Shown here: positions 1 to 64,000 of the stretch, piece by piece
Layout: each line of letters starts with the position of its first letter
Position numbering within the stretch: position 1 is the stretch's first letter
The notes under the pieces: generated by a model
Seen by the model: only the letters and a program-made list of their open reading frames with translations
Told to the model about the DNA's origin: nothing
The model's database searches: none
Translations under genes and position numbers: made by a program
From: Polyangiaceae bacterium
Lineage (GTDB): Bacteria > Myxococcota_A > Polyangia > Polyangiales > Polyangiaceae
Length of the DNA: 64,000 nucleotides
Reading direction: 5' to 3'
Assembly (NCBI GenBank): GCA_019637265.1
Contig: JAHBVY010000005.1
Coordinates: forward strand, 186,001-250,000

Positions 1-3
1 CGC

Positions 4-1953
4 TCAACTCGCCGCGGGGGAGAGCCCCGCCTCATCCAGGCGGCGCATGCCCTCCAGCAGCAGCGCTTCCGGGCTGTCGTTGATGACCCGCGCGCCTTGT
101 TGATGGTTCGGATCCAAGACGAAATCGCCATCGGTCAGGCCGAGCATCGCGTAGAACGCCTCTTCACCGCGCAGGCGCCCCCACATCGCGTTGTGGATCT
201 CCCCCTTCACGAAGTGGATCTCCCCCGTCTCGCCCTTCGCGCGGATCTTGAGGGAGCCGGTCTTCCTGCCGTGCCACAGCACCTGCACCATGTCGGGCAG
301 GCCCATCTCCGTGAGGGAGCCGGCGACGCCGCGCGTGCCGCGCTGCGCCGCTTGTCGCTCCATCACTTGCCGCAGCTTCGCGACCAACAGATCGGACGCG
401 ACGGGCTTGGTCATGTAGTCCGTCGCGCCGAGCTCGAACGCGCGCTGCGCCTCGTTGCGCCCCGCGCGACCGGTCACGATGATCCAAGGCAGCGTGTGCC
501 CCCACTCTTGCTTGCGCGCCTCGGCGAGCAGGGCGAAGCCATCGGCCTTGCCCAGGTCGAGCTCGCTCACCACCACCTCCACGTCGCCCCGCTCGAGCAG
601 CTTCAGCGCCTGCTCCGCGGTGCGCGCGACGACCACCTCGAAGCCTTGCTCCACCATGCGGAGCTCGAGCACCGTCGTCTCCTCAGGGTCACGATCGATG
701 ACGAGCGCCAGGTGCCGGTTGGCGAGCAAGCGCGCCTTCAGGTCTTCACCCGTCACCGTGTGGCGGAACAGGTCCACCAAGTTCGGGTCGAACACCTTCC
801 CTTTGTAGCGGGCCAGCACCTCACAGGCCTGCACCGGGCGCAGCGCGCGGCGGTAGGGGTTGCGCGGGTTCTGCGTGAGGTCGGCGTAGGTGTCCGCGAT
901 CGCCAGCAAGCGCGCGCCGAGCGGGATGTCCTTGCCCGCGGTGCCCGCCGGTAGCCCGCTCCCGTCGAAGCGCTCGTACATCGACTCCACCGAGCGCACG
1001 CACTCGCGCGGCAGCTCCACCGCCTCCAGCAACCGCAGCGGGGCCTTGTAGGTCTTCTTCGCGGAGGCGCGGTGCCCCTCGTACTCCGCCACGTTGAGCG
1101 CCGTGAGGTGGTAGGCGCTCATCTTGCCGAGGTCATGGATGTAACCGGCGATCATCATCGCGGCGAGATCTTGCGGGCTCAGCCCGATGCGCTCGGAGAT
1201 CTTCCGCATCAGCCGCGCCACGTGCGCGGAGTGGCCACGCAGATCGGGGCGCGCGTTCTCGAGCAGGCTGATGAGGACGTTCAAGGTCGAGAGGTACGAG
1301 TCGCTGGTGACGCCCGCGCCGCCGACGCCCGCCTGCGGCGCCTTCAGGTCGCGCTCGTCGAACATCTGCACCCGGCCGCGCTCGTCCGAGAGCGAGAGCG
1401 ACATGCTCTCCTCGCTCACCAGGTTGCGCTCGTACACGTTGAGCATGCTGGTGAACTGCTCGTGAGCGGAGCGGTCGAGCACCGCGAAGGCGTGGATGTC
1501 GCCGTTGTAGGCCTTGTTGATCGCCGCCTTCACCGCGATGGGGCGGGCGACGAACGCGTGCACCTCCTTGAGCGCCGCCGCCAGCTTGATCTCCTGGACC
1601 ACGGCGATGTTGTCCGGGTCCGCCATCACCACGCTGAGCACCGCCTTCTCGTGGTCGTACAGCACGGGGAACACCGTCTCGCGCTCGGCCAGCGCCTTCG
1701 GCACCTTGTCCAGCGTGAAGCGATCGATGTCCGCCTTCGACAGCTTCTCTGTCGAGACGAAGCGCGTCTTGTGGAACGCCGCGAGGAACTTGAGCAGCGA
1801 CACCTCGTCGATGGCCTGCGTCTCGATCAGCGCCTCCTCGATGCGCCCGCCGACCCGCTGGTGGTAGGCGAACACGGCCTCTTGCTGCTCGGGCGTGATC
1901 AGCCCCTTCGCGAGCAGCCGCTCCACCAGACGCACGTTCCCAATCGGATGCAT
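4..1953 (-). CDS. MshEN / HD-GYP / receiver / PATAN signalling protein, degenerate
   Basis: Multidomain signalling protein of 649 residues. In order: an MshEN (GspE N-terminal) type domain (about 1-155), an HD-GYP domain (about 220-410), a receiver domain (about 415-530) and a DUF4388/PATAN domain (about 543-645). HD-GYP enzymes hydrolyse cyclic di-GMP; MshEN domains can bind it; PATAN domains are frequent in Myxococcota and mediate protein contacts. The HD pair is present (H273-D274 in YIHDLGK), but the second signature reads MYERFDGSGLP (325-335) where active members carry HHExxDGxGYP. The receiver has E464 in place of the phosphorylated aspartate, while T494 and K516 are kept. I infer a regulatory scaffold that may sense c-di-GMP through MshEN rather than a normal hydrolase. 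It is transcribed away from rplM and stands alone. Confidence 0.85.
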   Translation of the reverse strand: MHPIGNVRLVERLLAKGLITPEQQEAVFAYHQRVGGRIEEALIETQAIDEVSLLKFLAAFHKTRFVSTEKLSKADIDRFTLDKVPKALAERETVFPVLYDHEKAVLSVVMADPDNIAVVQEIKLAAALKEVHAFVARPIAVKAAINKAYNGDIHAFAVLDRSAHEQFTSMLNVYERNLVSEESMSLSLSDERGRVQMFDERDLKAPQAGVGGAGVTSDSYLSTLNVLISLLENARPDLRGHSAHVARLMRKISERIGLSPQDLAAMMIAGYIHDLGKMSAYHLTALNVAEYEGHRASAKKTYKAPLRLLEAVELPRECVRSVESMYERFDGSGLPAGTAGKDIPLGARLLAIADTYADLTQNPRNPYRRALRPVQACEVLARYKGKVFDPNLVDLFRHTVTGEDLKARLLANRHLALVIDRDPEETTVLELRMVEQGFEVVVARTAEQALKLLERGDVEVVVSELDLGKADGFALLAEARKQEWGHTLPWIIVTGRAGRNEAQRAFELGATDYMTKPVASDLLVAKLRQVMERQAAQRGTRGVAGSLTEMGLPDMVQVLWHGRKTGSLKIRAKGETGEIHFVKGEIHNAMWGRLRGEEAFYAMLGLTDGDFVLDPNHQQGARVINDSPEALLLEGMRRLDEAGLSPAAS

Positions 1954-2697
1954 AGCTACTCTACTGGCTCACCCAGCTTCGAACGCCTCACCACCTGGAC
2001 CTGAGCCCTGCACATCGTCCCAACCGACCCGTCGCCTCTGCCAAGCTGCTCCAATCATCCTAGCCGAAGGCCACCTCTTCACCTTGGCTCGCCATCCGAA
2101 CCGCCGCGCGTGGTCGAACACTCGGGTCGAGCACGTGGGGTCGAACAGGGCCCCGTGCATCGTCTCGGCTCGGAACTGGCTCCTGGCATAGTGACCGACG
2201 ATGCCACTAGACGCCCGGCCGGCCCACGGGTCAAGTGTCCAGCGGCGAAAGCTCGGCCCAGCGTCCTGGTTGGCGCGCTGCACCCGCCATGGATGGATTG
2301 ACCACGGTGATTCAGCGAGTCTCCAGACCGAGCTTCCCTGAGCCTGGCCGTTTTTTTTTGGGGGTTTGGCAACGCGCTGCACGCGCTGTCGGCTGCCGCG
2401 CTGTCGGCCGCCGCGCTGGGCACAGCCAAGCCCAATCGGCGCAGCGCAGCCACGCCAACCAGCGCAGCCCAGACCCAAGCTCCAGGTCCAACCGAGCCCG
2501 TCGTGAGCCCTCGCGGGGCGCTTGACTAGCTCTGGGTCCGCGGCTAGAAGATGCGCCCTCCTTCGTCAGGGCAGGCTCTTCGGAGCGGCGCGTCCCCCCC
2601 TGGGGCCCAGCTCTCGAGGCTCCTGACGATGAGGTGCTGAAGCGCTCCACCCTCCCGGGGGAGCCATTGTTCTGGTGATCCAGGAGTCGGGAAGAGC
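1954..2697. other. 744-nt divergent intergenic region
   Basis: No convincing gene is seen on either strand between the HD-GYP gene and rplM; the open frames here are short and lack recognisable domains. It must hold the promoters of both divergent genes, but no confident -35/-10 pair could be picked. It contains a G/T-rich module with a run of nine T at 2351-2359, followed by CGCTG-rich imperfect repeats to about 2470. Confidence 0.6.
2351..2380 (+). repeat. G/T-rich dispersed module, copy 1
   Basis: Nine T, five G, then TTTGGCAACGCGCTGC. It shares the GGGGGTTTGGC core with copies near 9190, 35300 and 49860. No clear stem precedes this copy, so it is not a typical terminator as it stands. 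Confidence 0.6.
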
Positions 2698-3132
2698 ATG
2701 CGTACGTTCGTGGCCAAGCCGGCCGAGGCCCAAGCTACTCGCAAGTGGTGGGTGGTCGACGCCAAAGACAAACCCCTCGGGCGCCTCGCCAGCGAAGTGG
2801 CCAAGGTGCTCCGGGGCAAGCACAAGCCCACCTTCACCCCCCACGTGGACACGGGTGACTTCGTGGTCGTGGTCAACGCGGGCCTGGTGAAGGTCACCGG
2901 GGACAAAGCGACCGACAAGAAGTACTACCGCCACAGCGGCTACCCGGGCGGCATCCGCTCGCAGAGCTTCGCGGAGCTGGTGGCGCAGAAGCCCGCCGCG
3001 CCGATCCAAATCGCGGTGAAGGGCATGCTCCCGAAGAACGCGCTCGGTCGCAAGATGATCAAGAAGCTCAAGGTGTACGCCAGCGCCGAGCACCCCCACA
3101 CGGCTCAGTCCCCTGAGCAGCTTTCCTTCTGA
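2698..3132 (+). CDS. rplM: 50S ribosomal protein L13
   Basis: Large-subunit ribosomal protein L13, 144 residues against a usual length near 142. The family core is clear: [20 protein letters not shown] near the N-terminus, [10 protein letters not shown] in the middle, and [13 protein letters not shown] followed by [12 protein letters not shown] near the C-terminus. A purine-rich stretch with AGGAG lies 11-16 nt upstream of the ATG. It is followed after 11 nt by rpsI, the conserved rplM-rpsI operon. L13 is an early assembly protein that binds 23S rRNA. Confidence 0.97.
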
Positions 3133-3143
3133 GTGAGTGCGTC

Positions 3144-3569
3144 ATGAGCGAAACGGCAGAGCAAGCGAGTCACGTGGCGCCCCCGGCGCCTTGGTATGCG
3201 ACGGGCAAGCGCAAGCGCGCGGTGGCGCGGGTGTGGCTGCGGCCGGGCAACGGCAACATCACCGTGAACGGCACGCCCATCGACGACTACTTCGAGCGCA
3301 TGACCTCTCGGATGGTCGCGCGCCAGGGGCTCGAGCTGCTCGAGATCTCGGACAAGTACGACGTGTTGGCGACGGTCGCTGGCGGCGGCCACAGCGCACA
3401 GGCGGAGGCGATGCGTCACGGCATCTCACGCGCCCTCTTGATCGAGGACGCGGAGCGCCGGCGCACGCTGAAGCGCGCGGGTTACCTGACCCGCGACGCC
3501 CGTGAGAAGGAGCGCAAGAAGCCTGGTCAGCCGGGCGCCCGTAAGCGCTTCCAATACTCCAAGCGCTAA
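3144..3569 (+). CDS. rpsI: 30S ribosomal protein S9
   Basis: Small-subunit ribosomal protein S9, 141 residues, a little longer than the usual 130 because of about 17 extra N-terminal residues before the conserved [15 protein letters not shown] start of the fold. The glycine-rich [10 protein letters not shown] segment, the [14 protein letters not shown] segment and the C-terminal RFQYSKR are all present; the final basic tail reaches toward the P-site tRNA. It forms an operon with rplM, 11 nt away. Downstream there is no clear terminator but a repeat-rich gap leading to argC. Confidence 0.97.
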
Positions 3570-3664
3570 GCGGCGCTCGTCGGTGGATGGCAGCGCGGCG
3601 CTGGACGGCGTCGCGCTGTTCGCATTTCAGGGGGCGAACGTCAGGGTAGCGAGCGAAGACGTGG

Positions 3665-3725
3665 GCTCGAGGTAAGGGTTCTCGAACCACCGCACACCGT
3701 CAGGACAGCGAGCGAAGACGAACAG
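3665..3725 (+). repeat. 61-nt direct repeat, copy 1
   Basis: Begins GCTCGAGGTAAGGGTTCTCG and ends GCGAAGACGAACAG. It matches 3788-3848 at 60 of 61 positions. A degenerate partial copy of its end (AGCGAGCGAAGAC) lies just upstream at 3648-3660. Confidence 0.9.
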
Positions 3726-3736
3726 CCCAGCGCGAG

Positions 3737-3764
3737 GTAGGGGCGGGTTGAAACCCGCCCCTAC
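3737..3764. repeat. Perfect 13-bp palindromic hairpin (REP-like)
   Basis: GTAGGGGCGGGTT and its exact reverse complement are separated by two bases. It lies between the two 61-nt repeats. No T run follows, so it looks like a REP-type palindrome rather than a Rho-independent terminator, although it could stabilise the 3' end of the rplM-rpsI transcript. Confidence 0.85.
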
Positions 3765-3787
3765 ATCAAGACAGCAGCGAAGCGTGA

Positions 3788-3848
3788 GCTCGAGGTAAGG
3801 GTTCTCGAACCACCGCACACCGTCAGGGCAGCGAGCGAAGACGAACAG
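3788..3848 (+). repeat. 61-nt direct repeat, copy 2, abutting argC
   Basis: Second copy of the 3665-3725 repeat (one mismatch). Its last base is immediately followed by the argC ATG at 3849, so the whole leader of argC is repeat sequence and has no Shine-Dalgarno-like run. Confidence 0.9.
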
Positions 3849-4916
3849 ATGACCGACCTCATGAGAGCAGGCATCATCGGCGCGGGCGGTTACACCGGAG
3901 CGGAGCTGGTGCGCTTGATTGGGGCGCACCCGAAGCTGGAGCTCCGTTGGGTGGCGGGTCATGAGAGCGCGGGGCGGCGCCTCTCGGAGGTGCTGCCAGG
4001 GACGCTCGGAGTCCAAGGCGTGGGGAGCCTCACGCTCGAGCGCTACTCCGCCGAGCGCGCGGCGGAGCTGGCGAGCGCGCTGGACGTCGTGTTCTGCTGT
4101 TTGCCGCACGGAAAAAGCGCGGCCGTGGTGGCCAGCCTGTACCAAGCGGGGCTCACCGTGGTGGATCTGTCCGCGGATTTCCGCACCCAGAGCCAAGCGG
4201 CTTACGAGGCCTGGTACGGCCCGCACCCGGCGCCGGAGCTCTTGCCGGAGGCCGTGTACGGCTTGCCGGAGCGCTACCGGCGTGAGCTGGCGGGCGCGCG
4301 CTTGATCGCGGCGCCGGGCTGCTACCCCACGAGCGCCATCTTGCCCCTCGCGCCGCTGTTCGCGGCGGGGCTGGTGGACGTGAGCGCCCCGGTGGTGATC
4401 GACGCCAAGAGCGGGGTGAGCGGCGCGGGTAGGAGCCCCAGCGCGTCCACGCATTACCCTGAAGCCGCCGAGGGGCTCCGCGCCTACAAGGTGGCCGGCG
4501 CTCACCGCCACACCGGGGAGATCGAGCAGCAGCTCGAGCGCGCCGCGGGCGCACCGGTGTCGGTGCTGTTCACGCCGCACCTGGTGCCGATGAGCCGCGG
4601 CATCCTGAGCTCCTCGTACGTGAAGTTGACGAGCGGCGCGTCCCTCGCGGACTGCCGTGAGGCGGCGCGCGCCGCCTACCCCGAGGGCGGCCTCGTGACG
4701 CTGCTCGAGGAGTCCCTGCCCGACACGCTCTGGGTGCGTGGCACCGCGCGCGCGCACATCAGCTACCAGCGCGACGAGCGCACCGGGCTCTTGCTCGCGC
4801 TGTGCGCCATCGACAACCTCACCCGCGGGGCGTCGGGCCAGGCGCTGCAGGCCCTGAATGTCGCGTTCGGCTGGGATGAGGCGCTCGGCCTGCCGGTGCT
4901 CGGACAGTTCCCTTAG
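3849..4916 (+). CDS. argC: N-acetyl-gamma-glutamyl-phosphate reductase
   Basis: NADPH-dependent reduction of N-acetyl-glutamyl-phosphate to the semialdehyde, third step of arginine synthesis. 355 residues, family type 1. The N-terminal dinucleotide fold starts GIIGAGGYTGAELVRL. The catalytic cysteine is C158 in AAPGCYPTSA, and the active-site histidine lies in AHRHTGEIEQ. SADFR and KSGVSGAGR are also standard. The ATG at 3849 directly touches a 61-nt repeat and lacks a ribosome binding site; a second ATG at 3861 would give MRAGIIGAGG, the more typical N-terminus, but has none either. No other arg gene is nearby; uvrB follows after 60 nt. Confidence 0.95.
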   Translation: MTDLMRAGIIGAGGYTGAELVRLIGAHPKLELRWVAGHESAGRRLSEVLPGTLGVQGVGSLTLERYSAERAAELASALDVVFCCLPHGKSAAVVASLYQAGLTVVDLSADFRTQSQAAYEAWYGPHPAPELLPEAVYGLPERYRRELAGARLIAAPGCYPTSAILPLAPLFAAGLVDVSAPVVIDAKSGVSGAGRSPSASTHYPEAAEGLRAYKVAGAHRHTGEIEQQLERAAGAPVSVLFTPHLVPMSRGILSSSYVKLTSGASLADCREAARAAYPEGGLVTLLEESLPDTLWVRGTARAHISYQRDERTGLLLALCAIDNLTRGASGQALQALNVAFGWDEALGLPVLGQFP

Positions 4917-4976
4917 CTTCCGCGCGCGATCTGAGGGACGCTGCCGAGCCGTCTCGTGCCCCCCCACTCAGGATCC

Positions 4977-7106
4977 ATGAGCTCTCCCTTCAAGCTCCGC
5001 AGCGACTTCACCCCTAGGGGTGATCAACCCCAGGCGATCGAGCGCCTCGTGAAGGGGCTCCACCAGGGCGAGCGCTGCCAGACGCTGCTCGGCATCACGG
5101 GCAGCGGCAAGACCTTCACCGTCGCCAACGTGATCCAACAGATCGGGCGGCCGGCGCTGATCATGGCCCCCAACAAGACGCTGGCCGCCCAGCTCTACGG
5201 GGAGATGCGCGACCTGTTCCCGGACAACGCGGTCGCCTACTTCGTCAGCTACTACGACTATTATCAGCCGGAGGCTTACCTCCCCAACACCGACACCTTC
5301 ATCGAGAAGGACGCGGTCATCAACGATCAGATCGACCGCATGCGCCACGCGGCCACCCAGGCGCTCTTGTCGCGCCCGGACGTGATCATCGTCGCCAGCG
5401 TCAGCTGCATCTACGGCATCGGCTCGGCGGAGAGCTACAGCGGCCTGCTCATCGAGATCGAGCAGGGCGTGGAGATGCGCCGGGACGATTTGCTCCGGCG
5501 CTTGGTGGACATCCAATACGAGCGCAACGACATCGATTTTCACCGCGGCTGCTTCCGAGTGCGCGGGGACATCGTGGAGATTTTCCCGGTGTACGAGGAC
5601 GCCCTCGCCATCCGGGTGGAGTTCTTCGGCGATGAAATCGAGGCGATCCATGAGGTGGATCCGCTGCGCGGCCGCATCATCCGCAGCATCAAGAAGTACG
5701 CCGTGTACCCCGGCTCACACTACGTGACGCCCCAGCAGCACCTGAACCGCGCCATCGACAGCATCCGCGCGGAGCTCCGTGAGCGCCTCGACCACTTCGA
5801 CAAAGCCGGGCGCTTCCTCGAGAAGCAGCGCATCGAGCAGCGCACCCAGTACGACCTCGAGATGCTCGAGACGATGGGCTTCGTCCAGGGCATCGAGAAC
5901 TACTCGCGGCACCTCTCGGCGCGTCAGGCGGGCGAGCCACCGCCGACGCTCATCGACTACTTCCCTGACGATTTCCTGCTGATCATCGACGAGAGCCACC
6001 AGACCATCCCCCAAGTCGGCGCCATGTACCGCGGGGATCGCTCCCGCAAGGAGACGCTCGTGGACTTCGGCTTCAGGCTCCCGAGCGCCCTCGACAACCG
6101 CCCGCTCAAGTTCGAGGAGTTCGAGGGCCACATGAAGCGCGTGCTGTTCGTCTCCGCCACGCCGGGAGACTACGAGCTCGAGCACAGCGGGACGCCGGTG
6201 GAGCAGCTGATCCGCCCCACCGGCCTGGTGGATCCGGAGATCGAGATCCGCAAGGTGAGCGGTCAGGTGGACGACCTATTGGAGGAGGTGCGCCTGCGCG
6301 CCGCGGCGGACGAGCGGGTGCTGGTCACCACCCTCACCAAGCGGATGGCAGAGGACCTGACTGAATACTACGCCGAGCTGGGGGTCCGCGTGCGCTACCT
6401 CCACTCCGACGTGGAGACCCTCGATCGCATCGAGCTCCTCCGGGACCTGCGCGCCGGCGAGTACGACGTGCTCGTCGGCATCAACCTGCTGCGCGAGGGA
6501 CTCGACCTGCCGGAGGTGAGCCTGGTCGCGATCTTGGACGCCGACAAAGAGGGCTTCCTCCGCTCCGCTCGGTCACTCATCCAGACCATCGGGCGCGCCG
6601 CGCGCAACGCCAAGGGCCGCGTGCTCATGTACGCCGACCGCATCACGCCCTCCATGAAGCAAGCCATCGAGGAGACCACGCGGCGCCGGGAGCTGCAGAT
6701 CGCCTACAACACCGCCCACGGCATCACGCCGGAGACGATCCAACGCGCGATTTTGGACGTGAACCCGGCCGCCGGCACCAGCGACTACTACGCCGTCCCC
6801 AAGGTGCGCGGCGGCGCCATTCCCCAGGCGGAGATCGACGCCGCGTCCCTCGCGGAGCGGCTGGAGGCGCTGCGCCAGGAGATGTTCCTCGCCGCCGAGG
6901 GGCTCGACTTCGAGAAGGCGGCGCGCCTGCGCGACGAGATCAAACGCCTCACCGGCAAGGGGCCCGAGGCGGGCGCCGCCCCGGAGGGACCCAGCTCGGC
7001 CAAGGGCCGGCGGGCGGCCCCGAGCAAGCGGGGCGGGCCTTCGAGCGCAGGCCGGCGCGCGCCTGGGAGCCGAGCAGGCGCCGGACGCAAGCCCCGCGCG
7101 CGCTAG
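4977..7106 (+). CDS. uvrB: Excinuclease ABC subunit B
   Basis: Damage-verifying helicase of nucleotide excision repair, working with UvrA and UvrC. About 709 residues from the ATG at 4977 ([17 protein letters not shown]); a GTG at 4956 would add seven unconserved residues. Walker A is GITGSGKT (39-46), the beta-hairpin carries [12 protein letters not shown], the DEAH-like box is IIDESH, and motif VI is QTIGRAARN. The C-terminal UVR motif that binds UvrC ([13 protein letters not shown]) is followed by an unusual tail of about 45 residues rich in Gly, Ala, Arg and Lys. The stop overlaps the convergent gene by 4 nt. Confidence 0.97.
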
Positions 7107-8146
7107 CGGGAGCGCCGCGCGAGCAGGCGCCTGAGCAGACGGATCGGATCGAAGCCGAGCAGCGCCACCGCGTCGCGCCCCTCGATCGCGCTCCGCACGC
7201 GATCGATCGTCGGCCCGAGCGGGCCCTCCTCCCCGAACCAGCTCCCCGCGCCCATCCGCTCCGCGAGGCCCCGGATCGCGATGAACGCCGCGCGCCCCGC
7301 GTCCAGCCCCAGCGGGATGGCGAGCGCCGGCACCACCGGCGCCAGCACCACGTCGCGCGCCGCCACCGCGGTGGCGAAGGCGCCGCCCGCGCCGGGCTCG
7401 CTCAAGCGCTGAAACGTCGTCAGCTCACCGAAGCAACCCACCGCGATGGGCCCCAGACGCTCCTCCACCGCGCGCGACAGGTGACGGTAGTCCCGCGTCC
7501 AGTCGCCGCTCACGAGCCCCATATCCGTACGGAGATACTCTGGCCCCAAGATCCAGTCGATGCCCCGCGCCTGACGTCGGAGCGCCACCGCGGTGTAGAG
7601 CGCCCCCTGATGGAACACCCCGAACAGCAAGCTCTTCCCCGCCGGGCACACCGCCTCGAAGGCGCGCTCCTTCACCCGCGGCGACGGCAAGGGCAGGCTC
7701 GCGAGCTTGAAGGGGTGCGCGCGGAGCTTCCCCGCGGCCTCCAGCTCTTGGGCGACGCGCAGCAGCTCCACCACCTGATCGAAGGCGTCTTGCTCGGGTG
7801 TCAACCTTCCTGACCAAGTGCTCACCAGCTCATCGAGCGCGCCCCAGGCGAGCTCCACCGCCCAGCGCGCGCCGAGCGCCGCCGCGAGCGAGTCGAGGCT
7901 CACCGGCCAGTCGAGCTTCGCGAGCCCAGCGCCGTCCGACCGCGCGACACCGGGAGCCAGCTTGACGCGCCCGGTGTGGGTGGACACCAGCTTCACCGGG
8001 CGCCCCCCGAGCGTCACCACCACGACGCCCCCCGAGCGCGCTCCTGGATCACGCGGCGGTGGCTCGCCCGCCGGGCGCAGCGCCTGCGCCAGGCGCGTCC
8101 AGTCCCGGGTGGAGAAGCCATCCAACCGAACGTCGGGGGTCAGCAC
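7103..8146 (-). CDS. Conserved hypothetical protein
   Basis: I do not recognise the family. The GTG at 8146 gives a 347-residue protein starting [15 protein letters not shown] after the initiator. The frame stays open to an ATG at 8276-8278, but those extra 44 residues run through a dispersed G/T repeat and would leave only 15 nt to the divergent uppP, so I prefer the shorter form. It has no signal peptide; the middle holds [17 protein letters not shown] and [16 protein letters not shown]; a hydrophobic stretch ([16 protein letters not shown]) lies about 70-85 residues from the C-terminus. It ends within uvrB by 4 nt, tail to tail. Confidence 0.65.
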
Positions 8147-8225
8147 CCGGCGACTATAGTCGTTCCCGGTGCGCTGTCTGCCTCCCCGTGAGCTGCAATG
8201 ACTGCGGCGACGTGTGACGGCGAAC

Positions 8226-8253
8226 AGCGGGACCAACCCCCCCAAAACCCGCT
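8226..8253 (-). repeat. G/T-rich module enclosed by a 6-bp stem
   Basis: On the minus strand, AGCGGG and CCCGCT flank a loop of four T, seven G and TTGGT. The loop is nearly the same as that at 47454-47469, but the stem sequence is different. It lies between the divergent 7103-8146 gene and uppP. Confidence 0.6.
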
Positions 8254-8293
8254 TTCTGGGGCTGGATGAGCGCCGCATGCTACACGCGGCGCG

Positions 8294-9085
8294 ATGTCAC
8301 CCGTGGTGGAGGCGATCCTGCTTGGGGCGCTGCAAGGGCTCACAGAGTTCTTGCCGGTCTCGAGCTCGGGGCACCTCTCCCTGGCGCAGCTCTTGATGGG
8401 CGTGCGCGAGCCGAGCCTCACCCTGAGCGTGGTGCTCCACGCCGGCACGCTGGCCGCCACCATGCTCCTCGTGCGTGAGCGGCTGATGTCGCTCTTGCGC
8501 GACGGCCTGCGCGCGCTGCCTCACCCGAAGCGCCTCACGGAGAGCGAGGGGGGGCGCGACCTGCTCGTGGTCCTGCTGGTGTCGATCCCGACGGGCATCA
8601 TTGGGCTCCTGTCGCGCTCGCTGGTCGCGGAGCTGGCGGAGTCACCGCTGGTGCTTTGCATCGGGTTCCTGACGACCGCGGTGCTGCTGATCTCGACGCG
8701 CTTCGCCAAGGTGGGTGATCGCGCGGTGCCGACCTACCTGGGCGCGGTGCTCATCGGGGTGGCGCAGGGCATCGCGGTGCTGCCAGGCATCAGCCGCAGC
8801 GGCACCACCATCGCTCTTGCCTTGTGGCTCGGCGTGAAGCCAGCGCGCGCCTTCGAGCTCTCGATGCTGATGAGCATCCCACCGGTGCTCGGCGCGATGG
8901 CGCTGGAGGCGCGCCACGTGTCCGAGCGGGGCGCTCCCGAGGTGGTGCTGATCGGCGCCGTGGTCGCCTTCATCACGGGCGCCGCGGCGATGGTGCTCCT
9001 GCGGCGCGTGGTGATCCAGAACCAGTTCGCGTGGTTCGCGGCGTGGGTGCTGCCCGTCGCGGTGATCGCCGCGCTACAGATCTAG
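8294..9085 (+). CDS. uppP: Undecaprenyl-diphosphatase (BacA family)
   Basis: Integral membrane phosphatase that dephosphorylates undecaprenyl diphosphate and so recycles the lipid carrier for peptidoglycan and O-polysaccharide; the family also gives bacitracin resistance. 263 residues, about eight membrane segments. The first signature is GLTEFLPVSSSGHL with E18, S23-S25 and H27 matching the catalytic positions, and the second is GISRSGTTIAL. Both are intact. The hydrophobic C-terminus FAWFAAWVLPVAVIAAL fits the family. It stands alone, with an unrecognised gene divergent to it and manC 242 nt downstream. Confidence 0.96.
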   Translation: MSPVVEAILLGALQGLTEFLPVSSSGHLSLAQLLMGVREPSLTLSVVLHAGTLAATMLLVRERLMSLLRDGLRALPHPKRLTESEGGRDLLVVLLVSIPTGIIGLLSRSLVAELAESPLVLCIGFLTTAVLLISTRFAKVGDRAVPTYLGAVLIGVAQGIAVLPGISRSGTTIALALWLGVKPARAFELSMLMSIPPVLGAMALEARHVSERGAPEVVLIGAVVAFITGAAAMVLLRRVVIQNQFAWFAAWVLPVAVIAALQI

Positions 9086-9189
9086 CGCGACGGATCGGCA
9101 GCACACGGATCTGACAGTAATCCCGTGAGCGCACGTTCATGCGTGTCGTTCCTAACGCTACTGGTCGGCAATACACCCAATCTGAGCGA

Positions 9190-9218
9190 GGGGTTTTGGG
9201 GGTTTGGCAAGACGCTGC
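9190..9218 (+). repeat. G/T-rich dispersed module downstream of uppP
   Basis: GGGGTTTTGGGGGTTTGGCA followed by AGACGCTGC, 104 nt after the uppP stop. Same core as the copies at 25009, 35298 and 49854. Flanking AGCG/CGCT can pair over only 4 bp. Confidence 0.65.
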
Positions 9219-9327
9219 GTGCGCTGCGCCAGGCTCGGTGCAGCGCGTGGCGCCGTGAGCTGTGTCTCGCGGCGTGTGCCCTGGGCGCACAGTTGCGCCA
9301 CTTCGGCGCTCAGCGTACGCACGCGCC

Positions 9328-10524
9328 ATGACGCACGCGCGGTACGCCGTGGTGATGGCCGGGGGGAGCGGCACCCGGTTCTGGCCTGCCTCCAGGCGCC
9401 ACACCCCGAAGCAGCTGCTCCGCATCGCCCCCGGCAGCAGCGAGAGCTTGATTGAAGCCACGGTGCGGCGGCTCGCGCCGCTGTGCCCGCGCGAGCACCT
9501 GCTGATCGCCACCGGGGAGCACCTGATGGCCGCGACGCGCGCGGCGCTGCCCCAGCTGCCCCCGGAGTGTTTCCTCGGGGAACCGGAGGCGCGCAACACC
9601 GCGCCGTGCATCGGCTGGGCGGCGGCGCTGATCGCCGCGCGTGATCCAGAGGCCGTGGTGATGGTGGTGCCGAGCGACCAGCACGTGACCGATGAGCCGG
9701 CCTTCCAACGGGCGCTGAGCCGCGCCGTGGCCTCCGCGGCGTCCGGCGTGATCACCACCATCGGCGTCCAGCCGAGCCGCCCGGAGACGGGCTACGGCTA
9801 CATCGAGCTGGGCCCGGAGGTGGAGGGGCTGACTGAAGTGAGCCTGACTGACCATGAAGGCGCGGCCGCGGGTGTCGCTGAAGTGAGCTTGGGTGACCAT
9901 GAGAGCGCGCCCCGCGCGGCGCCGGTGCACCGCGTCGCGCGCTTCGTCGAGAAGCCGGATCGGAGCACCGCCGAGGGCTACCTCGCGAGCGGCCGCTACG
10001 TGTGGAACGCCGGCATGTTCATCTTCCGCGCGGGGGACATGGTGGCCGAGCTGCGGCGCCACCTGCCGGAGCTCAGCCAGGGCCTCGAGCGCTTGGCCGC
10101 CGCGCGCGGCTCACGCGAAGAAGCCGCGATCGCGCGGGAGGTGTTCGCCGCGGCGCCGTCGATCAGCATCGACTACGGGGTGATGGAGCGCGCCGAGCGG
10201 CTCCACGTGGTGCCCGCGGCGTTCGGCTGGAGCGACTTGGGCAGCTGGGAGTCGAGCTGGGAGCTGGGGGCGCGAGACAGCGCCGGGAACGTGGCGCCGG
10301 CCAGCGCGGCGTTCGTGGACGCCGAGCGGAACCTGGTGTGCGATCTGCGCAGCGACGCAGCCGCACAGAAGGGCAGCCCGAGGGTGGTGGCGCTGGTCGG
10401 CGTGAATGACCTGTGCGTGGTGCAGACCGACGACGCGCTGCTCGTCATCCCGCGCGAGCGCGCGCAGGATGTTCGTCAAGTGGTCGAGCTATTGAAGCAG
10501 CGCGGCCGCGCGGACCTGCTGTGA
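9328..10524 (+). CDS. manC: Mannose-1-phosphate guanylyltransferase
   Basis: Makes GDP-mannose from mannose-1-phosphate and GTP, a precursor of surface polysaccharide and glycans. 398 residues from the ATG at 9328 (MTHARYAVVMAGG); an in-frame upstream start at 9262 adds unconserved residues. The nucleotide-binding signature is AGGSGTRFWPASR with PKQLL. VVPSDQHV, FVEKPD and YVWNAGMFIF follow. It is the nucleotidyltransferase-only form, without the phosphomannose isomerase half. Residues about 168-197 are an insertion holding two imperfect copies of EVSLTDHEG/EVSLGDHES, 15 residues apart, between GPEVEG and RVARFVEKPD; the DNA is a repeat with the CTGACTGA core. Confidence 0.9.
   Translation: MTHARYAVVMAGGSGTRFWPASRRHTPKQLLRIAPGSSESLIEATVRRLAPLCPREHLLIATGEHLMAATRAALPQLPPECFLGEPEARNTAPCIGWAAALIAARDPEAVVMVVPSDQHVTDEPAFQRALSRAVASAASGVITTIGVQPSRPETGYGYIELGPEVEGLTEVSLTDHEGAAAGVAEVSLGDHESAPRAAPVHRVARFVEKPDRSTAEGYLASGRYVWNAGMFIFRAGDMVAELRRHLPELSQGLERLAAARGSREEAAIAREVFAAAPSISIDYGVMERAERLHVVPAAFGWSDLGSWESSWELGARDSAGNVAPASAAFVDAERNLVCDLRSDAAAQKGSPRVVALVGVNDLCVVQTDDALLVIPRERAQDVRQVVELLKQRGRADLL
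9832..9915 (+). repeat. In-frame tandem repeat inside manC
   Basis: Two diverged copies of a unit reading GCTGAAGTGAGCYTGRSTGA then CCATGARRGCGCG, 45 nt apart, so the reading frame is preserved. The unit includes CTGACTGA, which also recurs in intergenic repeats near 46490 and 50770. Confidence 0.7.
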
Positions 10525-10625
10525 GCCGCGCGGAGCCCTCGCCAAACCGACTCAGCGCGTAGCGACGTCATTGTCAGGCACACTGACTCACGCTCGCCCT
10601 CGGCGAACGGCGGCGCTGTGGAGCG

Positions 10626-11471
10626 CTACTCCCCGCCGAACATCAGCGTGAGGCTGGCTCCACCGCTGAAGTAACCCACCGCGCCCTCCTGCTTGGCGTC
10701 CACCACCCTCGGCATCTGCCCGCCAGCGACCAGGATGGCGAACCGGAGCCCATGGAACAGGCTGTCCGAGATGCGAACCGCGTCCAGGCTGAGACCCGCG
10801 AACAGCGTCGGGTAGATCCCCGAGACGGACGCGCGCGCGTTCGCGACGTCCTCACCGCAGTCCACGCCATACCCGTCCTGCCCCTTGCAATACTTCCCGC
10901 TGGCGTCCAAGCCGAGCAAGGCGAACCCACCTTGCAGGTGTAACTCCACGTACTCGCTCTTCGGTGTGACGCGGAAATCAGCCCCGATCTCGCCCCCGAA
11001 CCGCCACGCCTCGAGGGATGCGCCTCCCCCCTCATCGCTCACCATCATGCCGTGCGCCACCCCACCCACCGAGACGCGCTCCTCGTCGTCCAGCGACGTG
11101 CGATAGCGCAACATGGGCTCGGCATAGGGGCTGCCATCCGTGATGACGCGCCCACCGATGCCGAGCCCCGGCACCCCGACCAGCTCGTTCGGATCGAACA
11201 TCAACGCGAGCTGTCCAATCGGGCTGCTCGTTGGCTTCTCCTCCACCGCCGAGCTCAGGTAGTAGCCGGGCATCACCGCCGCCTGTGCCTCCACCCGTGG
11301 CCGCGCCTCCAGCATGACGGACTGACCGCTGACGGTCGGCATCGGCCCCAGGGTGGTGCACCCCGCGCCGAACGTGAGCGCCAAGAGACCAAGCCGGAAG
11401 CCGGTGACGCGTAGCGGCCCTGCTCCGTCGGTGTGCTGTGCGCCCGTCTCTGTGATCCGAGTTCGTGTCAT
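10626..11471 (-). CDS. Putative lipoprotein, possibly outer-membrane associated
   Basis: 281 residues. A hydrophobic stretch GLLALTFGAGC ends in a lipobox with Cys38, so it should be a lipid-anchored envelope protein; the 25-residue leader before the hydrophobic core is unusually long and the true start may lie further in. The mature part is rich in Gly, Ser and beta-prone segments with alternating hydrophobic residues, ending GYFSGGASLTLMFGGE, as in small outer-membrane barrels. I do not recognise a named family. It follows the DUF962 gene on the same strand after 32 nt and may be co-transcribed. Confidence 0.7.
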   Translation of the reverse strand: MTRTRITETGAQHTDGAGPLRVTGFRLGLLALTFGAGCTTLGPMPTVSGQSVMLEARPRVEAQAAVMPGYYLSSAVEEKPTSSPIGQLALMFDPNELVGVPGLGIGGRVITDGSPYAEPMLRYRTSLDDEERVSVGGVAHGMMVSDEGGGASLEAWRFGGEIGADFRVTPKSEYVELHLQGGFALLGLDASGKYCKGQDGYGVDCGEDVANARASVSGIYPTLFAGLSLDAVRISDSLFHGLRFAILVAGGQMPRVVDAKQEGAVGYFSGGASLTLMFGGE

Positions 11472-11503
11472 CCCTGTCTCCCTCCAGACAGCTCGGATAC
11501 CGG

Positions 11504-11908
11504 TCAGTGAAGCGTACCGTCCGTCGCCATGTTGGTGACGATCGGCTCCTCATCCACCGGGGCCGCGTCGAGGTCGGCGTCCAGCGCCAAGACGCGCTCC
11601 ACCTCGGCGTCCATGGTGCCGCGCAGCATCTTGTTGAACATCACGAAGTCGGCGGCGAGGCTGTACAGCGGGTACTTGAAGGTGGCCGGGCGGTTCTTTT
11701 CAATGCGGAAATGGCTGAACCAGGCGGGGCCATAGCCGGCGACGGGCGCCAGCGCGAGCAGCAGCCCGCGCCCCGTGACGAGGCCGGTGGCCGCGAGGCC
11801 GAGCGCCAACCCGGTGCCGATGAAGTGCAGCTTGCGGGTGCGCTTGTTCTGATGCTCGCGCACGTAGTAGGGCCAAAACTCTGCAAAGCTCTGATAGCGG
11901 TCCGACAT
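11504..11908 (-). CDS. DUF962 / Mpo1-like membrane protein
   Basis: 134 residues. The family pattern is clear: FAEFWPYYVREHQNKRTRKL, then LHFIGTGLAL, GYGPAWFSHFRIEKNRPATF and KYPLYSLAADFVMF. The yeast relative Mpo1 is an iron-dependent dioxygenase of 2-hydroxy fatty acids; the conserved His residues (in REHQNK, LHFIGT and SHF) are present, so a related lipid oxidation role is possible but not shown for bacteria. Two or three short membrane segments are seen. It sits 37 nt after a TlpA-like gene on the same strand. Confidence 0.85.
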   Translation of the reverse strand: MSDRYQSFAEFWPYYVREHQNKRTRKLHFIGTGLALGLAATGLVTGRGLLLALAPVAGYGPAWFSHFRIEKNRPATFKYPLYSLAADFVMFNKMLRGTMDAEVERVLALDADLDAAPVDEEPIVTNMATDGTLH

Positions 11909-11945
11909 CGGCCACAGGGTAGAGCCAGCGTGAGCCGCTCGCCAG

Positions 11946-12512
11946 CTAAAGCAGCCGATCGATCGCGGCCTTCAGCTCTTCTTGGCCGAGCACCCGCGCG
12001 CGGAACAGGCGGATGTTGCCCTCCGCGTCGAGCAGGATGATCGTCGGGAGGCTCGTCACCTGGAAGGCGCGGGCCACGCTCCCATCGCCGTCATACACCG
12101 ATGGGTAGCTCAGCTTGGTCTCCATCGCAAAGGCGCGAGCGGCCGCCTCTTCATCCCCCGTGTCCACGCCGAGCACGTGGATCCGCTCGCCGTAGTGGCG
12201 CGACACCGCGTCGACGATCGGCGCCTGCGCGCGACACGGCATGCACCAGCTCGCCCAAAAATCGAGCAGCACCGGCTTGCCTCGCAGGTGACTGAGGCGT
12301 TGGCGCGCTCCGGGCTCCCCCTGGTGGATCACGTCGAGCGCGAAGTCGGGCGCTGGGGTGTCGAGCCGGGCGCGCTCCGGATCGAAGCGGGGCAGGATGA
12401 CCCAACCGAACACCAGCGCCGCCACCAACACCAGGCCCGCGGTGATGTAAGCCTGCTTCGCGTTCTGAGCCTGACTCCGCGCGGATGTCGAAGGTGGCAA
12501 GGTGCTCGCCAT
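11946..12512 (-). CDS. Membrane-anchored TlpA/ResA-type thioredoxin-like protein
   Basis: 188 residues with one N-terminal membrane segment (about 22-40, AYITAGLVLVAALVFGW) and a periplasmic thioredoxin fold. The redox motif is WCMPC (C90, C93) within LLDFWASWCMPCRAQAP, and the cis-proline is in TSLPTIILLD. The GxxxPxF-like start APDFALDVIHQGEPG and the central insert typical of the AhpC/TSA-Redoxin group are present. Such proteins reduce disulfides outside the membrane, often for cytochrome c or envelope protein maturation. No cytochrome gene is adjacent, so its partner is unknown. Confidence 0.88.
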   Translation of the reverse strand: MASTLPPSTSARSQAQNAKQAYITAGLVLVAALVFGWVILPRFDPERARLDTPAPDFALDVIHQGEPGARQRLSHLRGKPVLLDFWASWCMPCRAQAPIVDAVSRHYGERIHVLGVDTGDEEAAARAFAMETKLSYPSVYDGDGSVARAFQVTSLPTIILLDAEGNIRLFRARVLGQEELKAAIDRLL

Positions 12513-12596
12513 GCAGTGGCTCTAGCCGAAGCAGCCCGAGCGACAAGCGAGAAACTCCCGATGGGTGTTAGGCGCTGGCGTTCGAGGCCTCCAAGG

Positions 12597-12622
12597 CGCG
12601 GTGCCGTCCAACCCCAAACCCC
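12597..12622 (-). repeat. G/T-rich module, GGTTGGACGGCACCGC subtype
   Basis: On the minus strand it reads CGGGGTTTGGGGTTGGACGG then CACCGC. The same GGTTGGACGGCACCGC part is found at 36183 and 46404, and with one change at 49770. It lies downstream of the kinase gene in that gene's direction. Confidence 0.6.
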
Positions 12623-12702
12623 GACCCTTCATCCACCAGAACCGTCGCGCGCTTCTGAGACGAGGCGACAGGGGCTCACATCTGTTGAACTTGCGCGCGT
12701 GA

Positions 12703-14349
12703 TCACGCGGGCGACGTGGCGCTGGTCGGCAGCTTGACGCGCAGCCGCGCGCCGCCGAGCGGGCTGCTCCCAGCGGTGATGGTGCCCCCGTGCTCCACGA
12801 TGATCTTCTTGACGATGGCGAGGCCGAGGCCGGTGCCGTCAGGCTTGCTGGTGAAATAAGGGTCGAACACCTTGAGGCGATCCTCCTCGGCGATGCCGGG
12901 GCCATCGTCGTCCACGTCGATCACCCAATGACTCCCCTGGCGCGTCACCCGGACCTCCACGCGCGGGGGCGCACCATCAGCGCGACCTCGACCCGCCTGC
13001 GCCGCGTTCTCCACCAGGTTCAGCAGCGCGCGCTTCAGCATGTCGCGATCGAGCCGCGCGGGCAGCGGCCCTGGGGGCAAATCGAGCTCGAAGCCGAGAT
13101 CGACGCCGGGCGCCATGGCCACCTGTGGCTGAGCACCAGAAGGCTCGGAGCCTGACGGCTGAGCAGCTGAGGACACCGAGCCTGACGGCTGAGCAGATGA
13201 AGACACCGACCCTGACGGCTGAGCGCCTGAGGTCAGGGCATCGTACGAAGGCCGCGCGCCGCGCGCCTGGAGCTCCTGTAAGAACTCACCGAGATCCTCC
13301 GGCTTCAGCTCGGCCTCGGGGAGCCGCGCGAAATTCGAGAACTCGCCCACCAGGCGCCGCAGCGTCCCCACCTCGTCCTCGACGATCTCCAGGGTGGTGT
13401 CCAGCATGCGCTGGTAGCTCGGATCATCCCCCGGGTAGCGGCGGTGGACCTCCTGCACCGCCAGCTGGATCGGCGTGAGGGGGTTCTTGATCTCGTGCGC
13501 GAGGCGCCGCGCCATCTCCTGCCAGGCGCCGATCCGCTGGAGGAACTCGATGCGCGCGCGGCTAGCCTCCACCTCCCCCAGCATGCGGTTGAAGGCGACC
13601 GCCAAGTCGGTGATCTCGTCGCGCCCCGTCTCGGGCACCCGCACGTCCAGGTTGCCGGCGCCCACCTCGGCCGTCGCCTCCGCTAGCTTACCAATCCGCG
13701 TGGAAACTCCGCGCGCCAAGCTGGTGCCGACGCCGATCGCCATCAAGATGGTCAGCCCGAGCAGCGCCGCGAAGGCGTAGAGCCGCCCGGAGTCGTCCTC
13801 CTCACGGCGACGCTCCACCGCGCGGTAAACGTCGAGGAACAGGCTCAGCTGATCGCGCTCCTGGAAGCGCTGCGCGTCGGTGGCGAACACCGCCACCAAG
13901 GCAGGCGCCGCCTCACCCGACGCGAGCGGCACCCGCACCTCGAGGTCGAGCTCCTTCTCTTCGTCGAGCTCCTCGCTGCGGCGCTCCTCCGCCAGCACCT
14001 CACCGTTCGCGTCTTCAACAATCAAACTGACTAAATCGGTCTCGGCGTGGAACAGCTGGGAGAGCCGCGCCTCGAGCGCCGCTTGGTCACCTCGGCTGAG
14101 CGCCTGGTTCAGCGTCACGTCCCCCGCCATCGCCGCCGCGGAGACGCGCATCCGCGCCTTCACCGCCCGCGCCAGGTCTTGGTAGACGTCCAGCGCGTCG
14201 TCCAGCCGGGTGCCGACCTCCGGGGTGTAAAACCGCGCCGAGGTCTCACGCACCACCCACTCCCCCATCGCGATCGCGGCGACGAGTGGGATGAGCGCGG
14301 TGAGGACGATGGCCAGGGCCAAGCGCCGCTGGATGCGTCCAACTGCCAT
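12703..14349 (-). CDS. Orphan NtrY-like sensor histidine kinase
   Basis: Membrane sensor kinase, 548 residues from the ATG at 14347-14349 ([16 protein letters not shown]); a longer open frame to 14517 has no conserved sequence. Membrane helices at about 9-29 and 189-211 enclose a periplasmic sensor region; a HAMP domain follows (about 210-262). The H-box is [15 protein letters not shown] with H285, as in NtrY-type kinases. The ATP-binding domain has [10 protein letters not shown] (N box), DDDGPGI and [12 protein letters not shown]. Between the two, residues 373-408 are a repeated linker with AQPSGSVSS units, absent from the family. No response regulator is adjacent, so its partner is elsewhere. 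Confidence 0.92.
13126..13233 (-). repeat. 30-nt tandem repeat inside the kinase gene
   Basis: About three and a half copies of a 30-nt unit containing CCTGACGGCTGAGC, each encoding ten residues of the type [10 protein letters not shown]. It lies exactly between the dimerisation and ATP-binding domains, where an extra flexible linker would be tolerated. Confidence 0.85.
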
Positions 14350-14552
14350 GCTGAGATTGTCGGCCGAGTCGCGCGACCGCGCCAGCGGCCTCGCGGCGAA
14401 ACCCGAGCGCGAGGGCCCCGGGAAAAGCGCGACGCGTTGAAGTAGAGTCTCGGCATGTCCGCGCGGCGAGAGCTCGCACCCACCCGGCACCACCCCGGCG
14501 ACTCGAGCGCGCGACACGACGCAGGCCCGCGTGAAGCCGAGCGAGGTGAGCC

Positions 14553-15971
14553 GTGGAGGGTCCCGTGGGGAGCGCCCTCGTGAGCGCCGAGCGCCGCGTG
14601 ACCTGGCTGCTCCGTGGGCTGCCGGTGCTCGCCGTGTTGGCGGTGGGCTTCGCGCTGCTCGTGGTGGGCGGCGAGCGCGCTTACGTGGCGGCGCGGCTGT
14701 TCGGCGGGCCGATGGAAGACGCCGCGAGCTACCACGTCCGCCTGGCGGTGGCCGAGCACGCGCGCGGTGAGGAGCGCCCTCGGGAGCTGCCGGTGCGGGT
14801 GACCGCGACCACCGACGCGGGCCAGGTCGCCGAGGTCGACGCCGTGACCGACGCCTTGGGACACGCGGAGATCGAGCTCCGCTTCGAGGCCCCCACCACC
14901 GGGCCGCTCGCGGTGCGCGTGGAGGTGGCGGAAGATCAGCCGGGGCTCTCGCGTGGCCACCCGCTCGCGGCGGGGCGCGTCCACGCGACGCTCGCGGCGT
15001 GGCAGGCGGGGCTCCGGCGCGGCGCCACCTGGAGCGGGCAGAGCCGTGGGGAGCTCGCGCTGCGCGTCGCGCCAGGGCGTGGGGCGTTCGCGGTGCCCTT
15101 CCGCGACACGCTGTGGATCGAGGTGACCCGCGGCGACCGACCCGTCGCGGGCAGCCACGTGGAGGTGCGGCTCACCGGCGCGACCCTCGCCATCGATGGT
15201 GAGGAGGGCGGACGTTCTCGGCAGCTGATGAGCGACGAGCGCGGCCTCGCGTCGACCGAGCTGATCGCCGACGCGCACACCATCCTGGTGGACGTGAGCG
15301 CGCGCCTGGAACAACCCGAGGGGGAGGCGCTCACGGGCTCGATCAGCGCGACGCTCCCGGTCGTCCCCGGCGCGATCGATCTGCGCCCTGGCCTGAACGA
15401 CAGCCTGGTGCTCACCTCCCCCGTGGAGCGCGAGCACGCGTTCGTCGCCTGGATCGACGAGCGCAGGCGCTGGGGCGGCGCCAGCGTACCGCTCACCCCC
15501 TCCCCCGATGGCCTGTGGCGTGGGGCGCTCACCTTACCATCACGCGCGGAGGGCCAGCCGCCTGGGTGGCTGCTCACCTCGAGCTCACCCGAGCTCCAAG
15601 GCGGAGGCAGCGTCGGCTGGCCGCTGGACGATCCGAGCGCGGGCCCGCTGCCCACGCTGGGCGCCGCCGAGCTCGCCTTGCTCGACGGCTTCCCCGAGGC
15701 GCGCGCCCGCGCGGAGGTGCGGGTGCGCCGCGCGCGCTGGATCGCGGCGGGGATCGCGCTGGTCTCGGGGCTGATCGTCATCGCGTTGATGGTGGAGCAG
15801 AGCCGGCGGTCGGCGGCGCGCTTCAATGAGCACCTGAAGGAGCAAGCCAGCGCCGAGGCTCAGGCGAGCCTCGAGGTGGCGCCGATCGGGCTCAGCCTGA
15901 TCATCGCGGCGCTCTGCATCGGGCTCGGCTTCTTGCTGCTCGGCCTGCTCGTGCTTTACCGAGGCGCGTGA
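14553..15971 (+). CDS. Envelope protein with Ig-like repeats and three membrane segments
   Basis: 472 residues, GTG start. One membrane helix at about 19-40, a large extracytoplasmic region (about 50-390) with two or three beta-rich, Ig/carboxypeptidase-regulatory-like segments (for example PVAGSHVEVRLTGATLAIDG and SDERGLASTELIADAH), then two helices near 399-419 and 442-470. I recognise no named family. It starts 204 nt from the divergent kinase gene, and its TGA overlaps the next gene's ATG (TGATG at 15969), so the two are translationally coupled. A role in the envelope is inferred only from topology. Confidence 0.75.
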   Translation: MEGPVGSALVSAERRVTWLLRGLPVLAVLAVGFALLVVGGERAYVAARLFGGPMEDAASYHVRLAVAEHARGEERPRELPVRVTATTDAGQVAEVDAVTDALGHAEIELRFEAPTTGPLAVRVEVAEDQPGLSRGHPLAAGRVHATLAAWQAGLRRGATWSGQSRGELALRVAPGRGAFAVPFRDTLWIEVTRGDRPVAGSHVEVRLTGATLAIDGEEGGRSRQLMSDERGLASTELIADAHTILVDVSARLEQPEGEALTGSISATLPVVPGAIDLRPGLNDSLVLTSPVEREHAFVAWIDERRRWGGASVPLTPSPDGLWRGALTLPSRAEGQPPGWLLTSSSPELQGGGSVGWPLDDPSAGPLPTLGAAELALLDGFPEARARAEVRVRRARWIAAGIALVSGLIVIALMVEQSRRSAARFNEHLKEQASAEAQASLEVAPIGLSLIIAALCIGLGFLLLGLLVLYRGA

Positions 15972-16993
15972 TGCAGCCCTCCGTCCTCACGCGCGCCATG
16001 GTCTTCGCCTCGGGCCTCGTCGCCTGCGCGCCCGCCGCCGCGCCGGTCCGCGCGGAGCCGCCGCGCTCGGAGCAAGCTGGTAAGCCTGCCGCACCAGAGG
16101 CGCTCGCCATCGACGGCAACCAGCCGCACCGCATCCTCAAGGCCTGGGAGGTGAACGCAGGTGGGCGCGGGGTGGCGGTCGCCGTCGCGCGCAGCGCGGG
16201 GCGAGTGGCCGCGGCGGTGGCTGACAGCCCGGTGAAGCTCTACGACGCGCGCACGGGCAAGGGCCTCGGGGTGTCGGCGAGCTGCACGGACGTGCTGCGC
16301 TCGGGGGTGTACCTGGCGGCGTCGAGGCTCATCGTCGCCTGCGGCTCGCGCGTGGAGCAGTACCAGCTGAGCGGCTTGAAGGAGCTGAGTCGGCTGGAGT
16401 TCGAGCCAGAGCAGCGCGCCGTCGCCGCCACCCTGAGCTGGCCTTGGCTCGCGCTGGGGCACCGCGACGGCGTGCTACGGGTGTACGACTTGGTCGGCGG
16501 CGGGGTGCGCGAGATCGAGGTCCCGGGGCCACCCATCGACGTCAAGAGCCTGGCCTTGAGCCGCGACGGCGAGCGGCTCGCGGTCGCTTGGGTGCAGGGG
16601 TCGATTTGGTGGTGGACCATCGACACCCCAGAGCAGCCCAACCGGCTAGCTCGCTATGAGAACGAGAGCGACGCCCTGGCCTTCGATCGCAGCGGGCGCC
16701 TGCTGGCGGAGGAGGGAGAAGCGCAGATCACGCGGGTGTGGGGGCTCGACGACGCGAAGCCCACGAGCGAGCGACGTCACGGCGCGTGGATCAAGAGCCT
16801 GTGGTTCACGCGCCGCGGTGACTGGCTGGTCCGCGGGGGCTCCCACGGGGTGGACTTGGTGGAGCTGGCTGGCGAGGGCACGCTCAGCCTCGCGAACGGC
16901 TTGGTGGAGGACGTGGCCCTGGATGAGGACGGCACCAGCCTCGCGGCGGTAGACCGAGAGGGCAACCTCCGGCTATGGGTAGGGCGACCTTGA
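15971..16993 (+). CDS. Beta-propeller (WD40/YVTN-like) lipoprotein
   Basis: 340 residues from the ATG at 15971. The N-terminus has a hydrophobic segment ending ASGLVAC, a plausible lipobox, so it is probably a lipoprotein. The mature part shows five or six propeller-like blades with GxxxAVAVxxxGxxVAxA patterns, for example SLALSRDGERLAVAWVQGS, SDALAFDRSGRLLAEEGEAQ and DVALDEDGTSLAAVDREGN. Such propellers serve as protein interaction platforms; no substrate can be named. It is coupled to the membrane protein upstream and its end overlaps the beginning of the open frame of the next gene. Confidence 0.75.
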   Translation: MQPSVLTRAMVFASGLVACAPAAAPVRAEPPRSEQAGKPAAPEALAIDGNQPHRILKAWEVNAGGRGVAVAVARSAGRVAAAVADSPVKLYDARTGKGLGVSASCTDVLRSGVYLAASRLIVACGSRVEQYQLSGLKELSRLEFEPEQRAVAATLSWPWLALGHRDGVLRVYDLVGGGVREIEVPGPPIDVKSLALSRDGERLAVAWVQGSIWWWTIDTPEQPNRLARYENESDALAFDRSGRLLAEEGEAQITRVWGLDDAKPTSERRHGAWIKSLWFTRRGDWLVRGGSHGVDLVELAGEGTLSLANGLVEDVALDEDGTSLAAVDREGNLRLWVGRP

Positions 16994-17037
16994 CGTGGCG
17001 ATCGCCCGCGACGCCGCGCCCCACGAAGACAGCCCTT

Positions 17038-17829
17038 ATGACCGATACGCCCAAGAGCTCCAGCACCACGAGTCGCCGTGAGCGCCGCGCCGCGGAGAGC
17101 CGCAAGAAGACGGAGAAGAACGACGCCCAGGAGCCCAAGCGGCGCGTCGCGCGCGAGCGGCGCTTCACGGTGCCCGAGCTCAGCACCACCCCGCTCGCCT
17201 TGGCAGGCGGCGCGCTGGGTGCGCTCGCGCTGGGTGTGGGTGTGTACGGCCAGTGGATCCGCGACGAGCCCCTGAGCTACGCCCTGTACCTGATGGCCGG
17301 TGGCGGCGCGGCGCTCGGGGCCGCGCTCTGGCTCGGTGACGCGCCCGTCTACCCCGTGCGCGTGGGTGACGCGGGCGTCGCCGTCGAGCGCGGTGAGACG
17401 GCGCGGCTCTTGTGGTGCGACGTGGAGGAGCTCAGCGTCTCCGGGGGTGACTTGGTGCTGCGCGGAGCGGACCTGGTGCTGCGGGTGCCGATCAAGGCAC
17501 ACGGCGCCGCCGCCGCGCACATCCTCCGGGAGGCCGAGAAGAGGCGCCCGAAGCTGGTCAGGCTGACGAGCGATGAAGCCAACGAGGCGCGCCGCTGGCA
17601 GGGGGCGAAGCTGGGCGAAGCAGGCGCCAGCGCGCTACCGAAGCGAGCCCCCGTGGAGGCGATCCAAATCACGGGGCGCGCCTGCAAAGCGAGCCGCACG
17701 GCCATCACCTTGGAGGCGGACGCGCGGCTCTGCCAAAGCTGCAGCCAGGTGTACCATCGCCGCCACGTGCCGGCGGTGTGCGCCACCTGCAAGGAGCCCA
17801 TTCAGGGCCGCGGGCTGCGCCTGGAGTAG
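17038..17829 (+). CDS. Membrane protein with C-terminal zinc ribbon
   Basis: 263 residues from the ATG at 17038, chosen because the 21 upstream in-frame residues are unconserved in character. A charged, Lys/Arg/Glu-rich N-terminus (about 1-45) is followed by two membrane helices (TPLALAGGALGALALGVGVY and the segment beginning YALYLMAGGGAALG), a PH-like beta-rich cytoplasmic domain (PVRVGDAGVAVERGETARLL onward) and a C-terminal four-cysteine ribbon, CQSCSQVYHRRHVPAVCATC, with two CxxC pairs suited to zinc. Not recognised as a named family. It is the third gene of the envelope run beginning at 14553. Confidence 0.75.
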   Translation: MTDTPKSSSTTSRRERRAAESRKKTEKNDAQEPKRRVARERRFTVPELSTTPLALAGGALGALALGVGVYGQWIRDEPLSYALYLMAGGGAALGAALWLGDAPVYPVRVGDAGVAVERGETARLLWCDVEELSVSGGDLVLRGADLVLRVPIKAHGAAAAHILREAEKRRPKLVRLTSDEANEARRWQGAKLGEAGASALPKRAPVEAIQITGRACKASRTAITLEADARLCQSCSQVYHRRHVPAVCATCKEPIQGRGLRLE

Positions 17830-17856
17830 CGCTCGACGCGCGCGGCGACTCTCGTC

Positions 17857-17870
17857 CAACCCCCCGATCC
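17857..17870 (-). repeat. Short GGATCGGGGGGTTGG element
   Basis: On the minus strand it reads GGATCGGGGGGTTG, matching the first part of the 31-bp elements at 28400 and 30412. It sits 28 nt after the zinc-ribbon gene. Confidence 0.4.
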
Positions 17871-18037
17871 TGACGCCCATGAGCACGCGGCGCACGTGCA
17901 GCTGAGCCGGGCGGCTCACGTCAACGCGAGACCCCAACGCAGCGCCTGCGGGCGCCTCGATGGGTGCAGCGCCTCGCCAAGGCACGATGAAACGGAAGGG
18001 CGTGGACATCGCCGCGAGGCTTCCCTATCGGTAACCC

Positions 18038-18928
18038 ATGGTCGACGTACGTGAGGTGTGGAGCGTGGCGGTGCTGGGGGCGGGCACCATGGGCATGGGG
18101 ATCGCGCAGCTGTGCGCGAGCAAAGGGATCGCGACTCGGCTCTTCGACGTGGCAGAAGAGCAGCTGAGCCGCGCCACGGCGAGCATCGACGCGCAGCTGA
18201 AGCGTCAGGTCGAGCGCGGCAAGCTGGAGGCCGCGGAGGCGGAGGCGACGCTTAGCCGCGTGGAAACGATCTCTGAGCTCGAGGCCAGCGTGCGCGGCGC
18301 GGAGCTGGTGATCGAGGCAGTGCCGGAGCGGCTGTCGCTGAAGCTCGACTTGTTCCGCAGCGTGCTCGAGCACGTCACGGAGGACACGCTGCTCGCGTCG
18401 AACACCTCCAGCCTCTCGCTCACGGAGCTGGGCCAGCAGCTGGGGCAGCCTGAGCGCGTGATCGGGCTCCACTTCTTCAACCCACCTCCGGTGATGCCGC
18501 TGCTCGAGATCGTGCGCGGCGTCGCCACCAGCGACGGCAGCGTGGAGCGCGCCCTGAGCTTTGCGCGTCAGCTTCAGAAGGAGCCCATCGTCGTCCGCGA
18601 TTTCCCTGGCTTCGCCTCGAGTCGCCTCGGGGTGGCGCTGGGCGCGGAGGCGATCCGCATGTTGGAGAGCGGCGTCGCCTCCGCGGTGGACATCGATCGC
18701 GCGATGGAGCTCGGCTACCGCCACCCGATGGGGCCGCTCAAGCTGACTGACTTGGTGGGGCTCGACGTGCGGCTCGCGATCCTCGAGCACCTGCACCGCG
18801 AGCTCGGCGAGCAGTTCCGCCCACCGGCGCTCTTGCGCCAACTGGTGCGGGCCGGGCGCACCGGGAAGAAGGTGGGGATCGGCTTCTACCGCTGGACCGA
18901 AGAGGGCCCCATCCCGGCGTACCCCTGA
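18038..18928 (+). CDS. 3-hydroxyacyl-CoA (3-hydroxybutyryl-CoA) dehydrogenase
   Basis: NAD-dependent oxidation of 3-hydroxyacyl-CoA, or the reverse, in fatty acid or butanoate metabolism. 296 residues, close to the 280-290 usual for single-domain enzymes of the Hbd/PaaH type. The Rossmann motif is VLGAGTMGMGIAQL, the catalytic histidine lies in GLHFFNPPPVMPLLEIV, and SNTSSLSLTEL precedes it. The C-terminal domain has ELGYRHPMGPLKLTDLVGLD and GRKVG-like TGKKVGIGFYRW. A thiolase follows 67 nt downstream, so both probably act in the same beta-oxidation or aromatic ring-cleavage route. Whether hbd or paaH is the better symbol cannot be decided here. Confidence 0.93.
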   Translation: MVDVREVWSVAVLGAGTMGMGIAQLCASKGIATRLFDVAEEQLSRATASIDAQLKRQVERGKLEAAEAEATLSRVETISELEASVRGAELVIEAVPERLSLKLDLFRSVLEHVTEDTLLASNTSSLSLTELGQQLGQPERVIGLHFFNPPPVMPLLEIVRGVATSDGSVERALSFARQLQKEPIVVRDFPGFASSRLGVALGAEAIRMLESGVASAVDIDRAMELGYRHPMGPLKLTDLVGLDVRLAILEHLHRELGEQFRPPALLRQLVRAGRTGKKVGIGFYRWTEEGPIPAYP

Positions 18929-18995
18929 GCGCAAGCTCGAGCGCACCCCCCTGAGCCATAGTTATTTCCGCACGGAATCAACTGGAGAACAGCCC

Positions 18996-20207
18996 ATGTC
19001 CACGCAAGCCGTGTTCGTCATCGACGCCATCCGGAGCCCCATCGGCCGCTATCGCGGCGCGCTGAGCCGCGTACGCGCGGATGACCTCGCCGCGCACGTG
19101 GTGCGCGCCTTGGTCGATCGCAACCCGGCGCTCACGGAGCGCATCGATCAGGTGGTGTTCGGCTCCACCAACCAAGCGGGCGAAGACAACCGCAACGTGG
19201 CGCGCATGGCGGCGCTGCTCGCGGGCCTGCCTTATGAGGTGCCCGCGGTCACCGTGAACCGCCTGTGCGGCTCGGGGCTCGAGGCGGTGAACGACGCCGC
19301 GCGCATGATCGCGCTGGGCGACGCGAGCTTGGTGATCGCGGGCGGCGTGGAGAGCATGACCCGCGCGCCTTATTCCATGGCTAAATCCTCGGAGGCCTTC
19401 CCGCGCTCGGCCCCGGAGGTCTACGACACCACCCTCGGCTGGCGTTACCCGAACCCGCGCATGGCGGAGCGCTTCGACCTCATCAGCATGGGGGAGACCG
19501 CGGAGAACGTCGCGAAGAAGTACGGCATCAGCCGCGAGGAGCAGGACGCCTTCGCGCTCGGCTCGCAGCAGCGCGCCGCGGCGGCGTGGGACGCCGGCGA
19601 GTTCGATGATGAGGTCGCCAAGATCACCGTGCCCGGCGTGGGCCGCGAGCCACCCCGTGAGGTGAGCCGCGACGAGTCCCCGCGCGGCGACACCACCCTC
19701 GAGGCGCTCGCCAAGTTGAAGCCCGCTTTCCGCGCGGATGGAACCGTGACCGCGGGGAACTCATCACCCTTGAACGACGGCTCCGCCGCGGTGCTGCTCG
19801 CGAGCGAGGCGCTGGTGGTGGAGCTCGGCCTCACGCCGCTCGTGCGCTACGTCGCGTCGGCGACCGCCGGCGTGCACCCGAGCTTCATGGGCGAGGGGCC
19901 CATCCCCGCCACCAAGCGCGCCCTGAGCCGCGCCGGGCTGCGCGCCCCCAACCTCTCCGTGGTGGAGCTGAACGAGGCCTTCGCCGCGCAGAGCCTGGCC
20001 TGCATCCGCGGCCTCGAGCTCGATCCGGCCCGCGTGAACCTGCGCGGCGGCGCCATCGCCCTGGGCCACCCCATCGGCTGCTCCGGCGCGCGCATCGTCA
20101 CCACCCTCGCCCACCTGATGCGCAAGCAGCCCGAAGCGAAGATTGGGCTCGCGTCTTTGTGTATCGGCGTGGGCCAAGGGATCAGTACGCTGTTCGAGCG
20201 CGTATAA
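18996..20207 (+). CDS. Acetyl-CoA acyltransferase / 3-oxoadipyl-CoA thiolase type
   Basis: Thiolase of 403 residues that cleaves 3-ketoacyl-CoA or condenses acyl-CoAs. The acylated cysteine is C91 in TVNRLCGSGLEAV; the other active-site blocks are VELNEAFAAQ, GGAIALGHPIGCSGARI and LCIGVGQGIS. The AGEDNRNVARMAALLAGLP segment is typical of PcaF/PaaJ-like thiolases, suggesting 3-oxoadipyl-CoA as a possible substrate, but general acetyl-CoA acetyltransferases look very similar. A GGAG lies upstream of the ATG. It is paired with the dehydrogenase at 18038. Confidence 0.94.
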   Translation: MSTQAVFVIDAIRSPIGRYRGALSRVRADDLAAHVVRALVDRNPALTERIDQVVFGSTNQAGEDNRNVARMAALLAGLPYEVPAVTVNRLCGSGLEAVNDAARMIALGDASLVIAGGVESMTRAPYSMAKSSEAFPRSAPEVYDTTLGWRYPNPRMAERFDLISMGETAENVAKKYGISREEQDAFALGSQQRAAAAWDAGEFDDEVAKITVPGVGREPPREVSRDESPRGDTTLEALAKLKPAFRADGTVTAGNSSPLNDGSAAVLLASEALVVELGLTPLVRYVASATAGVHPSFMGEGPIPATKRALSRAGLRAPNLSVVELNEAFAAQSLACIRGLELDPARVNLRGGAIALGHPIGCSGARIVTTLAHLMRKQPEAKIGLASLCIGVGQGISTLFERV

Positions 20208-20317
20208 CGCGCGGCCGCTTCACGCGAGCGCTCGTGGCGCGCACTGCCGGTCACACGGTTGGCTCGGGGGGTAAGGCAACCTGCGCGCACGTAGCGACAG
20301 CATGGTCGAGGTCTGCC

Positions 20318-20354
20318 TAGGGGGAGCGCTTAGGGGAGCACTCAGGGGAGCACA
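20318..20354 (+). repeat. Threefold AGGGGAGCRC short tandem repeat
   Basis: Three consecutive imperfect copies of a 12-nt unit (TAGGGGAGCACT type) in the leader of the FHA gene. Too short to assign a role; a binding site array is one possibility. Confidence 0.45.
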
Positions 20355-20436
20355 GCGCAGCGGTCAGCCCGGCTGCCACGAAGAGCGCCGCGAGTGTGAT
20401 AGGGTGCGGATCTGGCCCTTGCCTCACAGGACCGAC

Positions 20437-20784
20437 GTGGAGACCTACTGGCTCAGGTATCGCGGTGTGCGCTTCCCGCTGAGAGTAGGCGAAACCGTGC
20501 TCGGCAGGAGCCCTTACTGCACCGTGGTGATCCCCGACGCGGAGGTGAGCCGCACCCACGCCTTGGTGCGCCTCACGCGTGAAGGCCCGGAGCTGCAAGA
20601 CTTGAACAGCGCGAACGGCACGCGCATCAACGGCAAGCGCCTGATCGAGCCTTGCCTGGTGCGGCCAGGTGATCTCATCGGCATCGGCAGCGCGACGCTG
20701 GAGGTCGTGGCCGCCGAGCCCAACGGCTACCAGGACACCTGGGAGGACGGCCTGGAGCCGAGCCTGCCCACCAAGCGGCGCTGA
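20437..20784 (+). CDS. FHA-domain protein
   Basis: Small phosphothreonine-binding protein, 115 residues from the GTG at 20437. This start is chosen because AGGA lies five bases upstream; the frame is open further upstream to 20302 but through repeat-like sequence. The fork-head-associated fold is complete: GETVLGRSPYCTVVIPD, the key SRTHALVRL, then LQDLNSANGTRINGKRL. The core Arg, Ser, His and Asn-Gly residues that contact phosphothreonine are all present. Such stand-alone FHA proteins are abundant in myxobacteria with their many Ser/Thr kinases. Its stop codon is followed at once by repeats and a strong stem-loop. Confidence 0.88.
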   Translation: METYWLRYRGVRFPLRVGETVLGRSPYCTVVIPDAEVSRTHALVRLTREGPELQDLNSANGTRINGKRLIEPCLVRPGDLIGIGSATLEVVAAEPNGYQDTWEDGLEPSLPTKRR

Positions 20785-20804
20785 TTCCATACAGGAAAAC
20801 ACTC

Positions 20805-20839
20805 TAAATCCCGTACAGGAAAAGCTTCACGAGCCGCGC
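20805..20839 (+). repeat. 35-nt direct repeat, copy 1
   Basis: Starts TAAATCCCGTACAGGAAAAG and ends GAGCCGCGC. One mismatch to 20877-20911. A degenerate half copy (TTCCATACAGGAAAACACTC) begins one base inside the end of the FHA gene. Confidence 0.85.
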
Positions 20840-20876
20840 GCTCCAGAGCAGCGCTGGAGCTCATTGGGGCTCCAGC

Positions 20877-20911
20877 TAAATCCCGTACAGGAAAAGCTTC
20901 AGGAGCCGCGC
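20877..20911 (+). repeat. 35-nt direct repeat, copy 2
   Basis: Second copy, 72 nt downstream of the first. The spacer carries a GCTCCAG/CTGGAGC hairpin (20840-20860). Confidence 0.85.
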
Positions 20912-20958
20912 CCGACGTCGGCTCGTCAGCAGCCGACGCTCGGGTTTTTGGGGGTTGG
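20911..20958 (+). terminator. Stem-loop plus T5-G5 module after the FHA gene
   Basis: CCCGACGTCGGC pairs with GCCGACG-c-TCGGG (12 bp with one bulged base, nine-base loop) and is followed directly by five T and then GGGGGTTGG. It looks like a Rho-independent terminator for the FHA transcript and is also a member of the G/T-rich module family. Confidence 0.65.
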
Positions 20959-21408
20959 AAGGGCTCATACACCGCTGGTGCGCCACCACGCCCCGGCTCT
21001 ACCGGCGCGCCCGCGCTCCCCGTCACCAAACATGAGCTGTCATTTCAGCGGGGCCCTCCTTGACGAGGCACGAGCCGCGTGTCAGATGCCCGCTGTTCCC
21101 ATGTCGCTCCATCACAGCATGTGCCTCCCAGCGGATCTCCTCCCGAGCTCGGCGGTGCTGCGCATGCTCATTCCGAGCTGACGGGCTGGGCTCGAGTTAG
21201 CTCGAGAGCTAGGCCGGGTAGTCCGCCGGGCTGATCCGCGCGCCCCGCTCCAACGCCGCGACGGCGCTGCGTTCGCCGTCGCCGCTGAACGCGCCGCGCG
21301 CTCGCTGCCGCGCCGACCCGAAAGGGGTCGCGCAGCGCTCTCTCGTTCCTGAGGACTACGTCGCTCGAACGTGACGTTTGTCCACCTCTGCTCACCTGCG
21401 AGCACCCC

Positions 21409-22842
21409 ATGCACTCCCCTTCGACAGACAGTCAATTATCCTGGCAACACCGCCAGCTCCCCGAACTCGCCAAGCTCGCGTGGCCGATCACGGTCTCCAT
21501 GCTCTCGTACAGCGCGATGACGCTGTCGGACACGCTGTTCGTCAGCCGCATCGGCGCCGCGGAGGTGGCCGGGGTGGGCCTCGGCGGCATCGCCGCCTTC
21601 ACCTTGCTCGCGTTCGGCTTCGGCGGGCTGCGCGCCGTGAAGGTGCTGGCGAGCCAAGCCGTGGGTGCGGGGCTGCGCGAGCGCGTGCCGGCGCTGGTCG
21701 GCGCGGGCCTGGTCGCGGCGCTGATCATCACGACGGTCGGGCTGACCTTGGGTCAGCTGCTCGCGCCGCTGGTGGCCGATCTCGCGGCGACCGAGCTTCA
21801 AGGGCGCACCGCTCGCGACTACCTGTGGGTGCGGAACCTGGCGATGCCGCTGGTGCTCGCCGGGGTGGTGCTGCGCGAAGCGCGCTACGCCTTGGGTGAC
21901 GCCAAGGCGCCCATGCAGGTGAGCCTGATCGCGAACGCGGCGCACATCGCGCTGAACTACCTGTTCATCATCACCTTCGATCTCGGCGCGGTGGGCGCGG
22001 CGTGGTCCTCCGTCGCCTCGGCGGCGATCGAGACGGCTGGCCTCGCCTACCTGCAAGCGGGTGACGGCTTCGGGCTGCGCGGCGTGCGCCGCCGCGACGT
22101 GCTCGAGGTGGCGCGCCTCGCCTGGCCGATCGGGCTCCAGACGCTGGTGGAGATGGGCTCGTTCACCATGCTGACCATCATCGTCGCCGGCATGAGTGAG
22201 ATCGACGGCGCCGCGCACCAGATCGCGATCCAGGTGATTCACCTGTCGTTCTTGCCCGCCTTCGCCGTGGGTGAAGCGGCGAGCATCTTGGTGGGTCAGG
22301 CGGTGGGCGCCGACGCGGACCACTTGGTGGTGCGAGTCGGGCGCAAGACGCTGCTCTTGGTCATGCTCTACACCGGCGCTTGCGGCGCGCTGATCGCGCT
22401 CATACCAGGCCCCATCATCGGTCTGTTCACGGACGACCCGAGGCTCACGGAGACCACGCGTCACCTGCTCTACGTGGCGGCGCTGTTCCAGGTGTTCGAT
22501 GGCATGAACATCGTGGGGCGCACCGTGCTGCGCGGCACGGGTGACGTGCGGGTGCCTGCCTTGGTCACCGGCACCATCGCCTGGTGCGCGACCCCACCGC
22601 TCGCGTGGCTGCTCGGTCGTCAGCTCGGCTGGGGCGCGCTGGGTGGCTGGGTCGGGCTGTGCCTCGAGATCATGCTGGGCAGCGTGTACCTGTGGTGGCG
22701 CGTGGAGAGCGGGCGCTGGCACCGCGCGGCCTCACTGTGCCGGGCGGAGCTGGAGCTCGAGCGCGGCGCGATGGACGATGAGCTGAAGGCCGCGCTCGCC
22801 GAGCCCGAAGAGGCGCTCGCCTCGGCCCCTCGCTCGGCGTGA
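21409..22842 (+). CDS. MATE-family multidrug/toxin efflux transporter
   Basis: Sodium- or proton-coupled antiporter that exports cationic drugs or metabolites. 477 residues with about 12 membrane helices in two homologous halves; the first half starts ELAKLAWPITVSMLSYSAMT and the second repeats the pattern at VARLAWPIGLQTLVEMGSFT. Family features such as GxGxxGEAxxxxxGQAxGA (here FAVGEAASILVGQAVGA) and FQVFDGMNIVGRTVLRGTGD are present. The C-terminal 40 residues are charged and cytoplasmic. It stands alone between repeat-rich gaps, and no regulator is adjacent. Confidence 0.93.
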   Translation: MHSPSTDSQLSWQHRQLPELAKLAWPITVSMLSYSAMTLSDTLFVSRIGAAEVAGVGLGGIAAFTLLAFGFGGLRAVKVLASQAVGAGLRERVPALVGAGLVAALIITTVGLTLGQLLAPLVADLAATELQGRTARDYLWVRNLAMPLVLAGVVLREARYALGDAKAPMQVSLIANAAHIALNYLFIITFDLGAVGAAWSSVASAAIETAGLAYLQAGDGFGLRGVRRRDVLEVARLAWPIGLQTLVEMGSFTMLTIIVAGMSEIDGAAHQIAIQVIHLSFLPAFAVGEAASILVGQAVGADADHLVVRVGRKTLLLVMLYTGACGALIALIPGPIIGLFTDDPRLTETTRHLLYVAALFQVFDGMNIVGRTVLRGTGDVRVPALVTGTIAWCATPPLAWLLGRQLGWGALGGWVGLCLEIMLGSVYLWWRVESGRWHRAASLCRAELELERGAMDDELKAALAEPEEALASAPRSA

Positions 22843-23065
22843 CGTCGCGATGGGGGCGCCGGCGTCTGTGAAGGCAGGCACCGGTGCCCGCCAAGCGCGC
22901 GGCTGACGCGGGAGCCCAGCGCGCTAGGCGCCCAAGCCATGAGCGGCTACGTTCCGCTCGCTCGGTCTGCTACCAGAGCACCTGTCACCTGGAGCATGGA
23001 GCCGGTCGCTGCTGGCTCGTCGCTCGAGGCGCACCCCATCACCCCTTTCAGGACACGAGGACACC

Positions 23066-23653
23066 ATGCAATTCCCTCCGATCGAGATCGCAGGCAGCGG
23101 CCAGCTCTACGCGCGGCTCCACACCACCCAGGGGCCCATCGTGCTGGCGCTCGAGGAGACCCGCGCTCCGAAGACGGTCGCCAACTTCGTTGGCTTGGCC
23201 ACGGGCGCCATCGACTGGAAGGACGCGCGCGGCACCAGCATGCGTGGCACCCCGCTGTACGACGGCGTGCGCTTCCACCGCGTGATCCCGGGCTTCATGG
23301 TCCAATGCGGCGACCCGCTGAGCCGCGACCTCGCGGAGGCGAACCGCTGGGGCACCGGCGGCCCCGGCTACCGCTTCGAGGATGAGTTCCACCCGGAGCT
23401 GCGCCACGACCGCGCAGGCATCCTGTCCATGGCCAACTCCGGCCCCGGCTCGAACGGCAGCCAGTGGTTCATCACCGAGGGCCCCACGCCGCACCTCGAT
23501 CGGCGTCACTCGGTGTTCGGTCACGTGGTGGCCGGGATGAACGTGGTGAACGCCATCGCCAACGTGCCCCGCAACGGCCGGGACCGCCCGAATGACGATC
23601 AGGTCGTGACCCGCGTGGAGCTGTTCCGCAGCGACACCCCACCCAGCGCTTGA
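23066..23653 (+). CDS. Cyclophilin-type peptidyl-prolyl isomerase
   Basis: Cytoplasmic prolyl isomerase assisting protein folding, 195 residues, no signal peptide. The catalytic arginine lies in VRFHRVIPGFMVQCGDP, and the substrate pocket in GSNGSQWFITEGPTPHLD. The family usually has QFF where this has QWF, and the cyclosporin-contacting tryptophan is replaced by His (TPHLD), as in many bacterial cyclophilins. MANSGPGSNGSQ and HSVFGHVVAGMNVV are standard. The C-terminal part ends in a strand with RVELFRSD. It is monocistronic. Confidence 0.93.
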   Translation: MQFPPIEIAGSGQLYARLHTTQGPIVLALEETRAPKTVANFVGLATGAIDWKDARGTSMRGTPLYDGVRFHRVIPGFMVQCGDPLSRDLAEANRWGTGGPGYRFEDEFHPELRHDRAGILSMANSGPGSNGSQWFITEGPTPHLDRRHSVFGHVVAGMNVVNAIANVPRNGRDRPNDDQVVTRVELFRSDTPPSA

Positions 23654-23663
23654 GCCCACCTTC

Positions 23664-23693
23664 GTGAGGGGCTCGGTTCGCCACGCCCCTCAC
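23664..23693. terminator. 9-bp stem-loop after the cyclophilin gene
   Basis: GTGAGGGGC and GCCCCTCAC are perfectly complementary with a 12-base loop, starting 10 nt after the stop codon. There is no T run, so termination would be weak or Rho-assisted; it may also protect the 3' end. Confidence 0.5.
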
Positions 23694-23782
23694 GCCTCTA
23701 CCCCTGAGATCCCTGGCGCATTTAGCTCGCAACACTGCACGACAAAAGTGTCCGTTAACCTGACCGGATGATCTAAGCGGCT

Positions 23783-23797
23783 CGATCGGGGGGTTAG
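23783..23797 (+). repeat. CGATCGGGGGGTT element
   Basis: CGATCGGGGGGTTA matches the left half of the 31-bp elements at 28400 and 30412. It lies between the convergent cyclophilin and phosphatase genes. Confidence 0.45.
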
Positions 23798-23850
23798 ACG
23801 GGTAGTCACTGGCACCTTGGTGGTCAGCCTCCGTCACCTGTAAGCGCACC

Positions 23851-24918
23851 TCACTCTGTGAGCGCGCGCACCTGATCGCCGCGGATCTCCAGCACCGCGA
23901 TGTGGCTGCCGTAGTGCGCCGCGAGCCCCACATCGATGCGCCAGGCGCGCCCATCGCAGGCGCTGCTCACGCCCGCTTTCTGCACCGTGTGCCCCATCAC
24001 CATGCGCCGTGCGGACAGCGCCGTCAGCACCTTGCCCAGCTTGTCGCAATCCGCCTTCGATGGATCCGGATCGGAGAAGTCGCGGCTCCACACCGGCGCG
24101 TCGTCATCCAACAAGATCGCGGGCGGCAGCTTGCGCTTCCCCGAGAGCCACTCGCGCACCTCTTCGTTCAGCCGCCCCAGGCCGTAGCTCACGTGCTCTG
24201 GCAGCACGCCGCCATGCACGAACACGGTGTCCCCCACGATGGCCACCGTGTTGCGCCGCGCGAGCTTCTCCGCGTAGACACCGCCCGGCAAGAAGGCGCG
24301 CGCCCTGCCGCGCACCGACGCGGGGAAGCGCTGGAGCTCACCCTCTGGCACACCGCTCACCTCCACGTCCGCGAAGTCCCGGAACCCGCCCTGGGTCACG
24401 TAGCGGAAGTCCGCCATCGCGTTCATCGTCTCGTGATTGCCGAGCAGCGCGTGGAAGGCGCCGCCTACCTGGGCTGCCTCATCCGTCAGTTTATCGAACC
24501 AATCGAGGATCTTGCGCTCGTCGTCGCCGCGATCGAGCTGGTCACCCGTCTGCACCACCACCAGCTCGCCCCCCACCCAGTGTCCTGCTTCGTCTACCGC
24601 TCCAGCCAGGCGCAGGGCGCGCAGCGTGGCGGCGTAGTCCCCGTGGACGTCACCCACCGCGACCACGCGCGCCGCCGCCTGGAACCGAAACGGGATCTTC
24701 GGCTCGATGTCAGGGCGCGGCGCGACCACCGGGGCAGCTGGGATAGGAGCCGCGGCCGCGCTGGAGCCCGCCTTGGAGGCGCGGCTCGCCGGCTCCCGGG
24801 GTTTGTCGCAGCTGGCGACGCAGACCGCGAGAGCAGCCAGCGTCATCGTCAACCACCCGGCCCACTTCAGGGTGCCTCGCGCAGCGCGATGCGGCGCGTC
24901 TTCGAGTCGCTCGAGCAT
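23851..24918 (-). CDS. Shewanella-like PPP-family phosphatase, lipoprotein
   Basis: Metallophosphatase of the PPP superfamily, probably on the outer side of the membrane. 355 residues from the ATG at 24918. The N-terminus has a hydrophobic stretch ending VCVASC, a lipobox with Cys37. Metal-binding motifs are in order: GDVHGDY, GDQLDRGDDE, LLGNHETMN, VHGGVLP and MGHTVQKAG, the pattern of the Shewanella-like protein phosphatase (SLP) group rather than of generic calcineurin-like esterases. An Ala/Pro-rich linker separates the lipid anchor from the enzyme. It may remove phosphate from surface proteins or small molecules; the substrate is unknown. Confidence 0.88.
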   Translation of the reverse strand: MLERLEDAPHRAARGTLKWAGWLTMTLAALAVCVASCDKPREPASRASKAGSSAAAAPIPAAPVVAPRPDIEPKIPFRFQAAARVVAVGDVHGDYAATLRALRLAGAVDEAGHWVGGELVVVQTGDQLDRGDDERKILDWFDKLTDEAAQVGGAFHALLGNHETMNAMADFRYVTQGGFRDFADVEVSGVPEGELQRFPASVRGRARAFLPGGVYAEKLARRNTVAIVGDTVFVHGGVLPEHVSYGLGRLNEEVREWLSGKRKLPPAILLDDDAPVWSRDFSDPDPSKADCDKLGKVLTALSARRMVMGHTVQKAGVSSACDGRAWRIDVGLAAHYGSHIAVLEIRGDQVRALTE

Positions 24919-25008
24919 GCCCCACTCTAAGCGCACTCGGGCGGCGCCGACCAGCTCACAGCCTCACGGGACGCCCGCTCGGTGACTTCGCACGTCAGTC
25001 GCAGTGCA

Positions 25009-25029
25009 CTGCCAAACCCCCAAAACCCG
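25009..25029 (-). repeat. G/T-rich module downstream of the RNase J gene
   Basis: On the minus strand CGGGTTTTGGGGGTTTGGCA, 82 nt beyond the stop of the RNase J gene and in its direction of transcription. Same core as 9190 and 35298. Confidence 0.65.
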
Positions 25030-25110
25030 ACGAACGAGACAACCAAGAGTCATCCACGGCGCGCTATGCACCGCTCGGGGTGTAGCGCCGCCACAGCTCA
25101 GCGCACCGTC

Positions 25111-26757
25111 TTAGCTCTCCTCGAGCTGGACCTCGACGTACGGGCGCAGGTTCAAGCGCCGCAGGCACACGCGCCGCGCCGCGCGCGCCAGCTCCTCCGC
25201 CAGGCCGCCGCGCCGCCGGAGCCGCGCGTACTCGACCGTGAGCTCGCGCCGCAACGCCGCCAGCTCACTGTGCACGCCGTCGAGGCCCGGCACGCCGCAG
25301 GCGCTCACGGTGAGCCTGAGCTGCGGCTCACGACCGCCAGTCTCCACGGCGTGGAGGAACACCACGCCACCCCGCCCCAGCTCGCGGCGGCGCCGCAGCG
25401 CCTCCGCCGTGAGCTCCGCGCCACCGTAAGCCACGTGGATATAACCGCTCGGAAACGGCTCACCCGAGCGCAGCGAGCTCTTCGTGAGCACGGCTGACTG
25501 ACCGTTCTCGATCACCAGCCGCTCCTCCACCCCGAGGCTCCGCGCCAGCTCCGCGTGGCGCTTCAGGTGATGCAGCGTGCCGTGCACCGGCATGAAGGCC
25601 TGCGGCGAGACGAGCTCGATCAGCTCCGCCTGCTCACCGCGCGCCGCGTGCCCGCTCGCGTGCACCGCGCGGTCGTCACGATAGGTGATGAGCGACAGCT
25701 CTTGCCTCAAGAAGTCGTCGTGCATCCGCGAGACGCCGCGCTCATTACCTGGGATCACGCGGCTCGAGAGGATGACCACGTCCCCCGCGCTGAGCTTCAG
25801 CTGGTGATGCTCGCGGCGCGACAAACGAAACAGTGAGGAGCCCGCCTCACCCTGGGTGCCGCCCGCGAGCACCAGGAGCGACCCCTTGGGGAAGCTCTGC
25901 GCCTGGTCAGGAGAAATGAGTAAGCTGCTCGGCCAGCTCAGGCGCCCGATGCGCGTCGCCACCTCCACCTGCACGTTCAGGCTGCGCCCCAAGAGGCAGA
26001 TGCGCCGCCCCGTCTCCTGCGCGATGGCGCCGAGCGCCGTCAGGCGCTGGATGTTGCTCGCGAACAGCCCCACCACCACGCGCTCCGTCGCCGCGCGGAT
26101 CAGCTTGCCCAGGCGCTCCGCCACCACCCGCTCGCTCGTGGTGCGCCCCTCCGTGTCGATGTTGGTGCTGTCGCTGAGCAAGAGCCGCACGCCCTCCGCG
26201 CCCAGCTCGTAGAGCCGATCGGTGTCCGTCAGCTCACCGTCCGTTGGGCTGGGGTCGAGCTTGAAGTCGCCCGAGTGCAACACCAGGCCCGCCGCCGTGC
26301 GGATCGCCAAGGCGGTGGCGTCCGTGATGCTATGGGTGACGCGGATCGGCTCCACCTGAAACGGCCCCACATCATACGTGTGCCTTACCTCCACCGGCCG
26401 TAAGTCGAGCTCATCTTCCGAGTAGCCGTGCTCTCGCAGGCGATGCATCGCCACCCCGAGCGCGTGCGGCGGCCCCCACACCGGCACGCGGTGCCGCCGG
26501 AGCAAATACGGCAGCGCGCCCACGTGATCTTCATGACCATGGGTCAGGAACACGCCCTGGAGCGGCTGCCCCCGCAGCGAGAGCCAGGAAAAGTCAGGGT
26601 GGATGACGTCTATCCCGTAGTCGTCCTCCGGGAAGGTGGTGCCGCAGTCGATGAGCAGGGTGCCGCCCCGCTGCTCCAGAGCCAGGCAGTTCATCCCCAC
26701 CTGACCCAGCCCCCCCAGGGGCAACAGGCGCAGCTCGTCAGCGCTCAACTCTCGCAT
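25111..26757 (-). CDS. rnj: Ribonuclease J
   Basis: Metallo-beta-lactamase/beta-CASP nuclease with 5'-exo and endonuclease activity in RNA decay. 548 residues from the ATG at 26755-26757 (MRELSADELRLLPLGG), the normal length; the frame continues upstream into unconserved repeat sequence. The zinc-binding motif is LTHGHEDHVGALPYL (H73, H75, D77, H78). LLLSDSTNID and VHASGHAARGE carry the beta-CASP acid and histidine motifs, and MPVHGTLHHLKRH the last. The C-terminal 100 residues form the usual RNase J dimerisation and accessory domain. It appears to be the only RNA-decay gene in the window. Confidence 0.94.
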   Translation of the reverse strand: MRELSADELRLLPLGGLGQVGMNCLALEQRGGTLLIDCGTTFPEDDYGIDVIHPDFSWLSLRGQPLQGVFLTHGHEDHVGALPYLLRRHRVPVWGPPHALGVAMHRLREHGYSEDELDLRPVEVRHTYDVGPFQVEPIRVTHSITDATALAIRTAAGLVLHSGDFKLDPSPTDGELTDTDRLYELGAEGVRLLLSDSTNIDTEGRTTSERVVAERLGKLIRAATERVVVGLFASNIQRLTALGAIAQETGRRICLLGRSLNVQVEVATRIGRLSWPSSLLISPDQAQSFPKGSLLVLAGGTQGEAGSSLFRLSRREHHQLKLSAGDVVILSSRVIPGNERGVSRMHDDFLRQELSLITYRDDRAVHASGHAARGEQAELIELVSPQAFMPVHGTLHHLKRHAELARSLGVEERLVIENGQSAVLTKSSLRSGEPFPSGYIHVAYGGAELTAEALRRRRELGRGGVVFLHAVETGGREPQLRLTVSACGVPGLDGVHSELAALRRELTVEYARLRRRGGLAEELARAARRVCLRRLNLRPYVEVQLEES

Positions 26758-26875
26758 GCCCCCACAAGATACCTCATCCCCCACCCGCCGCCGCGCGGAA
26801 ACACGGCATCCCCGCGAAGCACGCGAGCCTCCCACCCGGCGCGCCCCGCCCTCCCACACGGGCGCACTGCGCCCT

Positions 26876-26955
26876 CTCTTCGAGCACACTCCGCTCCACC
26901 CTCCAACGAGCTTCGCTCCAATCTCTTCGAGCGCGCTCCGCTCCACCTTCAAACG
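26876..26955. repeat. Two 33-nt direct repeats upstream of the RNase J gene
   Basis: CTCTTCGAGCRCRCTCCGCT then CCACCYTCMAACG occurs at 26876-26908 and 26923-26955 (29 of 33 identical), with further partial copies (CGAGCTTCGCTCC, CGCGCTCCGCTC) around them. They lie between the divergent RNase J and AbiEii-like genes. An AT-rich stretch (26973-27020) then leads into the toxin gene and is the likeliest place for its promoter. Confidence 0.65.
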
Positions 26956-27010
26956 CGCTCCGCTCGTCGCCCACTTTATCAATTCCAAAAGTTGCTCCTA
27001 GCGTTGAATT

Positions 27011-27790
27011 TTGTCATTGATAACCGTGCCCCTCAGCGTCCGCCAAAGCACCGAGCTGTTCCACCTCGTCTTCCTCCGCGCGCTCCTCGCGAAGGGTGAT
27101 GACAAGGGGCTCATCGCGCTGAAGGGTGGCTGCAACCTGCGCTTCTTCTTCGGCAGCGTCCGCTACTCGGAAGACCTGGACCTCGACGTCGTGGTGATGG
27201 CGAAAGAAACGCTGAAGAACAAGGTCGACCGCCTGCTGAAGTCACCCGCCGTCGCCACGCCGCTCAAGACCCACGGGCTGACTATCGTCGAGACGTCCGC
27301 TCCCAAGCAGACGGAGACGACCCAGCGGTGGAAGGTGGCGTTGCAACGCGCGGGTGACGCGCTGCCGATCCGCACGAAGGTCGAGTTCTCGCGCCGCGAC
27401 GACATCAAGGGGGCAAGGTTCGAGGCTGCCGATCGCGAAGTGCTCCGCCCCTATGGCCTGATGCCGGTGCTCGCGACGCACTACCTCACGGCATCCGCCA
27501 CGCGCCAGAAGATCCACGCCCTGGCCGCGCGCAGCGAGCCACAAGCGCGCGACGTGTTCGACCTCGCGCTGCTCCTCGCCCGACCGGACGCGGCCGATCT
27601 CTCGCTCGACACCGCCGCCAAGAAGTGGCTGGGTGAGGCGATCGATCGCGCGATGGCGATCTCGTTCGACGAGTACACCTCCCGAGTGGTCGCCTACCTC
27701 GAGCCGGGTCACAGCGACATCTACGCGAGCAGCGACGCGTGGAACGCCCTACAAGAGGACGTCGTCCTTCGACTGGAGGCGCTCCGATGA
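27011..27790 (+). CDS. AbiEii/AbiGii-family nucleotidyltransferase toxin
   Basis: Toxin component of a type IV toxin-antitoxin pair, a nucleotidyltransferase (DUF1814) of 259 residues. In studied AbiE systems the toxin is bacteriostatic and acts during phage infection. The signature LKGGCNLRFFFGSVRYSEDL with DLDV is the G-S/G-x-D-x-D nucleotidyltransferase core, here with GSVRYSEDLDLD. Downstream, RTKVEFSRRD and the helix with QARDVFDLALLLA are typical. The start may be TTG at 27011 or GTG at 27026; both lack a good ribosome site. It comes first and overlaps the antitoxin-like gene by 4 nt, the reverse of the usual order. Confidence 0.85.
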   Translation: MSLITVPLSVRQSTELFHLVFLRALLAKGDDKGLIALKGGCNLRFFFGSVRYSEDLDLDVVVMAKETLKNKVDRLLKSPAVATPLKTHGLTIVETSAPKQTETTQRWKVALQRAGDALPIRTKVEFSRRDDIKGARFEAADREVLRPYGLMPVLATHYLTASATRQKIHALAARSEPQARDVFDLALLLARPDAADLSLDTAAKKWLGEAIDRAMAISFDEYTSRVVAYLEPGHSDIYASSDAWNALQEDVVLRLEALR

Positions 27791-28398
27791 GCTCGACGGA
27801 GGCCCTCGCCATCCTGCGCGATCTGGGTGTGCCGGTGGTCGTCACGTCGGATGCCGCAGCGGCTCTTCAGCTGACGACCGCGGCGGCGAGCCAAACGCTC
27901 ACGCGGCTCGCCCAGGTGGGGCTCATCCGCAAGCTGCGCCACGGCACTTGGTGGCTCGAGAGCGCGGTCGATCCGCTGCGCCTCCCCGAGTACCTCACCT
28001 ATCCCATGCCCGCCTACGTGTCGCTCCAAACGGCGCTGCACCGGCGTGGTCTCATCGAACAGATCCCCGAGGTGGTGTACGCGGTGTCGCTCGCCAAACC
28101 AGCTAGGTTAACCACCTCCGTGGGCACCTTCTCGGTCCACCACGTGGCACCCGAGGTCTTCGGTGGCTTCGAGGTGATCGAGCACGACGTGAAGCTCGCC
28201 ACGGCCGAGAAGGCGCTCTTCGACTTCGCCTACCTCTCGAGCGGCCGCTCGCGCCTGTTCACGAGCTTACCGGAGCTCGAATTGCCGCGCGGATTCAAGC
28301 AGAGCCATCTGTCACGTTGGCTTACCAAAATCCCATCGAGCCGCAGCCGCACCCTCACCGCGCAGAAGCTCGACGAGCTGCTCGCCCGAGCAGCGTAG
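27787..28398 (+). CDS. AbiEi-family antitoxin / transcriptional regulator
   Basis: 203 residues from the ATG at 27787, which overlaps the toxin stop (ATGA). The N-terminus is a winged helix: AILRDLGVPVVVTSDAAAAL, LTTAAASQTLTRLAQVGLIR, RKLRHGTWWL. The middle and C-terminal parts match the AbiEi type: YLTYPMPAYVSLQTALHRRG, VIEHDVKLATAEKALFDFAY and a C-terminal helical end. AbiEi proteins repress their own operon and antagonise the AbiEii toxin without direct binding. Here it lies downstream of the toxin. The 31-bp repeat begins two bases after its stop codon. Confidence 0.83.
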   Translation: MSSTEALAILRDLGVPVVVTSDAAAALQLTTAAASQTLTRLAQVGLIRKLRHGTWWLESAVDPLRLPEYLTYPMPAYVSLQTALHRRGLIEQIPEVVYAVSLAKPARLTTSVGTFSVHHVAPEVFGGFEVIEHDVKLATAEKALFDFAYLSSGRSRLFTSLPELELPRGFKQSHLSRWLTKIPSSRSRTLTAQKLDELLARAA

Positions 28399-28399
28399 C

Positions 28400-28430
28400 G
28401 GATCGATCGGGGGGTTTGCCTGTTTTGCGC
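28400..28430 (+). repeat. 31-bp inverted repeat, left copy
   Basis: Begins GGATCGATCGGGGGGTTTGC and ends TGTTTTGCGC. It is an exact reverse complement (31/31) of 30412-30442. The identity stops sharply at both ends. It begins 2 nt after the AbiEi-like gene. Confidence 0.95.
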
Positions 28431-28462
28431 TGAGCGGCGCTGTAGCAGGCCGTGCTCCGTAG

Positions 28463-29167
28463 TCAGGTGCGCCCACGCTTCGTAACCGCGTAGCGACGCG
28501 CGATGAGCCAGCACACGGTCAGGAAATGCCACGGACGGACACCGCTCGCCTCATCGGCGTAGATGGGGCGCACTGGCACCTCGGCGACGCGCAGCCTGGC
28601 TTGGCTCAGGAGCCCCAACAGGTCATTGGGATAGCCGTAGCGGGGCCACAGCTCATCGAGCGGTAGCACCCTCAGCGCGGCAGCGCTGATCGCGGTGTAG
28701 CCACACTGACTATCACTGAGGGCGTAGCCCGTGGCGCGGGCGGTGAGCCAGCCGAGGGCGTGCCCCGCGGCGCGGCGGGCGAGCGGCATCCGGCGCTTGT
28801 CCGGGTGGATCAGGCGGTTGCCCTTCACGTAGTCGGCGCGGTCCGCCAGGATGGGCTCGGCGAGCGCCGGGAGATCGGCGGGATCCATTTGATCGTCAGC
28901 TGCCATGACGATTATGAGGTCCGCGCCCTCACTGAGAGCACGCCGGTAGCCGGTGCGGATCGCCGCGCCGACCCCGAGGTTCCGCGGGTGCCGCTCCAGG
29001 ACGAGCCGCGCATCGCCTGCTTCGCGAGCTGCGCGACTCGTGGCGTCGGGGCTCGCGTCGTCGACCACCACCACCCCATCCACGCAGGCTGGAACGCGGC
29101 GGAGCGTGCGCGGCAGCAAGCGCTCCTCACGGTAGGCAGGGATCACCAGCCAGATGCTTCGCTGCAT
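28463..29167 (-). CDS. Family 2 glycosyltransferase (DPM1/GtrB-like)
   Basis: Cytoplasmic, probably membrane-associated glycosyltransferase transferring a sugar from a nucleotide donor, possibly to a polyprenyl phosphate. 234 residues from the ATG at 29165-29167 (MQRSIWLVIPAYREERLL); the frame is open much further upstream only as an artefact of base composition. The donor site shows VVVVDDASPDAT and NLGVGAAIRTGYRRAL, and the metal-binding DxD region is MAADDQMDP. RRPAGHALGW-like ARRAAGHALGWLTARATGY and QCGYTAISAAALRVL follow. No C-terminal membrane helices are seen, unlike GtrB. It is the first gene inside the inverted-repeat block. Confidence 0.9.
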   Translation of the reverse strand: MQRSIWLVIPAYREERLLPRTLRRVPACVDGVVVVDDASPDATSRAAREAGDARLVLERHPRNLGVGAAIRTGYRRALSEGADLIIVMAADDQMDPADLPALAEPILADRADYVKGNRLIHPDKRRMPLARRAAGHALGWLTARATGYALSDSQCGYTAISAAALRVLPLDELWPRYGYPNDLLGLLSQARLRVAEVPVRPIYADEASGVRPWHFLTVCWLIARRYAVTKRGRT

Positions 29168-29230
29168 CAGCACGGCGCCTGGTAGCCGTGCCGCACGGCT
29201 CAGGCAAGGCCAGCGTGTGTTGCCGGAGCA

Positions 29231-29884
29231 GTGGGGTCGAGCTATTCGGCGGCGGTGCAGAGCCCCAGCGGGAAAAGCTCCCTGAGCCGCCGCCGCGCGC
29301 TCCAGCTGGGGCTCGGAGCGGGCGGGGTGCTCGTGCTCGGGTGGCTCGGCTACTCGTGGCTGCGCTTCCCCAGCGACCGCACGCCGGAGGGGGCCTACCT
29401 GCGGGTCGTCAGCGCGGTGAACCGCGATCGACCGGAGGCCCTGTTCGCCTACCTGGAGACCGACGCTCAGCACGCCTGTTATTCCGTGGGGAAATATCGC
29501 CGTCAGGCGCGTGACCGCGTGCTCGCGGACTACCCGGAGCCTGAGCGGAGCGAGCTGGCTGAGCGCTACCGTCTCTTCGCGGAGGCGACCGACGGCGAGG
29601 ATGTGTTCGCCTTGTACGCGCGGAGCGAAGGCTGGCTCGATCGGCTGCGCCGCGACCTCTCCGGGGTGGCCCGGGTGGAGGAGGTGGGCGCGCGCGCCAG
29701 CGTGGAGACGGTGCGCGGCACGCGCTACTCGTTCCGGCGCCGTGAGAACGGCATTTGGGGGCTGACGACGTTCACCGCCCCGCTGGTAGCCGAGGGCGAG
29801 AAGGCGGCGCGCGATCTCCAAGTCATCGAGCGGGCGGCGGACGACTACGCGCGCGCCAAGCGCCGCGCACCGGATGGCGGCTAG
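29231..29884 (+). CDS. Hypothetical single-pass membrane-anchored protein
   Basis: 217 residues, GTG start at 29231. A basic SRRRALQ motif precedes a membrane helix at about 25-46 (LGLGAGGVLVLGWLGYSWLR), so the rest (about 47-217) lies outside the membrane. That domain is helix-rich and begins PEGAYLRVVSAVNRDRPEAL, ending in a basic helix. I recognise no family; a similar layout is seen in short SnoaL/NTF2-like domains, but this is a guess. It is divergent from the glycosyltransferase (64 nt) and convergent with the rhodanese gene (34 nt). Confidence 0.65.
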   Translation: MGSSYSAAVQSPSGKSSLSRRRALQLGLGAGGVLVLGWLGYSWLRFPSDRTPEGAYLRVVSAVNRDRPEALFAYLETDAQHACYSVGKYRRQARDRVLADYPEPERSELAERYRLFAEATDGEDVFALYARSEGWLDRLRRDLSGVARVEEVGARASVETVRGTRYSFRRRENGIWGLTTFTAPLVAEGEKAARDLQVIERAADDYARAKRRAPDGG

Positions 29885-29918
29885 CTCACGCCGACTCATC
29901 AGTACGAGCTGGCCGTGC

Positions 29919-30347
29919 TCAGCGGACGCTGGCCGCGAGCGCCTGGTAGCTCCGAGGTCCACCATCCCCGACTTCGACGGGCTTCCCCAGCCGCGCCCAG
30001 CCCGGCGCGCGGCGCCCGAACGCATCGCGGCGTCCGTCGAAGCCCACCGCGAGGTGCGCCAAGCGCTGGAAGCCCGCTCGAGCCAGCACCTCCGCCGCCT
30101 CCAGCGAGCGGTTCCCTGAGCGGCACCCCAAGATCAGGAGCTCTTCCTTATGGAAATGCTCAAGGACCACCGCAGCGAACCGAGGGTTGAGCTCGAAGCG
30201 GATCGAGCCAGCGAACAGGAGCGGCACGTTGTACGCCCCCACCGGGTGCCCCAACACGAACTCCGGCTCCGACCGCACGTCGAGGTAAGGGCGCCCCGCC
30301 GCGAGCAACGCCTCCACCTGATCCGCGTCCAGGTCCTCGACATCCAT
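29919..30347 (-). CDS. Rhodanese-like domain protein
   Basis: Single rhodanese domain of 142 residues, cytoplasmic. The start EDLDADQVEALLAAGRPYLD and VRSEPEF are the usual CH2A region; the active-site loop is CRSGNR with C75 in LLILGCRSGNRSLEAAEVL. The loop has six residues, as in sulfurtransferases rather than phosphatases. Such proteins carry persulfide sulfur or serve in cyanide or redox chemistry. It is the last gene within the inverted-repeat block and has no partner that suggests a substrate. Confidence 0.9.
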   Translation of the reverse strand: MDVEDLDADQVEALLAAGRPYLDVRSEPEFVLGHPVGAYNVPLLFAGSIRFELNPRFAAVVLEHFHKEELLILGCRSGNRSLEAAEVLARAGFQRLAHLAVGFDGRRDAFGRRAPGWARLGKPVEVGDGGPRSYQALAASVR

Positions 30348-30411
30348 CGTGCAGGTACCAGCTGAGGGTGAACCAGTGACTAGCTCCCGGAGACTCGGCT
30401 AGCGCGCTTTG

Positions 30412-30442
30412 GCGCAAAACAGGCAAACCCCCCGATCGATCC
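30412..30442 (-). repeat. 31-bp inverted repeat, right copy
   Basis: Perfect reverse complement of 28400-28430; together they bound 1,981 bp. It lies in a 292-nt gap between the rhodanese gene and the end of purB, and on the minus strand it is downstream of purB, as the left copy is downstream of the AbiEi-like gene. Nothing else is recognised in this gap. Confidence 0.95.
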
Positions 30443-30639
30443 GTGATGGATCGTGAGGCTGCCTTTGATGAGGACGCGCGCTGCTCCGGATGAGCGGCGC
30501 TCGAAGGCCCTATCCAAGGCGCCCACCGCCTCGCGGCGAGCCCTCACGCTGCCAGCCCGGCAGACTGGAGCGATGGAGCTGCGCGGTGGCCACGTGGCCA
30601 GGAAGCCACCTGTCATCCAGCCTGCCCTGATGGTCACCT

Positions 30640-31938
30640 TCACGCCTCGATCGCGCGCTGCACGAGCAACTCGGCGTGGCGCAGGGTGTGGCTCAGGTCG
30701 AAGCAGCGATCGAGCACCTCGGGGCCGAGGTGCGCGGTGACGTCGGGGTCGGCACCGAGTAGTACGCGGAACTCACCTTCGCCTGACCAGGCGCGCATCG
30801 CGCTGCGCTGCACCAGCTCGTAAGCGCGCTGGCGCGGGAGGCCGGCGCCCACCAGCTCCAGCATGACCCCTTCGCTGAAGTAGAGGCCGCCGCTCTTCGC
30901 CAGGTTCCGCGCGAGCGCCTCGGGGTACACCACCAGGCCCTCCACCACCTGCGTGGCGCGCTCCAACATGAAGCCGAGGGTGGCGGTGACATCCGGCGCC
31001 AGCATGCGCTCCACCGAAGAGTGCGAGATGTCGCGCTCGTGCCAGAGGGCGATGTTCTCGAGCGCGGGCGTCACCGCGGCGCGCACCACGCGCGCGAGGC
31101 CACACAGGTTCTCGCTGAGCACGGGGTTGCGCTTGTGAGGCATCGCCGAAGAGCCCTTCTGCCCCTGGCTGAAGCGCTCCTCCGCCTCCGCCACCTCAGT
31201 GCGCTGCCAGTGACGCACGTTCGTCGCCAGGCGCTCGATCGCCGCCGCGAGCAGCGCGAAGGCAGAGAACAGCGCCGCGTGACGATCCCGCGCCACCACT
31301 TGGGTGGCCACCGTCTCCGGCGTGAGGCCGAGCGCCGAGAGCGCCTCCGCTTCGAGCTGAGGCGTGAGGTGCGCGTAGGTGCCCACCGCGCCCGCCAGCT
31401 TCCCCACCGCCACCTCCGCGCGCGCCGCCTTCACCCGCTGGGCGGCGCGCTTCACCTCCGCGAGGTGCCCCGCGAGCGCCACGCCGAAGGTGACCGGCTC
31501 CGCGTGGATACCGTGAGAACGCCCGATCATCGGCGTCTTCGCGTGCTCCTTCGCGCGCGCTGCGAGCGCTGCGATCAGCGCCTCGGCGCGCTGCGAGATG
31601 GCGTCCGTCGCTCGCGTGAGGAGGAGCGCGAGGGAGGTGTCGAGCACGTCGCTCGAAGTGAGGCCGCGATGGAGCCAGCGCGCAGGCTCACCCGCGAGCT
31701 CCTCCACGTGGGTGAGGAAGGCGATCACGTCGTGGCGCGTGGTGCGCTCGATCTCGTCGATGCGCGCCGCCGAGAGCGTCAGCGACTGCGCGCGGATGGC
31801 GCTCGCGGTGCCCGCGGGCACGAGCCCCGCTTTCTCCATCGCCTCGGTCGCGGCCAGCTCCACGGTGAGCCACGTTTGATAACGCGTGTCGTCGGACCAC
31901 AGCTCGAGGAACTCACGGGGGGTGTAGCGCGGGATCAT
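30640..31938 (-). CDS. purB: Adenylosuccinate lyase
   Basis: Catalyses two fumarate-releasing steps of purine synthesis, forming AICAR and AMP. 432 residues, typical of the shorter bacterial PurB class. The fumarase/aspartase superfamily signature [17 protein letters not shown] is intact, [14 protein letters not shown] and [14 protein letters not shown] carry the two earlier conserved blocks with the catalytic histidine, and [17 protein letters not shown] the third. The C-terminal helical domain is normal. It is alone; the next gene, a large lipoprotein, ends 61 nt upstream. Confidence 0.96.
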
Positions 31939-31999
31939 GCGCGCCCCGTTAGTACAGGCATCGCGCGGTGGCTAGCGCCCGCGCGGTGACGCCAGCGCC

Positions 32000-34900
32000 T
32001 CACTCGGCTTGGACGCTGACGCCTGGCAACGCGTAGATCTCGGGCGGCACAGTCGCCGTCGGGTCGAAGCGGCAGCTCATCGGCAGCGGCTCGAAGCCGG
32101 GTGGCTGCCCTTCGGGCGCTCGCTGGAAGAGCCAGGCGTGCTCGAGATCGTGAGGGAGGATCAGCGCGTGGTCGGCGTCGTCTTCCACGCCGTGCGCGTC
32201 CAGAGCCGCGAGGCAGGGCGCCGTCGCGGTGCCGCCCAGCACCACGGAGCCGGAGATGAGCACGCGCTCCGCCTCGTCACCGACCACGATCACGGGGTGC
32301 CGTCCGCCGTTCAGGAATGGCTCCACGATCCGCGGACCGCTGGTGAGATCGCTCGCGCTGCAGCGCGTGGGCGCGGCGCCGAGCGCGACCTGGCTCGGCG
32401 CGGGGAGCGGCTCACCGCCCAACGACGCGGCGATGGGGAGCACGATGGTGCCTCCCCTGCCGCGCTCATCGAAGCGGGTGACCTGGAGCAGCTCGCGCCC
32501 GGCGTGCGCGGTGAGCGCCAGCTCGAGCTGGCGGTTCGCGACGCGCGCCTCGAGCGTACCAAAGCTCATCACGTCGATGGTTCCGCGCGGATCACGCACC
32601 ACCGCCGCGGCGTGGTTCAGCACGCTCAGCTCGAGGGCCACCCCGCCATCCTCCTTCGACGCGTGCACCCAGCCGAGCGTGACGCCCACGCTCCCCGAAG
32701 TGCTCCAGCGCGCCGTGGGGAAGGCAACCCGACTGCTCGCTTCGTCGATGAAGTAGGCTGCTTCACCCGAAGCTTGCAAGAACACCCCGCCCGGGGCGGG
32801 CTGCACGACGCCGCTGCCCAAGCCCACACCACGCACGCCGAGGCCGCCACTGCCCAAGGTACCCAGGCCACCCAAGCCACCGCCCGCAGCCGACCTCCCC
32901 GAGTCGAACAAGCCGCTCAGCTCGCTCGGATCGATCGGGCCAAACAGGCCGCTCACCTCGCCGCCCGACTCCTCCAAGATCTTGAGGATGCCCGAGCCGC
33001 CCCGCGGCTGCGGCTGCTTGGCAGCAGGTGCCTTCGGCTGCGGCTGCTTGGCGGGAGGTGCCTTTGGGGCGGGAGCCTGCTCACGTACGCCCAGCTGACC
33101 GATCCGCCGCGAGCGCAGCTTCCCATCGGCGGCGTCGTACCAGGCCACCTCCAGCTGCTGAACGCCACCCCCCGGCGCCGGGAGGTAACGCGCCGCCGCG
33201 GCGCCATGCTGATTCACCGCGCGGTGCACACGGTAGCCCACCGCGCTCTTGAGCGGTGGTAAGAGCACCTGAGCATCTACCCGCGACTCACGGCCGCGAT
33301 GCCCAGCGCGGAGCAACGTGACCGCCCCGGTCGCCGAGTCCGCCGCGAGGAACCACCACGCGTCCGCGCCGAGCACGGCCGCCTCCGCCTTCGGGGCGCT
33401 GGTGAGGCGCGGGAGAGATCGTTCGGGAGGCTCACTCAAGGTGCACACGAGCGGCGTCCGCAGCCGCCGCACGCGCTGCTGCGCGCTCCCCGGCCTGGGC
33501 ACGATAGGCAGCTCCTCTGATGGCTTGCCCCAGCCGCTCCGACTCAGGAAATCCCCCACCACGCAGCCGCTCACGCTGCACACCACGCTCGTTTCGCAGC
33601 TCCCGCTCTCACACAGCTTGCCGGGCAGCGGCCCGAGCGATCGCCACTCGGCGCCGCCGTCTTGTGTCTCCCACACCTCGCCGCGACCCTGGGCGAGCCC
33701 ACGCCCGCCGGCGATGCCGAGCGCCTGGGTGCCCGACGGCGTCCCCTCGTTCACCATCAGCGGGCGCCCGTCGTAGTCCGTCACCACCAGGTGGGTCTCC
33801 GGGCCATACGCCACGCTGAAGCCGAACGTCGCGTCATCCCCCGCGCCGAAGCGCACGCGGGGCGGAGCGGAGCGCTCGCTCACCATCGGCACCTCGGCGA
33901 TGTCTTCACCGCGGAAGGTCTTGCCGCCGTCCGTCGAGGTGAAGACCGCGAAATGCGCGTCCTTGGCGCGGATCCCCGCCGCCACGGCCACGCGCCCGTC
34001 GGGCGAGAACCCGAGCGTGAGCGCGCGACCACGCAGCGAAGGCGTAGTCGCGGGACGGAACTTCAGGCCGCCCTCCTCCTCTTCCGCGAGGGAATGAATC
34101 CCCTCGGGGATGCAGCCAGCGGCCGACGCGTCCTCCTTACACAGCCCGCTGACGAGCAGCGCCCCAGCGTCCCCCACCGCGAGCTCGAGCCCCGCGATGC
34201 GCCCCACCGCCTCCACCTCGAGCTCGTGCCAGTCCTTGCCTGCGTCCGCGCTCTCATAGAAGCCAATCGGCTGAGAAGGGTCCCCCGGCCGCTCGCCGCA
34301 GGCCACCACCAGCCGTCGCTCGAACGCGCCCAGCTTGATCGTGGCGCACTCAGGGAGGCTGACGGGTCGTACGCTGAGCTCACCTTTGAGCGTGCCGCTC
34401 CGGAGCTCCCAGGTCCGCTTGCCCGGCGTCCGCGCGATCTCGAGGTAGCGCTCACCCAGGAGCACCGCGCTCCGTTGCTCGAGCGCGCTGGCCCGCGGCC
34501 CGTAACCGAGCTCAGCCTCGATCTCCAGGCCCTTGGGCGCCGCCCCGCCCCCGCCACCCTGTTTGACAGCTCCCTTGACGATCCGTTGCTCTTCGCGATG
34601 CCCGCGCACCACCACGCCCTCACCCTGGCGCACCAGCGTGTGCGCCCCGACCCGCGGGGCGTCCAAGGGGCGCCACGATCGGCCACTGTCGGACGTCATC
34701 CACAGCCGCTCAGGGAACGACAACGCGTAGCCCTCGCGCGCGCCAACCAGCTCCACGTCAGCGAAGCGATCGACCTGGCGCGCTCCAGGCACCTTCGCTG
34801 GGACCCACTCGCTCGCGCCGCTCGCCTCGAGCTCGAGGCTCACCAGCGCCCCGTGGGTGTCCACGCCCGCGAGCCCCTCATCCCCCACCGACATCCTCTC

Positions 34901-35380
34901 GAGGCCCCGCGTGGGCGCCACCACCCGCGAGAACTCTCCGAGCGGCGTCGCGGCGATGTAGTGCGTGCCGCTCGCGCCCACGAACACCCAGCGGTCCCCA
35001 CGCGGCGCGGCGAACACCAACGTCTCCCCCGCCAGCCGCGGCGCCGCTCGAGGTGCGCCCTTCGGCGTCGTGAGCCAGCGCTCACCGCCCTCACCCACGT
35101 AGAGCGCGCTCCCCTTCGTGAGCTCCACCTTGGCGTGCATCTTCGCGGGGCGCGAGGGGTGATATCGCCAGGTTGCCGGACCACTTCCTTCGGCGCTCTT
35201 CGCCAAGGTGAGGAGCGACGTGCGCGGCGCTTCGTGCTGCGGCGCGCCGCACGAAGCCACCAGGAGCGAAGCCAGCGCAGCCGTCACAGGTGCGCGAGTG
35301 GGTTTTGGGGGTTTGGCAGCGCACCCCACGGCCGCGCTGCGGCCCCCTCGAGAGACCCTGGGCTTGAAACGACTGACCAT
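32000..35380 (-). CDS. Very large BNR/beta-propeller lipoprotein
   Basis: 1,126 residues from the ATG at 35378-35380. The leader holds a basic region and a hydrophobic stretch VTAALASLLVASC, a lipobox, so it is a lipoprotein. The leader is unusually long because residues about 15-30 (CAAKPPKPT and neighbours) are encoded by a copy of the dispersed G/T module. The mature part has many sialidase/BNR-like Asp-box repeats (MTSDSGRSWRPLD, YESADAGKDWHELE, FTSTDGGKTFRGED, ETQDGGAEWRSLG), giving one or two propellers. A low-complexity region follows with KQPQPKAP repeats and a Gly/Leu stretch (GGLGGLGTLGSGGLG). Function unknown; probably surface or periplasmic. Confidence 0.8.
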   Translation of the reverse strand: MVSRFKPRVSRGGRSAAVGCAAKPPKPTRAPVTAALASLLVASCGAPQHEAPRTSLLTLAKSAEGSGPATWRYHPSRPAKMHAKVELTKGSALYVGEGGERWLTTPKGAPRAAPRLAGETLVFAAPRGDRWVFVGASGTHYIAATPLGEFSRVVAPTRGLERMSVGDEGLAGVDTHGALVSLELEASGASEWVPAKVPGARQVDRFADVELVGAREGYALSFPERLWMTSDSGRSWRPLDAPRVGAHTLVRQGEGVVVRGHREEQRIVKGAVKQGGGGGAAPKGLEIEAELGYGPRASALEQRSAVLLGERYLEIARTPGKRTWELRSGTLKGELSVRPVSLPECATIKLGAFERRLVVACGERPGDPSQPIGFYESADAGKDWHELEVEAVGRIAGLELAVGDAGALLVSGLCKEDASAAGCIPEGIHSLAEEEEGGLKFRPATTPSLRGRALTLGFSPDGRVAVAAGIRAKDAHFAVFTSTDGGKTFRGEDIAEVPMVSERSAPPRVRFGAGDDATFGFSVAYGPETHLVVTDYDGRPLMVNEGTPSGTQALGIAGGRGLAQGRGEVWETQDGGAEWRSLGPLPGKLCESGSCETSVVCSVSGCVVGDFLSRSGWGKPSEELPIVPRPGSAQQRVRRLRTPLVCTLSEPPERSLPRLTSAPKAEAAVLGADAWWFLAADSATGAVTLLRAGHRGRESRVDAQVLLPPLKSAVGYRVHRAVNQHGAAAARYLPAPGGGVQQLEVAWYDAADGKLRSRRIGQLGVREQAPAPKAPPAKQPQPKAPAAKQPQPRGGSGILKILEESGGEVSGLFGPIDPSELSGLFDSGRSAAGGGLGGLGTLGSGGLGVRGVGLGSGVVQPAPGGVFLQASGEAAYFIDEASSRVAFPTARWSTSGSVGVTLGWVHASKEDGGVALELSVLNHAAAVVRDPRGTIDVMSFGTLEARVANRQLELALTAHAGRELLQVTRFDERGRGGTIVLPIAASLGGEPLPAPSQVALGAAPTRCSASDLTSGPRIVEPFLNGGRHPVIVVGDEAERVLISGSVVLGGTATAPCLAALDAHGVEDDADHALILPHDLEHAWLFQRAPEGQPPGFEPLPMSCRFDPTATVPPEIYALPGVSVQAE
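35289..35325 (+). repeat. G/T-rich module enclosed by a 7-bp stem, inside a coding region
   Basis: GGTGCGC and GCGCACC flank a loop with GGGTTTTGGGGGTTTGGCA. It falls within the leader coding region of the BNR lipoprotein on the other strand, where it is read as AAKPPKPT. Confidence 0.65.
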
Positions 35381-35492
35381 GCGCGCCCCCAAGCCTAGCC
35401 CATCTGCTCGCGACGTTGCGGTGATGAGCCCGCCTACGTTACGCTCACGGTGCGTGACGGACGACTGGGCACCTGGGGAGCGAGCGCCAGCG

Positions 35493-36152
35493 ATGCTGCG
35501 GAGCGGCATCAGGCTCCGCCAGGGAGCGCCGGCGGAGGCGCAGGGTCACTCCTCGCCGCAGGAAGCTCCAGCGGTGAGCGGCCTCGCGCTCAGGACCTTC
35601 TGCCGCAGCCTCACGCGGCTGCGCGGCGCGGAGTGCCTGAGGGAGGTGCTGGCGCGGCTCCCCGCGCCCCTCGCGGAGGCGCTGGGTGTGGGCGGCCTCC
35701 AGCCCGAAGCCTGGTGCCCTATCGCCTGGCTGATCGACCTGCATCAGACGGCTCAGCGCGTCACGGGGAGTGATCTGCGGCTCTCGCGTGAGCTTGGCTA
35801 CGAAGGCACCCGGGACAACCTGCGCGGCTCGCACCGCTTCTACGTGACGAACGGGGACACCAGCGTGGTGCTGCGCCGCGCCCCGCAGATCTTCAGCTTG
35901 TTCTTCCGCGGCGCCGGGCTCCTTCAAGTGACACCCTTGGGGCCGTCACGCGGTGGCGCGGCGACGGGGCACGCCATCGCGCGCTGGACGGACACCGTGG
36001 CCTTCACCGACAGCCTCTGGCAAGAGCAGCTCGGCAGCTGCGAGGCCGCGCTGGAGCTCTCCGGCGCGCGCGTGCAATCGCTGAGCTTCACCACCGGTGG
36101 CCGCTCCGGCTCTCCCATCACCGAGCTCGAAGCGCGCTGGAGCACGCGTTAG
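35493..36152 (+). CDS. Hypothetical protein, possibly DUF2378-like
   Basis: 219 residues from the ATG at 35493; upstream in-frame ATGs at 35424 and 35379 would lengthen it with unconserved sequence, the latter overlapping the start of the divergent lipoprotein gene. A helical N-terminal part (LRTFCRSLTRLRGAECLREV, DLHQTAQRVTGSDLRLSREL) is followed by an alpha/beta C-terminal half (PQIFSLFFRGAGLLQVTPLG, WQEQLGSCEAALELSGARVQ, ITELEARW). The layout recalls the DUF2378 proteins that are expanded in Myxococcota, but I could not confirm this. No signal peptide or membrane segment. Confidence 0.65.
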   Translation: MLRSGIRLRQGAPAEAQGHSSPQEAPAVSGLALRTFCRSLTRLRGAECLREVLARLPAPLAEALGVGGLQPEAWCPIAWLIDLHQTAQRVTGSDLRLSRELGYEGTRDNLRGSHRFYVTNGDTSVVLRRAPQIFSLFFRGAGLLQVTPLGPSRGGAATGHAIARWTDTVAFTDSLWQEQLGSCEAALELSGARVQSLSFTTGGRSGSPITELEARWSTR

Positions 36153-36180
36153 TCAGCATCACTGCTCGCAGGGCGCTCAT

Positions 36181-36214
36181 CGCGGTGCCGTCCAACCCCC
36201 GAACCCGCTCGTCC
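36181..36214 (-). repeat. G/T-rich module, GGTTGGACGGCACCGC subtype
   Basis: On the minus strand GGACGAGCGGGTTCGGGGGT then TGGACGGCACCGCG. It lies between two convergent genes (36152 and 36302). Confidence 0.6.
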
Positions 36215-36301
36215 ATCTAGCTGACTTGTTCGCAGCGATGCCTGGGGCATACAGACCGCCGGCTTCGCGGTGACACCGTCGGGGTGACTCGTTCGTACAA
36301 C

Positions 36302-37471
36302 TCACCAATCGTAGCGCAGCAGCGTCGCTTTGAGCGCGCCGCTCATCAGCTGCCAGCGCCGGGGCTCGCCGAGCGCGAGCAGCTCCTCCGCGCCGGGCAG
36401 CGCCGTGAACAAGATGACCCGCGCGGCGGGGAGCTCCCGGAGGCGCCGCCCGAGGCTCCGGTAGAAGCCCTCCAGCTGTAGCCTATTCCGCGAGGAAACA
36501 CGCTCGCCGAACGGTAGGTTCGCGACGATGACCGGCGCCTCCCCGCTGGGCCCCATCGGCACCTCCAGCTGACGCGCGTCGCGCCGAGCAACGCGGAGCA
36601 AGGCCTCGAGCCCCGCCGCCCGGAGCTGCGCGCGGGCGCTGTCCACCGCGTCCTGGTGGTAGTCCGAGAGCGCGATCGGCGCGGGCAAGGCCTCACGACG
36701 TGCGGATCGCGCTCGGGAGCGCACGTCGGGCAGCGCGAGCACTAGCTGGGACACGAAGCTCGGTGACCGCCGCCACGCTTCACAGGGGAAGCGGCGCTCT
36801 TGGCGCGGCGCGATCTGGAGCGCGCGCAGCGCCTGCTCGATGGCGAGGGTGCCGCCGCCACAGCAGGGGTCGAGGAAGGGCCGCCGCACGTCGGCGTGAG
36901 CCAGCGCGAGGATCGCCGCCGCCAGCGTCTCACGCATCGGCGCCTCAGCGCGCGGATCGCGGTAGCCGCGGTGCGAGAGGAGGCCGCCCAAGTCGAGCCC
37001 CAAGGAGAGCTCCGCGCGCTCCCAACGCAGCACGTAGCGCAGGCTCGGCGAGTCGCGATCGACGCTCGGGCGCGCGAGCCCGACCGCGCGGAAGCGGTCG
37101 ACGACGCAGTCCTTCACCCGCTGCGCGGCGTACAGGCTGTGGGTGAGCGGCGCGCTCGTGAGGTGCGCCTCCACCGCGAAGCTGTCATCCGTGCCGCCCA
37201 GCTCCTCGAAGCGCACCTGGCTCAGCGCCTCCGCGAGCTCCGCCTCGCTGTGCGCCGTCGTCTGCACCAGCGGCATCAACACCCGATGCGCGATCCGCGA
37301 CTCGACCAAGACGCGCGCCGCGATCTCCGGCGTCGCCTCGAGCGTCACCGCGCCGTGGCCCGTGCCGCGGGCTGAGAGCGCGCCCACCTGGTCACGCTGC
37401 AGCTGCTCGATCTCGAAGCGCAGCGCGCGCTCGGTGCCGCGCGCGCAGGTGACCACGAGCTTCGAGTCCAT
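36302..37471 (-). CDS. RlmL/YcbY-type rRNA guanine-N2 methyltransferase
   Basis: SAM-dependent methyltransferase, probably of 23S rRNA, 389 residues from the ATG at 37469-37471. An N-terminal THUMP-like region (about 1-160; MDSKLVVTCARGTERALRFE, RVKDCVVDRFRAVGLARPSV) is followed by a Rossmann-type domain. The SAM loop is LDPCCGGGTLAIEQAL; the catalytic motif IVANLPFGERVSS is the NPPFG type of N2-guanine methyltransferases. It matches the N-terminal half of E. coli RlmL, without the RlmK half. The start overlaps the metallophosphoesterase stop by one base (TGATG), so the two are coupled. Confidence 0.88.
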   Translation of the reverse strand: MDSKLVVTCARGTERALRFEIEQLQRDQVGALSARGTGHGAVTLEATPEIAARVLVESRIAHRVLMPLVQTTAHSEAELAEALSQVRFEELGGTDDSFAVEAHLTSAPLTHSLYAAQRVKDCVVDRFRAVGLARPSVDRDSPSLRYVLRWERAELSLGLDLGGLLSHRGYRDPRAEAPMRETLAAAILALAHADVRRPFLDPCCGGGTLAIEQALRALQIAPRQERRFPCEAWRRSPSFVSQLVLALPDVRSRARSARREALPAPIALSDYHQDAVDSARAQLRAAGLEALLRVARRDARQLEVPMGPSGEAPVIVANLPFGERVSSRNRLQLEGFYRSLGRRLRELPAARVILFTALPGAEELLALGEPRRWQLMSGALKATLLRYDW

Positions 37472-38628
37472 CACGCGCGCCGCAGTACCAAGAGGGCGAT
37501 CTCCGGCGCAACCCCTAGACGGATCGGCGGCCCGCTGGTGCCGAGCCCCGAGGTCACGTAGAGCCACATGCGCCCCACGGAGAACAATCCGCGCGGATAC
37601 TGCCCCGTCAAGCTCGCGGCATTCATCCGCGGCAGCCACGGCAGCCCCACTTGCCCGCCGTGAGTGTGCCCCGAGAGCATCAGCTCCGCGCCGTAGGGCT
37701 CCGCGCGGCGCGCCCACGAGGGGTAATGCGAGAGCAGCAGGGTGAAGCCAGGTGGCCTGTCCACCAGGGTGCGCTCGAGATCGGCGCTCTGCGTGAACGG
37801 ATCCCCGAGCCCCGCGACGACGAGCCGCCGCTCCCCCTCCCCCACCTCCACCCACTCATTCTCCAGCGCCGGCACCCCACGCCGAGCGAGCGCCACCTTC
37901 AGCTCCGCGCGGTCCCACTGATCGTGGTTCCCCAAGATCACGTGCACCCCGAGCGGCGCCTCGAGCTCACTCAGCACCGCCGCCACCTGCGGATAAAACG
38001 CAGTGCCGCTGGTCACCAAGTCGCCCGTCACCGCGACCAAATCCGGCTTCAGCGCGCGCACGCGGCGCGCCCAACGCGCGCCCACCGCCTGCGGATCGAA
38101 GCTCCCGATGTGGAGATCACTCAGGTGCGCGATGCGCAGCCCATCGAGCCCCGGCGGGAGCTCCGCGAGCGGCACCTCCACCTCACGCACCAGCACCCAG
38201 CGCCGCCGCACGAACACGCCATAGCTCGCCAAGATCACCCCGAGCAGGTAAGCGAGCCACCCGAAGGCCTCCGGCACGCCGAACGGCAGCGCCACCGCCA
38301 AGCCGAGCGGCGCCAGCGGCACCGCCAGCAATACCCCAAGGAAATGACAATAGACGAGCTGGATGCCCACCACCAGCGCCCGCGGGCGCACTCGGTCGTG
38401 AAACAACCAGCGGAGCCGCTGCAAGCTCAGCAGCAGGCCGAGCACGCACCACGCGAGCACCACCAGGCCCCACGTGCGCGCGCTCACCAGCGCCCGAAAC
38501 TCGATCAGCTGGGCCAAGGTCAGGGCGCTGAACGCCACCATCGCGTGCCCCAGCACGGTGAGCGCCACCAGCGCCCCCAAGAAGCCGAGCCGCTTGCGAG
38601 CGCCGCTCGAGAGGCGGGCCGAGCTCAC
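37471..38628 (-). CDS. Membrane-anchored metallophosphoesterase (YaeI-like)
   Basis: 385 residues. Four membrane helices occupy the first 150 residues (for example LGFLGALVALTVLGHAMVAF and WGLVVLAWCVLGLLLSLQ). The catalytic domain carries all metal motifs: LRIAHLSDLHIGSFDP, VTGDLVTSG, VILGNHDQWD, LLLSHYPSWARRA and LSGHTHGGQVGLPWLP. Relatives include YaeI and YkuE, which act on lipid or phosphodiester substrates at the membrane. The enzyme domain is preceded by VPLAELPPGLDGLRIAH. Coupled to the downstream methyltransferase gene by overlap. Confidence 0.9.
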   Translation of the reverse strand: MSSARLSSGARKRLGFLGALVALTVLGHAMVAFSALTLAQLIEFRALVSARTWGLVVLAWCVLGLLLSLQRLRWLFHDRVRPRALVVGIQLVYCHFLGVLLAVPLAPLGLAVALPFGVPEAFGWLAYLLGVILASYGVFVRRRWVLVREVEVPLAELPPGLDGLRIAHLSDLHIGSFDPQAVGARWARRVRALKPDLVAVTGDLVTSGTAFYPQVAAVLSELEAPLGVHVILGNHDQWDRAELKVALARRGVPALENEWVEVGEGERRLVVAGLGDPFTQSADLERTLVDRPPGFTLLLSHYPSWARRAEPYGAELMLSGHTHGGQVGLPWLPRMNAASLTGQYPRGLFSVGRMWLYVTSGLGTSGPPIRLGVAPEIALLVLRRA

Positions 38629-38704
38629 GTCACCCGCCCGCCGCGTCCACCCAGGGCGATCGAGTCAGGTCCGCTTGCGGCGCCAAATCGTCAGCCAAAC
38701 AGCG

Positions 38705-39031
38705 TCACTCGGCGTTCACGAAGTCGAGCAGCCGCCCCTTCGGGATGGCGCCCAGCTGCACCCGCGTGCGCTCGCCGTTCTTGAACAGCATCAGGGTGGG
38801 CACCGACTGCACGGCGTACTTCGCGGCGGTGAGCGGCGCGTTGTCGATGTCGAGCTTGCCCACCTTGAGCTGACCTTTCAGCTCGTCAGCCACCTGGTCT
38901 ACAATCGGCGAGAGCATCTTGCACGGCCCACACCAGCTCGCGGTGAAGTCCACCAGCACGGTCTGGTCGCTCTTCAGCACCTCCGCTTCGAAGTTGAGGT
39001 CGTTGAACTCGTGGACGTTCGGTGATGCCAT
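38705..39031 (-). CDS. trxA: Thioredoxin
   Basis: Cytoplasmic disulfide reductase of 108 residues from the ATG at 39029-39031. The active site is ASWCGPCKML (C34, C37), the cis-proline is in VQSVPTLMLF, and the conserved buried aspartate lies in VLVDFTASW. The length and fold are those of classical thioredoxin 1. The frame is open upstream of the ATG but through unconserved sequence. It is 76 nt from the end of the metallophosphoesterase gene. Confidence 0.95.
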   Translation of the reverse strand: MASPNVHEFNDLNFEAEVLKSDQTVLVDFTASWCGPCKMLSPIVDQVADELKGQLKVGKLDIDNAPLTAAKYAVQSVPTLMLFKNGERTRVQLGAIPKGRLLDFVNAE

Positions 39032-39415
39032 GGGATACCCTTTCTCGTTGCTCCAGCGCGACCCAGGTGAAGCGCCGCGAGCGGCTGAGTGTAGTGCCAG
39101 CCCAGCCAGACGGAAGCCCCTGGCAGCACACCAGGCCGCCGTCAAGCACCTCAGCGGCAGGAACCCAGGGTGCTCGAACCGAGACCACCTCGCCCGTCCT
39201 CGGGGTCAAGGCACCGCCCACACGGCTCGAAAAGTCCACCCAGCGGCTCTCGGTGGATTTTTTTTGGGGGGGGTTTGCCTGCACCGCACCGCGTGGCCTT
39301 GCCCAACCCCCCGAGCGTTCGGACTCAGCCTTGCCCGCCCGCCCCAGTCCCTTGGAGGCCTCACCCCTCCTAGCATCCCTTCGCGCACAAGTCAGCTTAG
39401 CAGACTTTAGTAGGC
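39032..39415. other. 384-nt intergenic region with facing G/T modules
   Basis: No gene is seen. It contains a stem-loop followed by eight T and eight G (39229-39280), and a second, oppositely oriented C-rich module at 39301-39316. The remainder shows nothing recognisable. Confidence 0.55.
39229..39290 (+). terminator. Stem-loop with T8-G8 module
   Basis: AAAAGTCCACC pairs with GGTGGATTTTT (11 bp including one G-T pair, 11-base loop), and the T run continues directly into GGGGGGGGTTTGCC. It would act as a terminator for plus-strand transcripts, and its A-tract gives a weak terminator for the minus-strand gene at 39416. It is a member of the G/T-rich module family. Confidence 0.5.
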
Positions 39416-40036
39416 TCAGGGGGCGCCGAGGATGGCGCTCAAGCCCAGCTGGAGTCCGAGCGGTAGCCTGCGCGGATAGTCACGAAGCTCTGGATCTGGA
39501 TCGGGCCCAAGGGCCCCACACTGACTGTCCGAACCCTCAGGTCCCCAGCCGTAAGCAACGTGAGGCCCAACTACGAAGTACCCCAAAGCGAGGCCGACGA
39601 ACCCTCGTACTCCTGGTGACCAACCAGAGTAGCCCAGGTGACGGCAGAAGGCGGTGATGACAGCTGGACCGTCTATCACGCCCAAGCCCGCAGCGACCCC
39701 GACCACGATAGGCAGCTCCGCGAACCGATGCTGATATCCCACCCGCAAGGGCACAATCATCGTGCTCCCGAACGACTGTCGTTCGCCGACCAGCCTGTCT
39801 TCGAGCGTGAGGTGGTACCGCCACACCTCAGGCCCCGCCTCGAAGCCATGAAACCGCGCCGCGAGGCCCACCCCCACCCCACCGCGCGCCTCGAAGCCAC
39901 CCGGCAGCCAGGCCCCATGAAGCTGCAACTCGGCGCGCCAGGGCGATGGAGGCGGCTCGGGCGCCTCCATCGCGGCGACCGGCGCCGGCAAGACCACGAC
40001 GACCACTAAACTGACTAACGCCACCAGCCTGCTCAT
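39416..40036 (-). CDS. Putative outer-membrane beta-barrel protein
   Basis: 206 residues from the ATG at 40034-40036. A signal peptide is clear (MSRLVALVSLVVVVVLPAPV then AAM, cleaved near residue 28). The mature part is made of amphipathic beta-like segments with many Gly and aromatic residues: RAELQLHGAWLPGGFEARGG, LAARFHGFEAGPEVWRYHLT, LRVGYQHRFAELPIVVGVAA, GLALGYFVVGPHVAYGWG. Two cysteines may form a disulfide. I recognise no named family; outer-membrane location is inferred. The DNA just before the signal-peptide start carries AACTGACTAACG, one of the CTGACT islands. Confidence 0.7.
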   Translation of the reverse strand: MSRLVALVSLVVVVVLPAPVAAMEAPEPPPSPWRAELQLHGAWLPGGFEARGGVGVGLAARFHGFEAGPEVWRYHLTLEDRLVGERQSFGSTMIVPLRVGYQHRFAELPIVVGVAAGLGVIDGPAVITAFCRHLGYSGWSPGVRGFVGLALGYFVVGPHVAYGWGPEGSDSQCGALGPDPDPELRDYPRRLPLGLQLGLSAILGAP

Positions 40037-40315
40037 GGGACACTGTACCAGTCGATAGACTGACTTGGCACTGACACCGCGGCTTGCTGAACCAGAGTCG
40101 AGCCGACCGTTCGTGCCGAACGCTTCGAGCATCCCGTGCGTTCAGGGGACGGTCCTCCGAACGGACGGCAGCGATCAGCACACGGACGCTGACTGTCGAT
40201 CCGAGGAAGCATGCTAGGATCGGATCACACCGGCTCGATCGCTTGGCCATCGTTGCAGGGGCCACTCGCGCTGCGCTGATCACATGGGTCTAGCGGCCTG
40301 CTAGGCTCCGGCCCC

Positions 40316-42142
40316 ATGCAGCCGGAGATCTGGATCTCGACCGGAGTCTTGGTCGTGGCGATCGCGCTCTTCGTGAGCGACCGGCTGCGGCTCGACGTGG
40401 TGGCGCTGATGGCGCTGCTCGTGCTCGCGTTGACAGGGGTACTGACACTCGAGGAGGCGCTGGCCGGCTTCTCGAACCCCGTCGTGCTGATGATGGTGGG
40501 CCTGTTCGTGGTCGGCGCGGCGCTGTCCGACACCGGCGTCGCCGACTGGCTCGCGCACCGCCTGGAAGCGCTGGCTGGCCAGAGCGAGACGCGGCTCGTG
40601 ACGACGGTGATGCTCGTCACCGCGTCGCTGTCCGCCTTCATGAGCTCAACCGGTACGGTCACCGTCCTATTGCCGGTGGTGGGCACCCTGGCGCAGCGCC
40701 GCGGCGTGCCCGCCTCGCGCGTGCTGATGCCGCTCGCCTTGGCCGCGCACCTCGGCAGCATGCTCACCCTGATCAGCACCGCGCCCAACCTGATCGCGAG
40801 CGAGGCGCTGCGCCGCGCGGGGCGCGCGCCGTTCCAGTTCTTCAGCTATTTTCCGGCTGGAATCGTGATCCTCACGGTGGGCATCGTGTTCTTCGTCGCC
40901 TACGCGCGGCGGAAGCTCCCGGCGGGTGACACCCAGCGAGCCCAGCGCATGCTCTCGCCGGACGACCTGGGCCGCGAGTACGGCCTGCTCGACTGCATGC
41001 ACACCGCCGAGGTGGTGGAAGGCTCGAAGCTCATCGGGATGACGCTGGCGGAGGCGAGCCTGCGCCCGAATCACCACGTGACGGTGGTCGGCATCCAGGG
41101 CCACCGCGGGGCGAAGCGGGTGCTGCCGGGCACCGTGTTCGAGGAGGGGGACTTGCTGCGCGTCCACGGCGCCTGGGACCCGGTGTCGCGCGCCGTCGAC
41201 CACTGGGGGCTCGAGCTCTTGAGCCCCGAGTCGGGGGTGGCGCCGTCGCTGTCACTCGCGCCGGAGGAGTCCGTGGTGGAGCTCGTCATCCCACGGCGCT
41301 CGCGGCTTGCCGGGCGCAGCCTGAAGGAGTCGCGCTTTCGCGATCGGCACAGCGGCACCGTGCTCGCCGTGCGGCGCGGGCGCGAAGAGCCGGCGATGAG
41401 CCTCAGCGCACCCGAGTTCAAGGACTTCACGCTGCGGGCCGGCGACGTGCTGCTGGTGAAGGGGCGCCGGAAGTACCTCCAGAACCTGCGCGAGGAGCGG
41501 CGCGACTTCGTGCTGCTCTCGGAGCCGGATGGTCAGACGACCTTCGTCGATCGAGGCCGCGCGCTGTTCGCGCTCGCCGTCACCCTGGGCATGCTGGTGG
41601 TGATGGCGTTCGGGTGGCTCCCGAGCGTGCTCGTGATCCTGCTCGCGGCGGTGCTGATGGTGCTGCGTCACTGCGTGAGCGCGCGTGAGGCGTATCGCGC
41701 GGTGGGTTGGGAGAGCGTGGTGCTGGTCGCGGGGATGATCCCGGTGTCGTTCGCCTTGGAGAAGTCGGGCGCGATGGGGCTCGTGGTGGGCTGGCTCGAG
41801 CCGCGGCTGTTCGGGCTGAACCCGTGGCTGGTGCTGGGCCTCTTGATGCTCACCACCTCGATCATGGGCCTCGTGGTCTCGAACACCGCCACGGCGCTCT
41901 TGGTGGCACCTGCGGCCGTGAGGCTCGCGACGGCGCTCGATCTCGCACCCGAGCCGCTGCTCATGGGGGTGGCGGTGGCGGCCTCGGGTGCCTTCGCGAC
42001 GCCGATCGCCTCGCCCGTCAACTCGCTGGTGATGGCCCCCGGCGGCTACCGCTTCGCGGACTACGTGCGGGTGGGCGCGCCGCTGCAAATCCTGGTGCTG
42101 GTCACGGGGCTGGCCGTCATCCCCTGGATCTTCCCGTTTTAG
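40316..42142 (+). CDS. SLC13/DASS-family anion transporter with two RCK_C domains
   Basis: Sodium-coupled or exchange transporter of the divalent anion/sulfate group, 608 residues. Membrane helices fill about 1-200 and 415-608; between them are two RCK_C (TrkA-C) domains (about 215-310 and 315-405), for example GSKLIGMTLAEASLRPNHHV and SRLAGRSLKESRFRDRHSGT. Transport signatures are FMSSTGTVTVLLPVV and STAPNLIAS in the first half and VVSNTATALLVAPAAV with ASPVNSLVMAPGGY in the second, the paired SNT-type motifs. Many such proteins import sulfate or dicarboxylates; the substrate is not decided. It stands alone. Confidence 0.92.
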   Translation: MQPEIWISTGVLVVAIALFVSDRLRLDVVALMALLVLALTGVLTLEEALAGFSNPVVLMMVGLFVVGAALSDTGVADWLAHRLEALAGQSETRLVTTVMLVTASLSAFMSSTGTVTVLLPVVGTLAQRRGVPASRVLMPLALAAHLGSMLTLISTAPNLIASEALRRAGRAPFQFFSYFPAGIVILTVGIVFFVAYARRKLPAGDTQRAQRMLSPDDLGREYGLLDCMHTAEVVEGSKLIGMTLAEASLRPNHHVTVVGIQGHRGAKRVLPGTVFEEGDLLRVHGAWDPVSRAVDHWGLELLSPESGVAPSLSLAPEESVVELVIPRRSRLAGRSLKESRFRDRHSGTVLAVRRGREEPAMSLSAPEFKDFTLRAGDVLLVKGRRKYLQNLREERRDFVLLSEPDGQTTFVDRGRALFALAVTLGMLVVMAFGWLPSVLVILLAAVLMVLRHCVSAREAYRAVGWESVVLVAGMIPVSFALEKSGAMGLVVGWLEPRLFGLNPWLVLGLLMLTTSIMGLVVSNTATALLVAPAAVRLATALDLAPEPLLMGVAVAASGAFATPIASPVNSLVMAPGGYRFADYVRVGAPLQILVLVTGLAVIPWIFPF

Positions 42143-42208
42143 TCACCTAAGCTGATGGTCAGGCGCACGGCGCGCTGACGCGCAGCGTCCGATCGGCGCT
42201 CTGAAGCG

Positions 42209-42595
42209 CTACGGCCGCGCGAAGGCGGCCACGCACACCGCGACCCAGCCGGCCATCAAGAGCAGCCCTCCGAACGGCGTCACGGCGCCGAGCCAACGCG
42301 CGCCGGTGAGCGTCATCGTGTAGAGGCTGCCGGAGAACACCACGATCCCCGCGGCGAAGCACACCCCCGCGACGCGCGGCGACATCCCCGCGCCACGCGA
42401 CGTGAGCCACGCCGCGAAGGCGATGCCGAGCGCGTGGATCAAATGGTACCGCGCCGCCGTCTCCCACCACCCCAGGCGGGTGGTGGCATCCTCGAGGCCC
42501 GCCAAGGCCTTGGTGAGCCCATGCGCACCGAACGCACCCAGCCCCACCCCCAGGCACCCGAACACACCAGCGAGCAAGATCAGGAGTCGCTCCAT
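42209..42595 (-). CDS. DUF423 membrane protein
   Basis: Small inner-membrane protein of 128 residues from the ATG at 42593-42595, with four membrane helices. The family pattern is intact: GLGAFGAHGLTKAL, WWETAARYHLIHALGIAFAA, FAAGIVVFSGSLYTMTLTGA and AVTPFGGLLLMAGW. The function of the DUF423 (YgdD) family is not established. It is convergent with the SLC13 gene, 66 nt apart, and divergent from the AlbA_2 gene (97 nt). Confidence 0.92.
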   Translation of the reverse strand: MERLLILLAGVFGCLGVGLGAFGAHGLTKALAGLEDATTRLGWWETAARYHLIHALGIAFAAWLTSRGAGMSPRVAGVCFAAGIVVFSGSLYTMTLTGARWLGAVTPFGGLLLMAGWVAVCVAAFARP

Positions 42596-42692
42596 GACGA
42601 GGTACCTAGCCCCGATGGCCACCCCCGGCTAGCGCGCCGAACGAGCCACTGCCGAACAGGAGGCCCGCCCTCGTGCTAGAAGTCGGGACGTG

Positions 42693-43940
42693 ATGAGCCA
42701 CCTCCCGATCGGCATCGGCGAGCTGCTCTCGGGCGCGGTGGAGACGGCGCGCTTGGAGCTCAAGGCCTCGTGGGATCCGCGCACGACGGGACCCCAGGTG
42801 CTGAAGACGCTCTGCGCCTTCGCCAACGATCTCCAAAACCTCAACGGGGGCTACGTCCTCATCGGCGTCGCGGAGGCGTCGGGGACCGCGGTGCGGCCCG
42901 TACGCGGCCTCGATGACGAAGCGCTGGACGCCGCGCAGAAGTGGATTCGCGGGAACGCGAAGCGCATCGAACCAGTGTACATGCCGGTCTTCGACGTCGC
43001 GCACATCGACGGGAAGCGAGTGCTCGTCCTGTGGGCGCCCGCCTCGGACACGCGCCCGCACCAGGCGCCGGACGGCGCCAAGGGCGCACGAAAGTACTGG
43101 ATCCGTATCAACAGCGAGTCGGTGGAGGCGAGCGGAGAGCTCCTCACCAGCCTGATCCAGCAAACTGGACGGGTGCCGTTCGATGACCGACGGGCTCAGG
43201 ACGCGACCAACGAGGACCTCAGCTTCGCGGTGGTGCGTGAGTTCTTGAAGGATGTCCAGAGCGAGCTGCTCAGTGAAACGGACCATGAGCGCGTGTACCG
43301 AGCGATGCAGATCGTGTCTCAGGTCAACGGGCACACGATGCCCAAGAACATCGGGCTCCTGTTCTTCTCGAATGACCCGGAGCGGTGGTTCCGCGGCGCG
43401 AGGATCGAGGTCGTCAGTTTCCACGATGCAGCGGGCGGTGACACCCTCACCGAGAGGGTGTTCCGCGGTCCGCTCCACGAGCAGGTCAGGCAGTGTGTGC
43501 TCTACCTCGATGGCCTGATCTCACGTCACCTGGAGAAGCAGAGCGACAGGCTCGAGGCGCGAGCTTGGGTGAGCTTCCCCATCCCCGCGCTGCGCGAGGC
43601 CATCGTCAACGCCGTCTACCACCGGAGCTACGAGGGCAGCGTCGAGCCGACCAAGGTCTACATCTACCCTGACCGAATCGAGCTCATCAGCTACCCAGGG
43701 CCGGTGCCTGGCATCGAGATGCGCCACCTCGAAGCAGCCGCCGTTCCTCCGCCGGTGCCCGCGCGCAATCGGAGGATTGGGGAGCTGCTCAAAGAGCTGC
43801 GCCTCGCAGAATCTCGCGGGACTGGGCTATCGAAGATCCGGCGGACCATGGCGGAGAATGGCTCGCCCTCACCAACGTTCGAGTTCGACGAGGCCAGATC
43901 CTACTTTCGGGTCACGCTGCCCGCGCACCCTCACGCGTGA
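42693..43940 (+). CDS. Schlafen-like AlbA_2 and ATP-binding domain protein
   Basis: 415 residues from the ATG at 42693 (a GTG three bases earlier is also possible). The N-terminal AlbA_2/Schlafen domain (about 10-150) shows ETARLELKASWDPRTTG, ALCAFAND-like LCAFANDLQNLNGGYVLIGV and YWIRINSESVEASGELL. The C-terminal region (about 250-415) is the GHKL-like ATPase domain seen in RecG-related COG2865 proteins: FPIPALREAIVNAVYHRSYE, YIYPDRIELISYPGPVPGI, and RGTGLSKIRRTMAENG. Such proteins are putative transcriptional regulators and some belong to phage-defence loci. The gene has no obvious partner here. Base use is slightly lower in GC than its neighbours, consistent with transfer. Confidence 0.88.
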   Translation: MSHLPIGIGELLSGAVETARLELKASWDPRTTGPQVLKTLCAFANDLQNLNGGYVLIGVAEASGTAVRPVRGLDDEALDAAQKWIRGNAKRIEPVYMPVFDVAHIDGKRVLVLWAPASDTRPHQAPDGAKGARKYWIRINSESVEASGELLTSLIQQTGRVPFDDRRAQDATNEDLSFAVVREFLKDVQSELLSETDHERVYRAMQIVSQVNGHTMPKNIGLLFFSNDPERWFRGARIEVVSFHDAAGGDTLTERVFRGPLHEQVRQCVLYLDGLISRHLEKQSDRLEARAWVSFPIPALREAIVNAVYHRSYEGSVEPTKVYIYPDRIELISYPGPVPGIEMRHLEAAAVPPPVPARNRRIGELLKELRLAESRGTGLSKIRRTMAENGSPSPTFEFDEARSYFRVTLPAHPHA

Positions 43941-44046
43941 CCTCACCCGCCAACGCAGGGCCGCATCCACGCCGCTCGTGAGTCACTTGACCTGACCAAG
44001 GGTCCCACCGGAGCGCCGAGCGCGGCGCGTCTTGGCGCCTTGCGGG

Positions 44047-44961
44047 CTACGGGACGGCCTTCGCGTCTTCGAGCAGCATGGGGTAGCGGTAGCCTGAGCC
44101 GAAGTCGACGTCGGTCTTGAAGACGCCTTCGAGCACCAGCTGGGTGCCGACTTGAGGCTCGAGGGTCGTGGTGACGGCGAGATCCACCACGCGGCCGCCG
44201 CTCGTGCTGCCGTCCTTCACGTGGAGGAAGCTCTTGCCGAAGATGCCGGTGGTGAGCTTGGTCACCTCGACATGGATCCTGACTGTCTTCCCGTGGTAGC
44301 GCGCGGCGTCGCCGGCCAGCTCGGCCAGCAGCACCCCGGCGCTGCCCGGTGCGCGCGAGAGCACGCTGCCCACTGGCGCGGGGGCGTAAGGGCCCGGAGC
44401 TCGAGGCGCCGTCGCAGACGCCGCGGCGGGTGCGCCTGCTGCAGCGGGAGGCTGACCTTGAGCTGCTGCGGCAGAGCCCGCGGGGCCCACGTCGCCCAGC
44501 ACACCGAAGTAGATGCGCTCGAAGCGTCGCCCGAGGGTGGGGCTGTCGAAGTCTTCCATCAGGGTGGTGCTCGGGATCGTCACCGACTGCCCCACCGAGA
44601 CGGGGGCCTTCTTCACCGCCGCCCACACTTCACCGCTCGGGGTTTGGAGCCTCAAGTAGGTGTACTCCGCCACCTCGAGCCGCTCGAGCACCACCCCGGC
44701 GAGACCCGAAGCGCCCGGCGCGCCGTGCGTCGCAGGCGCCTGTGGGTGAGCCGGCGCGAGCGGCGCCTGTCCTGGTGACTGACCAACTGGCGGGTGCCCC
44801 GCTGGCAGGGCACCTGGCTCCACGAGCGGCGCCTCGGTGGGGAGCGCCTCCGCGCGCGCCGCGGTGGACCGCGGAGACTCTTCGGCGCTGTCTGGCTTGA
44901 GCCAGAAGCCAACGACCGCCGCGAGCGCGACCGCGGGGACCAACAGGTGGACGGGCTTCAT
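44047..44961 (-). CDS. NrfJ-like OB-fold envelope protein
   Basis: 304 residues from the ATG at 44959-44961, with an N-terminal signal anchor (about 4-21, VHLLVPAVALAAVVGFWL) and a Pro/Ala-rich linker to about residue 95. Two OB-fold-like modules follow: one near 96-165 (VLERLEVAEYTYLRLQTPSG, then EVWAAVKKAPVSVGQSV and MEDFDSPTLGRRFERIYFG), which matches the NrfJ pattern closely, and one near 225-304 (GKTVRIHVEVTKLTTGIFGK, SFLHVKDGS). NrfJ relatives occur with nitrite-reductase and other periplasmic redox genes; none is near. It is probably periplasmic, and ligand binding is inferred only from the fold. Confidence 0.82.
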   Translation of the reverse strand: MKPVHLLVPAVALAAVVGFWLKPDSAEESPRSTAARAEALPTEAPLVEPGALPAGHPPVGQSPGQAPLAPAHPQAPATHGAPGASGLAGVVLERLEVAEYTYLRLQTPSGEVWAAVKKAPVSVGQSVTIPSTTLMEDFDSPTLGRRFERIYFGVLGDVGPAGSAAAAQGQPPAAAGAPAAASATAPRAPGPYAPAPVGSVLSRAPGSAGVLLAELAGDAARYHGKTVRIHVEVTKLTTGIFGKSFLHVKDGSTSGGRVVDLAVTTTLEPQVGTQLVLEGVFKTDVDFGSGYRYPMLLEDAKAVP

Positions 44962-45086
44962 CTCGTCTGCGTAGCACGACCTGCACAGGTAAAGCACTGC
45001 CTCGCGGGGTGAGACCCACGCGGCGCCGGGCGCCCGACCGCCCGCTCCGCGGCGCGGGTCTGCTATGACCCGAGCTCGCGCTCGTC

Positions 45087-46295
45087 ATGCCCACCCCCAA
45101 GCAAGTCGCCGCGGCGCTCAAGGAGCTGAAGCAGGTCGGTCGTCGTGAGCCGCGGCTCGCGGTGGAGGGCTGCATCCGCCTGCTCACCGGGCTCAAGGCC
45201 AAGGACGGCGCGCTGGACGACGTGCTGCGCGAGATCATCGACTGGCTCGGCGCGCCCATGCGCCGCGCCAAACCCCCTGAGCCCGAGCTCATGGATTGGC
45301 TCGAGCGCCTCGCCAAGGCCTACCGCGCCCAGCCCGCGCGCCTCGCCTCGCTCGGCGCCCGCTTCGGTGCCCTGTGCGGCTCCCCAGCCATCGCCTCACG
45401 CTGGGCGGATCGTTTCCGAGAGGAATTATACGCAGCGCAGCCAGCTCGAGCGATGAAGGCCACCCTTTCATCATCTAAATTGACTAAATCGGCCAAGGCA
45501 ACGCAGTCAATCCAGTCAGCTCAGCTGCCGGGCGAGGCACACGCGCTCCGCCTGCCGTACCTCAGCGCGCTGAGCGCGGCCGGGCGCCATGAAGAGCTCC
45601 GGAGCGCGCTCGAGCCGGGCGCGAACAGCTGGGCGGAGGCCGCGCTCGGGGTGAAGGCGCTCGCCGCCCTGGGTCAGGTGGACGCGGCGCTCAGCACCGC
45701 GCATCAGTATGCTCATCTGACTACACCGGTGGAGCACGCCCGCGCCTGCGAGGCGGCGCTCTTGGCCGCTGGGCGCGAAGAGGACGCCTACCGGGAGCAC
45801 GCGCTGCTCGCCGCGCAGGAGACGCGCTACGTCGCATGGTTCCGCGCGCTGAGGCAGCGGTACCCGCGGCGCGATCCGAAGGAGCTCTTGAGCGACTTGG
45901 TCAGCTTCACTACCTCCCAGCACGGCGAAGCGATCCGCGGCAAGTGGTTCGCGGCCGCCAAGGAGGCCGAGCTCTACCAGGAGGCGATCGCCCTCGCGCG
46001 GAGCGGCGACGCCGACACCCGCACCCTGCTCCGCGCCGCGCGCGACTTCGCCGAGCGCGAGCCGCACTTCGCGCTTCAGGCGGGGCTCACCGCGCTCACG
46101 GCGATGCTCGAGGCGGGCCCCTATGAAGTCACTAAAACTGACGTGTGGACCGCCTACAACGCGATCCTGCTCGCCGCGAACGCGGCGAATCAGCGCGCCG
46201 AGGTCATCGAGCAGCTGCGCGCGCTGCTGCGCCCCGAAGCGGTGCGCGATCGCCTGGTCACGCGCACCCTGAGCCGCGAGCTGAACCTCTCGTAA
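45087..46295 (+). CDS. TPR-like helical protein, unknown function
   Basis: 402 residues, no signal peptide or membrane segment. Almost entirely helical with repeated Ala/Leu-rich hairpins of TPR or HEAT type, for example LPYLSALSAAGRHEELRSAL, AALGVKALAALGQVDAALST and ACEAALLAAGREEDAYREHA. I recognise no named family. Residues about 122-150 form a Ser/Thr/Lys/Gln-rich insert (SSSKLTKSAKATQSIQSAQL) encoded by strikingly AT-rich DNA (45451-45537) carrying TTGACTAAA and CCAGTCAGCT, unlike the flanking codons. A second short AT-rich island with ACTGAC lies at 46127-46143. Confidence 0.7.
   Translation: MPTPKQVAAALKELKQVGRREPRLAVEGCIRLLTGLKAKDGALDDVLREIIDWLGAPMRRAKPPEPELMDWLERLAKAYRAQPARLASLGARFGALCGSPAIASRWADRFREELYAAQPARAMKATLSSSKLTKSAKATQSIQSAQLPGEAHALRLPYLSALSAAGRHEELRSALEPGANSWAEAALGVKALAALGQVDAALSTAHQYAHLTTPVEHARACEAALLAAGREEDAYREHALLAAQETRYVAWFRALRQRYPRRDPKELLSDLVSFTTSQHGEAIRGKWFAAAKEAELYQEAIALARSGDADTRTLLRAARDFAEREPHFALQAGLTALTAMLEAGPYEVTKTDVWTAYNAILLAANAANQRAEVIEQLRALLRPEAVRDRLVTRTLSRELNLS
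45451..45537 (+). repeat. AT-rich in-frame CTGACT/AGTCAG island
   Basis: A stretch with TCTAAATTGACTAAATCGG and AATCCAGTCAGCTCAGCTG inside the 402-residue helical protein. Base composition and codon use change abruptly at both ends, as expected for an inserted repeat. Confidence 0.55.
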
Positions 46296-46640
46296 GCGCC
46301 CCGCTTCAACTCGTTCGCTGCATCTCGCCCGGCGCGCGGGCTCACACCGCATCACGGCGCACGGTGTGACGCGATCCGCGCGCGCTCGCGTGGGCTCCCA
46401 TCGCGGTGCCGTCCAACCCACCCCATCCCCTGCCCTGCTCGCAGATCCATCACGCACCGCTCCTGCGCGTACTGAGCGACAGCGCATGGATGACTGACCT
46501 GCCCTGCTCGCAGATCCATCCTGCCCTGCTCGCAGATCACGCACACGCTCCTGCGCGCGTACTGAGCGACGGCGCATGGATGACTGACTTGGCCGGCTCG
46601 TCACGCGCGGAGGCCTCCGGCGTGCTAGGCTGCGCTCGTC
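46296..46640. other. 345-nt intergenic repeat cluster
   Basis: No gene is seen. It contains the G/T-module subtype GCGGTGCCGTCCAACCC at 46403-46419 followed by the 70-nt direct repeats at 46430-46589. The last 50 nt form the leader of trmH. Confidence 0.65.
46430..46589 (+). repeat. Two 70-nt direct repeats plus a partial copy
   Basis: Copies at 46430-46499 and 46520-46589 share CTGCCCTGCTCGCAGATC, GCTCCTGCGCG, GTACTGAGCGAC and GCATGGATGACTGAC; a third CTGCCCTGCTCGCAGATC starts between them near 46499. The ATGACTGAC part links them to the CTGACT repeat class. Confidence 0.85.
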
Positions 46641-47351
46641 ATGAGTGATGACGACGATCCCGAGGTCGTGCAGCTCGGGGAGCTGTACGGCACCGCGCCG
46701 CCGTGGGCCGCTGGTTGGACGCCCGAGGGTGTGATCGCGACGCTGGAGCCGCTCACCCTCCCCGCGCGGCAACTGCGGATCCGTGAGGCGATCGATCAGC
46801 GCCTGTCGAGCGTCACCTTGGTGATGGACGAGCCGCACGACCCACACAACGGCGCGGCCATCGTGCGCAGCGCGGATGCGTTCGGCGTGCAGCAGGTCCA
46901 CGTGGTGCCGCAGGAGGAGCGCTTCGCGGTCTCCACCGGGGTGGCGCGCGGGTCGGAGCGCTGGGTCGACGTGATCGTGCACGCCACGGCCGCGGAGGCG
47001 GCGCACCACCTGGACGCGCTCGGCTTCACCTTGGTGGCCACCCACCCGGAGGGGAAGCTCTTGCCCGACGAGCTGGCGCGCGTGGAGCGGGTCTGCTTGG
47101 TGTTCGGCAACGAGCACCACGGCATCGGCGACGAGCTCGCGCTGGCGGCGCCGCTCAGCGTGCGCGTCCCCATGCGTGGCTTCGCCGAGAGCCTCAACGT
47201 GAGCGTCTCCGCCGGGATCTTGCTGGAGGCCGCCACGCGCGGCCGGCCTGGGGACCTCCCCGCCACCGATCGCGAGCGGCTGTACGCCCGCGGGCTGTTC
47301 CGTTCGGTCCACCGCGCCGGCGAAATCCTGGCCGCCTCCGAGCCGCGCTGA
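46641..47351 (+). CDS. trmH: tRNA (guanosine-2'-O)-methyltransferase, TrmH/SpoU family
   Basis: SPOUT-class 2'-O-methyltransferase, 236 residues. The three knot motifs are intact: PHDPHNGAAIVRSADAFGV (motif 1), VCLVFGNEHHGIGDEL (motif 2) and VPMRGFAESLNVSVSAGILL (motif 3). The combination of N-terminal TLPARQLRIREAIDQRLSSV and C-terminal YARGLFRSVHRAGEIL helices resembles TrmH, which methylates G18 of tRNA, more than RlmB, which has a separate L30e-like domain. The symbol is therefore likely but other RNA targets are possible. A G/T module follows 95 nt downstream. Confidence 0.88.
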   Translation: MSDDDDPEVVQLGELYGTAPPWAAGWTPEGVIATLEPLTLPARQLRIREAIDQRLSSVTLVMDEPHDPHNGAAIVRSADAFGVQQVHVVPQEERFAVSTGVARGSERWVDVIVHATAAEAAHHLDALGFTLVATHPEGKLLPDELARVERVCLVFGNEHHGIGDELALAAPLSVRVPMRGFAESLNVSVSAGILLEAATRGRPGDLPATDRERLYARGLFRSVHRAGEILAASEPR

Positions 47352-47654
47352 GGGGAGGCCGAATTCATCGCCAATCGAAAACCGGCGAACGCCGGCGGCA
47401 GCCTACGCAGCCTTTCGCGAGCCTGACGCGGCATTTCGCCTGAGGTCGCTTGGGTTTTTGGGGGTTGGTCCAAGCGTGCGACCGCGCGCGGCGCTGCAGT
47501 CAGCGCGATTCATCGTGCCCTCAATCAAAATCGCCAAGCGGGGCGCACTTTGTGATACCGAGCGGCGGCAGCTTGGTCCGCGCCCTTGCGGGCCACAGTT
47601 CGAGATTTCAACTCGGCGAGCTAGCGACTAGCTTCCGGTGGTGGTGGCTCTCAG
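47352..47654. other. 303-nt region upstream of the bactofilin cluster
   Basis: No gene is seen. It holds the stem-enclosed G/T module at 47447-47476 and then the leader of the first bactofilin gene, which lacks a clear Shine-Dalgarno run near the ATG at 47655. Confidence 0.55.
47447..47476 (+). terminator. G/T-rich module enclosed by a perfect 7-bp stem
   Basis: CGCTTGG and CCAAGCG flank the 16-base loop GTTTTTGGGGGTTGGT; an outer GGT/ACC pair (47444-47446 and 47481-47483) can extend it past a 4-nt bulge. It lies 96 nt after trmH in its direction of transcription. Best example of the constant-loop, variable-stem pattern. Terminator function is an inference; there is no T run after the stem. 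Confidence 0.55.
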
Positions 47655-47996
47655 ATGGCAAGCGTGACCTCAGAACCCAGTGTGATCGGCGCCTCGACCC
47701 AGCTCGTGGGTCGCGTCAGCGGCAGCGGCGGCTTGCGCCTGGAGGGCAGCTTGCGCGGCGACGTCGCCATCAGCGGTCCGCTCGAGGTCACGGCCGCGGC
47801 CAGCCTCGAGGGCAACGTGGAGGCCGGCGAGCTCGCGGTGGCGGGCACCTTGAATGGGGACGCGCGCACCAGTGGCCCCATCCGCGTCCAAGCGGGCGCC
47901 TCGGTGCGCGGCGAGCTGAGCGGCTCGCAGGTCACCATCGAGCCGGGCGCGAGCGTCGCGGTGCGGCTCGGGACGGAGTTCGAGCTGGATTGGTGA
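47655..47996 (+). CDS. Bactofilin A
   Basis: Cytoskeletal polymer-forming protein of 113 residues made almost wholly of the right-handed beta-helix repeat (about 17-105): VSGSGGLRLEGSLRGDVAIS, LEVTAAASLEGNVEAGELAV, LNGDARTSGPIRVQAGASVR. Hydrophobic residues alternate with Gly and Ser at the five- to six-residue period of bactofilins. The N-terminal tail is short (MASVTSEPSVIGAST). Bactofilins form filaments at the membrane and position proteins or shape the cell; in Myxococcus xanthus BacM and BacNOP affect shape and chromosome arrangement. First of three tandem paralogues, 77 nt before the second. Confidence 0.93.
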   Translation: MASVTSEPSVIGASTQLVGRVSGSGGLRLEGSLRGDVAISGPLEVTAAASLEGNVEAGELAVAGTLNGDARTSGPIRVQAGASVRGELSGSQVTIEPGASVAVRLGTEFELDW

Positions 47997-48073
47997 GGCG
48001 CCCTTCGGAGCGCGCCCTGAGGTGAGCTCGGGCGGCCCTGGGCAGCGAACGAAGAGCTACGGAGGATCTCCAG

Positions 48074-48388
48074 ATGGCAGGCACGGTGATAGGCGAAGGG
48101 CTCAGCATCGACGGTGAGCTGGCGAGCGAGGACGAGGTGGTGGTGCACGGATCACTCCGCGGCACCTTGACCACGGCGGGCGTGGTCTCGGTCGGCACGG
48201 AGGGCACGGTGGAGGCCGACGTCGAGGCGGCGTCGCTCAGCGTGGCCGGCCGCGTGACGGGGAACGTCAACGCGGCTGACCGAGTGGACATCCAAGCCGG
48301 CGGTCGCCTGGTGGGTGACGTGAAGGCAGCTCGCCTGACGATTGCGGACGGTGCCTCGTTCAAGGGCAACGTCGACATGGACGCGTGA
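48074..48388 (+). CDS. Bactofilin B
   Basis: Second bactofilin, 104 residues, the most compact of the three, with almost no tails. The beta-helix covers nearly all of it: GTVIGEGLSIDGELASEDEV, VHGSLRGTLTTAGVVSVGTE, VEADVEAASLSVAGRVTGNV, GGRLVGDVKAARLTIADGAS. A strong GGAGG lies eight bases upstream of the ATG (48061-48065), stronger than for its neighbours, so it may be the most highly translated. It ends 10 nt before the third bactofilin's ATG. Confidence 0.93.
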   Translation: MAGTVIGEGLSIDGELASEDEVVVHGSLRGTLTTAGVVSVGTEGTVEADVEAASLSVAGRVTGNVNAADRVDIQAGGRLVGDVKAARLTIADGASFKGNVDMDA

Positions 48389-48398
48389 CGGAGGGTTC

Positions 48399-49091
48399 AT
48401 GGCCAGCCAGTCGATCATCAGCGCCAGCACCCGCGTTCGCGGTCACCTGAGTGGGAGTGGCTCGCTCCAGGTAGACGGCAGCGTGGAGGGCGATATCCAG
48501 GTGGATGGGGACGTAGTCCTCAGCAGCGGAGCGCGCGTGCGCGGCAATATCCGGGGCGCGAGCCTGCAGATCGCGGGGCAGGTCCAGGGCGATCTCCAAG
48601 CGGAAGACGGCATCTTCCTGGAGGCCGGCGCGCGCGTGGTGGGCGATCTCACCGGGGCCCGCATCGGCATCGCGGAGGGCGCGTTGGTGCGCGGCTTGGT
48701 GCAGACCAGCGCCGAAGCAGCGTCGGGTGCGCCTCGCTTGGCCACCTCAGCGCAGCGGCCCGTGGCAACGCAGCGCCCCGTAGCAGCGCAGCGCCCTGCA
48801 GCACCCGCTGCTCGACCTGCGGCGGGTCGCTCAGCGCCAGTGGCTCGGCCGTCCGCCACACGGCAGGCGGACGCCACGTCGCCCACCGAGCGCATGAAGC
48901 CGAGCGCGGCGGGGGTGAGCGGTGGGGCGCCGCGCACCAAGGCCAGCCCGGAGGCAACGGACCTCGCGAAGCCCAAAGCGAAGGAGTCCGTCAAGGAGCC
49001 TGTCAAGGTGCCCGCGCGCTCCAAGCGGCCTCCCGCGCCCGTCGTGCCGGTGGTGCGGCGCGGCGCCGCCAAGAAGAAGCGGAAGGCCTGA
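48399..49091 (+). CDS. Bactofilin C with long basic tail
   Basis: Third bactofilin, 230 residues from the ATG at 48399, which has GGAGGG just upstream. The beta-helix covers about 1-105 (ISASTRVRGHLSGSGSLQVD, LQIAGQVQGDLQAEDGIFLE, ARVVGDLTGARIGIAEGALV). A disordered tail of about 125 residues follows, rich in Ala, Pro, Arg and Lys, with RPVATQRPVAAQRPAAPAAR-type repeats and a strongly basic end (RRGAAKKKRKA). Such tails can bind DNA, ribosomes or acidic partners; this is an inference. Its stop is 2 nt before the pyrE GTG. Confidence 0.92.
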   Translation: MASQSIISASTRVRGHLSGSGSLQVDGSVEGDIQVDGDVVLSSGARVRGNIRGASLQIAGQVQGDLQAEDGIFLEAGARVVGDLTGARIGIAEGALVRGLVQTSAEAASGAPRLATSAQRPVATQRPVAAQRPAAPAARPAAGRSAPVARPSATRQADATSPTERMKPSAAGVSGGAPRTKASPEATDLAKPKAKESVKEPVKVPARSKRPPAPVVPVVRRGAAKKKRKA

Positions 49092-49092
49092 G

Positions 49093-49656
49093 GTGGTCCC
49101 CGCCGGCGAGCGTCATCAACGCCTGCTCGCGCTGCTCCGCGAGCGCAGCTTCGCGAAGCGGCGGGTGGTGCTGGCGAGCGGCCGCGAGAGCGACTTCTTC
49201 ATCGACTGCAAGCAGACGGTGCTCACCGCCGAGGGTCACGCCCTGGTCGGTGAGCTGATGTACGATCTCCTGAGTTCGCTCCCGATGTGCGACGCCGTGG
49301 GTGGGGTGGAGCTCGGCGGCTGCCCCTTGGCCAGCGCGGTGTCGCTCGTGAGCCACCACCGCGGCCGCGACTTACCGGCGCTCTACATCCGCAAGGCGCG
49401 CAAAGATCACGGCACCACCAAGCTCGTGGAGGGGGATCGCGCGCTACGCCCAGGGCTCCGCGTGGTGATGTTGGAGGACGTCGTCACCACCGGCGGCTCC
49501 TCGCTGCGCGCGGTGGAGGCGCTGAGTGAGGCGGGGGCGCAGGTGGTCGGCGTCGCGGCGCTGGTGGATAGGCTGGAGGGCGGCGCGGAGTCGATGGTCG
49601 CAGCCGGCCTCCCCTTCCAGAGCCTCTACACCCGCTTGGATTTCCTCCCGGAGTAG
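49093..49656 (+). CDS. pyrE: Orotate phosphoribosyltransferase
   Basis: Pyrimidine synthesis enzyme forming orotidine monophosphate from orotate and PRPP. 187 residues from the GTG at 49093, the normal length; the frame is open upstream within the bactofilin gene as a composition artefact. LASGRESDFFIDCKQTVLTA is the family start; the PRPP-binding motif is RVVMLEDVVTTGGSSLRAVE. YIRKARKDHGTTKLVEG gives the catalytic lysine loop. It is directly coupled (1 nt spacing) to bactofilin C, an unusual pairing with no other pyr gene near. Confidence 0.95.
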   Translation: MVPAGERHQRLLALLRERSFAKRRVVLASGRESDFFIDCKQTVLTAEGHALVGELMYDLLSSLPMCDAVGGVELGGCPLASAVSLVSHHRGRDLPALYIRKARKDHGTTKLVEGDRALRPGLRVVMLEDVVTTGGSSLRAVEALSEAGAQVVGVAALVDRLEGGAESMVAAGLPFQSLYTRLDFLPE

Positions 49657-49765
49657 CCGCTCGGCGGCCTCAGCGCGGTGCGCTCGGCGTAGCGCGGTCG
49701 TGCTTCAGCTGGAGCTGGCGCGGCTCCAAGCGCGAGTCGTTGGTGAGGCCGAGCGACGGTGCTCG

Positions 49766-49815
49766 GTGCGGTGCCGTCCGACCCCCCAAAAAAGGGAGCG
49801 CTTGCTCCGGGGTGA
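49766..49815 (-). terminator. Stem-loop with T6-G6 module on the minus strand
   Basis: On the minus strand GGAGC-AAGC-GCTCC is followed by C, six T, six G and then TCGGACGGCACCGCACC. It has the form of a short Rho-independent terminator but no minus-strand gene ends here, so it is better seen as a module of the dispersed family. Confidence 0.45.
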
Positions 49816-49839
49816 AGCGCCCGGACCGGGAGCTGCCCA

Positions 49840-49890
49840 GCAGCCGTGTCCGTGGGGTTTGGGGGTTTGGCAGTGCGCCGCGGGGGCTGC
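49840..49890 (+). repeat. G/T-rich module enclosed by GCAGCC/GGCTGC
   Basis: GCAGCC and GGCTGC flank a 39-nt loop carrying GGGGTTTGGGGGTTTGGCAG. It lies after pyrE, 50 nt from the opposed module at 49766. Confidence 0.55.
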
Positions 49891-49941
49891 TTGCGCGATG
49901 AATCGTGATAAGCGGTGCGATCCAGGGTACCGTACTAGGCC

Positions 49942-50697
49942 GTGAGGCAAACCTTGGGACGGCGCGTCGCGAAGCGATCAGGGCGGCTCACACCGTGCGC
50001 CTGGTTCGCGCTGCTGACCGCCCTGCTGGCGCCCGGCGTTCTCCGCGCGGAAACAGCGCCTGCGGCGGAGGCCGAGCGTGAGCCCACTCAGGCGGAGATC
50101 GAGGCCTGGCTGAAGGCGCGCGCGCTGCCCGACACGCGCGATGAGGTGACCAGCTCGGAGGAGGCGCCACCGCCGCCGCCGCGCGCGCGGGGCCTGGTGC
50201 TCGAGGCGGGGCTCGGCGCCATGGGTTACCTCGGCACCTTGAAGCACGTCTCGCCCACCTCACCGCTGCTCCACCTCCAGCTCGGCTACGAGGTCTTCGA
50301 CTGGGCGATGGTGTTCGTGGAGGGCGATCTCGCCTACGGCAGCACCGGCTACGCCAACCCGCCGCCTCAGCCGCGCGCCTACTCGTTCTATGGGTTCGGC
50401 GGCGGCGTGCGCTTCACGGTGCGGCCCACCGAGCGCTTCGGCCTGTACCTTCAGGGCAGCATCGGGGCGGCAGAGGTCTCCGATGACGTGCTGATCGTCT
50501 ATGGCTACCGCAGCGCCGATGAGCTGAGCCCGTACTACGGCGCCCTGCTCGGCGCCGAGTGGTACCAGGTGAGCCCCCACTTGGCGCTGGCCGTCTCCGG
50601 CGGCGTCCGCAACTACGACGCCGGGCTCAGCCGCCTGCGCTCGAGCGAGACGGAGCTCGCCTGGCTCGGCTTGGTGTCGCTGCGCTACGCGTTCTGA
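49942..50697 (+). CDS. Putative outer-membrane beta-barrel protein
   Basis: 251 residues, GTG start. An N-terminal signal peptide (WFALLTALLAPGVLRAE, cleaved near 36) is followed by a short acidic helix (about 45-60), a Pro-rich hinge (PPPPPRAR) and a barrel-like domain (about 80-251) with alternating residues: LVLEAGLGAMGYLGTLKH, LLHLQLGYEVFDWAMVFVEG, FTVRPTERFGLYLQGSIGAA, LGLVSLRYAF. The terminal phenylalanine is the usual signal for BAM-dependent insertion. Small barrels of this kind occur in the gliding machinery (for example CglE), but identity with that family was not established. Confidence 0.75.
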   Translation: MRQTLGRRVAKRSGRLTPCAWFALLTALLAPGVLRAETAPAAEAEREPTQAEIEAWLKARALPDTRDEVTSSEEAPPPPPRARGLVLEAGLGAMGYLGTLKHVSPTSPLLHLQLGYEVFDWAMVFVEGDLAYGSTGYANPPPQPRAYSFYGFGGGVRFTVRPTERFGLYLQGSIGAAEVSDDVLIVYGYRSADELSPYYGALLGAEWYQVSPHLALAVSGGVRNYDAGLSRLRSSETELAWLGLVSLRYAF

Positions 50698-50707
50698 GCC
50701 GCGCTGC

Positions 50708-50863
50708 TTTAGTCAGCTAGGATGGTGACTGATGCGGACGCTGGGTGCTTCAAGTCAGCTAGGGTGACTGACGCGGGCGCTGGGTGCCTCAAGTCAGCTA
50801 GGGTGACTGATGCGGGCGCTGGGTGCCGGGCGCTGGGTGCCCTAAGTCAGTTACCCTGACTCA
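50708..50863. repeat. Tandem 39-nt repeat array built on AGTCAG/TGACT
   Basis: Units start near 50708, 50752, 50791 and 50844 and read AAGTCAGCTAGGGTGACTGA then TGCGGGCGCTGGGTGCCTC; the third holds an internal 14-nt duplication and the last is truncated and ends within the stop codon of the PanE-like gene. Each unit contains a GTCA...TGAC inverted repeat that could form a small hairpin. Confidence 0.85.
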
Positions 50864-51946
50864 TTCGCGATGCCGCTGGCGCTGGATGCGCTCGAGCAGC
50901 GCCTCGGGGGTCAGGTAGTCTTCAGGGGTGAGCGGCGCGCGCGCCGCGCGCCGGGTGAGCGCGGTGACCGCGCGGCACACCTCGGTGTTGGCAGGCGCTG
51001 AGAGGCCGGCTTCATCAGCTAGGCGCACTATTTCACCGCTCAACTCGTCGATCTCGGTGACGCGGCCGCGCTCGAGATCTTGCAGGGTGCTCGACTTGGC
51101 GCTCGGGTGCGCGGTGAACAGCGGGCGCGCGGCGCGGACGAACACGGCGTCCGGCAGGGTGAGCAGGCGCGCGATGGCGGTGGGCGGGAGCGCCATCACC
51201 CGGGCAGGCCGCCTGCCAGAGCGCACCAGCACCTCATGACCCTCCAAGATGCAGGCCGAGAACGCGCGACGCGCAGGGCGGCTCAGCAGCGAGGCCTGGA
51301 TGCTGAGCCCCGTGGCGGCGCAGATCCCGTTGTTCAGGTTGAGGAGCAGCTTGCCCGCTTGGAGGTTCCCGATGTCCGACGAGAGCGTGAGCGGGAGCCC
51401 CACCCCGCCGAACACCGCCTCGAGCCGCTCGAGCGTCCCGAGCCCACTGCCGAGCACTCGCCCGGCGCACAGCGGCCCGCTGGTCGTCTGGCGGAAGCAG
51501 CGCTCGGACTCCACCACCACGTTGAAGGTCACCATCCCTGGCGCCACCACCTGCGCGGGCAGCGCCGCGCGGAGCCGCTCCGCGTTGCGGAGACCGTTCT
51601 GAAAACTGACCACCAACGCCGAGGGGCGCAGCACCCGAGCGAGCGCCGAGCCCGCCTCCGCCGTATCGCGTCCCTTCACCGTCACCAGGCACACGTCTAC
51701 CTGAGCCAGCTCCGCCGCGTCCGTCGTCACCCGCACCGGGTTCTCGTGGCGCTGCCCTTCGAGATCCACCGCGCACAGCTCCGCCGCCCGGTTGGCGAGC
51801 CACGGGCGCCCCACCAGCGTCACCTCGGCTCGCGCGCCGAGTCGAAGCCCCAGGTAGCCGCCGATCGCCCCCGCGCCGTAGACGCCAATCTTCAGCCTAC
51901 CTGACCTATGCGCGCGCGGGCTTCCTACTGAGCTCGAGACCAGCAT
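50861..51946 (-). CDS. 2-dehydropantoate 2-reductase-like protein
   Basis: NADPH-dependent reductase of the PanE/ApbA family, 361 residues, longer than the usual 300. The nucleotide-binding motif is KIGVYGAGAIGGYLGLRLGA at residue 19; the 18 residues before it are probably not conserved. The family core SFQNGLRNAERL, the catalytic Lys in LQAGKLLLNLNNGI and the C-terminal block HPSAKSSTLQDLERGRVTEI, followed by DELSGEIVRL, are present. PanE makes pantoate for coenzyme A, but several paralogues act on other keto acids, so the symbol panE is not assigned. No other pan gene is near. Confidence 0.88.
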   Translation of the reverse strand: MLVSSSVGSPRAHRSGRLKIGVYGAGAIGGYLGLRLGARAEVTLVGRPWLANRAAELCAVDLEGQRHENPVRVTTDAAELAQVDVCLVTVKGRDTAEAGSALARVLRPSALVVSFQNGLRNAERLRAALPAQVVAPGMVTFNVVVESERCFRQTTSGPLCAGRVLGSGLGTLERLEAVFGGVGLPLTLSSDIGNLQAGKLLLNLNNGICAATGLSIQASLLSRPARRAFSACILEGHEVLVRSGRRPARVMALPPTAIARLLTLPDAVFVRAARPLFTAHPSAKSSTLQDLERGRVTEIDELSGEIVRLADEAGLSAPANTEVCRAVTALTRRAARAPLTPEDYLTPEALLERIQRQRHRE

Positions 51947-51965
51947 CGCTCACCAAGCTGATGAG

Positions 51966-53189
51966 TCAGCGGTACACCCGCCTCCTGTTGGTCTTCGTGC
52001 GACCCAAGGCGGACGTGAGCGCACCCCAACCGAGTCCCTGCGGCGCACCTCGCTCGATGAGGGTCCACACCGAGCGGCCGCTCCCGTCCGCCAACGCCGC
52101 GCCGAACATCCAATACGCGCCAACACCCAGACCGAGTCGCGCCATCGACGACGACAAGTACTCGAGCAGCGCTGGGTCCGATGCTACTGGAGCGAACCAC
52201 GTGGGGTGGATGCCCGCGCGCTCCACCGAGTAGATGAGCTCACCTGACGGCGAGAGCGCTGCGAGGGCGAGGACGCCAGGACCCAAGTCGAGCACCTCCT
52301 CGAAGCGCGCGAGGAGCGCATCCTCGATCTGCCCTCGGGGTGGGCACCTGGGGAGCACCGACACCCTCGCCTCCATCGCCGATGGAACGATGAAGGGCTG
52401 CAGCGCCAGCAGCAGGCGTCCATAGGTCAGGCCGCTCGTGTACCCGACGAACACATGGCTCCCATCTGAAGCCAAGAAACCGACGACGCCACCATCGTCT
52501 TCACGGAGCGCGACGAAGTCCACGTCGCCCCTCAACGTGGCCTGCAACACCTGGGGCACCCGCGCATCGACCGCTGCTCCCGGCGGCGCCGTGACGACGA
52601 AGGTGGCGCTCGACGCTGCCGCGGCAACCTGGACATCCAGCGAGAGGGTACCCAGCAGCGGTCGTTGGACAGGGAACACGCCTGTCTCGACCGGTTCTCC
52701 GTCCGCGCCACGCTCAGGAGGAGGCGGCTCCGTGAGCGACTTCAGCAGGGCCGAGACCTCGAAGGTAAGCCGCTCGTCGTAGCTCCGAAACTGGGGCCGC
52801 TCCAAGAAGAGCGTGGAGCCAGCGCGCTGTCGGGAGAGGGCGACGAGCGACAAGCTGAGCTGCTCGTGGAGAGCGTCCCGCACGCTCTCCAATGAGCAGA
52901 GTCCCCACGCGATCAAGGTCTCCCCCAATGGGAGCCGATCGCGCCGGCACGAATCGACCACCTGACGAACCGAGTCAGCGTCCAGGTTTTCGCGCTGCAT
53001 CAACCGGCGCATGAACTCCAGCGGCCGCTGCGAGTCCGTGGCCCACGCGATACGCCCGTTCTGGAGGTAGACGTGGATCTCCACCGCCCCTGAAGCAAAG
53101 ATGAACTCCCCCGTGCGCTTCGAGCAGATGACCTCATTGAGGTCGTCGAGCGGGCGTAACGTCTCTGTTTCGGCGCGATCCAGCATCAC
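51966..53189 (-). CDS. DUF4388/PATAN-domain protein
   Basis: 407 residues, cytoplasmic. The N-terminal 110 residues form a PATAN (DUF4388) domain: LNEVICSKRTGEFIFASGAV, EIHVYLQNGRIAWATDSQRP, LPLGETLIAWGLCSLESVRD. A beta-rich middle domain (about 175-250) and a C-terminal alpha/beta domain (about 275-395; LALAALSPSGELIYSVERAG, SSSMARLGLGVGAYWMFGAA), possibly of roadblock/LC7 type, follow. PATAN proteins are associated with receiver domains and small GTPases in Myxococcota. It is the second PATAN protein in the window. It ends 20 nt from the start of the PanE-like gene. Confidence 0.8.
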   Translation of the reverse strand: MMLDRAETETLRPLDDLNEVICSKRTGEFIFASGAVEIHVYLQNGRIAWATDSQRPLEFMRRLMQRENLDADSVRQVVDSCRRDRLPLGETLIAWGLCSLESVRDALHEQLSLSLVALSRQRAGSTLFLERPQFRSYDERLTFEVSALLKSLTEPPPPERGADGEPVETGVFPVQRPLLGTLSLDVQVAAAASSATFVVTAPPGAAVDARVPQVLQATLRGDVDFVALREDDGGVVGFLASDGSHVFVGYTSGLTYGRLLLALQPFIVPSAMEARVSVLPRCPPRGQIEDALLARFEEVLDLGPGVLALAALSPSGELIYSVERAGIHPTWFAPVASDPALLEYLSSSMARLGLGVGAYWMFGAALADGSGRSVWTLIERGAPQGLGWGALTSALGRTKTNRRRVYR

Positions 53190-53827
53190 TTCACCCTAAG
53201 GCCTCTACAAGCAGGTGAGCTCCACGGGGGATCCTCCAAGGTGTCCCAGAGCGCCCCTCGGTCCTTGGAGCACTGGGCAGATCGCGATCGGACGGCCTTG
53301 GAGGACCACCACCCTGCAGCGAGGTGAGGGGGCGCTCACCCCCGACGTCCACCTGGTGCTGCGACTCGCGGCGCGTTCGTCGCTGACTCGAGCTCGACGA
53401 ACGGTGAGCGGCTCGTCGTACCAGGCTGAATCCCCGCGGCGCATGGAGCACCCGGGTGTCTAAGTGAAGCCCGTAGAAAAGGCCCAATGTACCCCCTTGG
53501 AAGCACGCTCTCATCAAGCTCCCCCAGACGTTGGCAGCAGCGTGAAACGTGACACGAAGCTGAATGTCTGTCAATGGCCGAGCGGCCGGATCTTCGTTCG
53601 TCGAGCAGCAGGCGACCTAGCTCAGCCAGGGTGTCCGCGAGCTCGAGCCACTCTCAATTTGAGTCATACGTCGCGCCGTTGCCTCATCCAACGAAACGTC
53701 ACCGCCGAGACTCTTCTCTGAGCGCGCGCCCCGTCCGACGGCGCGCCGCCGCTCTAGCACACGCGATCTGTAGCGAGCCCATGCACGCACGTCCTAGCGC
53801 GCGAGCCAACGGAGGGGGGCGTGACAC
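53190..53827. other. 638-nt intergenic region, nothing recognised
   Basis: Between the PATAN gene (leaving leftward) and the rlmI 3' end. Several open frames exist on both strands but none has recognisable domains or a start with a ribosome site. No G/T module or repeat was found. An AT-richer patch near 53640-53715 is unexplained. Confidence 0.5.
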
Positions 53828-54988
53828 TCAGGCTAAGGGCAGCGCGCGCGCCACCAGGAACTTGAGGTACCTGCCCTCCGGGTGCCCCAGCTGGATGGGG
53901 TGGTCGAGCGCGTGACCCGCTTCGTGGATGACGAGCAGCCGCCGCTTGGCGCGTGACGCGGCCTCCGCCAGCGCGGCGCGGAAGCTCGCTGGATCGACCT
54001 GGCTGGTGCAGCTCGCGCTGGCGAGCAGCCCGCCGGGCTCGAGCACCTTGAGCGCGAGCCGGTTCACCCGCTCGTAAGCGCGGAGCGCCTGCTTCAGCTG
54101 ATCGCGGCTCTTGGCGAAGCTCGGTGGATCGCAGATCACCAAGTCGAAGCGCCTCCCGGCGCGCTCCGCCTGGGTCAAGAACTCGAACACGTCCGCCGCC
54201 ACCACCTCATGCTCCGCCGCGTCCAGCCCGCTCTGCTGAAAGCTCCGCTCCGCCTCCTCCAGCGCGCCGCGGCTGATGTCCACGCTGGTCACCTGCGAGG
54301 CGCCCCCGCGCGCCGCCTGCAGCGAGAAGCCGCCGGTGTACGCGAACAGGTTCAGCACTCGGCGCCCGCGCGCGAGCGCCCCCACCGTCCTCCGGTTGTC
54401 ACGCTGATCCAGGAAGAGCCCGCTCTTCTGCCCCGCCTCCAAGGAGACCGAGAAGCGGAGGCCATCCTCCCGCACCGTGAGGCGCGCGGGCGGCAGCTCA
54501 CCCGTGAGCCTCACCAGCGCGCCGTCCTTCTTGTGCACGATACCGCGCGCGGGCGCGACCTCCATGAGCGCGGAGACGAGCCACGGCACGAGGCGCATCA
54601 CGCTCGGGGCGTAGGTGAGCACCACGTAATAGTCAGCATAGCGGTCTACTACCAAGCCCGGCAGGCCATCCCCCTCCCCGAAGATCACGCGGAACGCGTC
54701 AGTCCCCGAGCGGCCCTTGCGGAGCGGCTCCCGAAGCTCCCACGCCAGGCGCACCTGCTGAAGGAGCCAGGCGGCGTCCGGGCGGTGGACGCGCGAATAA
54801 ATCCGCGCGGCAATGGCGCCCTCCGTGTCCCACAGCGCGTAGCCCTGGAAGCGCCCTGAGCAGAGCTTCACCCAGTCACCAGAAGCAGCCGTGAAGCCGC
54901 GCGGCACCTGATCGCGGTACACCCAGGGGTGACCCTGGAGCAGCGAGCGCTCGAGTCGCTCGGGGAGGATGAGCTCGGTCGTTGCCAT
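53828..54988 (-). CDS. rlmI: 23S rRNA (cytosine-C5)-methyltransferase, RlmI type
   Basis: SAM-dependent methyltransferase acting on C1962 of 23S rRNA in E. coli, 386 residues. An N-terminal PUA-like domain (about 1-75; LERSLLQGHPWVYRDQVPRG, GRFQGYALWD) is followed by the EEHEA-like central region and the catalytic domain. The SAM loop is VLNLFAYTGGFSLQAARGGA; the hallmark GQKSGLFLDQRDNR is intact. VICDPPSFAKS and ASASCTSQVDPASF carry the two catalytic regions with the conserved cysteine in SCT. It stands alone. Confidence 0.94.
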   Translation of the reverse strand: MATTELILPERLERSLLQGHPWVYRDQVPRGFTAASGDWVKLCSGRFQGYALWDTEGAIAARIYSRVHRPDAAWLLQQVRLAWELREPLRKGRSGTDAFRVIFGEGDGLPGLVVDRYADYYVVLTYAPSVMRLVPWLVSALMEVAPARGIVHKKDGALVRLTGELPPARLTVREDGLRFSVSLEAGQKSGLFLDQRDNRRTVGALARGRRVLNLFAYTGGFSLQAARGGASQVTSVDISRGALEEAERSFQQSGLDAAEHEVVAADVFEFLTQAERAGRRFDLVICDPPSFAKSRDQLKQALRAYERVNRLALKVLEPGGLLASASCTSQVDPASFRAALAEAASRAKRRLLVIHEAGHALDHPIQLGHPEGRYLKFLVARALPLA

Positions 54989-55187
54989 GCGGGGCTACTC
55001 GGTGAGGTGCACTGTCTATGAGCGCGCGCGCTGTCCATCCAGCGCCGGTGAGCCGTCTATTGGCGCAAGCGACGCGCGCTGTCCATCAGCACCGCGCGCG
55101 GGAGGCACCCTACGGCGCCTGGGCGCGATCGCTCGGCCACACCAGGGCTCGTCAGCTGCGCGCGCGAGGCACACCGCGGGGCGGCCG

Positions 55188-56288
55188 TCACTTGATGCCC
55201 GCGAGCCGCTGCACCGCGGCGGGGCGCGCGGGGTGCTTCTCGGGCGCTTTGTCGACGAAGCGTGAGAGGTGGGGTTTCGCCTTCGCCGGTTGCTGCAGGA
55301 AGTCCACGTAGAGCACGCCGAGGTTGTACAGGGCGCTCAGGTTGTCAGGCTCCTTCGCGAGCAGCTCCGTGAGCGTCTTCTCCGCGGCGAGGTAAGGCTC
55401 ACGGCGCTCACGGGTGCCCTGGCCGCGCTGCGCCGCGGCGAGGCCGAGCATCGCGTCCACATCGTCAGGCTTCCGAGCCAACACGGCGCGAAACTCCTGC
55501 TCCGCCTTGTCGTAGACGCCCGCTTGCACCAGCACGGTGCCGATGTTGAGCCGCGCCGTGGTGTCACTCGGGTCCAGCTCGGAGGCGCGCGCGAAGTGCT
55601 GGAAGGCGAGCGCGTCGTCACCCTGACGGAGCGCGATGAGGCCCGCGGTGCGCTCCGCCACGGCGCTCTTCACCTCCGCCTTCAGCGCCTCCTCGATGAG
55701 CAGCTGCGCGGTGTCCACCTCGCCTAGCTCCAGGTGTGACAGCGCCAGCTCGGCGCGCGCCAGGGCGTCGTCAGGCTGACGTACGAGTACCTCCCGCGCG
55801 TGGCGGATCGCCTCCGCCACCGAGCCGCTCTCGCGCAGCGCCGCGACCAAGGTGGTGCGCGCCGCGAGCGCCCCGGGGTTCGCCTTCACGAAGGCCTCGA
55901 GGCCCTCCGCGGCGCGCTTCGGCTCACGGAGGCGGCGGCGAACCTCACCGAGCGCCACCGCGACGTCCTCCGCGTTGGGCGCGAGCTTCGCGGCGATGAC
56001 GAGCGACTGCTCCGCTGGTGCGAGCTCGCCCACCTGCGCCCGCAGCACGCCGAGGTTGTAGTGGGCCTCCCACAGCTCGGGATCTTTCTCCACCGCCTCG
56101 ACCAAGAGGGCGATCGCCTCCTTCGTCTTGCCGTCGCCGGCGCGCTCCACCCCCGTGATCATCTTCTTCACCGCGACCGGATCGGCCGGCGCCAGGGTGG
56201 GCGCCACCGCGGTGGCGGCGGGCTTGCTACCCCCACCGCACGCGACCGCGGAGAGGGCCAAGGCCAACACGAGCATGAGGCGCTTCAC
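55188..56288 (-). CDS. TPR lipoprotein, AglT/GltE-like
   Basis: 366 residues, GTG start overlapping the upstream stop by 4 nt. The signal peptide MKRLMLVLALALSAVACGG ends in a lipobox with Cys17. The mature part contains about seven tetratricopeptide repeats, for example LWEAHYNLGVLRAQVGELAP, ALARAELALSHLELGEVDTA, TTARLNIGTVLVQAGVYDKA and LSALYNLGVLYVDFLQQPAK. The layout matches the TPR lipoproteins of the Myxococcus Glt/Agl gliding machinery (AglT, also called GltE), where they lie in the periplasm beside AgmK-like proteins. Identity is inferred from architecture and from its operon. Confidence 0.82.
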   Translation of the reverse strand: MKRLMLVLALALSAVACGGGSKPAATAVAPTLAPADPVAVKKMITGVERAGDGKTKEAIALLVEAVEKDPELWEAHYNLGVLRAQVGELAPAEQSLVIAAKLAPNAEDVAVALGEVRRRLREPKRAAEGLEAFVKANPGALAARTTLVAALRESGSVAEAIRHAREVLVRQPDDALARAELALSHLELGEVDTAQLLIEEALKAEVKSAVAERTAGLIALRQGDDALAFQHFARASELDPSDTTARLNIGTVLVQAGVYDKAEQEFRAVLARKPDDVDAMLGLAAAQRGQGTRERREPYLAAEKTLTELLAKEPDNLSALYNLGVLYVDFLQQPAKAKPHLSRFVDKAPEKHPARPAAVQRLAGIK

Positions 56289-59200
56289 TTGGCGCCTCCC
56301 TTGCCCTTGTCGGCGCCGGCCTTCTCGGTGCCGGCCTTGTCAGCGCCACTGCCGGTTCGCTCGGAGCCGCCCGCTGGGTCCGAACCCCCTGCCCTGCCCG
56401 AACCACTGGCCGCGCCCCCAGAGTCAGCTTCACTGTCTTTGTCCGCGCCTGCGGCGCCGAGGGACGCCCGGGGGATCAGGTACCGCTGGCTCCGCCCGCC
56501 TTCGCGACGGGGGCTGCCGATCAAGTCGGGGAGCGGCGTGGTGCCCTGGGCCCGGAGCGCGAGCCCCGTCTCGTGCATGGGAGAGTAAACCTCACTGACG
56601 AGCCGGCCCAAGGCGTCGCGCATCTTCGCGGTCCAGGTGTTGAAGATGCCGAGCTCGATCGCCTTGCTCCAGCCGCTCTCGTAGGCCTCGATGGCGCGCT
56701 CCTCGATGGGCACGACGAACTCGTCGATCTGCTGGCGGTAGATCTCCTGCTCCTCGGCGCTCAAGGCCTCGGGCGGCGGGGAATCCGTGAGGGCGCGCGC
56801 GAAGCTCTCGTAGGTGTAGCCAATCTGATAGAGCGCGGCCGTGGTCCACTCGGCGACGCCGAGCTCCGCTGTATCCAAGAAGGTCTCCGCCGCGCGCTTG
56901 AGCAAGTCGCTCTTCTTCCGCAGGCGCTGGCCGAGCTGCTTCACGTCGCCTTCGATCTTGATGGCCTCGTACTCCGCCAAGATGCGCTCACCCTCCAGGT
57001 AGCGCGCCTTGGCCATGAAGTATTTGCCCTGCGCGTCCAGCTGGCTTCGCTTCTGCTTCCCGACACGCACCGCCTTGGCGAGCGCGCTCTTCGCGCCCTT
57101 CTCGTCCTTCAGGCGCACGCGCACCGTGGCGAGGCGAACCAGCGCCTCCACCTGAGTGCTCGCGCTCCGCGCGCCGCCCTCATAGCGCGCGTACACCTGC
57201 TCGGCCTCCTTCCACTTCTCGGCCTTCTCGTGCGCCTTGCCCATCAGGAAGGTGACGGCGTCCGTATCGTCTCCGCGCGGATACGCCTTACGGAAGCTCT
57301 CACCGGCGGCGATGGCCTCGGGGTGGTCACCGATCGTGGTGCGGAGCAAGACCGCGTTGTAAGCGGCGTCCTTGTGGCGCGCGTGCTTCGGGTGACCCTT
57401 GAGGATGGCCTCGTGGTAGCCGGCCGCCTCCGAGAACAGCCCCACGCTCTGGAACGTCTCCGCCGCGATCCAGAGGCCATCCCCGGCCTCCGTGGTGCCC
57501 TTGTGGTGCTCCGTGAGCAGCGCCGCCGCCGCCGCCACGGTGACGAGATCCGCCGCCCGCCGCGCCTCCACCTCGGCGTTCACCGCCGCCTTCGCCGCGC
57601 GCGCGTCCTTGGGGAACTCCTCCGCCGCGCGCAGGTAGGCCCGCGCCGCGGAGCCGTGCTCACCCTTGGCGGAGAGCTGCTCCCCCTGCTTGAACACCGA
57701 CTGCACGATCAAGGTGTCGAGGCGCGCCTGCTCCGCCGGCGCCTTGAAGCTCGGCGCCTGCTTGAGGCGGCGCGCCCAAGTCTCGATGTTCGCGTAGTCC
57801 TCGCTCTTGTTGAAGCTGTCCAAGATCAGGTCGCCCGCGCCCGCGGCGTAGGTGCTGTCAGGGTAGCGTTCCACCAGGAGCCCCCACAGGCGCACCGCGG
57901 GGTCATAGACGGCGTAGTCGTAGTAGAGCTTTCCTTGTCGAAACAAAAGCTCCGGGAGGTCTTTGTCCTCGGGGTAGGTCTTGACGTACTGCTCGAGCGC
58001 CTCCGTCAGGAGCTTGTCCGTCGCGCTCTCGCGCTGCGGCTCACCCTTGGCGCGCGCCGCCTCGAACTCCGCCGCGCGGGCGCGCTCGAGCGCCGCCAGC
58101 GCGTTGTAGAGCGCGTCGCGCGACAGCTTCCCCTTTGGGTTCTTGCGCACCGCGGCCATGTAGCTCGCGGCGGCGGTGGCGCCGTCCTCCAGGTGGTAGA
58201 AGTTGATTTCCGCGTGGTTAAAATAGACGTCGTAGGCCTCGGGGCGGTCGCTGAAGCGCGAGAGGTACACCGCGTAGAGCCCGGCGGCGGACTCCCACTC
58301 ACCCCGGCTCGCCTTGTCACGCTGAGCCTTGGCGTGGAGCGCCAGGGCGTCCTCCCGCAGCTGACGCTCGATGGCGCGCTCGGCGTCCTTCAGGGTGAGC
58401 GGGCGCTGCACCTGGGTCCAAGGTGAGGCGGCGTAGCTCATCTTGGCCGGCGCCTTCCGCACGCTGTCCCCGTTCTCCGCGGCGCTCGGCTTCTCGGCGC
58501 CTGCGCCCGGCTTGGCGGCGCCCGCCGCGCCTGCCTTCGCGGCGGCTCCCGGCTTCGCGGCGCCCTTCGCCTTGGCCGGAGGTGCGGTGTAGGTCTGGAT
58601 CAGCCAGCGGTAGTCCGCCCGGAGCTGCTTCCAGTCTTGCATCGTGGCGTGGCCAGCGGCGATCGCCAACCCGTGGCGATACGCCTCGGGGCTGGTCGGC
58701 TCGAGCTTCAAGAGCAGCCGGTACGCCTCCACGCCGCGCTCGAAGTGCGCCTGCTCGTAGAAGGCCTCGGCCAGCGCCCGCACGATCTTCCCCGCGAACT
58801 GCTCACCCCCCGCCTTCACCAGGAAGCGGTGCATGTCCTCCGCGGAGTTCTTCTCGTCCTCCACGAACACCGCGACCAAGTTGCGGAGCGCCTCCGTCTG
58901 GAGCTCATCGAGCTCCGCCTGGGTGCGCCCCTTGCGGTCCTCTTCCCCCGCCCTGAATACCGCAAGGAAACGCCGCGCGGCCTCGTCGCTCTTGCCGAGC
59001 CGCCACAAACACCAGGCGCTCTTGAACAGCGCGAGCTCGTACAGCGGGGAGTCCTTGTGCTTCAGCACCTCCTCATACTCGAGGTACGCCGTCTGATAAT
59101 TCGGTGCGTCCTTCAAGAACTCCGACTCGGCGCGCACCATGTGCGCGTCCGGGACGAAGCGGCTCTTGGGGAACCACTGCAAGATCCGGTTGAAGCGCAC

Positions 59201-59974
59201 GAGCGCCTCCTCCGCCTTGCCCTCCTCCGAAGCCAGGAAGCCGTCGACGTACAGCGCGAAGTCGTAGTCGCGGTAGCGCTTGTGCCGCTTCAGCACGCGC
59301 TCGAAGCGCGAGCGCGCCAGGCTGTAGCTCGGCGTGGGTGCCTCACCACGGCGGCTCGCGGGCGCCTCTTCCCAACGATTGAAGGCCAGCAAGAACTTGT
59401 CACGGCTGTCCTCCCACTCGAGCTCCCCCAGGCGCATCAGCGCCTCCGGGAGTGACTCCGACTGCTCCGGGCTCTCCGCGACGAAGCGACGCAAGAGGCC
59501 GATGGCCTCGTTGCGGAGCGCCTTGGCCTCCTGGATGTTCGCGGTGATCTTCGCGTCGATTTGGCGCTGCAAGGTGGCGCGCAGCGCCTGCGGGATGACG
59601 TAACCCACGCGCTCGGCGCGCTCTTGCTTCTTCTTCGTCGCCGCGCGCTCGGTCGGTGTGCGGCGCTTGGGCGCGCTCAGCTTGCGCTCCGCGACCGGCT
59701 TGATGGTGGAGCTCTCACCCTGCGAGCGCGGCGCCACCGAGTCTTGAGCCGTGGCTGGTGACGCCAAGCCAAGCAAGCCGAGGCTCGTGATGACGCCCGC
59801 GAGGAAGCGCCACCTCGTGCTCCTGGAGGCGCTCGCTGAAGTGCGCTCCGCTGAAGTCAGTCCCACTGACTCACAGCTCACCGAGGTGCGCTCCGCCGAA
59901 GCCAGCCCCACTGACTCACAGCTCACCGAAGTGCGCTCCGCCGAAGCACGCTCCATCGAGCCAGCGCGCTTCAT
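56285..59974 (-). CDS. Large periplasmic TPR protein
   Basis: 1,229 residues. The ATG at 59972-59974 overlaps the upstream stop (ATGA). Residues 10-48 are a tandem repeat of a 15-residue unit (SAERTSVSCESVGLA type) placed before the signal sequence (RWRFLAGVITSLGLLGLASP then ATAQD), giving an abnormally long n-region. The rest is TPR or TPR-like helical repeats, for example FALYVDGFLASEEGKAEEAL, ELALFKSAWCLWRLGKSDEA, LPELLFRQGKLYYDYAVYDP and AVTFLMGKAHEKAEKWKEAE, interrupted by an Ala/Lys/Pro-rich linker (about 475-515). The C-terminus is a Gly/Ala/Ser/Asp/Lys tail. It resembles long TPR envelope proteins such as those beside gliding genes. Confidence 0.82.
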   Translation of the reverse strand: MKRAGSMERASAERTSVSCESVGLASAERTSVSCESVGLTSAERTSASASRSTRWRFLAGVITSLGLLGLASPATAQDSVAPRSQGESSTIKPVAERKLSAPKRRTPTERAATKKKQERAERVGYVIPQALRATLQRQIDAKITANIQEAKALRNEAIGLLRRFVAESPEQSESLPEALMRLGELEWEDSRDKFLLAFNRWEEAPASRRGEAPTPSYSLARSRFERVLKRHKRYRDYDFALYVDGFLASEEGKAEEALVRFNRILQWFPKSRFVPDAHMVRAESEFLKDAPNYQTAYLEYEEVLKHKDSPLYELALFKSAWCLWRLGKSDEAARRFLAVFRAGEEDRKGRTQAELDELQTEALRNLVAVFVEDEKNSAEDMHRFLVKAGGEQFAGKIVRALAEAFYEQAHFERGVEAYRLLLKLEPTSPEAYRHGLAIAAGHATMQDWKQLRADYRWLIQTYTAPPAKAKGAAKPGAAAKAGAAGAAKPGAGAEKPSAAENGDSVRKAPAKMSYAASPWTQVQRPLTLKDAERAIERQLREDALALHAKAQRDKASRGEWESAAGLYAVYLSRFSDRPEAYDVYFNHAEINFYHLEDGATAAASYMAAVRKNPKGKLSRDALYNALAALERARAAEFEAARAKGEPQRESATDKLLTEALEQYVKTYPEDKDLPELLFRQGKLYYDYAVYDPAVRLWGLLVERYPDSTYAAGAGDLILDSFNKSEDYANIETWARRLKQAPSFKAPAEQARLDTLIVQSVFKQGEQLSAKGEHGSAARAYLRAAEEFPKDARAAKAAVNAEVEARRAADLVTVAAAAALLTEHHKGTTEAGDGLWIAAETFQSVGLFSEAAGYHEAILKGHPKHARHKDAAYNAVLLRTTIGDHPEAIAAGESFRKAYPRGDDTDAVTFLMGKAHEKAEKWKEAEQVYARYEGGARSASTQVEALVRLATVRVRLKDEKGAKSALAKAVRVGKQKRSQLDAQGKYFMAKARYLEGERILAEYEAIKIEGDVKQLGQRLRKKSDLLKRAAETFLDTAELGVAEWTTAALYQIGYTYESFARALTDSPPPEALSAEEQEIYRQQIDEFVVPIEERAIEAYESGWSKAIELGIFNTWTAKMRDALGRLVSEVYSPMHETGLALRAQGTTPLPDLIGSPRREGGRSQRYLIPRASLGAAGADKDSEADSGGAASGSGRAGGSDPAGGSERTGSGADKAGTEKAGADKGKGGAK
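59858..59953 (-). repeat. 45-nt in-frame tandem repeat at the start of the TPR gene
   Basis: Two full copies and part of a third of a 45-nt unit with GCTCCGCYGAAGYCAGYCCC and ACTGACTCACAGCTC. It encodes the SAERTSVSCESVGLA repeats upstream of the signal peptide and contains the CTGACT core. Confidence 0.85.
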
Positions 59975-62034
59975 CGGAGCCCCTCCCCGCCGACGTACTC
60001 ATCCTCCCAATCCTCTCCGTCGAACGGCCAGTATTCTTCGTCCGAACGCAGGTAGCGAGCGGCGTCCAGGGAGTCCACCGCCTGCTGTGGTAAGAGCCCC
60101 TGACTGAGTGCCTCCACCTCCAACTCCAGCGCGCGCTTCCTCCCCAGCACGGTTTCGATGCGGCCAAGCCGCGCGCGACGGATGAGGCGCGAGAGGCGCT
60201 TCTCCACCCGCAAGAGCGCCTCCACCGCCAGCTTCTCTTGCTGGGCGATCAAGGTGGCCCGCAGCCGCGAGCCTTGGTTGTAAAGCTCCGCCGCCCGGGC
60301 GCGCTCCTCGGCGACCAGCCCGGGCAGCGCAGCGCCCGTCGACGCGGGGCCGGCGCTGGCCGCTTCGCGCGTCTGCGAGCGCGCGTCGGCGGCGCGCTTC
60401 TCCAGCGCCGCGAGCGCCTTGGTGAGCGACTCGAGCTCCGCCTTGGCCTGCGCACCCTTCACCTTACCGCTCGCCTCACGCACCAGGCGCCGCAGCTCAC
60501 CGAGCTGCGCGTCAATGGCAGCCAGGCTGTCTTCCGGTGTCATCGCGCCATCCGCCTCGGGGCGCAGCTCGCCCGGCTTGGCGAGCACCGCCTGGGTGTC
60601 GGTGAGCTCACCCAGGGTGACGCGCAGGCCACGCTGTTGATGCTCGAGCCGCGCCAGGCGCCGTGAGGCCGCGCCGTAGGCTGCGTCCAACCGCAAGAGC
60701 GCCGCGACCGCGCGGATCTGACGAGCGTCCCCCAGCACCCCCGAGGCAGCTGGGTCAGCGCCGCTCTCGATCGCCGCCACGAAGCGGCGCACCGCCTGCT
60801 TGTCGGTGCGGAGCGCGCGCGTGGCGTCGCGCACCGGCTCGTAGCGGCGCAAGAACTCCTTCAGCTTGCGATCGGCCTTGGGGAACTCACAGCTCGCGAG
60901 ATCCACGTAGGCGTCGAGGATCCACGCTTCGTCCTCGTACGCGTGGTGCACGCCGCGGGCCTTGAGCTCATCCAAGAGGTCGCGCGCGCCGCGGTAATCC
61001 TTCGCCTCATAGCGGCCGGTGGCGGACTCATACAGCGCCTCCGGCAGGCTCTCCGAGTCCGCTGGGACCAAGTAGTAGTAGTAGCGCGCGTCATCGAAGC
61101 GCAGCTGCTCGTGCGCCACCCGCCCCAACGCCAAGCGCGCCAAATCACGCACCCGGAAGAAATCCGAACCGCCGAACAGGAGCGCCTGCTTGGGCGTGGC
61201 CTTTGGGTCGGCCACCTTACAAAACAGCGCCTCGCCCTTGGCGAGCTGACCGCGCTCCACCTCGATCAAGCCCGAGAGGTACGTCGCCTGCGCCCAGAAG
61301 CGTGAGCGCGGCGCGACCCGCGCGAAGGCAGCGAGCGCCTGCGTGGGGCGCTTCATCCGCTCGTGCGCGCGCCCCTCCAGGTAAGCGATGTCCGAGCGTT
61401 GCTCTGGCGGCGCCTTCGCCTTGGCCGCCTCGAGCGCCTTCAAGAAGTCAGTAGGGTTGTCGCTCTCCAGCCCGAAGTCCACCAAGCTGCGCACCGCGCG
61501 GCGGAACCACAGGTCCGCCTTGGGCACGGTGAGCAGGCGCTCCAGGTAGCCGCGCGCCGGCAGCTGCGCGCCCGCGCGCCCCAACGAGTCACCCAGCCAG
61601 AACAGGCAAGCGCGGCCCTCTTCGGTGTTGGCGAAGGCGTCGAAGCGATCCGACTCCACCACGTACACCAGCTGCCCGATCGCCTCATCGCGGCGCCCTT
61701 CGCCGAGCTTGGCCTCCACCTCGCGCAGCTCGTCCTTGAGGCGCTGCCTCGAGATCGGCGCGCTCGCGCCGAGCCGCTGAGCGCGCAGCGCCTCCTGATA
61801 GGCGCGCATGGACGCAGCACCTGACGACTTACCCGGCGCCTTGGACGGCGCCTTACTCGGTGCTTTGGATGGCGCCTTCGGGGCACTCGGTGCCGCCGGA
61901 GCGCTCGGTGCCGCGCTCGGCGCATCCGAAGCGGCGCTGGGAGCCGGCTGCGCGGCGCTCGGCGACGCGACCAGCGCGAGCCCGAGCCCCGCCAGGATCC
62001 CCGCGGTCCTCGAGAGCGAGCCCAAACCGACCAT
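59971..62034 (-). CDS. Periplasmic TPR and coiled-coil protein
   Basis: 687 residues. A signal peptide (GILAGLGLALVASPSAAQP, cleaved near 28) is followed by an Ala/Pro/Ser/Lys linker with repeated KAPSKAPSKAP to about residue 72. TPR-like repeats follow (RDEAIGQLVYVVESDRFDAF, RSDIAYLEGRAHERMKRPTQ, LARLALGRVAHEQLRFDDAR). The last 200 residues are charged coiled-coil (LEHQQRGLRVTLGELTDTQA; AELESLTKALAALEKRAADA), ending with an acidic-aromatic tail SDEEYWPFDGEDWEDEYVGG. That tail type recurs in myxobacterial envelope TPR proteins. Start and stop overlap those of both neighbours, so translation is coupled. Confidence 0.8.
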   Translation of the reverse strand: MVGLGSLSRTAGILAGLGLALVASPSAAQPAPSAASDAPSAAPSAPAAPSAPKAPSKAPSKAPSKAPGKSSGAASMRAYQEALRAQRLGASAPISRQRLKDELREVEAKLGEGRRDEAIGQLVYVVESDRFDAFANTEEGRACLFWLGDSLGRAGAQLPARGYLERLLTVPKADLWFRRAVRSLVDFGLESDNPTDFLKALEAAKAKAPPEQRSDIAYLEGRAHERMKRPTQALAAFARVAPRSRFWAQATYLSGLIEVERGQLAKGEALFCKVADPKATPKQALLFGGSDFFRVRDLARLALGRVAHEQLRFDDARYYYYLVPADSESLPEALYESATGRYEAKDYRGARDLLDELKARGVHHAYEDEAWILDAYVDLASCEFPKADRKLKEFLRRYEPVRDATRALRTDKQAVRRFVAAIESGADPAASGVLGDARQIRAVAALLRLDAAYGAASRRLARLEHQQRGLRVTLGELTDTQAVLAKPGELRPEADGAMTPEDSLAAIDAQLGELRRLVREASGKVKGAQAKAELESLTKALAALEKRAADARSQTREAASAGPASTGAALPGLVAEERARAAELYNQGSRLRATLIAQQEKLAVEALLRVEKRLSRLIRRARLGRIETVLGRKRALELEVEALSQGLLPQQAVDSLDAARYLRSDEEYWPFDGEDWEDEYVGGEGLR

Positions 62035-62789
62035 CAGTCGATCACCCGCGCGCGGAGCCGCACTCGCAGATCGTACTCACCGTCTTGATCCTCGGGGAAA
62101 TCCTCCGCCATGTCCGAGTCGTCGATCACCCGAAACACCGCCTCCACCCGCTTCTTGTCCGGCACCACGATGCTGAAGCGCGAGCTCTGCCAGGTCTTGT
62201 AGGCCTTGCCGCGCGCGTCGTAGCGCTCGATCTCCACGCCCACCACGTGATGCCCCGGCGCCACGCCGTGCTCGAACACGCGCCGCGGCTCCTCAGCCGC
62301 GAAGCGCGCCGGCGCGCGGTACACCACGCCACCATCGAGCGTGATGACGAGGCTCGAGATGCGCGCGTCATCGCCGTCGGTCTGCACCATCACCTTGAGC
62401 TTGCTCGCGTGCAGCGTGGTGGTGAGCGCGGACACCCGGCCGCGCAGCGCAGCGATCTCGCCGAGCAGCTGATCGTAATTGGGCGGCGCGGCGGGCCCAG
62501 CGCCGTCCGGGAACTCGTCCGCCTCGGGGTTCAAGGGCGAGAGCTTGGGGCCGCCGGTTTGAGGGGGCGGCGGCTCCTCGTCTTCTACGGGCCGCGGCTT
62601 TTCAGCGGCGCCCGCGTCCGCCGCGGCGACCTCGGCTGCCTCCGCCGCTGGCTCCTTGGCGGGCTCCTTCGTCCCCTTACCTTGCGGCTGCGCGAGCGCC
62701 GTGAACGCGCCCAAGAGCAGCACCGCGAGCGCGAGCCCTCCAAACTGCCATCGCCTGTCCCTGACCCCACGCTGCGATCCGCTCCACAT
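62034..62789 (-). CDS. Secreted or anchored hypothetical protein, first gene of the TPR operon
   Basis: 251 residues. A signal or anchor sequence lies at about 15-33 (FGGLALAVLLLGAFTALAQ), followed by a Lys/Glu/Pro/Ala-rich linker to about 100 (for example KGTKEPAKEPAAEAAEVAAA). A short coiled-coil (NYDQLLGEIAALRGRVSALT) precedes a beta-rich C-terminal domain (KLKVMVQTDGDDARISSLVI, TLDGGVVYRAPARF, HHVVGVEIERYDARGKAYKT, YDLRVRLRARVID). Not recognised as a named family. Its TGA shares one base with the next ATG (TGATG). Its position as the leading gene of the four-gene operon suggests a common envelope complex. Confidence 0.75.
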   Translation of the reverse strand: MWSGSQRGVRDRRWQFGGLALAVLLLGAFTALAQPQGKGTKEPAKEPAAEAAEVAAADAGAAEKPRPVEDEEPPPPQTGGPKLSPLNPEADEFPDGAGPAAPPNYDQLLGEIAALRGRVSALTTTLHASKLKVMVQTDGDDARISSLVITLDGGVVYRAPARFAAEEPRRVFEHGVAPGHHVVGVEIERYDARGKAYKTWQSSRFSIVVPDKKRVEAVFRVIDDSDMAEDFPEDQDGEYDLRVRLRARVID

Positions 62790-62982
62790 ACCTGCTCAGG
62801 GTACCATAGCTCGATCGTCCCTTGCGGCCGCGATGCGGCCGGCGCGCTGGCCGACTGATCCCGTCGTTCTCCTCGTGCTCATCGGCGTGACGGCTCCCCA
62901 CGCCATCCCCCGGGTCTCCTCCCCCCAACCGAGCTCACGATTGGGGGCTGTCTACCCCGCGAAGCCAGCGTAAAGAGCGACC

Positions 62983-64000
62983 GTGGACGGTATCACCCAG
63001 GCGCTGCTCGGCGCCGTCGTGGGGCAAGCCAGCGCGGGTCAGCGGCTAGGGCGCCGCGCGGCGTGGTGGGGTGCGCTCGGCGGCATGCTGCCGGACGCGG
63101 ACATCTTCGTGTCGATGCCGTTCGACGAGTTCACCTCCATGTGGGTGCACCGCGGGGAGAGCCACTCGCTGTGGTTTGGTCCGGTGGTGGGCCCGCTCCT
63201 AGGGTGGGGGGTTTGGCGAGTCCATCGCGCGCGCGCAGGGCGCCGGGCCCCCACCGTGGATCTCGAAGCGAACAGCGTCACCGCGCGCGCGTCGCTCCGC
63301 GCCTGGGTCCTCCTGTTCATCCTGGCGCTGCTCACCCACCCCTTGCTCGACGTGTTCACCACCTACGGCACCCAGCTCTTGGCGCCGTTCTCACGCGCGC
63401 GCTTCGCGCTCGACGGCGTCGGCATCATCGATCCAGTTTACTCAGTTATCCTGATCGTTGCGTTGGCGTGGGGTAGCGCCTGGCGCCAGCAACCGCGGCG
63501 CGCCGCGCGGGTGGCGCAAGGGGCGCTCGCGCTGAGCACCAGCTACTTGCTGGTGGGGCTGTGGATGACTCACCGCGTGGAGCAGCGCGCGGCGCGCGAG
63601 CTCGCCGCTCACGGCTACCCCACAAGCTCGATCCACGCCTACACCTCAGTGTTCCAGTTCGGCCTGAAGCGCGTGGTGGCGCACAGCGGCAAGGAGGTGC
63701 TGGTCGGCTACGTGAGCGGCCTCCGCCCCTCCCCCATCGAGTGGCTCAGCTACCCCCTGGAGCCCCACCCCGACGTCGACCGCGTGCTCAACACCCCCCG
63801 CGGCGAGCTGTTCCAATGGTTCGCAAACGGTCAGCTCACCTGGCGAGTCATCCCTGAGCCACCAGCTGACGAGCCCGCCCAACCTCCCAGCGACTCAGTC
63901 AGCCGCCGCGTCGAAATCGACGACCTGCGCTACGGCATGCCCGGCCGCCCCGACCGCGGCTTCTGGGGCATCGTCGCCCACGTGAGCCCGAGCGGCGAGG
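62983..64000 (+). CDS. Metal-dependent membrane hydrolase (YdjM/DUF457 type), partial
   Basis: GTG start at 62983, running in frame to the window edge (339 codons) with no stop, so the C-terminus is missing. Translation begins MDGITQALLGAVVGQASAGQ. The family motifs are present: GALGGMLPDADIFVSMPFDE, VHRGESHSLWFGPVVGP with the conserved HRGxSHS histidines, and LTHPLLDVFTTYGTQLLAPF followed by GVGIIDPVYS. At least three membrane helices lie between residues 40 and 210; a soluble domain follows. The E. coli relative YdjM is a LexA-regulated inner-membrane protein; the substrate is unknown. A G/T module is embedded at 63203-63219, read as WGVWR. It diverges from the TPR operon across 193 nt. Confidence 0.88.
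   Translation, partial: MDGITQALLGAVVGQASAGQRLGRRAAWWGALGGMLPDADIFVSMPFDEFTSMWVHRGESHSLWFGPVVGPLLGWGVWRVHRARAGRRAPTVDLEANSVTARASLRAWVLLFILALLTHPLLDVFTTYGTQLLAPFSRARFALDGVGIIDPVYSVILIVALAWGSAWRQQPRRAARVAQGALALSTSYLLVGLWMTHRVEQRAARELAAHGYPTSSIHAYTSVFQFGLKRVVAHSGKEVLVGYVSGLRPSPIEWLSYPLEPHPDVDRVLNTPRGELFQWFANGQLTWRVIPEPPADEPAQPPSDSVSRRVEIDDLRYGMPGRPDRGFWGIVAHVSPSGE
63203..63223 (+). repeat. G/T-rich module inside the hydrolase gene
   Basis: GGTGGGGGGTTTGGCGAGTC within the coding sequence (GWGVWRV). It may be a chance match because Trp-Gly codons give this sequence. Confidence 0.3.

Follow-up and report, generated by a model that had tools for sequence, protein, structure and literature searches.

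A block of three genes, encoding a glycosyltransferase of family 2 (GT2), a 217-aa membrane protein here called mem217 and a rhodanese-domain protein, is inverted in this genome relative to all informative relatives, and the inverted segment lies between two short, perfect inverted repeats, hereafter the arms, that are copies of a module dispersed through the genome. The window, the whole stretch of 64,000 nucleotides that was analyzed, comprises positions 186001-250000 of contig C17 in a 21-contig draft of a 5.7-Mb genome (G000). We consider it probable that genome-specific dispersed repeats acted as arms and that recombination between inverted copies flipped the native segment. The analysis links a repeat family restricted to one genome with a lineage-specific block inversion within a conserved neighbourhood; it also exposed a genome-wide regularity, namely that same-orientation neighbours of this family are avoided within about 3 kb. 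The features discussed are listed in Table 1.

Table 1. The three-gene block, its arms and the neighbouring genes, in window coordinates
Feature	Coordinates	Strand	Family or match
RNase J, left anchor of the conserved order; adjoins rhodanese in relatives	25111..26757	-	
AbiEii-like toxin, between RNase J and left arm	27017..27790	+	PF08843, PADLOC
AbiEi-like antitoxin	27787..28398	+	PADLOC AbiEi 2.1e-23
Left arm, module copy CGGATCGATCGGGGGGTTTGCCTGTTTTGCGC; starts right after AbiEi stop codon	28399..28430	+	
GT2, first block gene	28463..29167	-	PF00535
mem217, second block gene (217 aa; alternative start 29327)	29231..29884	+	without known family
Rhodanese-domain protein, third block gene	29919..30347	-	PF00581
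Right arm, module copy; exact reverse complement of left arm	30412..30443	-	
purB, right anchor; adjoins glycosyltransferase in relatives	30640..31938	-	

The two arms are exact reverse complements over 32 of 32 bases, as established from the sequence and by a repeat search, and they form the longest perfect inverted repeat among all those found in the window. The preliminary description had reported an exact match over 31 of 31 bases that ended abruptly on each side; the exactness was confirmed, over one base more, and the flanks outside the arms are indeed unrelated to each other, but looser similarity continues for about 11 nt inward (a 43 nt alignment at 88%). For the 21-nt inner part of the arm, dinucleotide shuffles of the window gave zero expected matches. 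The right arm lies 64 bp upstream of the rhodanese start and 196 bp past the purB stop. A target-site duplication, which had been suggested as a point to check, is not visible in the outer 9-mers at the block ends, GCAGCGTAG and TGATGGATC. A genome search found a third, 30-base copy of the arm on contig 4, with three mismatches, and located the arm 21-mer GGGGGTTTGCCTGTTTTGCGC at 31 genomic places with at most three mismatches, six of them exact; the arm sequence is therefore not unique to the three-gene block. Five of these 31 matches (L013, L014, L016, L019 and L023) fall in copies of one repeated coding sequence (...KKGKPP...), which we take to resemble the N-terminus of an IS66-type transposase, and are probably due to chance.

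The gene order around the block was compared with that of relatives, which are distant enough that their intergenic DNA is not alignable, using gene calls from a home-made finder. In the relatives the order is metallophosphatase (-), RNase J (-), rhodanese (+), mem217 (-), glycosyltransferase (+), purB (-) and the next gene (-). The window reads metallophosphatase (-), RNase J (-), AbiEii (+), AbiEi (+), arm and glycosyltransferase (-), and continues with mem217 (+), rhodanese (-), arm, purB (-) and the next gene (-). Thus the three genes are reversed in both order and strand, a state seen only here among informative relatives, and the arms fill both breakpoint gaps, AbiEi/GT2 and rhodanese/purB. 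The segment between the arms has inverted. In one relative, G008, twelve orthologues of genes from window position 17,038 to about 55,000 are collinear with the window in order and strand, the three block genes are reversed, and gene 14553 is also not collinear. When the surroundings of mem217 were examined at 16 loci in relatives, RNase J was found on the rhodanese side in 11 and purB on the glycosyltransferase side in 7; the window's arrangement occurred at none of the 16. The same-genus genome G001, whose purB is 75% identical in DNA sequence, has mem217 followed by RNase J on its contig 104. At least 20 genomes, including G008, G033, G018 and G001, show the ancestral arrangement at one border or at both, and the inversion therefore most likely arose in this lineage after its split from G001. 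The earlier idea of an inversion-prone segment holds up as a past event, since the comparison across genomes found the block present in the relatives and, in those 20 or more genomes, in the opposite orientation, and since both breakpoint gaps hold an arm. The glycosyltransferase by itself lies on the other strand in G022 and the congeneric G111, where the order is unchanged. Through the inversion, the rhodanese gene has come to lie downstream of purB and in the same direction, with its start facing the right arm; judged from this layout, the inversion may possibly alter expression.

The three block genes are native and core to the family, being present in nearly all relatives. The glycosyltransferase was matched in 58 of 59 genomes searched, with only a weak match in the same-genus draft, and of 108 genomes from the family, 103 contained mem217; the block as a whole is single copy in this genome. 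The gene content given in the preliminary description was borne out, with Pfam families for the first and third genes and no Pfam or NCBIfam match for mem217, and Pfam and PADLOC likewise supported its AbiEi-like toxin-antitoxin pair and purB as neighbours. Its statement that no transposase or integrase is present also stood: in the proteins searched with Pfam, which lie between 14.5 and 47.4 kb, no transposase, integrase or recombinase was detected. At the left border, the AbiE pair represents an additional insertion; the AbiEii-like toxin had no match at the corresponding place in the relatives' loci. Further right, a 1046-aa protein without a Pfam family (32000-35140) adjoins purB here and in several relatives. 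The region 39416-46295 encodes a CitMHS transporter, DUF423, a Schlafen/AlbA_2-HATPase protein and three genes without Pfam families; these have no orthologues at that place in four relatives, in which 38705 is followed by 46641. Rfam gave no match in the window.

Both arms come from a family of short, asymmetric repeats that is dispersed through intergenic DNA and genome-specific as far as tested, in line with the suggestion that each was a copy of a G/T module. In the genome there are 448 occurrences of the core GGGGGTTTGSC, versus 10 of a reversed control pattern; the numbers of the core in 58 relatives are near the control (9 versus 10 in the same-genus genome, at most 26 elsewhere). Across as much as 2.46 Mb of the genome, a module was seen to consist of a tract of about 10 bases, mostly G and T (often with TTTT, sometimes GATC), that ends in GGGGGTT(T)G before one of several heads: TGGCAGCGCGCTGCG, GGACGGCACCGCGC, TGCCTGCACCGCGC or TGCCTGTTTTGCGC, GGTAGCGC, CACTCCC and others. 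Conservation drops about 25-30 bases past the core. Of a sister head, GGGGTTGGACGGCACCG, this genome has 213 exact copies, compared with a single one in 182 further genomes from the order. In the 2.46 Mb examined there are 526 modules, which extrapolates to about 1,200 in the whole genome, and 370 of 580 tracts are intergenic, whereas intergenic DNA makes up 14% by the home-made gene finder. Genes flanking the modules show every strand combination; where these genes are co-directional there is a mild sense preference (176 sense versus 112 antisense, of 522 modules). A promoter or terminator role was rejected, given that modules occur in all gene contexts and that the 112 lie between two antisense genes as against 176 between sense genes. 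Three other features were considered and set aside. Head matching within module pairs as a system was rejected, the +- class having a small excess only; a second conserved block upstream or downstream of the module is weak at best; and a strand polarity along the contig was rejected, the + bias being confined to the matches listed and reverse copies existing beyond them. A search of the literature, mainly of non-subscription papers, gave no account of this family. In one of its pairs, on G000:C1 (about 458,792 to 461,275), two CACTCCC-head modules 2.5 kb apart flank a single gene and form a perfect inverted repeat of 49 bp.

The orientation of modules along the chromosome is not random. Adjacent modules tend to alternate, 63% of neighbours being opposite (z 6.0); second neighbours lean toward the same orientation and third neighbours toward the opposite one. 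Examples in the window are 20956+, 25014-, 28416+, 30425-, 35313+, 36193- and 39275+. Among module pairs within 3 kb in the 2.46 Mb, 72 have the same orientation and 202 the opposite. When orientations were permuted with positions fixed, 136.8 +/- 8.3 same-orientation pairs were obtained, with a minimum of 112 in 2000 permutations, so that the real number is about two-fold lower. The depletion persists with 0, 1, 2 or 3 genes between the modules, and the pattern is independent of the strand of the intervening gene. Generic G/T tracts of at least 9 show no depletion, with about equal numbers of same (673) and opposite (610) pairs below 3 kb. We hypothesize from this arrangement that same-orientation pairs would recombine and delete the DNA between them, so that opposed pairs remain. 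A broader proposal, which we regard as rather doubtful, is that the modules may form a genome-specific system of recombination or chromosome architecture that would purge pairs of like orientation, retain opposed ones and now and then invert a gene block, as in this case. Should the modules serve as substrates for recombination, they would offer a natural record of very short repeats purging and reshuffling a bacterial chromosome.

The modules were compared with REP elements, in which a hairpin-capable palindrome is tagged with GTAG or CGTC at one end and which are associated with RAYT transposases (PMC3733652). Like GTAG-tagged REPs, the modules are tens of bp long, present in hundreds of copies, intergenic and strongly different between species (PMC3733652). 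Unlike them, the module is not a tagged palindrome, and several unrelated heads stand behind one G/T-led core. The arm is asymmetric and contains no GTAG- or CGTC-tagged palindrome, and related A and B modules give no marked pairing peak across tract and head. A search for RAYT (Y1_Tnp, PF01797) found no match in the 21-contig draft, whereas control genomes do match. A second dispersed family, found on C1 and C12 (for example at C1:134611 and C1:187866), has the palindrome GTAGGGGCGGGTTTCAAACCCGCCC(CTAC) and is REP-like with a GTAG tag; it is present although the genome has no PF01797 match.

With the block reversed and an arm in each breakpoint gap, the inversion most likely occurred by recombination between the arms. 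Two module copies with the same uncommon head, opposed in orientation, would have lain to either side of the native trio; by recombining with each other, they would flip the segment from glycosyltransferase through mem217 to rhodanese. We infer that the arms were at both borders before the inversion and caused it, and did not arrive together with the breaks or later; the relatives lack modules, and they are too distant for an alignment of intergenic DNA. A native segment reversed in order and strand between inverted repeats at both borders is the form expected of inversion by inverted-repeat recombination. Evolutionary inversions between inverted repeats usually involve IS elements or rRNA operons; unlike these usual substrates, the arms are much shorter, at only 32 bp, and their family is confined to this genome.

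The main rival to arm recombination holds that staggered double-strand breaks occurred, one of them inside a single module, and that repair duplicated this module in inverted form at both ends, the arms being the product. We judge this unlikely. The arms do share all 32 bp, including the outer CGGATCGATC, which exceeds the match of either to the third copy, and their head is uncommon among modules, as duplication of one module would predict; however, opposed pairs at a spacing below 3 kb are frequently seen with no inversion (the 202 above, as well as pairs of 49 bp and 30 bp), so no break is needed to form such a pair. It is quite unlikely that the association is a coincidence, in which the inversion was caused otherwise and two related modules happen to sit in the border gaps. 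Modules are dense and mostly intergenic, and opposed neighbours are their commonest arrangement, but a chance placement would have to account for an arm in each of the two gaps, for both arms carrying the same uncommon head and for the length of the repeat they form, unmatched in the window. Very unlikely is a reversible inverton, in which a site-specific recombinase encoded elsewhere flips the segment as phase variation. Invertons are phase-variable segments flanked by short inverted repeats, 10-40 nt in length (PMC11892184), a range that includes the arms, and, as here, the segment between them can lie in an orientation opposite to that in relatives. Unlike invertons, this segment has no recombinase nearby by Pfam (14.5-47.4 kb), its arms belong to a set of hundreds of dispersed modules, and it holds three whole, ordinary genes of mixed strand and not a promoter or a surface-protein shufflon. 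Finally, a non-autonomous mobile cassette with 31-bp terminal repeats, as first proposed from the perfect inverted repeats at both ends and the adjoining toxin-antitoxin pair, and resembling a MITE in lacking its own transposase, is hardly credible and already refuted by the conserved neighbourhood, in that the same native, single-copy genes stand together between RNase J and purB in relatives, the target duplication is absent, and the many dispersed single copies of the arm speak against a bounded mobile element, the segment being inverted nevertheless.

Whether recombination between arms, the reading preferred here, extends to other module pairs was addressed by taking four further opposed pairs (T2, T5, T8 and T9; shared stretches of 19-30 bp) and searching up to six relatives, by means of a single concatenated query, for orthologues of the bracketed and flanking genes. 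In all four, the bracketed genes are uninverted relative to the relatives; at T2, G022 alone differs, through another segment. Module pairs therefore rarely cause inversions, and the idea that modules are general inversion hot spots was rejected. In G022, at C19:229660-236252, the orthologues of C1:1427359 and C1:1429544 are inverted relative to this genome and to four other relatives.
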